Source: a virus | Virus record (IMG/VR): IMGVR_UViG_3300010354_000723 | Coordinates: 1 to 22,614 of that record | Strand: one strand, 5' to 3' | DNA: 22,614 bases | In this document: positions 1 to 22,614 of the stretch, in pieces | How the letters are laid out: the number at the start of each line of letters is the position of its first letter | How positions within the stretch are numbered: position 1 is the first letter of the stretch | Position numbers and translations under genes: made by a program | The notes under the pieces: model-generated | Database searches by the model: none | What the model was told of the DNA's origin: nothing | The model's input: only the letters and a program-made list of their open reading frames with translations

Positions 1-422
1 TTGATTGAAAAATTACTATCAGAATTTAAATACTTGACATAAAGTGTATATGTGTTTAGTGAAGAAACTTGCTTTGTAATTACGTTCTGGACGACTGCTG
101 TAATTTGAGAATTTTGTCCCTTAATTTTTTTTCCTATTAAGTTCTGCAAATAGATGCCAATATCTAATCCCAAATGAGCATCATTTAATTTAACGGCATA
201 ATACTCATTGTCATAAGTTATATTTCCTGGAATTACTACGGATCCTTCTTTAAAAAAGTGATATCCAAATGACTCTACTTGATTTTGAAGTATAGATTGT
301 AGAGTTACTAATTCTCTAGACTGAACTGGAAATCCTGGTTTAAATAAAACTCGATAATAGTTTTTAGATGCGTCAAAATCATCAAAATATGGAGATACAT
401 TTAAATTTGTTTTTTGAGACAT
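1..422 (-). CDS. DUF4815-like virion structural protein, N-terminal part
   Basis: Only the first 140 codons are present; the gene runs off the left edge. Translated from the ATG at 422 it begins MSQKTNLNVSPYFDDFDASK and continues with NYYRVLFKPGFPVQSRELVT, LQSILQNQVESFG and FFKEGSVVIPGNI. This run closely resembles, from memory, the N-terminus of the DUF4815 family, large structural proteins of T4-like cyanophages and relatives that are probably part of the baseplate or tail-fibre attachment. The start lies 2 bases after the gp8 stop, so the two are almost certainly co-transcribed and translationally coupled. The rest of the protein, including any fibre-like C-terminus, cannot be seen. The exact position in the virion is inference. 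Confidence 0.8.
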   Translation of the reverse strand, partial: MSQKTNLNVSPYFDDFDASKNYYRVLFKPGFPVQSRELVTLQSILQNQVESFGYHFFKEGSVVIPGNITYDNEYYAVKLNDAHLGLDIGIYLQNLIGKKIKGQNSQITAVVQNVITKQVSSLNTYTLYVKYLNSDSNFSI

Positions 423-424
423 TT

Positions 425-1981
425 TTAGAATTCCAGTATAATTTTAATATCTTCTTTTTGTCTTGGATTTCTAGACACCATAGGTCTGTTATCTAGGTAG
501 ATGATGGACCCGCTTCTCTTATTTATCTCTGGTGTGGCGACTCCATTTGTAAAGTTAGTTGCTAAATTTACAATTTTAGTTTGTGATACAGAGGTTGTTA
601 TACCATTAAAATTGGAATCAATTACACAACTAAAACTGTTTGTTGCTGTGATTGATCCACTAGAAGCATTAAATTCAACTACTTTAGACTCATTGTTAAC
701 ATTGAAAGAATCTTTTTGATCATATGATGAAGGATTAAAGTATAATGATCTATCTGTAAAATACTTTAAAACTTTTGTTTCTGAATCATATGATGCAATA
801 TATGCAACAGCGGTCCCTACGCCTGATACAGTTTGGAATATTTTAGTTCCAGGTATGGCATCAGATGGATTTGAGACAGAAGATAATTTTAATGCACCTA
901 AATTGGAAAAACTATTAGATGTAAAAATTGAAGTTGCGGATCCAACTGATGTTGGATTTTTAATCAATCCAATTTGAGCAAATCTAGTATCTAAAGGAAA
1001 GTCTTTTGTAGAATCATCAAATCTTGAATAAATTAAAACTCTTTCCGTTCCCAATTCAGTATATAAATCGTATCCATGCCCATTTGATGGTGGTATGATT
1101 GGAATAAGATTTGCAAATGAAGTTGCACCAGAATTGATTGAAGATAAATCAACTCTTCCATAAGTATAATTTTTTCCTCCAGAAGAAACTGTAGCTTCAG
1201 TTATTTTTCCACCAACAACATTAACAATTGCTTTACCTCCAGTTCCATCACCTAAAATATCTAATTCTGCACTTGTAGCGTTATATCCAGCACCTTGAGA
1301 TTGTACATATATTTTTTTAATCTGATTATTATTTACTGTAGAATCTCCATTTTCACGAATTGATTGTATTTGGGGATCTGTGGAAGATTGCCAATCATTT
1401 GGAACGGGAATATACTCAATAGAATCAAATTTAATAATATCACTTGGAGATACTGTAAACAAATACTTCCAAATATATCCATCTCCACTTTCACCAGCTC
1501 TGGATGGTTCTAGATCAACAAATGTTGGTTCGTCTTGAGAAAAATTTCCACCTGGTTTAGATACGCTTGATCCATTATCAATACAAAGATAAACTCTATA
1601 ATCGCTGTTTATTACATAATAATTAGAGTCATATAATCTAGAGGAATTTGTTTGTGGAGATGGGTTGTATACATTATAATCATGCCTATACATTTCATAT
1701 ATTGTTCCCTGCGTCCAATTAACTCTTCTTATAAGTCTTCTAACATCACTTGTTGTAACTTTTTTTCCAAAAATGATAGTATCTTTTATATGATTTAATT
1801 GATTAATATTATCAATTGGATTGGGAGTATTACTATCCCACGTTGTAGATCTCCCAAATCCAACTGCGCTGGGATTTGGAAGACTCAAAAAAACGTAATA
1901 AGAATTGGCAGTGTCTTGAATGGAATCAATAAAGTTATTTGCGTTTAAAATTCTAAATTGATCCGTAACAATTGCAGACAT
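425..1981 (-). CDS. 8: Baseplate wedge subunit gp8
   Basis: This 518-residue protein matches the layout of T4 gp8, which bridges wedge proteins in the phage baseplate. The N-terminus (AIVTDQFRILNANNFIDS) is followed by FGRSTTWDSN near residue 43 and a conserved segment with GESGDGYIWKYLF and EYIPVPNDW near residues 163-198. The C-terminus IIYLDNRPM...EDIKIILEF parallels the T4 ending with YMENRPP and NILFTF (from memory). T4 gp8 is 334 residues. The extra length lies mainly between residues about 220 and 480 and includes two glycine/tyrosine segments (QGAGYNATS near 230, SGGKNYTYG near 268) of the kind repeated in the giant protein upstream. It follows that gene by 34 bases and has its own late promoter. 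Confidence 0.9.
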   Translation of the reverse strand: MSAIVTDQFRILNANNFIDSIQDTANSYYVFLSLPNPSAVGFGRSTTWDSNTPNPIDNINQLNHIKDTIIFGKKVTTSDVRRLIRRVNWTQGTIYEMYRHDYNVYNPSPQTNSSRLYDSNYYVINSDYRVYLCIDNGSSVSKPGGNFSQDEPTFVDLEPSRAGESGDGYIWKYLFTVSPSDIIKFDSIEYIPVPNDWQSSTDPQIQSIRENGDSTVNNNQIKKIYVQSQGAGYNATSAELDILGDGTGGKAIVNVVGGKITEATVSSGGKNYTYGRVDLSSINSGATSFANLIPIIPPSNGHGYDLYTELGTERVLIYSRFDDSTKDFPLDTRFAQIGLIKNPTSVGSATSIFTSNSFSNLGALKLSSVSNPSDAIPGTKIFQTVSGVGTAVAYIASYDSETKVLKYFTDRSLYFNPSSYDQKDSFNVNNESKVVEFNASSGSITATNSFSCVIDSNFNGITTSVSQTKIVNLATNFTNGVATPEINKRSGSIIYLDNRPMVSRNPRQKEDIKIILEF

Positions 1982-1999
1982 ATTATTAGCTTTTTTCTA

Positions 2000-2007
2000 T
2001 ATTTATA
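2000..2007 (-). promoter_or_regulatory. T4-type late promoter upstream of gp8
   Basis: The minus strand reads TATAAATA, an exact match to the T4 late promoter box recognised by the gp55 sigma factor with the sliding clamp. It lies in the 34-base gap between the giant wedge gene and gp8, ending 18 bases before the gp8 ATG. No minus-35 element is expected for this promoter class. The intergenic position supports function, although the surrounding DNA is AT-rich. Confidence 0.7.
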
Positions 2008-2015
2008 CTGATTAT

Positions 2016-5000
2016 TTAAATCAGTTGCTTTTTAAGACCGCCACCATCTCTTAATCCATAACCTCTTCTTACTATTTGTGGGAATGTGGTTAATCCAGAA
2101 TTAACTGTATATCCACTTACTGCAACAGAAACTGGATTACTAGATCTTGTTATTCCATATAATCTACCCCAAGAAAATCTACCACAGAACTCTCCAGATG
2201 TTTGTATACCAGATATACTTGAGGAAGAAAGAACATTGCAAGTAATTACTCCCACCAATCCAGTTCTAGATATTGCATTAACAATATAGATGTTATCAAA
2301 AAATGTTGTACCAATTCCAACTGTATCATTATCACTAGAGTTAATTGAGGTAACGGCACTTCCAATATTTGTCTGTGTTACAACAATAGGATAACCAACA
2401 AGTAGAGAGTCTATTTGAGACGCTGAAGTATGAGAGATATTAAATTTAATTGCCGTTGGATTAGACCCTGTTCCTGATGATGTGCTTATTCCAGTGATAA
2501 TTCCACTAAATCCTTCAGCAAAGGAAATAGAAGAAATTAACTCGTCAGTAAATGATGGTTGGGATGGTAATATTGAAGGTGGATTTGAGGATGTATATCC
2601 AGATCCAGGATTTGTAATGTTAACAGAGGTAACTATTCCAGAGGATGACACTGATGCAGTGGCAGTAGCTGTGCTCCCAACTCCAATTGGATTTCCAATT
2701 TTTAACGTAATAGTTGAATTTGGAGTATATCCTCTTCCTGCAGTGAGAATGCCAATTGAAGAAATTGTAGATGATACACTAACAATAGCTGTAAATCCTG
2801 CTGAAATTGGTTCATCGGAAGAATCAATTAATAACCCAGAAAAACGTTGAATGTTAATAGATGTATTGGTATCATTTTCCTCATACTTAAAGAATTGTGC
2901 ATCATCTACAAAAATTTCAGTATCAGTAGAATTTATATTTTTAATAACTCTGGTTGCTGGAACTACTATTGCCTCTAAAGAATCTCTAGATTTAAAAATA
3001 TAATCTCCATTTATAACTAAATCTTCTTTTTGTTTTGTCCAATCCAATGGTTTGTAATTATTTTCATCAATTCCATCTCCCAAATATATACCTGTTTCTA
3101 CAACATCAGCACTTTGAATTAGTGAAACTATTCTTTCAGATTGTGAAAAAGTATTTGGTATAAAATCATTTTTGTTAATTTTTATAATATCTCCCGGTTT
3201 AACTGATTCATTAACATCAATAACTGATGAGTCAACTCCTCTTGTTCCTCTGTAGAAAAAGATAGCAACATTATCTTCTTGTTTTGGTGCCTCAACAAAA
3301 GTAAATGTTGTTCCACCATCAAAATTATAAGAAATTCCTGGTTCTTGCATTACGCCATTCAAATATATCAATAATATGGAGTTGAAATCAATTTCATTAG
3401 ACTCTACATCTGATGATTTTTTCTCAAAACTCAATAGGGATCCATTTCTAATTAGTGGAAATCTCTTTCTAATTCCATTTTGATAGAATTTAATATTATC
3501 AATATAGTCTAATTCACCAAGTTGCCAACATGCAAATGAATCTGTAAAAGTTTCATCTATGTTTAAAATTAATTCTTCTATTGGTTGTGATAATCCCTTT
3601 GCAGTAACTAATCCAACAACTTTAAATTTATCACCTCTATTAAATCCATATCCAGGTTTAGTAATCGTAAATGATTTTACTGCAAAGAAACTTGTTCCTA
3701 TTCCTGTCACAGAACTTTCTTGAACATTAACAGTTATCGATAAACCAATTCCTGTTGCTGTTGTGTCACCGATTGATAGTCTTGATACACCTATGATTGA
3801 AAGATTTTCATAAGAGGGACTATCTATGTTGAATTTGGGACTTACATATCCACTTCCACCATTTATCACATTGAATGATAGTGTTCCACCAGCACCAACA
3901 GTAGCGGTGATTGTAGCACCAAATCCAACAGAGTCTGTTACGCCTATAGATATAGTTCCACCTTGATATCCAGATCCACTAATATCAGTTGTCCCTACAC
4001 CAACTGCAGTAATACTACCACCTACTCCAAGAACAGCAGTTACTGAAGCCCCAACTAAAGGAGCATATCCAAGACCACCTGTAGACCCAATTGTTATTGG
4101 TATTCCACCTCTAGGAACTTGATTTTGATTAACATCATATGGAACAATTATTACATCATTGGTATTAGGTCTAGTTATTGAAGTAAACGTTACTGTTGTT
4201 ATTCCTAGTGTGCTTGAAGAAGTTAATGTGTAATTATTTCCCGAGTTATTTTCAGTGTCTGGAGTTTGGAAAACATCATTAATAAAGACCAGGCCACTTC
4301 CTGGTTCAATTCCTGAAGTGTTTTCACCCTCTAAAGTTAAATTAAAGGTTCTTCCAATTCCTGTGAATTTTTCGGAAATGTCATCATAAATTTTATTAAA
4401 TGTATAATCTTTTCTTAAAAATACTCTTCCATTAAAAGTTGATCTTGGAACAGGTAGTCCCGAAAAATCTAATCTGTTGTTATTTCCCTTCCCATCAGGA
4501 GCCTCTGTAAAGTGAATTTTATTACCAACGATGTTATAAGATCCGCGATAAATTCTTATTGGAGATCCATCAATATGAGAAGTTGCTGAAGATCCAACAA
4601 AACCTCTATCAACTTGAACAATAGGAATTGTTCCTAAACCAGTCACTGGACCAGAACTTGTAGTGCCGAGTCCGACATTAACTACTCTTACATATTCATC
4701 ATCAATTTTGATTAAATCGCGTGGTGCTATAGAAGATATTCCAGAAAGTGCAATAAATGTTACTGCAGAACCTACAGTTCCACCATTATTTTGTAATGTG
4801 TAATTTATAGGTGTCCAAATGATTGGGTATTGATTGACTCCATTAATAGTGATTAAAGATTTTTCATTCTTTTTCTTCATCTCAAGTTGGTGTGCATTTC
4901 CAGATCCAGAAGATGTGAAAGTAAATCCAATTGCACTTTCACCACTTGTTCCACTTATTTTAAATGTATCTTTACTAATCTTAATAGCATAAACTCTAGT

Positions 5001-8000
5001 TGGGCAAATACTTGTCACGATTCCAGTGACATATCTATTTCTAAATGTTGTTCCTGTAGAAACATTTGATAATGTAATACTTGTCTTTAGGTTATTGGAA
5101 TAGAAGGTTACTCCTGTTCCAGCAGTTACAACTTGACTTGATGTGATAGAATTTATTCCTATAGAAACAATTGATCCTATTCCAGTGTTTGATAAGTTAA
5201 ATATGCTTGATCCTATACTCAAAACAGATGTATTTGCAATACCTGTTATGACGGTAGAACCACCACCAATTACGTCTCCAATAAAATAGGTGAAAGTAGA
5301 TCCAATTGATGTAATAGTGGTTCCAGATGCCACTGAGGTTCCAGTAATTGTATCACCAATATTAAATCCAGTTGTTGCCGCTATTCCTGTAACGGTAGAA
5401 AATCCAGAAATGAAATCTCCGACAAAGGTTACTCCACCAACTAAAGTTGTTCCAATACCAACTGGAGATGGAGTAATTCCGGGCAATGTACTAGATGGTG
5501 TATAAATCAATTCTTCTCCAGTTTGGAAGAAATGATCTACTATCGTAAATACCCCAGTTGATTGATTTAGAACAGCAGAATTGCCTGGATTGAAAGTTTT
5601 TTCAAAAATTGGTGTTCCTTGATAATTTAAATTAAATGATAGTCTATCTTTACCAAAAATATTTAAACCACCATAAAATGCAGTATCTATATCTTCAATC
5701 GCTACTCCATACTTATATGTTTCTGGTTGATTAATTTCATCAGTATCAAAGTAAATGAATTGATTAAATTTCCTGATTTCTAGAGAACTTGATGAAAACA
5801 TCGAGTCTGGGAAGAATTTAACAAAAACATTTACACCATCAGTCTCAACACCAAATGTTCCAATTCCACTTGTCGATGCAGATCCAACTGATAAAAATGG
5901 ATATCTTTGAATATTAACTCGACTACTATCAGATATAACCAAAAATTGATGTAAAGCAACAGTTGATCCAACGCCAACTCGAACCAGAGACTTTAAGGTA
6001 GACTCTACACCTAATGTATAAGATGTAACTACAGTATTTCCAATTGATACTTGATGAGAAGATTCTAGTCTTGCAGTTTTTTCTGTTCCACTAACTTGAT
6101 CTCCAACAAGATATCTATATGAACCAGTTCCAGATGCCGTTGTTCCAAAACCAACTGTTTTTGCCTTGACTGTAACTGAATTGCTAGTATTGTTTGTAAA
6201 GTTGAGTTTTAAAACTCCTCCATCTAAACTAGTTCCAAAAGTTCCTATAAATCCAAAAGAAGATCCACTAATATTATTTTCGGTATCAAAACAGTATTCA
6301 CTTACATATGAATTTTGCCCATCATGGAATGCTAAAATTTCAAAATAATTCATGTCTAATGTATCATTGTTGCGAATGAACACATTAGAGTAAACAGTAT
6401 CAATTGTAGAAATTTGAGATTTAAAAATATCGGTGGTTATACCAGATGTTGAAAAATTCTCAACTCTACCAGTTAACCTTAAGAATCCAAGATCTGTAAA
6501 TCCGATTCCAGGAGTGCTTGAGTCTGTTGAAAAATAATCTCTGTAAATTTTTAAATTATAATTTTCTCCTAATGGATCTGTAGGAGTAAATTTAACAGCA
6601 GAATTTCCATTCTGTGCAAAAGAACCAGAAAAATCTCCTAATAAATTATCTCCAGTATAAAGATCTGCTTTATTCATAGTATAAGTATTGTCGTAATTGT
6701 TTAATATCACTAACTCACTTGCTTGAACAGTAGTTTTATTTTCATCAACTACTTGGATTAAAAATTTTGAAAACTGATCTGTTATACTATATTCATAAGC
6801 ATCAATAAAAGTATCTTTATTAAACTCTGCACTTGAGAAAGATGGGCTAATGTCATCTATTTGAAGAACTCTGTTTGAAAGACATTCGATATAATCTGCA
6901 AGTTTTTTATTTTTAAATATAACAGCATCTGATGATGTAGACGTTGGTAAATAGTCTAGCGATAAATCAAAATTATTAAAAGTATCTACTCTCTCTTCTG
7001 AAACAAAATCCAAAACTTGACTTAAAGATTGATCAGATCCTATACCAATAGTAACTGAAGATGTTATTCCAACATCTACAAAGTTTTTCAGTCCAGTTGG
7101 ATGTACAAGTCTATTAACAGAATCTTTTACGGTATCAAAATCTAGAACTTTGTTTTGTTTATAATTTTCTCCCGATGTTTTAATTGAATATGCTAAATTT
7201 TGATAATAATCATTATCAGGAAGAACTTGATAGTTATTATTTAATTTTCCAGTATCATTTTTCCATCCCAAAGTTTTTTTAGATGAATAATCAACTTTAT
7301 AATTACTTGAAAATTGAATATTCTCATTGACTCTAGCAATATTTCCAGATTTAACCCCATAAATTAAGTCATCATATTTTACTTTATAATCTCCACTTAT
7401 TTTTAAAAGATTTTTTGATGACTTTTCTACAACTAAATCAGTTTCCAACTGATTTACTAGTAATTTTTCTCCATCATTAAATATGCTTGGGATTTGATTG
7501 ACCACAAAAATTGGATAGTTATTTCTATTAACTATACTGTTAAAATATGATTGTATTCCAACAAGAGTTCCGGCATTATTTGTAAATTCACCGATAAAAT
7601 AACTAAGTCTTGCTGGAATTTCATTTACGTAATCGGTAACTTTAAAGAAATTATATCCATTATCTGATGAATTAAATCCTGTTCCTGGAGAAGTTGTTAT
7701 TCCCAGTTCATCAGTAGTGGACTCTTTTACTAAACCTTCAACAAAAATATAATCATCTATTTTGAATGGTGGATTCACAAAACCATTAACTGCAGGAGTT
7801 GTGAGTTCAACCTCTACAATTCCTGTTGCTTTATTATAACTTAATATTCTTTCTACTCCAACTCCATTACTATTTTTTTCAATAAAAATTGAATGTTCTA
7901 CTGATTCTAAACCCTTTGGTTCTTCAATAATTAAAACTTCAGTAATTGCATTTCCACTTAGTTTTGGATTTAATAATCCACTTGAAACTTTTTTTCTAGT

Positions 8001-11000
8001 ACGATTATTAACTAGTGATAAAAGTGGTGGGGAAATTAAATTTTTCCCCCCATAAGAAACTGCGACACCAACTATTTTATCAGATCTTTCAAGTCTTAAT
8101 AATCTAGAAACATCTGCTTTTGGTTTTAGAGTTTTATCGGATGAAAATTCAAATCCCTCATTCAACAATCTAAGTTGTTCTATTTTTCCAATATTTGTTG
8201 ACTTTGTTTTTATAATCGCATTTGATCCTAGACTTAAAGTGGTTACTCCAACAACAATCGGAAGTTTTGTATATCCAAAACCTTCAGATATTAATTCTAT
8301 TTCATCTATACCTCCAGTTGCAGTTTTAGAAGTGGTAGAATATTCAAGGACTTCACAATCTGAATTTAGTGTGGTATATCCCAAACCAATATATGAATTT
8401 TTTTCTGGTTCATCTAGAAGAGAAATATTAAATGTAGTGTTACCTATTCCAAAAATAGTATATTCACCACTATATGTGCTATTGATAAAGGTAATTTTCG
8501 AATGATCTTTAACGTCACTATCTGCTGTTAAAATTTCACCAGATTTTTCTAAATTATAGAATAAAGTTTCAGGTAAATTTTCATCATAATTTAAAGTTAA
8601 ACTAGAAGTTGTATTTACACCAACCACTCCACTGTAGAAAGTTGAAAATGTAGTTGTTGATCCGGTAGAAACAAATTCATTCTTGAAATCCCCATCATAA
8701 TAAATTTTGAACTTATATCCAAGTAAAGAATTGTGGGATAAGTTGAAAACAATGTCGTTATTTTTAACTACTTTTAATTGTGGATTTATCTGACTTATTT
8801 CATGCAAACTGCCACCAGATGATCCAACACTTACAGCAATTGGTGGATAAGAAATCGAATCATTATAAGTTTCACACAATTGAATATTATTGCTATCTAC
8901 TTTGTTAACAAAGTAGTCACCCGTAGATAGACCACTAGAAACTAGATCATAAGAATTATAAAAAACTTTATCTCCCGTTTTTAATCCGTGAGAAGAAATA
9001 TTGATTATGTTCGTGTTTGTATTAATTTTTTCCGAACTAAATCCAATTGGATTAATTAAAATTTTATTGTGGATTGAATTATATCTAACCACTACACTGG
9101 ATGCTGTAGTTCCAATTCCAGTTGTCAATCCTGGTTTAACAACTAATGATATTGTATCACCATAAGATAAACCATGTGAGGTGGAAACTGATACACGAGA
9201 AACAACCTTTTTAACATTTGTTGTTACTTCATTAAATGTTGGTTGTAAGTAATAGTTATAATTATCAGATCCATTTCCACTAAAGAAAAGTCCATTTGTT
9301 GTCGTTGTTAATCCTACTTCTGTTACGATACCAATTGTATCTTTAGTCTTATTAATTATGTAAACATGAGTGCTAATGCCACTGGGAATATTGAATAATG
9401 AAGATGTTGGAGTATCTCTAACTTGCAGAGAAGATGATCCTGTTGGTTTAACTAATAAAACTCTTTGATTTGTTTTAAATGGATGATTTGGAATGTATAT
9501 ACTTTGATTTTCTACTGAAATATTGACAGTTTGAATCCCAATTTGAGTTTGAATATTGGTGGATGTTCCTGTATTCAATCCAACACTAACAGAATAATTA
9601 GGATTGAAGTATATTTTCGTATTTTCTTTAGAATCAAAATAATCTGTTTTTAGATCAATAATAATTTTATTGGGATAAAAGTTAACTAAACTTCCAGAAG
9701 TGTGTGCTAAACCAGTTATTCCTCTTGAAACTCTTAAAATATTTAAATCACCAAAAACATTAAGAACAGATAATATCTCTGTTCCTATTCCAATAGTTGT
9801 TCCAATACTTACATTATTTGGAATCGGTGAGACGTAGATATCAGTGACTAATCCTACGGTTGAATTGAGTGGAATTTCATACAAAACAGATGCTGTTTCT
9901 GATGTTACACCAATAGGATGAGACCCATTTAAATTTTTAATTTTATTGGTAGAAACTCCAACTATTTGTACAGTATCACCATTTAACAAATTATGATATG
10001 GATCTATTTTTATTTCAATTTGATTGGAATTTATTCTTGTTACAAGTGCGTTTTCATAAGATTCAATCGTTGTTTCAATATTTTTAATTTGCTTACCAGA
10101 AATAGATTTAATAATAGCTGATGCACCACCTCCATTAGTATCAGTATTATCAAATACTAAAGATTGATTAACTTTATATCCATCACCTTTTACTACAATT
10201 TCAAAATCTTCAACTGATCCATCTGAAATAGATTCAACTATAGAAACTTGTTTAGATATTTTATTAGACTCAATAATAAAATCATTATTAGAATAATTTT
10301 GATTAACTCTATATGGAAATGTGTTTCTAATCAAGTTGGAGTTATTAAAGTCAAAATTCTGAGACAGTGACGAATCTATTTCAAAATTAGATCTATATTG
10401 ATCTCCAATAAAGTAAGGGAACTCACTCTCAAGTGTATTTGTGGTGATATTTGTAGATACTCCAACAAAATAAGCATAAGTTCCATTTGGAAATTCTGGA
10501 GTAACACAAAATCTTCCATTAGAAATATCAAGATCTCCAGAATCCGAGTAAATATGATCCTCTACAAAAAATCCTAAACTAAACTCACTAGGTCTATTTT
10601 CTACATTTGATAAACTTTTTGTATATCCAGATTTCAATAAGTTTATTTGAGAATTTTTATTTTTCGGATCAGAAAATCCATATGGCCCATATATTGGATT
10701 TCCATCCAAACACCATCCAATTATTTTTGAATGATTTCCATTTTCATGATCTAAAAATGAAATTCCTTCCCTGTTTGTAGAATATCCAACTACACCATAA
10801 GACAAATCATCTCCACTTTCAGTTAGTATTTGGTCTGAAAATCTTGCGTAGTTGTTTACAGTTAATGATCTAACGTCACAATCTAAAGTACAATTTTTTC
10901 CGGAATCTTGTACTTTGATGGTCGTGTTATTTGAATTATAATTTGTACCACCATTAACTATGATTACTTTAGAAATACTTCCATTGGTAACAACAGCTCT

Positions 11001-14000
11001 TAATTTTGCTCCCAAACCGTCCCCATTAACAATTAAATCTGGAGATGATGTATAATTTAATCCACTATTTTGAATTTCTACACCAACGATTTTACTATCA
11101 AGTATAATTGGTTTAAGTTGTGCTGAATACCCTTTTTTAATTGTTAAGATAGGTTTTTTATGAAAATTTAAAACAGATGATCCATAATCGGATCCAGATT
11201 CATACAAATATGCATCTACTACACTACCTCTAATTATTGGTGTAGCAGTTATTACTCCAACTGTTCCAGAATACTCTGCTTCAATGTTTAATTGAATTTC
11301 TGGATATTTAAATATTTGTTTGCCAGTTCCTGTGGATTCAAATTTAACATACTTATTTCTATCAAAGTTTGATGAAGAAGGACTTGTTGATGAGAGTCCA
11401 GCATTTGATAATCTAAAATTAGAATCATCTATTTTTAAAATGTAATACTGATTACTAGTTGATAAACCCGATATTGCCGTGGGAGTTTCTGCACCAAATC
11501 CAGGTTCAATTTTATAATTAATTAAATCTCCATTTTTAAATCCATGATTTTTGAAATAAACAGTATCAGAAATCGTTGATATTCCAGTTGGTTTAACAAT
11601 TAGAGAGCGATTTTCATAATTCGATCCTCCATCTTCTACTCTAATTTCAGTTAAAACTCTTTTTCCATTCAATAATCTAAATTTGTGAATTCCTCCAGCG
11701 TTTGCAGTGGTAAATCCAATTGTATTGATACCACTATTAAAATCTGATAGAGTATTAAAAAGTTTAATTGAACTCGTGTTAATAATCTCTGGATAATAAA
11801 TTCCACCATTTACCAAATATCTATCTTGATCTGTATTCGATCCCCCAAAAGTTCCGATTCCTAATTCAGAATTTCCATTAGAATTATATACTATCGGAGT
11901 TCCGTTTTGTAATTTATGAAATTCTAAAAATGTTACAGTATCATTAACTACATTTACACCTCCACCAAAATCAGAGGTTCTACCATTAAAAGGAATTTCT
12001 CTAAATTTAGTTTCAACAATTGGATCTAATATTGCACCAGATCCATTTCCACCAGTAATATAAGATGAAAGAACTCTCTCTACCTCAATTTCATTTGGAT
12101 CAACAATAACTTCTTTTATATTGCCATTTACTACTAAATTTACTAGAGCAGTTGTCCCTACACCAACTTTGGGGTTTGAAACAAGAACTGTTGGAGGTGT
12201 TAAAACGTCATAATCTGAACCAGAGTTTATAACTTTTAAATTTTCCAGAGGTCCATAGTAAATCTTATCATCAGACTTATAGTTTACAATATCAACACCA
12301 TTAATCATAACTCCAACAGAACCCGGAATAGTTTTAGTTCCAGTTCCAGATTTAATATTTGGATTTAATGGAATTCTTTTTAATATTTTTTTTGAAGTTA
12401 ATTTTTTACCACCATTATGTTGAGATAGAGTAAATGTGTGCGTTGAAACGCTTGAAAGTTTTTCAAATTCAATATAATTGTTTGTTCCTATAAATGATCT
12501 GGCATTATATAATCTAATTTTATTTTTTATATCTGAAGGATTTGAGGGAACGACAACTTCAACATAGTATGATTGGTTGAAATTAAGACCAGTAATTGGA
12601 GTTGATGATCCAGTGTAAATTACCTCATCGCCGGTAATAAAAGAAATTTGACTTGTAAAAGATAAAATACTATACTTTGTTTTACCATCAGTTTCAGAAA
12701 CTTTTGGTGATATAAAAATAGTATCTAAATTTGTTGACGAGGTAATATTAATTGTTTCAAATGTTATATTCTTATTAATCGTATAATCTGGTAAAGAATT
12801 AGATGCTACATACAAGTTTTCTGAATTTTCATCATATGTGTTTTGAACATTTACCGTAAGATTTGGATATTTTAAACTCAATCCACTTGAAGATGCATAC
12901 TTTAAATTTTTTCTAATGCTAATTTTTGTATTTGAAGGAATTCCAGATATGTTTTGATCTAAAGTAATAACCTTATTAGAAATTAGTGCCACTATAGCAT
13001 TTTCTAAAATTACGTTTTCAGAATTTCTACTTAAAACATTAACAGTGTCTCCTACCTTTAAACTAGATTTGTCTGGCAACTCATATAATGTTACCTGATT
13101 ATTGTTAAATGATTGAACTTCATATCTGGTTTTAGTATTGTAAATCCAAGAATTGAAAATAGTTTGCTTATAAGTTTTATCAACGTCAGGATTTTCTATT
13201 TTTTCTCCAATATGCTTTACTGAAATAGTATCGCCAATATCCCTAAAGTAAATATCATTTTGATTTTCTAATTCAGATAAAACTCCAGTAATTCTTAATT
13301 CTACTTTCTTTGAAGTATCTCCATTTTCATATCCATAAATTAATTTGTCAGTTCTTATATTGGATCCTATGTTAATTAAATTATTAACTCCAGTACATCC
13401 AAGAAATTGATTTATAGTTTTTTCTGTATATTTGATTACATTAGATCCAGAGATTAATGTTCCACTTTTATCAAATCCAATTGTAGAGTCTACCGTAATT
13501 ACACTTGAACCTACTGAAATATTTTCTAAAACTTTTGTTTTAGGTGTAATTGTGAATGTTCCTTCGATTAAACTTTTTTCATTAAAACCAGCGAACAACT
13601 GTATCTTATAATAATTTGTCGAACCTCTAGAAATAATTTCTACTTCCGAAACAGGAGCAGATGCAGTATCGTCAGAACTTTTAATAACTTGCCCTACAAG
13701 ATTATTTGGATTACTTCCAGAAACTAATTCAGTTACTAAAACTTCTCTTCTTACAAATTCCGCATCAGAAGATCTCAATAAGAATTCTTTCAAATCTAGA
13801 ACTTTTGGATCTACTCCGTAAAGAACATTATATAAGATTCTGAAAGAGTCATCAGTTCCTTTAGACTGATAGAAAGTTCTAGATTCCTTTATAAAATTGT
13901 TTACATTCAATCCAGAAACAAAGTCTACATTTTCAAATCCTGGAGTTAAATCTTTTTTTAGTTTATTATAAAATTCTTTTAAAAATAGAGAACTGAGATT

Positions 14001-14471
14001 TTCAACTCTTGTTCCTTTTTCATGAGTTGCTGATTTTGATGTAGAAAATCCTAATTCTTCTGGATTTAATGAATGATGATATGTTACAATTCCACTAAAT
14101 CCTCTTTTACACCCAGTAAAAGAATTTGTTGTAATTCCAGTGTACGTAATAATTTCATCATCTAATTTAAATAATCCATATTGTGATGGAAATCCTTTTG
14201 TATTATCTACATAAATTTCAGAACTTGTTATTCCAACATATGATGTTAAAGTAGAAATACCAGAAATAACTTCAGGTGTGAGATTATTTAATTTTTTATA
14301 TTGATCTAAATTTTCGGCAATATCAACCGGACCGCCTTGGAACTCTTGCGATATGTAATATTGCTTTAAAAATTCTGATGCTTTAGGAGTTTCTGATATA
14401 ATAAATTCTGGTAATTGATTTTCAACAATCTGTTGAATTTTAACTCTAGCATCAAAACCAGTTGTAATCAT
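2016..14471 (-). CDS. 7: Giant baseplate wedge protein in the gp7 position
   Basis: A single uninterrupted frame of 4151 codons sits between gp6 and gp8, where T4 has gp7 (1032 residues). By position it is the wedge protein that connects gp6, gp8 and the hub-proximal parts. The first 250 residues (starting MITTGFDARVKIQQIVENQL, with FYQSKGTDDSFRILYNVLYG near 205-225) look like the conserved anchoring part. The remainder is beta-rich and low in tryptophan and cysteine, with recurrent VGIGTT/VGVST-like motifs. It also has GGxxY-type units, for example near residues 754, 954, 1094, 1140, 1177, 2064, 3497, 3539, 3914 and 3957. Residues about 1180-1345 resemble a YHYH domain (NPIYGPYGFSDP, then GRFCVTPEFPNGTYAYFVG). 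The start is 1 base after the gp6 stop, and the GAGG that can serve as its ribosome-binding site lies in the last gp6 codons. Identity as gp7 rests on synteny rather than clear overall similarity. Confidence 0.75.
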   Translation of the reverse strand: MITTGFDARVKIQQIVENQLPEFIISETPKASEFLKQYYISQEFQGGPVDIAENLDQYKKLNNLTPEVISGISTLTSYVGITSSEIYVDNTKGFPSQYGLFKLDDEIITYTGITTNSFTGCKRGFSGIVTYHHSLNPEELGFSTSKSATHEKGTRVENLSSLFLKEFYNKLKKDLTPGFENVDFVSGLNVNNFIKESRTFYQSKGTDDSFRILYNVLYGVDPKVLDLKEFLLRSSDAEFVRREVLVTELVSGSNPNNLVGQVIKSSDDTASAPVSEVEIISRGSTNYYKIQLFAGFNEKSLIEGTFTITPKTKVLENISVGSSVITVDSTIGFDKSGTLISGSNVIKYTEKTINQFLGCTGVNNLINIGSNIRTDKLIYGYENGDTSKKVELRITGVLSELENQNDIYFRDIGDTISVKHIGEKIENPDVDKTYKQTIFNSWIYNTKTRYEVQSFNNNQVTLYELPDKSSLKVGDTVNVLSRNSENVILENAIVALISNKVITLDQNISGIPSNTKISIRKNLKYASSSGLSLKYPNLTVNVQNTYDENSENLYVASNSLPDYTINKNITFETINITSSTNLDTIFISPKVSETDGKTKYSILSFTSQISFITGDEVIYTGSSTPITGLNFNQSYYVEVVVPSNPSDIKNKIRLYNARSFIGTNNYIEFEKLSSVSTHTFTLSQHNGGKKLTSKKILKRIPLNPNIKSGTGTKTIPGSVGVMINGVDIVNYKSDDKIYYGPLENLKVINSGSDYDVLTPPTVLVSNPKVGVGTTALVNLVVNGNIKEVIVDPNEIEVERVLSSYITGGNGSGAILDPIVETKFREIPFNGRTSDFGGGVNVVNDTVTFLEFHKLQNGTPIVYNSNGNSELGIGTFGGSNTDQDRYLVNGGIYYPEIINTSSIKLFNTLSDFNSGINTIGFTTANAGGIHKFRLLNGKRVLTEIRVEDGGSNYENRSLIVKPTGISTISDTVYFKNHGFKNGDLINYKIEPGFGAETPTAISGLSTSNQYYILKIDDSNFRLSNAGLSSTSPSSSNFDRNKYVKFESTGTGKQIFKYPEIQLNIEAEYSGTVGVITATPIIRGSVVDAYLYESGSDYGSSVLNFHKKPILTIKKGYSAQLKPIILDSKIVGVEIQNSGLNYTSSPDLIVNGDGLGAKLRAVVTNGSISKVIIVNGGTNYNSNNTTIKVQDSGKNCTLDCDVRSLTVNNYARFSDQILTESGDDLSYGVVGYSTNREGISFLDHENGNHSKIIGWCLDGNPIYGPYGFSDPKNKNSQINLLKSGYTKSLSNVENRPSEFSLGFFVEDHIYSDSGDLDISNGRFCVTPEFPNGTYAYFVGVSTNITTNTLESEFPYFIGDQYRSNFEIDSSLSQNFDFNNSNLIRNTFPYRVNQNYSNNDFIIESNKISKQVSIVESISDGSVEDFEIVVKGDGYKVNQSLVFDNTDTNGGGASAIIKSISGKQIKNIETTIESYENALVTRINSNQIEIKIDPYHNLLNGDTVQIVGVSTNKIKNLNGSHPIGVTSETASVLYEIPLNSTVGLVTDIYVSPIPNNVSIGTTIGIGTEILSVLNVFGDLNILRVSRGITGLAHTSGSLVNFYPNKIIIDLKTDYFDSKENTKIYFNPNYSVSVGLNTGTSTNIQTQIGIQTVNISVENQSIYIPNHPFKTNQRVLLVKPTGSSSLQVRDTPTSSLFNIPSGISTHVYIINKTKDTIGIVTEVGLTTTTNGLFFSGNGSDNYNYYLQPTFNEVTTNVKKVVSRVSVSTSHGLSYGDTISLVVKPGLTTGIGTTASSVVVRYNSIHNKILINPIGFSSEKINTNTNIINISSHGLKTGDKVFYNSYDLVSSGLSTGDYFVNKVDSNNIQLCETYNDSISYPPIAVSVGSSGGSLHEISQINPQLKVVKNNDIVFNLSHNSLLGYKFKIYYDGDFKNEFVSTGSTTTFSTFYSGVVGVNTTSSLTLNYDENLPETLFYNLEKSGEILTADSDVKDHSKITFINSTYSGEYTIFGIGNTTFNISLLDEPEKNSYIGLGYTTLNSDCEVLEYSTTSKTATGGIDEIELISEGFGYTKLPIVVGVTTLSLGSNAIIKTKSTNIGKIEQLRLLNEGFEFSSDKTLKPKADVSRLLRLERSDKIVGVAVSYGGKNLISPPLLSLVNNRTRKKVSSGLLNPKLSGNAITEVLIIEEPKGLESVEHSIFIEKNSNGVGVERILSYNKATGIVEVELTTPAVNGFVNPPFKIDDYIFVEGLVKESTTDELGITTSPGTGFNSSDNGYNFFKVTDYVNEIPARLSYFIGEFTNNAGTLVGIQSYFNSIVNRNNYPIFVVNQIPSIFNDGEKLLVNQLETDLVVEKSSKNLLKISGDYKVKYDDLIYGVKSGNIARVNENIQFSSNYKVDYSSKKTLGWKNDTGKLNNNYQVLPDNDYYQNLAYSIKTSGENYKQNKVLDFDTVKDSVNRLVHPTGLKNFVDVGITSSVTIGIGSDQSLSQVLDFVSEERVDTFNNFDLSLDYLPTSTSSDAVIFKNKKLADYIECLSNRVLQIDDISPSFSSAEFNKDTFIDAYEYSITDQFSKFLIQVVDENKTTVQASELVILNNYDNTYTMNKADLYTGDNLLGDFSGSFAQNGNSAVKFTPTDPLGENYNLKIYRDYFSTDSSTPGIGFTDLGFLRLTGRVENFSTSGITTDIFKSQISTIDTVYSNVFIRNNDTLDMNYFEILAFHDGQNSYVSEYCFDTENNISGSSFGFIGTFGTSLDGGVLKLNFTNNTSNSVTVKAKTVGFGTTASGTGSYRYLVGDQVSGTEKTARLESSHQVSIGNTVVTSYTLGVESTLKSLVRVGVGSTVALHQFLVISDSSRVNIQRYPFLSVGSASTSGIGTFGVETDGVNVFVKFFPDSMFSSSSLEIRKFNQFIYFDTDEINQPETYKYGVAIEDIDTAFYGGLNIFGKDRLSFNLNYQGTPIFEKTFNPGNSAVLNQSTGVFTIVDHFFQTGEELIYTPSSTLPGITPSPVGIGTTLVGGVTFVGDFISGFSTVTGIAATTGFNIGDTITGTSVASGTTITSIGSTFTYFIGDVIGGGSTVITGIANTSVLSIGSSIFNLSNTGIGSIVSIGINSITSSQVVTAGTGVTFYSNNLKTSITLSNVSTGTTFRNRYVTGIVTSICPTRVYAIKISKDTFKISGTSGESAIGFTFTSSGSGNAHQLEMKKKNEKSLITINGVNQYPIIWTPINYTLQNNGGTVGSAVTFIALSGISSIAPRDLIKIDDEYVRVVNVGLGTTSSGPVTGLGTIPIVQVDRGFVGSSATSHIDGSPIRIYRGSYNIVGNKIHFTEAPDGKGNNNRLDFSGLPVPRSTFNGRVFLRKDYTFNKIYDDISEKFTGIGRTFNLTLEGENTSGIEPGSGLVFINDVFQTPDTENNSGNNYTLTSSSTLGITTVTFTSITRPNTNDVIIVPYDVNQNQVPRGGIPITIGSTGGLGYAPLVGASVTAVLGVGGSITAVGVGTTDISGSGYQGGTISIGVTDSVGFGATITATVGAGGTLSFNVINGGSGYVSPKFNIDSPSYENLSIIGVSRLSIGDTTATGIGLSITVNVQESSVTGIGTSFFAVKSFTITKPGYGFNRGDKFKVVGLVTAKGLSQPIEELILNIDETFTDSFACWQLGELDYIDNIKFYQNGIRKRFPLIRNGSLLSFEKKSSDVESNEIDFNSILLIYLNGVMQEPGISYNFDGGTTFTFVEAPKQEDNVAIFFYRGTRGVDSSVIDVNESVKPGDIIKINKNDFIPNTFSQSERIVSLIQSADVVETGIYLGDGIDENNYKPLDWTKQKEDLVINGDYIFKSRDSLEAIVVPATRVIKNINSTDTEIFVDDAQFFKYEENDTNTSINIQRFSGLLIDSSDEPISAGFTAIVSVSSTISSIGILTAGRGYTPNSTITLKIGNPIGVGSTATATASVSSSGIVTSVNITNPGSGYTSSNPPSILPSQPSFTDELISSISFAEGFSGIITGISTSSGTGSNPTAIKFNISHTSASQIDSLLVGYPIVVTQTNIGSAVTSINSSDNDTVGIGTTFFDNIYIVNAISRTGLVGVITCNVLSSSSISGIQTSGEFCGRFSWGRLYGITRSSNPVSVAVSGYTVNSGLTTFPQIVRRGYGLRDGGGLKKQLI

Positions 14472-14472
14472 A

Positions 14473-16344
14473 TTACCTCGTTAATTTTCCGTTTGAATAG
14501 CTTGAAGTTATATCAAAACCAACTCCTGATATTTGCTCACCAGAAGCAATTAAGTCTTTCTTCATATTTATGGTGCTTTTTGACACATCAAAAATCAGGT
14601 ATAAATCTTTAAGTCCAATAACATCATTTGACTCTGGGAATGCTTGTATTTCAATAATACCATTCGAAAGAACAGTAGAAGAAATATTAATAGTATTAAT
14701 AATTATTTCCCCTTTTAGGTAATTTACAGTTCCTACTGACTTTTTAACAATTTGATATTGATCTGGAATTTCTGTTGGTTTAACAATTGAAATAACCCCA
14801 GTTTCTGAATTAGATGCATCTGGAACATCTGAAAAGTAAACAACACTTGGATCACCAACAACAGTAAATCCTGTACTCTTAATATTAAATCCTTTCTGAT
14901 TTCCAATATGGAATCTATTACCAAAACAAATCTCATATTGTGCTGGTGTGTTTAGCACCGCATTCATGTTTCTTCTAATTTTAACTTTAGTAATGTTTGA
15001 GGTAATTGCGGTATCTACATTATCAATAATTTGAGAAACCTTGCTATATTTAAATCTTCCTCCAAATTTATTAAAGTCAATAGATTTAGAGTATTGAGTT
15101 AAGGTATTAATAACATTTGTTCTCAAATTTTGAACATTATTAGTAAATGATGAATTATAATAAACTGTGCTATCAACTTCAACATATAGTAATTTGAGAT
15201 CTATAATTTTTTGATTAATTCCTGCTATAGAATATCTTTTCAGATCATTTAAAATTGAAGTTTTTGCAAAGTCTGATATCGATGTTCCATTTTTTGGTTT
15301 AATGCTGATTAAAACTGTTCCAAACTGTGGAGGATCTAGATCTTCTCCACCAATAATAGAAACAGATTCTGTATTAGGATATATTTGTTGAATGATAGAT
15401 TCATAATCTTTTGAGGTCACAGCACGGTATTGTGATGAATAAACTCTTGGTGCAAAATACTTAACAGAATCTATTGATTCGATTTCAGATCCCCCTTGAG
15501 CAGGACTTACTGTTGTGATCGTAACACTTTGAGTTGGATTAATTACAATACCATTAGAGTCTACAATCGTTCCAGAGAATGTAAATACTCTTGGACCATT
15601 ACCACGTTCACCATCAGTAACAATATAGTCAACTTTGATGGGTGATCCGTTTTCAAGTTTTTTGCCAAAAATATCATCTCCAAACAATAGTTCATATTTT
15701 TCGTCAGAAACTTCTTGAATTAAGAAAATTTCAGACTCTTTATTAATTTCAAAGAAGTTATCGATAACTTTATATGCTCGACTTCCGACTCTGACGCGAA
15801 TGGTTTTTGTATCAACACCAGAATTATCCAATAAAAATCTCTGATTAATTGAAGTATTTGACGTAAAAGTCTTGGTTAAAAATATTCCCTGATAAACAGT
15901 GATGTTATTAAAAGATGCAACTCCATTTGAAACACTTACAGTAATATCTTCTGGCACACAGAAAATATAAGTTTCATTGGTTCCAGATCCCCCAGCGCAT
16001 ACGAGTCCAGATTTCAGTGTGAGTTGAGGAGAAGTGGTGTTTGTTGAGACATTGAATGATATTACTGCTTCAGCAGCACTTCTTGACCGAGGAACATATC
16101 CAACATTGCGAGCAAGTGCAACAACATTTTCACGGAGAGTCGCAGAGTCCAAAAAAGACTCATTGACGACCATATTTGAGTTAAACGCTGTAATATATGT
16201 GTTATACGCTAAAGTATAAATTAAAACAGAAAAATTAGATCCTTCAAAGTCAAAATCCGTGAATGTAGAGTTAGCACGGAGATAATCTTTGATGGATGTC
16301 TTAATTTGATCAAAATCTAGATTTGTAAATTTGGTAAAAGGCAT
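14473..16344 (-). CDS. 6: Baseplate wedge subunit gp6
   Basis: The 623-residue product is close to the 660 residues of T4 gp6, a component of the baseplate wedge that forms the inner ring around the hub and is related to the J-like proteins of simpler phages. The N-terminus is characteristic: FTNLDFDQIKTSIKDYLRAN, then DFEGSNFSVLIYTLAYNTYI, then FLDSATLRENVVALARNVGY within the first 85 residues. A central EYELLFGDD-like segment (KYELLFGDDIFGKKLENG, near 217-234) and AQGGSEIESIDSVKYFAPR (near 284-302) are also typical of gp6/J-like baseplate proteins. It starts 1 base after the gp25 stop (TAA-A-ATG), so it belongs to the same operon. Confidence 0.92.
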   Translation of the reverse strand: MPFTKFTNLDFDQIKTSIKDYLRANSTFTDFDFEGSNFSVLIYTLAYNTYITAFNSNMVVNESFLDSATLRENVVALARNVGYVPRSRSAAEAVISFNVSTNTTSPQLTLKSGLVCAGGSGTNETYIFCVPEDITVSVSNGVASFNNITVYQGIFLTKTFTSNTSINQRFLLDNSGVDTKTIRVRVGSRAYKVIDNFFEINKESEIFLIQEVSDEKYELLFGDDIFGKKLENGSPIKVDYIVTDGERGNGPRVFTFSGTIVDSNGIVINPTQSVTITTVSPAQGGSEIESIDSVKYFAPRVYSSQYRAVTSKDYESIIQQIYPNTESVSIIGGEDLDPPQFGTVLISIKPKNGTSISDFAKTSILNDLKRYSIAGINQKIIDLKLLYVEVDSTVYYNSSFTNNVQNLRTNVINTLTQYSKSIDFNKFGGRFKYSKVSQIIDNVDTAITSNITKVKIRRNMNAVLNTPAQYEICFGNRFHIGNQKGFNIKSTGFTVVGDPSVVYFSDVPDASNSETGVISIVKPTEIPDQYQIVKKSVGTVNYLKGEIIINTINISSTVLSNGIIEIQAFPESNDVIGLKDLYLIFDVSKSTINMKKDLIASGEQISGVGFDITSSYSNGKLTR

Positions 16345-16345
16345 T

Positions 16346-16756
16346 TTATCTTCTTGTTGCCTCTAAAATGTAGGTAAATTGTTGTTGTGGAAAGTCTTGT
16401 CCAACAATATCAAAATAAATTGTCACATCAAAAGCGTTTTCATCGTAACGTGGACTTACTTCTACTCGTACATTTTCTGCACGTTGCTCATAAATCGTAA
16501 TTGCATTTTTAATTTGAGTTTCAACTGTTGATGCACTTGCAAAATCGACAAAATCAAAAAGACTTCCCGTTACATTCGACCCGAAATTTGAATTAAAGAG
16601 TCTTTCACCAGGAATTGTTTGCACAATATTACGAATGGATCTCTTAATTGCATCAGCATCCTTAAGGACAAGGATATCCCGAGTCACCGGATGAATATCA
16701 AAAGACAAACTAATGTCTTTAAATTTTCGAGATATCCTTTGTACCACCGTAAACAA
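16346..16756 (-). CDS. 25: Baseplate wedge subunit gp25 (GPW/gp25 family)
   Basis: This 136-residue protein has the gp25 fold signature: a short N-terminal strand region, then DADAIKRSIRNIVQTIPGER and LFNSNFGSNVTGSLFDFVD, an ETQIKNAITIYEQRAE helix and a C-terminal VEVSPRYDENAFDVTIYFDI sheet. T4 gp25 is 132 residues and acts in the baseplate wedge next to gp6, which matches the gene order. The best start is a TTG at 16756: no ATG lies upstream in frame, and later starts would remove the conserved N-terminal QRISRKFKDISLSF segment. A late promoter motif lies 15 bases upstream. An alternative GTG at 16747 would shorten it by only three residues. Confidence 0.92.
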   Translation of the reverse strand: MFTVVQRISRKFKDISLSFDIHPVTRDILVLKDADAIKRSIRNIVQTIPGERLFNSNFGSNVTGSLFDFVDFASASTVETQIKNAITIYEQRAENVRVEVSPRYDENAFDVTIYFDIVGQDFPQQQFTYILEATRR

Positions 16757-16771
16757 TTAAAGTCTTGTTTT

Positions 16772-16779
16772 TATTTATA
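16772..16779 (-). promoter_or_regulatory. T4-type late promoter upstream of gp25
   Basis: An exact TATAAATA on the minus strand, 15 bases before the gp25 TTG start. The TAA stop codon of the preceding 84-residue gene (16775-16777) lies inside the box. It is placed to drive the whole wedge operon gp25-gp6-gp7-gp8 late in infection. Confidence 0.7.
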
Positions 16780-17029
16780 GCCCACTTTGACCATAACTAG
16801 GTTCTGTTCCATATTCCCAGTCATCATAGTCATCATCGTTGCGAATTGACTTATGAATCTCACTTTGTTCCTTTAAATGATGTTTTTTACAAGGAATTTC
16901 ATCGTGCATAATCTCTTGAATCACTTTTTTAGGTGAATTTTCGGAACCATAGTCAGTGACCAAGTGCTTCGTTCCCCACATTGAGTACATAAAATCTTGA
17001 TTTCTGTCTGGATTTGGGTGTGTTGCCAT
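16775..17029 (-). CDS. Small conserved phage protein of unknown function, 84 residues
   Basis: The ATG at 17029 is the first in frame and follows an A-rich leader. The protein begins MATHPNPDRNQDFMYSMWGT, has a basic histidine-rich middle (CKKHHLKEQSEIHK, residues about 47-60) and an acidic, tyrosine-rich tail (NDDDYDDWEYGTEP). No catalytic motif, signal peptide or membrane segment is visible. It sits between the 152-residue gene and gp25 in the same orientation, so it is read with this phage cluster, and its stop codon overlaps the late promoter of gp25. From memory, proteins of this kind recur beside gp25 in cyanophages. I assign no function. Confidence 0.75.
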   Translation of the reverse strand: MATHPNPDRNQDFMYSMWGTKHLVTDYGSENSPKKVIQEIMHDEIPCKKHHLKEQSEIHKSIRNDDDYDDWEYGTEPSYGQSGL

Positions 17030-17062
17030 TTTTTGTTCTAAATGAGTGAAAATTAGAACTTT

Positions 17063-17084
17063 TTAAGGGGTTTCTATCCCTTAA
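17063..17084 (-). other. Short stem-loop between two small genes
   Basis: The 67-base gap between the 152-residue and 84-residue genes contains an inverted repeat, TTAAGGG paired with CCCTTAA, with an eight-base loop. It is followed on the minus strand by a run of A rather than T, so it is not a standard intrinsic terminator. It could be a processing or stability element in the leader of the 84-residue gene. Confidence 0.4.
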
Positions 17085-17096
17085 TGCAACCTAAAA

Positions 17097-17555
17097 TTAT
17101 TTATTTCGAATCGATTGTACCATCTCATAGTCATTTTCAAGTATTTTTTTCAAATATTCATCGTCCCACAGATCATAATAATTCGTTTTTGCTAAAATTT
17201 GCCTCATTTTACTCAAAAATTTTGAATCTTGATATAAAATCAAATTATAAAGTCCATTATTTGTTTGAACTCCGTTGATAAAACTTGGTTCATCACGAAA
17301 ATCATCAAAAAATTTGTATTCTGGATAAGTTCTGTTTAATTCTTCAATTTTTTGATAACCATATTCAAGATCTAAATCATCTTCTACAACAAAAATAACG
17401 ACACCAAACTCCTCATCTAGGGGTTTAATGTCGTTAATTGGGCATTTTATAATCGTATAAGTGTTTGCCTTTGCAAAGGGGCAAATTGAATGTCCCTTAA
17501 GATCTGGATGTGTTTTTTTAATTCTTAAAATCCACTCTTCCAGATCTTGAATCAT
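17097..17555 (-). CDS. Hypothetical phage protein with a CPFAKA motif, 152 residues
   Basis: The product begins MIQDLEEWILRIKKTHPDLK and carries GHSICPFAKANTY at residues 21-33. A hydrophobic strand VVIFVVEDDLDLE follows near residues 47-59, and the second half is helical and acidic. The CPFAKA motif after a W-I-L-x-I helix recalls the conserved CPFA segment of DUF1415-type bacterial proteins, whose role is unknown; this is a weak, motif-level resemblance. The start is fixed by an ATGA overlap with the stop of the 52-residue gene upstream, a strong sign of translational coupling. The protein is probably cytoplasmic; there is no signal peptide or membrane segment. Confidence 0.75.
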   Translation of the reverse strand: MIQDLEEWILRIKKTHPDLKGHSICPFAKANTYTIIKCPINDIKPLDEEFGVVIFVVEDDLDLEYGYQKIEELNRTYPEYKFFDDFRDEPSFINGVQTNNGLYNLILYQDSKFLSKMRQILAKTNYYDLWDDEYLKKILENDYEMVQSIRNK

Positions 17556-17710
17556 CCTTTACCTTGCCCTCTATACCTCTTCCGAGCCCCATTGCGAGAA
17601 GACGCGGCGTACTTGGTTCCCCCTCCTGCGCCTTGGCGAGACTTTTTAGGAGGACCAGGAACATAAGACTTAACTTTATAAGAACCAGTCGTTTTAGATT
17701 TTGCAGCCAT
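17552..17710 (-). CDS. Small basic phage protein, 52 residues
   Basis: Translated from the ATG at 17710 it reads MAAKSKTTGSYKVKSYVPGP, followed by PKKSRQGAGGGTKYAASSRN and GARKRYRGQGKG. It is rich in lysine, arginine and glycine with almost no acidic residues, so it probably binds nucleic acid or sits in the virion, but no family can be named with certainty. It overlaps the 152-residue gene by four bases (ATGA) and begins 5 bases after the stop of the 54-residue gene. The tight spacing on both sides and the unbroken frame support a real gene despite its small size. Confidence 0.75.
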   Translation of the reverse strand: MAAKSKTTGSYKVKSYVPGPPKKSRQGAGGGTKYAASSRNGARKRYRGQGKG

Positions 17711-17715
17711 AAGTG

Positions 17716-17880
17716 TTATTCAATAATTTCGTGAGTGATCTCATGAGGCTCTGGAGAACCTGTCTCATAAAATTGTTGAGCAAGGTCCTCCATTGCGTCG
17801 AAAAACTCTTCTTCAGAAAGATCTGCGAAGATTTTTTCTCCTTGTTTTAGAATATTAAATCGTGAAGATTTGTTTTCCAT
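17716..17880 (-). CDS. Small acidic phage protein, 54 residues
   Basis: I place the start at the ATG at 17880, which overlaps the stop of the glycosyltransferase-like gene (TGATG). A longer upstream reading to 17931 would lie wholly inside that gene. The protein begins MENKSSRFNILKQGEKIFAD and continues LSEEEFFDAMEDLAQQFYET, ending in an acidic GSPEPHEITHEIIE tail. It is predicted helical and acidic, with no membrane or signal segment. Its overlap with the upstream gene and 5-base gap to the next show that it is part of a small translationally coupled operon. I do not recognise a function. Confidence 0.75.
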   Translation of the reverse strand: MENKSSRFNILKQGEKIFADLSEEEFFDAMEDLAQQFYETGSPEPHEITHEIIE

Positions 17881-18635
17881 CAAATAATTCTTGTTTTTTC
17901 GTGACCGACTCTGACGCGAGGATCGCACCAAATTTCAAAGCCTGCTTCCTTTGCATCCAAACAGAAACTCACATCTTCTCCACACATGTCTTGAACCTCA
18001 CCAGATTCAAAGACTTGCATCTTGGGAGCAAACCAAGGATATTTCATTTCCGAATGTTCAAAGACTCCATTCTTAATCAGAAGCCAACCAAAACCAGTGT
18101 AGTCAACAGTGAATGGTTTACGACGCTTCTGGATGCTCTCCAATGTTTCATGATTCATGACTCCACCATTATTGCGGAAATCATCCTCTTCTAACCAGTG
18201 AGCAACTGAAGTTGTCATACCGTCTTCAGTGCAATACCAACCAGCGGCAATGTCCTGTTCCATAAGAACAAGTTGCCAAAAGTTATTTGTATTGAATACA
18301 ATATCACTGTCAATCCAAAGTTGCCAATCATAGTGCAACTTACCATCCCATGGTTTTTGATCAGGTCCACGAAGAACATTTGCACCTAAACACTTGCAAC
18401 GTGCAAAGTTCACCATTGAACTATAATCTTGAGAAATCTGAATACTTGCTCCTGCCTGCACAAGATCAAAACAAAGTTGTACAAAGTTTTTCAGGTAAGT
18501 ATAAGAAACTCCTCTACCTGGAAGACAAAAGACAATGGCTTTTCCTCTGACCATTTCTTTTGCTTTATCATAATCCCATTCTTGTTCTTTTGAAACTACT
18601 GGGGCTTTTGCTTTTACCGTAAATCCTTTAGCCAT
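17880..18635 (-). CDS. Glycosyltransferase-like protein (GT-A type)
   Basis: The 251-residue protein has the elements of a nucleotide-sugar-dependent GT-A glycosyltransferase. An N-terminal strand (KAIVFCLPGRGVSYTYLKNF, residues about 32-51) is followed by a helical segment. Then comes WQLWIDSDIVFN with a DxD motif at Asp109-Ser-Asp111, which in this fold binds the metal and sugar nucleotide. Next are VDYTGFGWLLIKNGVFE (near 177-193) and a C-terminal GEDVSFCLDAKEAGFEIWCD (about 219-238) with His245, matching the usual acceptor-side acidic motif and closing histidine. The substrate is unknown; glycosylation of virion or host surface components is possible. It has a strong promoter directly upstream and heads the run of small genes that leads to gp25. 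Confidence 0.75.
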   Translation of the reverse strand: MAKGFTVKAKAPVVSKEQEWDYDKAKEMVRGKAIVFCLPGRGVSYTYLKNFVQLCFDLVQAGASIQISQDYSSMVNFARCKCLGANVLRGPDQKPWDGKLHYDWQLWIDSDIVFNTNNFWQLVLMEQDIAAGWYCTEDGMTTSVAHWLEEDDFRNNGGVMNHETLESIQKRRKPFTVDYTGFGWLLIKNGVFEHSEMKYPWFAPKMQVFESGEVQDMCGEDVSFCLDAKEAGFEIWCDPRVRVGHEKTRII

Positions 18636-18657
18636 AAGAAAGTGTAATTACATCAGT

Positions 18658-18686
18658 ATCATACAATATTATCTAGGTATTGTCAA
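18658..18686 (-). promoter_or_regulatory. Near-consensus sigma70-type promoter for the glycosyltransferase-like gene
   Basis: The minus strand carries TTGACA (18681-18686), a 17-base spacer and TATGAT (18658-18663), which match bacterial housekeeping-sigma consensus at 6/6 and 5/6 positions. The minus-10 box ends 22 bases before the ATG at 18635. The TGA stop of the preceding small gene lies inside the minus-35 box. It is probably an early or constitutive phage promoter read by host RNA polymerase. Confidence 0.85.
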
Positions 18687-18859
18687 TCTTTATCTTTTTC
18701 ACTTAAGATAATTTCATTACCATCCAGAATCAAATTTATTTCTGTGTCTTCATACCAAGATAGATCGTTTGCCATCCATTCTGGTATTATAACATAATAT
18801 TCACCAGTAATTGAATCGACTTGTAGGGGTTGAAAATTTTTGCCGGAATTTTTTTTCAT
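18683..18859 (-). CDS. Small AbrB/MazE-like protein, 58 residues
   Basis: The frame from the ATG at 18859 gives MKKNSGKNFQPLQVDSITGE followed by YYVIIPEWMANDLSWYEDTE and INLILDGNEIILSEKDKD. The pattern of a YYVIIPEW strand, a short helix with a polar turn, then a LILDGNEIILS hairpin is that of the swapped-hairpin AbrB/MazE DNA-binding fold, where the strand before the conserved P helps form the dimer. Members are transition-state regulators or antitoxins. No toxin gene is visible beside it, so a stand-alone regulator, possibly binding nearby promoters, is the more likely role. That is inference. It is the last AT-rich gene before the GC-rich array, and its stop overlaps the next promoter. Confidence 0.6.
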   Translation of the reverse strand: MKKNSGKNFQPLQVDSITGEYYVIIPEWMANDLSWYEDTEINLILDGNEIILSEKDKD

Positions 18860-18864
18860 TCTCT

Positions 18865-18870
18865 ATTATA
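18865..18870 (-). promoter_or_regulatory. Possible minus-10 box (TATAAT) next to the AbrB-like gene
   Basis: An exact TATAAT lies 5 bases before the ATG at 18859. At that distance transcription would begin at or next to the start codon. No minus-35 is recognisable at 17 bases and the DNA is very AT-rich, so chance is a real alternative. A second candidate, TAGTCT preceded by CCCTG, lies further upstream at 18952-18957. Confidence 0.3.
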
Positions 18871-18951
18871 AAACTTGGTTTTTTGTTTTATATAGTAAAA
18901 AAAATTTTTATGTTTGAGGTTTATAATGATCTCGTTTGGGTAACACTTTGT

Positions 18952-18957
18952 AGACTA
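18952..18957 (-). promoter_or_regulatory. Minus-10-like element of the array type at the left border
   Basis: The minus strand reads CCCTG-TAGTCT-ACAAAG. This resembles the CCCTG-TAGAAT and CCCTG-TAGACT elements in front of two genes of the GC-rich array. Here no ATG lies 23-26 bases downstream; the next gene (AbrB-like) starts 92 bases later. It may be the border copy of the repeated element, driving that gene with a longer leader. Confidence 0.4.
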
Positions 18958-18982
18958 CAGGGACCCTTGAATTTAAGCTTTA

Positions 18983-19034
18983 GGGGGGCGGGGGCTTATA
19001 ACCGCCTTACGCGCCCCGCGCCCCCGAAGGGCGC
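18983..19034 (-). terminator. GC-rich inverted repeats after the small-gene array
   Basis: Just past the stop of the last array gene, two alternative hairpins overlap. A compact one pairs 19018-19023 with 19029-19034 (GCGCCC, loop TTCGG on the minus strand, GGGCGC). A larger imperfect one pairs 18983-18994 with 19014-19025. Neither is followed by a T run on the minus strand, so intrinsic termination is uncertain, but the position at the end of the array suggests a 3'-end or transcription barrier. The rest of 18860-19075 shows no supported gene. Confidence 0.5.
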
Positions 19035-19075
19035 CATCGGGGACACTGCTGCTGCACGAACGCATGAGGCGGCGG

Positions 19076-19252
19076 TCACCCCCACTGCACCTCCCGCACG
19101 TCGTCGCGGTGGACATCAGCGAACTGCCCTGCCCACGTGACGGCATCGGTTCCCCACGGCGGGGTCAGGCGGTTGAAGTTGCTGCCGTCGTTGCGATACG
19201 CAACCCAGATGGTCTGGCGATCGGTGAGGCGGGTGGCAGGGGAGAGGCGCAT
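19076..19252 (-). CDS. Small array protein 1, 58 residues, unknown function
   Basis: The frame from the ATG at 19252 translates as MRLSPATRLTDRQTIWVAYR, then NDGSNFNRLTPPWGTDAVTW, then AGQFADVHRDDVREVQWG. It has three tryptophans and a mixed charge pattern, with no membrane or signal segment, so it is likely a compact soluble protein. It is the last gene of the GC-rich array and is preceded by the best promoter in it: TTGACC, 17 bases, TAGAAT, ending 24 bases before the ATG. A GC-rich hairpin region follows its stop. I do not recognise a family; the promoter, leader and unbroken frame are the reasons for calling it. Confidence 0.65.
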   Translation of the reverse strand: MRLSPATRLTDRQTIWVAYRNDGSNFNRLTPPWGTDAVTWAGQFADVHRDDVREVQWG

Positions 19253-19276
19253 GGGTCAGGTGTCGGTTGCTTTGAA

Positions 19277-19305
19277 ATTCTACAGGGTCAGGGGGCAGGG
19301 GTCAA
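19277..19305 (-). promoter_or_regulatory. Sigma70-type promoter for array gene 1
   Basis: Minus-35 TTGACC at 19300-19305 and minus-10 TAGAAT at 19277-19282, separated by 17 bases, match consensus at 5/6 each. The minus-35 contains the TGA stop of the preceding gene (19302-19304). The leader between minus-10 and ATG combines CAAAGCAA from one leader type with CCGACACCTG from the other. Confidence 0.8.
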
Positions 19306-19526
19306 TACCCCAACCACACCAGGAACTCCCCGCAGTCAACCCGCTCCCCTTCCATGTGCCCATAGTCGGCAGCGAAGTCGGAGAGGCAGGAATGCATGGC
19401 AGCAGACTCCAGGGCGATGTGCCAGGCGATGGTGTCGTTGGCAGGGTGAGAGCAATCCCAGAGAATGTCGGAGAAGGTCGTGCCAGGGGCATACACGTTC
19501 AGGCAGTCACGGAGGGCGGTGGGCAT
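19302..19526 (-). CDS. Small array protein 2, 74 residues, unknown function
   Basis: I choose the ATG at 19526, giving MPTALRDCLNVYAPGTTFSD and ending HMEGERVDCGEFLVWLGY. An in-frame ATG eight codons earlier (19550) would add MGTKANDL. However, those eight codons lie in a 24-base leader that is repeated before another array gene, where it is not in frame with the gene, so it is more likely untranslated or a mini-cistron. The protein has three cysteines and several histidines and is predicted helical (SDILWDCSHPAND, TIAWHIALESAAMHSCLSDF); no family is recognised. Its stop is inside the minus-35 of the next promoter. Confidence 0.65.
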   Translation of the reverse strand: MPTALRDCLNVYAPGTTFSDILWDCSHPANDTIAWHIALESAAMHSCLSDFAADYGHMEGERVDCGEFLVWLGY

Positions 19527-19527
19527 C

Positions 19528-19551
19528 AGGTCGTTTGCTTTGGTTCCCATA
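19528..19551 (-). repeat. 24-base direct repeat in gene leaders, copy 1
   Basis: Identical to 21046-21069, about 1.5 kb away. Both copies lie between a minus-10-like box and the start codon of a small array gene, so they are repeated regulatory leaders rather than coding repeats. Confidence 0.85.
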
Positions 19552-19556
19552 CTGTA
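19528..19556 (-). promoter_or_regulatory. Array leader type A with minus-10 element, copy 1
   Basis: A TACAGT minus-10-like box (19551-19556) lies 24 bases before the ATG at 19526. Positions 19528-19551 are identical over 24 bases to 21046-21069, the leader of another array gene. No convincing minus-35 is present; the position it would occupy lies in the hairpin at 19558-19587. Confidence 0.6.
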
Positions 19557-19557
19557 G

Positions 19558-19587
19558 ACCCCCCACCCGACGAATCGGGCAGGGGGT
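19558..19587. terminator. GC-rich stem-loop between array genes
   Basis: Five bases pair around a CGAA loop (19566-19570 with 19575-19579), and after a small internal mismatch five or six more C-G pairs extend the stem. On the plus strand it is followed by GGGCGG and four T. On the minus strand it lies 8 bases past the stop of the 55-residue gene and directly before the next minus-10 box. It may terminate minus-strand transcripts even without a clear T run, and forms a stem-loop plus promoter unit. Confidence 0.6.
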
Positions 19588-19595
19588 GGGCGGTT

Positions 19596-19763
19596 TTAGA
19601 ATTGGATCGGATCGGCAGTCGGGGCGCTGATTTCGTTATAGTATGAGGCGCAATCCTCAATGTTTGCATTAGTCACGTCGTTGACCAAGGTATCAAGAAT
19701 CTCAAGAATTTGATTGCCGTTGTTACCACGACGCAGAAGAGAGATTGCCAGGTTCGAAGTCAT
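19596..19763 (-). CDS. Small array protein 3, 55 residues, unknown function
   Basis: From the ATG at 19763 the product reads MTSNLAISLLRRGNNGNQIL, then EILDTLVNDVTNANIEDCAS, then YYNEISAPTADPIQF. It is helical and mildly acidic. The pattern of an N-terminal LAISLLRxGNxGxQIL helix followed by EILDTL and a C-terminal proline-containing tail looks familiar from small hypothetical proteins of cyanophages, but I cannot name a family. It follows the 46-residue gene after 39 bases and has no visible minus-10 box. It was probably read from the promoter upstream of the 57-residue gene. A stem-loop follows its stop. Confidence 0.7.
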   Translation of the reverse strand: MTSNLAISLLRRGNNGNQILEILDTLVNDVTNANIEDCASYYNEISAPTADPIQF

Positions 19764-19802
19764 GAATCAAAAAGGAGTAAGAGTGAATTAGGGGAGAAAC
19801 AG

Positions 19803-19943
19803 TTAGGGTGCCAAATGGGCAGGAGATCCACAGGAAAGATAGAACGCTACCATGCGCTCCGCTTCATCTAACGTGCGGAACCATTGTGATCTCCATTCGC
19901 ACTGATTGTAGGGGACCTGATAACGAACTTCGTAGCGGACCAT
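19803..19943 (-). CDS. Small array protein 4, 46 residues, unknown function
   Basis: The frame from the ATG at 19943 gives MVRYEVRYQVPYNQCEWRSQ, then WFRTLDEAERMVAFYLSCGS, then PAHLAP. A short beta-like N-terminus with alternating aromatic and charged residues leads into an amphipathic helix (TLDEAERMVAFYLSCG). This strand-turn-helix layout is common in tiny phage proteins that display or modulate host factors, but nothing identifies its target. It sits 38 bases after the 57-residue gene. Its leader shares an 11-base stretch (positions 19966-19976) with the leader of the following gene (19776-19786). Confidence 0.65.
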   Translation of the reverse strand: MVRYEVRYQVPYNQCEWRSQWFRTLDEAERMVAFYLSCGSPAHLAP

Positions 19944-19981
19944 TTGTGTGAATTAAGAAGGGAACAGTAAGAGTGATTAAC

Positions 19982-20155
19982 TCAAGCAGCGATCAGAACA
20001 TCATCCTCCCAACGGTAGAAGGTAAGAATTTCATCATAGATCCGATCAGCAACCTGATCAACATGCTGACGCTCCGACTTCAGAATTGCTGCCTTACATT
20101 GGGCGGCGATCTCATCAATGGAGAGAGCACGATCAGTAGCGGGATTGTAACGCAT
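19982..20155 (-). CDS. Small array protein 5, 57 residues, unknown function
   Basis: The chosen start is the ATG at 20155, giving MRYNPATDRALSIDEIAAQC and ending YDEILTFYRWEDDVLIAA. An open frame continues upstream to 20284, but it would read through the promoter/leader element and through the end of the preceding gene, so those codons are not believed. The protein looks all-helical: a first helix (SIDEIAAQCKAAILKSERQ), a second (HVDQVADRIYDEILTFYR) and an acidic tail. Its own minus-10 box TACAAT lies 26 bases upstream. It probably heads a short operon with the 46- and 55-residue genes. Confidence 0.65.
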   Translation of the reverse strand: MRYNPATDRALSIDEIAAQCKAAILKSERQHVDQVADRIYDEILTFYRWEDDVLIAA

Positions 20156-20187
20156 GGGGTTCGGTTGAGTGAACTGAAAGTATTGTA
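20156..20187 (-). promoter_or_regulatory. Array leader type B with minus-10 TACAAT, before array gene 5
   Basis: TACAAT at 20182-20187 (5/6 to consensus) is followed by ACTTTCAGTTCAC and a CAACCGAACCCC leader ending at the ATG. The same order, TACAAT-ACTCTCAGTTCAACCG, precedes the gene at 20405. No clear minus-35 is seen. Confidence 0.6.
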
Positions 20188-20228
20188 CAGGAGTCTTTAG
20201 GGCGCTGCCGTTCCCGTGTGCCAGTGCC

Positions 20229-20405
20229 TCAATCGGCATAGAGGGAGGTGAAGTCCTCCACAAACTCCCGTGCCTCATCGCCACTCATGCGGGAGATCAT
20301 CTCACGGGCGACGGTCTCCCAGGAGAAGTCGTCTGCCAGGTCAAAGATGGCGCACCGTGCCTCAGAGGCGGAGAGTTCGGCGGCGTTGATCTGGGCGTAG
20401 GTCAT
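20229..20405 (-). CDS. Small acidic array protein 6, 58 residues, unknown function
   Basis: Translated from the ATG at 20405 it reads MTYAQINAAELSASEARCAI, then FDLADDFSWETVAREMISRM, then SGDEAREFVEDFTSLYAD. It is acidic and helical, with a SGDEAREFVEDF helix whose acidic-aromatic pattern recurs in small phage proteins, possibly mimicking or binding a basic partner. There is no membrane segment. It has its own TACAAT box 23 bases upstream and stops 41 bases before the next minus-10 element. Its coding sequence is visibly more GC-rich than the structural block. No family can be named. Confidence 0.65.
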   Translation of the reverse strand: MTYAQINAAELSASEARCAIFDLADDFSWETVAREMISRMSGDEAREFVEDFTSLYAD

Positions 20406-20434
20406 GAGGTGTCGGTTGAACTGAGAGTATTGTA
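20406..20434 (-). promoter_or_regulatory. Array leader type B with minus-10 TACAAT, before array gene 6
   Basis: TACAAT at 20429-20434 stands 23 bases before the ATG. The leader AGTTCAACCGACACCTC is nearly identical to that at 20688-20705. The minus-35 region lies over the end of the preceding gene and shows no good match. Confidence 0.6.
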
Positions 20435-20447
20435 GAGGGTCTGGGGG

Positions 20448-20687
20448 TCAGAACGCCACCAGTTGGTCCAGATCCCATTGTGGCACAGTCTGAACGGTGC
20501 CGCCACAGTTCTTCCGCAACCAGGCGTTGATGTGCTTCGTGGTGGTGGCGCTCCACTTGTAAGCGGTGCGGATCCACCCTTTGCCAGGCACAAGGGCGGC
20601 AACGGGGGTCGTGTAGGAGTACAGGATGCAGGTCCCGTCTGCCAGTTGCACTTCGGTTTGGTTGCTGCCGATCTGTTGAACGATCAT
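20448..20687 (-). CDS. Small array protein 7, 79 residues, recurring phage type
   Basis: The 79-residue product starts at the ATG at 20687, directly after a type B leader. It begins MIVQQIGSNQTEVQLADGTC, then ILYSYTTPVAALVPGKGWIR, then TAYKWSATTTKHINAWLRKN. The order of a small beta-sheet with LYSYTTPVAA, a GKGWIRT turn and the SATTTKHINAWL helix is one I associate, from memory, with a widespread family of small hypothetical proteins in cyanophages and other marine phages. The conserved Ser/Thr/His cluster and lysines could contact nucleic acid, but the function is unknown. It is the longest gene of the array and follows the 46-residue membrane-type gene. Confidence 0.75.
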   Translation of the reverse strand: MIVQQIGSNQTEVQLADGTCILYSYTTPVAALVPGKGWIRTAYKWSATTTKHINAWLRKNCGGTVQTVPQWDLDQLVAF

Positions 20688-20716
20688 GGGGTGTCGGTTG
20701 AACTGATAGAAGTCTA
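20688..20716 (-). promoter_or_regulatory. Array leader type B with minus-10 TAGACT, before array gene 7
   Basis: TAGACT at 20711-20716, preceded by CCCTG as at the left border, lies 23 bases before the ATG at 20687. The leader contains AGTTCAACCGACACCCC. The expected minus-35 position falls inside the end of the preceding gene and is a poor match. Confidence 0.55.
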
Positions 20717-20721
20717 CAGGG

Positions 20722-20862
20722 TCAGCGGGCGATCAGGTCGCCTGCAGTGTACAGTGCCTCTGCTGTCACATGGCGGATCGGGCGGATCGGTTCCCATAGG
20801 ATGCAGATCAGCACGGCAACGGCAGCGACTTTCAGCATGGAGGGGGAAGCGGTGCGGGTCAT
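20722..20862 (-). CDS. Small array protein 8, 46 residues, probable single membrane span
   Basis: The frame from the ATG at 20862 gives MTRTASPSMLKVAAVAVLIC, then ILWEPIRPIRHVTAEALYTA, then GDLIAR. Residues about 9-23 (MLKVAAVAVLICILW) form a hydrophobic segment after a basic N-terminus, so it could be an inner-membrane protein with the C-terminus outside, or a signal-anchor; at 15 residues the span is short. The start is 3 bases after the stop of the 59-residue gene (TGA-CTC-ATG), so the two are co-transcribed from the promoter at 21069-21074. A small membrane protein of this kind could act in host envelope modification or superinfection exclusion. That is inference. Confidence 0.6.
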   Translation of the reverse strand: MTRTASPSMLKVAAVAVLICILWEPIRPIRHVTAEALYTAGDLIAR

Positions 20863-20865
20863 GAG

Positions 20866-21045
20866 TCAGCGCCAAGAGAGGAAGGTGGCAGGGTTGCCGT
20901 AGTCTGCGATCACGATGCCGTTTTGACGGATCTCACAGTAACCGTGCTCCTCTGCCAGATCGTAGCACAGATCGTAGGCGCGATCGTGATCGGTGGTGGT
21001 GTTCTCCCAGGGAGCGGAGGGGCAGATCACGTCGTAGCGGGTCAT
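20866..21045 (-). CDS. Small array protein 9, 59 residues, unknown function
   Basis: The start is taken as the ATG at 21045, giving MTRYDVICPSAPWENTTTDH, then DRAYDLCYDLAEEHGYCEIR, then QNGIVIADYGNPATFLSWR. The longer frame up to 21126 would translate the promoter and leader and is rejected. The layout is an N-terminal strand, a helix (DRAYDLCYDLAEEHG) and a C-terminal beta hairpin (YCEIRQNGIVIADY), a small alpha/beta fold typical of tiny phage proteins that read like domain fragments. It leads a two-gene unit with the 46-residue membrane-type protein. An eight-codon mini-frame in its leader ends at ATGA overlapping this start. Confidence 0.65.
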   Translation of the reverse strand: MTRYDVICPSAPWENTTTDHDRAYDLCYDLAEEHGYCEIRQNGIVIADYGNPATFLSWR

Positions 21046-21069
21046 AGGTCGTTTGCTTTGGTTCCCATA
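21046..21069 (-). repeat. 24-base direct repeat in gene leaders, copy 2
   Basis: Second identical copy of the leader at 19528-19551. The flanking genes of the two copies are unrelated in sequence, which argues for movement or recombination of the leader itself rather than duplication of a whole gene. Confidence 0.85.
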
Positions 21070-21074
21070 GTATG
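21046..21074 (-). promoter_or_regulatory. Array leader type A with minus-10 CATACT, copy 2
   Basis: CATACT at 21069-21074 lies 23 bases before the ATG at 21045. The 24 bases 21046-21069 are identical to the leader at 19528-19551. In this copy an ATG in the leader opens a mini-frame MGTKANDL whose stop overlaps the gene start as ATGA. The upstream part of the gap (21075-21156) holds the palindrome GGTATACC at 21143-21150 and no supported gene. Confidence 0.6.
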
Positions 21075-21156
21075 GCGCAGGATCGGGTGCCATGGGGGGA
21101 TTGGTGGACAGTCCCGCAACTGGCACAGGGGCAGCCGACCTGGGTATACCTAACTC

Positions 21157-22053
21157 CTACGCTGCCACGTTGAACCTTCCGCTGTTGAAGTTAGCATTAG
21201 AAAAGACCTCACGATTCACCAGTTTGAACATACCAAACTCATTGGAGAGAACATAACCTTCTGCATCAATTCTGTTGCCATAGAGATAAGCAGCAGGACC
21301 ATCATTGCGGCAGAGGAACAGGCAGTCATCTTTGATCGACTTCACCAATGCCCACAGACGCAGCAGGTTAGCATCACAATCAAAGTCTTCGGGGTTGACT
21401 TCTTCACCAGCACGAATGCAGGCATTGATTTGCTGTTTGATCTTTGCCGCTTCCTTAACAGAAACAAACTCACAGGCAGTAGACATTTGACGGGCGAAAT
21501 CTACCACTTCCTGAACATCAGCGAAGGAGGTCTGATTGTGCAGGATGTATGCATTCGGTTGCACGAACAAAACATCATCAGTGCTCTGCAGATTCACCAT
21601 CAAAGGTTCTGCCCAACTGTCGCGCAGATCATCGTTTGCTTCATACACAGTGTGCGGAGCGATGATAATTTTCTGAGAAACTACCTCACCGAACTTATAA
21701 GTGATCGTATTAGGATTATACTCATCGCTACCACCAAACCCCACAAAATCACCTTGAATGATAGATTCGCAACGAGGCAACCCATCAAAACAAGCGTGAA
21801 GAATTGCTGCAACTTCGCCTTGGTAGAATTGATCGATCTCAGCATGATTGTGAGCAATACGAATCTTTTTCTTGTTAAAGACTGCCTTGGTTCCTACAAA
21901 GAACTCACCGCAGGCAGGATCAATCCCCCACACGATTGCAGGGGCACCATCAATCTTCACGCTCAATTTACCGCGAGCAGTGAACCAATCAAGACAGGAA
22001 AGATCACCCGTGAGAATGGTATCTTCGGGGTGCTCAAGGTGTGTGTTTTTCAT
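21157..22053 (-). CDS. Polynucleotide ligase/nucleotidyltransferase-superfamily protein
   Basis: The 298-residue protein has the ordered motifs of the covalent nucleotidyltransferase fold shared by DNA ligases, RNA ligases and capping enzymes. SVKIDGAPAIVWG places motif I (KxDG) at Lys33-Asp35-Gly36, the lysine that would accept AMP. FFVGTKAVF follows at 51-59, SIIQGDFVGFGG at 98-109 is a motif III-like strand, AEGYVLS at 264-270 fits motif IV (Glu265-Gly266), and MFKLVNREVF at 275-284 fits motif V (Lys277). The N-terminal LEHPED...LTGD segment and the long helical insert around 180-245 are not those of classical T4 ligases, so the substrate is open: RNA end repair, DNA nick sealing or another adenylylation. 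It is separated from the upstream gene by a terminator. Confidence 0.7.
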   Translation of the reverse strand: MKNTHLEHPEDTILTGDLSCLDWFTARGKLSVKIDGAPAIVWGIDPACGEFFVGTKAVFNKKKIRIAHNHAEIDQFYQGEVAAILHACFDGLPRCESIIQGDFVGFGGSDEYNPNTITYKFGEVVSQKIIIAPHTVYEANDDLRDSWAEPLMVNLQSTDDVLFVQPNAYILHNQTSFADVQEVVDFARQMSTACEFVSVKEAAKIKQQINACIRAGEEVNPEDFDCDANLLRLWALVKSIKDDCLFLCRNDGPAAYLYGNRIDAEGYVLSNEFGMFKLVNREVFSNANFNSGRFNVAA

Positions 22054-22059
22054 GATTTA

Positions 22060-22065
22060 AGTATG
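22060..22065 (-). promoter_or_regulatory. Minus-10-like CATACT directly before the ligase-like gene
   Basis: CATACT is only 6 bases from the ATG at 22053 and 5 bases past the end of a terminator T run. If active, transcription would start at about the A of the ATG, giving a leaderless mRNA. No minus-35 is recognised; its position overlaps the terminator stem. Confidence 0.4.
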
Positions 22066-22070
22066 GCACG

Positions 22071-22094
22071 AAAAAAGGGCGCTGTAAAGCGCCC
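22071..22094 (-). terminator. Intrinsic terminator after the DUF3574-like gene
   Basis: On the minus strand GGGCGC, loop TTTACA, GCGCCC is followed by six T. This perfect six-pair GC stem with a T run ends 21 bases after the stop of the gene at 22115 and before the ligase-like gene. Confidence 0.9.
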
Positions 22095-22114
22095 GTGTGT
22101 CAGTTTCTCAAGTG

Positions 22115-22420
22115 TCACACAATCAGTTGAGGCAGGGAATTTACGATGTTAGTAAACACTGCCTCCTGACGGAATTGTTTCTTATAAATCTTGCCAATCT
22201 CTTCGATCTTGTTAAGATCTTCGTCTGCAACTTCAGTGAGAATGATCGTCAGAATGTAGACGGTTTCAGACTCACCTTTCCAGTAACCTTTGCCCTTGGT
22301 GATCGTAAACCCATCAAAACGGGGCACGATCACATCATCAACGAACGAAGAGAACATTGCGTTGCTGATAGAACCAGCATCAGGAATGTTGCCACCAAAG
22401 AAGAGTTGAGCAGTGATCAT
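22115..22420 (-). CDS. DUF3574-like small protein, 101 residues
   Basis: I choose the ATG at 22420 (MITAQLFFGGNIPDAGSISN) instead of the in-frame ATG at 22468. The latter lies inside a strong hairpin, and a minus-10-like CATACT stands 24 bases before 22420, the same spacing as in the array. Conserved-looking parts are AQLFFGG near residue 4, FSSFVDDVIVPRFDGFTITK at about 23-42, GYWKGESE and a final helix. The VxPRFxGFT-x-GxW pattern resembles DUF3574, a small alpha/beta family of unknown function. There is no membrane segment. A classical terminator follows it. Confidence 0.7.
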   Translation of the reverse strand: MITAQLFFGGNIPDAGSISNAMFSSFVDDVIVPRFDGFTITKGKGYWKGESETVYILTIILTEVADEDLNKIEEIGKIYKKQFRQEAVFTNIVNSLPQLIV

Positions 22421-22444
22421 GGCGTGAATTCGTTCAACAAAGGT

Positions 22445-22450
22445 AGTATG
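22445..22450 (-). promoter_or_regulatory. Minus-10-like CATACT before the DUF3574-like gene
   Basis: CATACT lies 24 bases upstream of the ATG at 22420 and immediately after the hairpin at 22460-22479, the same hairpin-then-minus-10 order as at 19551-19587 and 22060-22094. Confidence 0.5.
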
Positions 22451-22459
22451 GACCAGATC

Positions 22460-22479
22460 GGGGGGCATTGCAACCCCCC
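22460..22479 (-). terminator. GC hairpin after the rightmost gene
   Basis: GGGGGG and CCCCCC pair around an eight-base loop, 9 bases past the stop of the rightmost gene. No T run follows on the minus strand (the next bases are GATC), so it may act as an RNA 3'-end stabiliser or weak terminator. Confidence 0.6.
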
Positions 22480-22488
22480 TTGTGCCAC

Positions 22489-22614
22489 TTACTGAACTGT
22501 CACACTCTCAATCAATTCTTGAATCACATCTTCATCATACACATTGGCAATCTCATTGAGAACATCTTCCTCATTCAAGTGAGATAGATTTTCCACAATG
22601 GTATCATACGCAAA
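22489..22614 (-). CDS. Small acidic phage protein, C-terminal 41 residues
   Basis: The gene enters from the right edge and its start is not visible. The 41 residues read FAYDTIVENLSHLNEEDVLN, then EIANVYDEDVIQELIESVTV, then Q and stop. The segment is acidic and helical with repeated L/I-E-E-D patterns, and no catalytic motif is seen. It is followed by a GC hairpin and then by the promoter of the DUF3574-like gene, so it ends its own transcription unit. The function is unknown and the upstream part could change this view. Confidence 0.65.
   Translation of the reverse strand, partial: FAYDTIVENLSHLNEEDVLNEIANVYDEDVIQELIESVTVQ

Follow-up and report, generated by a model that had tools for sequence, protein, structure and literature searches.

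The locus described here raises the question why nine tiny, unrelated genes stand in a row on one strand of a viral genome, six of them behind conserved leaders, and whether these leaders only express the genes or also help to exchange them. The window, i.e. the whole stretch of DNA that was analysed (22,614 nucleotides), holds the genes in an island that is likely to be an array of PeSL-like cassettes in a T4-like cyanophage. Such cassettes would express the tiny genes singly and would give homology for shuffling them; both the transcription and the mechanism are inferred. PeSL stands for the promoter-early stem-loop elements that are reported from T4-type phages (Arbiol et al. 2010; Comeau et al. 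2014; both cited in PMC4503421).

The phage and the address of the island

The window is a fragment of a T4-like cyanophage (Kyanoviridae), with gp25, gp6 and gp8 identified through Pfam and PHROG. The order gp25-gp6-long ORF is the same as in S-PM2, DNA matches of the window are confined to Synechococcus phages and marine viruses, and no tRNAs were found in the window. The neighbours of the island are the following:

21157..22053, minus strand: DUF6267 gene, the fixed upstream neighbour of the island (Pfam PF19782, E 5e-79)
16346-16756, minus strand: gp25, conserved, past the downstream end of the island
14473-16344, minus strand: gp6, conserved, past the downstream end of the island

The fixed address is shown by 83 array loci in which, as far as the neighbours are present, the DUF6267 gene (found in 58 of the 83) is followed by the island and then by gp25-gp6; the S-PM2 array is likewise placed before gp25. 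The islands are GC-rich inside AT-rich genomes.

The nine tiny genes

The whole array is on the minus strand and its open reading frames are numbered g1 to g9 from 21045 down to 19076:

20866..21045, minus strand: g1, 59 aa (MTRYDVICPSAPWEN..), homologs in 56 loci, dN/dS 0.29, PHROG 17176
20722..20862, minus strand: g2, 46 aa, without a cassette of its own, homologs in 48 loci, dN/dS 0.53
20448..20687, minus strand: g3, 79 aa, homologs in 43 loci, dN/dS 0.13, PHROG 5643
20229..20405, minus strand: g4, 58 aa (MTYAQI..), homologs in 45 loci, dN/dS 0.41
19982..20155, minus strand: g5, 57 aa (MRYNPATD..), homologs in 53 loci, dN/dS 0.16
19803..19943, minus strand: g6, 46 aa, no recognised cassette, homologs in 69 loci, dN/dS 0.09
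19596..19763, minus strand: g7, 55 aa, no recognised cassette, homologs in 75 loci, dN/dS 0.27
19302..19526, minus strand: g8, 74 aa, homologs in 35 loci, dN/dS 0.13
19076..19252, minus strand: g9, 58 aa, the last gene of the array, homologs in 34 loci, dN/dS 0.32

The earlier note, made from the sequence alone, had claimed nine minus-strand genes of 46-79 codons in about 2 kb, and this held. Moreover, all nine have homologs (34-75 loci) and dN/dS values of 0.09-0.53, i.e. they are under purifying selection, and on these grounds they look real. A leader for every gene of the array is not found, since g2, g6 and g7 are without one in this phage. The start of g2 lies 3 nt after the stop of g1, and for g6 relatives have leaders of the type called A below. 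The structure model of g3 (pLDDT 83) gave no match with E <= 0.001 in a PDB fold search, and that of g9 was too poor to use (pTM 0.26).

Leaders and stem-loops within the window

Six genes have a TAnnnT-type box before the ATG, with hexamer-ATG spacings of 23, 23, 23, 24, 24 and 26 nt, so that the claim of six -10-like boxes, five at 23-24 and one at 26, was correct. The six leaders are conserved and G-poor. They are listed here together with two stem-loops:

21046..21074, minus strand: type-B leader of g1, CATACT (21074-21069) then ATGGGAACCAAAGCAAACGACCT; the same leader stands before other genes elsewhere
20688..20716, minus strand: type-A cassette of g3, TAGACT TCTA TCAGTTCAACCGACACC, matrix score 35
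20406..20434, minus strand: type-A cassette of g4, TACAAT ACTC TCAGTTCAACCGACACC, matrix score 48
20156..20187, minus strand: type-A cassette of g5 with a short insertion, TACAAT ACTT TCAGTTCACTCAACCGAACCCC, matrix score 26-28
19558..19587, minus strand: terminator-like stem-loop touching the -10 box of g8, 13 pairs, TTCG loop, -28.2 kcal/mol, z -2.4
19527..19556, minus strand: type-B leader of g8, TACAGT then ATGGGAACCAAAGCAAACGACCTG
19253..19282, minus strand: hybrid leader of g9, TAGAAT TTCAAAGCAACCGACACCTGACCC
19018..19035, minus strand: stem-loop GGCGCCC-TTCG-GGGGCGC 3' of g9 (sequence only), likely the terminator at the end of the island

The type-A leaders were scored in bits with a 28-position matrix trained on other phage contigs. 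A motif no commoner than in shuffled sequence would have refuted the earlier reading; the three window leaders reach 26-48 bits, as against a top score of 5.9 bits in dinucleotide shuffles of the island (n=200), and no further site above 6 bits was found with this matrix in the 22.6 kb window. The remaining three leaders form a second type, CAAAGCAA(A/C)CGAC, with two exact type-B copies and one hybrid, and the exact type-B form ATGGGAACCAAAGCAAACGACC recurs ahead of unrelated genes in other contigs. A -10-like string at the left border (18957-18952), taken earlier for one more copy, does not score in the matrix scan and was rejected as a seventh cassette.

A clear stem-loop directly upstream is present in only one of the six window leaders (19587-19558), a point against the PeSL-like reading. 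Hairpins related to that of g8 were found at the same place in other type-B units.

The cassette family in other phages

The commonest unit elsewhere is TAnnnT-N4-TCAGTTCAA(A/C)CGAC (type A), with 435 scored copies, 2-12 per island at the fixed locus, and most of its information content lies within -13..+26, with little outside. The sequence family and its placement before small coding genes are shown: an ORF of at least 35 aa follows 419 of the 435 scored cassettes (96%, against a random-site background of 19%), 413 of these ORFs begin with ATG, and they encode 264 different proteins (median length 62 aa) that fall into 60 families. The suggested check, i.e. a search of related phages for the motif before different small genes, was thus positive, and the leader core common to unrelated genes belongs to a larger pattern than first noted. 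A caveat to the family counts is that the initial search patterns were derived from the window's own leaders. Two results weigh more since they depend less on these patterns. Firstly, S-PM2 has 11 type-A copies, each followed by ATG (11/11). Secondly, in a leader-independent sampling by DUF6267, type-A cassettes were found downstream in 22 of 34 distinct loci vs 7 of 60 upstream regions.

Stem-loop enrichment is also shown: stems of at least 6 bp occur upstream of 36% of the cassettes vs 8% in shuffles, and nearly all type-B units have a hairpin ahead of the -10. About 40% of the family members are without even a 5-bp perfect stem. The extended -10 TGn is present in about 28% of units, no conserved -35 was found across the family alignment, and the unfolded leader carries a Shine-Dalgarno-like sequence in 7% of cases. 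In other marine phages a single copy precedes cobS, and in most cases a hairpin resembling a terminator accompanies it. The layout recurs in lower-GC relatives and further cyanophages with repeated leaders of a different sequence (their own "dialects"); the description as a GC-rich analogue of PeSL therefore held only in part, as GC-richness is not essential. A host origin of the leader was rejected, as two patterns were searched in 84,980 genomes of bacteria and archaea without a hit. On its own, the short pattern CAAAGCAAACGACCNATG was discarded as a diagnostic since many of its matches were other phages and other genes.

It could be argued that the leader does more than an ordinary promoter start and coordinates the tiny genes as a regulatory RNA element or as a binding site of an sRNA or protein. 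Counted from the first base of the -10 box, the conservation does reach about 26 nt downstream, far into the predicted 5' UTR, and includes the TCAGTTCAA core. However, the leader is without structure, no Rfam family was matched in the window, other dialects replace the core with other sequences, and the search pattern itself imposes part of the core invariance. We consider this explanation unlikely.

Where DNA homology breaks

That homology breaks at the unit is shown by comparisons between loci, even though the counts of locus pairs are not independent events. Among cassette-centred cross-locus pairs both flanks are shared in 33 and only one flank in 398, while the same test across gene middles gives 268 and 89, respectively. 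In near-identical pairs, with >90% identity in one flank and unrelated sequence in the other, the left break maps to -19..+10 in 26 of 32 cases and the right break to +19..+32 in 14 of 15. Alignment ends are 4- to 10-fold enriched at +15..+35 and depleted within genes.

An objection that remains possible is that the leader is kept solely as a good host-type promoter and translation leader, while shuffling proceeds at gene boundaries of any kind, through illegitimate recombination or gene transfer, the cassette being merely located there. Island gene boundaries without a recognised type-A cassette also break often, and the cassette may thus be a marker of the breaks and not their cause; this control is poorly resolved and, given its spurious ORFs, uninformative. 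Also in line with this view, the leaders are unstructured and suitable for initiation, and in some gene families the leader clearly differs between members (g1 relatives in other loci behind leaders A, B and C, g9 relatives behind A, B and hybrid ones). On the other hand, in near-identical pairs the breaks lie where the shared unit starts and where it stops, as a homologous crossover predicts, and alignment ends are depleted just beyond the unit. In addition, certain units within one phage are near-identical even at non-promoter positions, and the dialects differ between phages.

Proposed mechanism

In the PeSL-like reading that we favour, the full unit would consist of an optional TGGCACA box, a stem-loop, a TAnnnT promoter, the leader and the ATG of a single tiny gene, in this order. 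The stem-loop would terminate the transcript of the preceding gene (terminator activity is inferred), the -10-only promoter would be recognised by the host RNA polymerase with its main sigma factor, and the leader would act as a short, unstructured, A/C-rich sequence without Shine-Dalgarno. With this layout each tiny gene would be expressed alone, probably early in infection, as opposed to solely late expression from TATAAATA-type promoters. Early transcription by the host polymerase stays inferred, timing included, since there is no conserved -35 and there are no transcript data. As the unit is nearly identical before many genes, co-infecting phages may recombine through it by homologous recombination, a mechanism that is likewise inferred, and gains, losses and changes of gene order would then all occur at a single address, with the DUF6267 gene on one side and the baseplate genes gp25-gp6 on the other.

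Comparison with known systems

The cyanophage unit is likely a counterpart of the T4 PeSL, by analogy only, as no sequence kinship with the T4/RB49 elements is claimed. Both are composites of a stem-loop and a promoter, sigma70-like in PeSL and only predicted to be so in the cyanophage unit, in many copies per genome, located in hyperplastic regions with small non-essential genes, and in both homology breaks at the element. Three PeSL criteria are fulfilled: a stem-loop beside the promoter (its terminator activity is inferred), multiple copies in a hyperplastic small-gene region, and insertion or replacement junctions inside the element between related phages. For the fourth, a sigma70-like early promoter in each element, a strong TAnnnT box at a fixed spacing to the ATG stands against the missing conserved -35, and such a promoter is inferred from sequence alone. 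PeSL elements are also reported to show promoter and terminator activity in experiments and to give excised mini-circles; in the cyanophage unit both activities are predicted. The PeSL-like reading of the earlier note is thus supported by the leader before different genes, the upstream stem-loops in many copies and the homology breaks. Unlike PeSL, the cyanophage unit has no conserved -35, a long conserved A/C-rich 5' leader without Shine-Dalgarno, one fixed address, a GC-rich island in AT-rich genomes, lineage-specific dialects and cyanobacterial hosts.

Small ORFan genes upstream of the baseplate genes, with rarely conserved synteny, were described as the "ORFanage" of S-PM2, a phage of the same kind; few stem-loops were seen and PeSL-type shuffling was judged unlikely for ORFs 017-050 (Puxty et al. 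2015, PMC4503421). The S-PM2 array of 11 cassettes lies further on, at about 21.5-24.6 kb of AJ630128. An account of gene content (PMC3037559, 2010) fits the position of the island before gp25, and its relevant sections describe no repeated promoter-leader unit. Halovirus HF2 also has intergenic repeats with promoters (PMC8707807), but it is an archaeal virus.

Integron gene cassettes share the fixed platform and the exchangeable small cassettes, which suggests a further alternative, namely a site-specific system with a recombinase acting on the TGGCACA box or the stem-loop. The fixed address, the cassette-sized genes in a single orientation and the recurrent TGGCACA box (about 37 nt ahead of the -10 in 33% of units vs 0.5% in shuffles) speak for it. 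However, no recombinase or integrase was found above threshold among the scanned proteins of the window and the cassette families (whole genomes were outside the scan), nor was attC-type recombination found. Most units have a predicted promoter of their own, unlike integron cassettes, the exact box is absent from two thirds of the units, and the breakpoints are in the leader, not at the box. We regard this alternative as very unlikely.

Significance

The PeSL-like array offers a sequence-level mechanism for the gain and loss of many tiny unknown genes by cyanophages, a problem that had not been solved for S-PM2. Among the cassette genes are candidates for counter-defence or attack, i.e. an ArdA-like anti-restriction protein (S-PM2), a HicA-like protein and a PD-(D/E)XK nuclease, and anti-host functions may therefore be worth seeking in the array, in phages of abundant photosynthetic bacteria; a role in host takeover or counter-defence is inferred. 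In a bolder reading, which we put forward only as a possibility, the site before gp25 would be a fixed "cassette port". It would resemble an integron, but be promoter-driven and run by homologous recombination, and it would hold an exchangeable set of tiny genes with anti-host or counter-defence functions. Each lineage would have its recombination address in its leader dialect, so that phages of the same dialect would share a gene pool and those of other dialects mostly would not. The unit is also a searchable tag for genes missed by annotation or put on the wrong strand, with 60 families so far; in the S-PM2 array most genes are missing from the annotation or mis-annotated.

Genomic setting and the nine tiny genes

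The window is a piece of a T4-like cyanophage genome, and its close DNA matches among named phages comprise only Synechococcus phages and marine single-cell viruses. Its structural part contains:

425-1981, minus strand, gp8
2016-14471, minus strand, a 4151-aa protein directly after gp6
minus strand, gp6 and gp25

In S-PM2, the position matching that of the 4151-aa protein is occupied by a very long ORF (p081). The structural genes have a GC content of about 30%, as opposed to 57% in the island, i.e. the minus-strand array of tiny genes (19.0-21.0 kb), which is bordered by a DUF6267 gene on one side and by a 58-aa gene (p58), a glycosyltransferase-like gene and gp25 on the other.

The earlier note had listed nine genes (g1-g9) with their sizes and spacing, and this held for 9 out of 9. 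For every gene, homologs were present in 34-75 of the loci fetched, with dN/dS values of 0.09-0.53 against them, therefore we consider g1-g9 real proteins. Third-position GC is 0.72-0.83 in g1-g4, g8 and g9 as compared to 0.43-0.54 in g5-g7, an unevenness suggesting that the array genes are of mixed origin. Three leaders are of type A, far above shuffled sequence when scored with a matrix trained on other contigs; the remaining three belong to the CAAAGCAA type. The tiny-gene array with its repeated leader is real and beyond chance.

A cassette family at a fixed address

An exact 17-mer from leader A was found in 32 stretches of viral contigs, mostly a few bases 5' of the ATG of a differing small gene within GC-rich islands; broader patterns matched 74 and 18 stretches (contigs partly overlapping). 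A total of 435 cassettes (a TAnnnT box plus short leader) were scored, with an ORF at the expected distance in 96%, versus 19% for random sites, and the 264 proteins behind cassettes fall into 60 families. These counts include related phages and are not independent. Two scans of host genomes did not find the motif.

The gene order DUF6267, island, p58, glycosyltransferase-like gene, gp25, gp6 fits the 83 loci with at least 2 cassettes, as judged on the conserved neighbours present. In three loci (L073, L097, L111), additional cassettes lie beyond DUF6267, on its far side from the island. When loci were instead collected through their DUF6267 protein, a criterion independent of leader sequence, 22 of the 34 distinct ones had type-A cassettes downstream. 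Cultured phage S-PM2 has 11 cassettes immediately before gp25.

PeSLs, promoter plus stem-loop elements, occur in other T4-like phages. The PeSL-like reading proposed in the earlier note was supported: the array is best read as a variant of the same kind, a new one with a fixed address and leader dialects. Puxty et al. (PMC4503421) thought PeSLs unlikely in the S-PM2 ORFanage, the region neighbouring the S-PM2 cassette array, and Sullivan et al. (PMC3037559) described a hot spot of small genes between gp46 and gp25. We found no description of the repeated leader in the open-access literature searched, which does not prove that none exists.

Anatomy of the unit

With positions counted from the TAnnnT box, the unit is conserved between roughly -13 and +26; conservation of the core is partly imposed by the search pattern, the free positions being informative as well. 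No -35 element is conserved across the aligned units, and only 7% carry a Shine-Dalgarno-like sequence. Stem-loops lie upstream of 36% of units (8% in shuffled sequence), while the leader itself has no fold. In type-B units the hairpin directly adjoins the -10 box, and varied hairpins stand in front of one and the same leader. A TGGCACA box is found upstream of 33% of units versus 0.5% in shuffled sequence. It is often immediately 5' of the hairpin (in the window at 20223, minus strand), and is also present in ACG-2014f.

Single units were found at the following loci:

L143-L146 and L148, cobS-associated promoter-leader loci

One unit precedes cobS in the marine phages Bellamy, S-SM2, SynMITS9220M01 and S-SCSM1; in S-T4 it precedes a gene at the place corresponding to cobS, adjoining a peptidase gene. 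Most of these five include a terminator-like GGGGG-CCCCC hairpin followed by T's. This single unit may be the ancestral form of the cassette.

Leader dialects

In relatives of lower GC content, some of the cassette gene families recur with different leaders, and the g1 family is found behind leaders A, B and C. In ACG-2014f (L142, KJ019106 36.4-51.4 kb), CTATACTA-N4-CATACCAAA occurs 17 times within 15 kb, one copy with a mismatch, preceding small-gene ATGs in the stretch sampled; it was not found in eight other named phages. S-SM2 (L137), SynMITS9220M01 (L140) and S-SCSM1 (L141) use further repeated promoter-leader strings of their own, TATTCTATAAGAGTCAAAGGAACAGACACCGATG being one example. The layout thus seems general in cyanomyoviruses and the sequence lineage-specific.

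Probable shuffling of genes

In cross-locus pairs, both flanks of a cassette are shared in 33 cases and only one in 398, as opposed to gene halves, which are shared together in 268 cases versus 89. The match begins at about -14 in pairs with a common downstream gene and ends at about +26 in those with a common upstream gene. Alignment ends accumulate at the unit ends, where near-identical pairs also have their change-points. This is the pattern expected for homologous recombination through the unit, probably the process at work, even though the mechanism is inferred rather than proven and the contrast with cassette-free gene boundaries is unresolved.

Gene content and annotation

The cassette gene families are mostly of unknown function. 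S-PM2p072 (L068:10029-10463) matches anti-restriction PHROG 36653 (E 1.7e-79; the family may include S-PM2p072 itself) and, weakly, Pfam ArdA (E 0.013, below cut-off). One PD-(D/E)XK nuclease is above the Pfam cut-off (E 6.8e-13), and a HicA-like protein is below it (E 9.5e-05). HicA-like small proteins stand behind type-A or type-B units in L074, L123 and L025. A role of cassette genes in host takeover is plausible but not shown.

The S-PM2 cassettes lie in one region:

L068 9230-12305 (AJ630128, about 21.5-24.6 kb), S-PM2 cassette region

At 3 of its 11 sites a gene is annotated from the predicted start (p072, p241, p242). The annotation of p240 begins too early, 48 nt upstream, and spans the predicted promoter. 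Others have no sense annotation, several cassette genes having been missed, and at cassette sites the annotation places p071 and p074 antisense.
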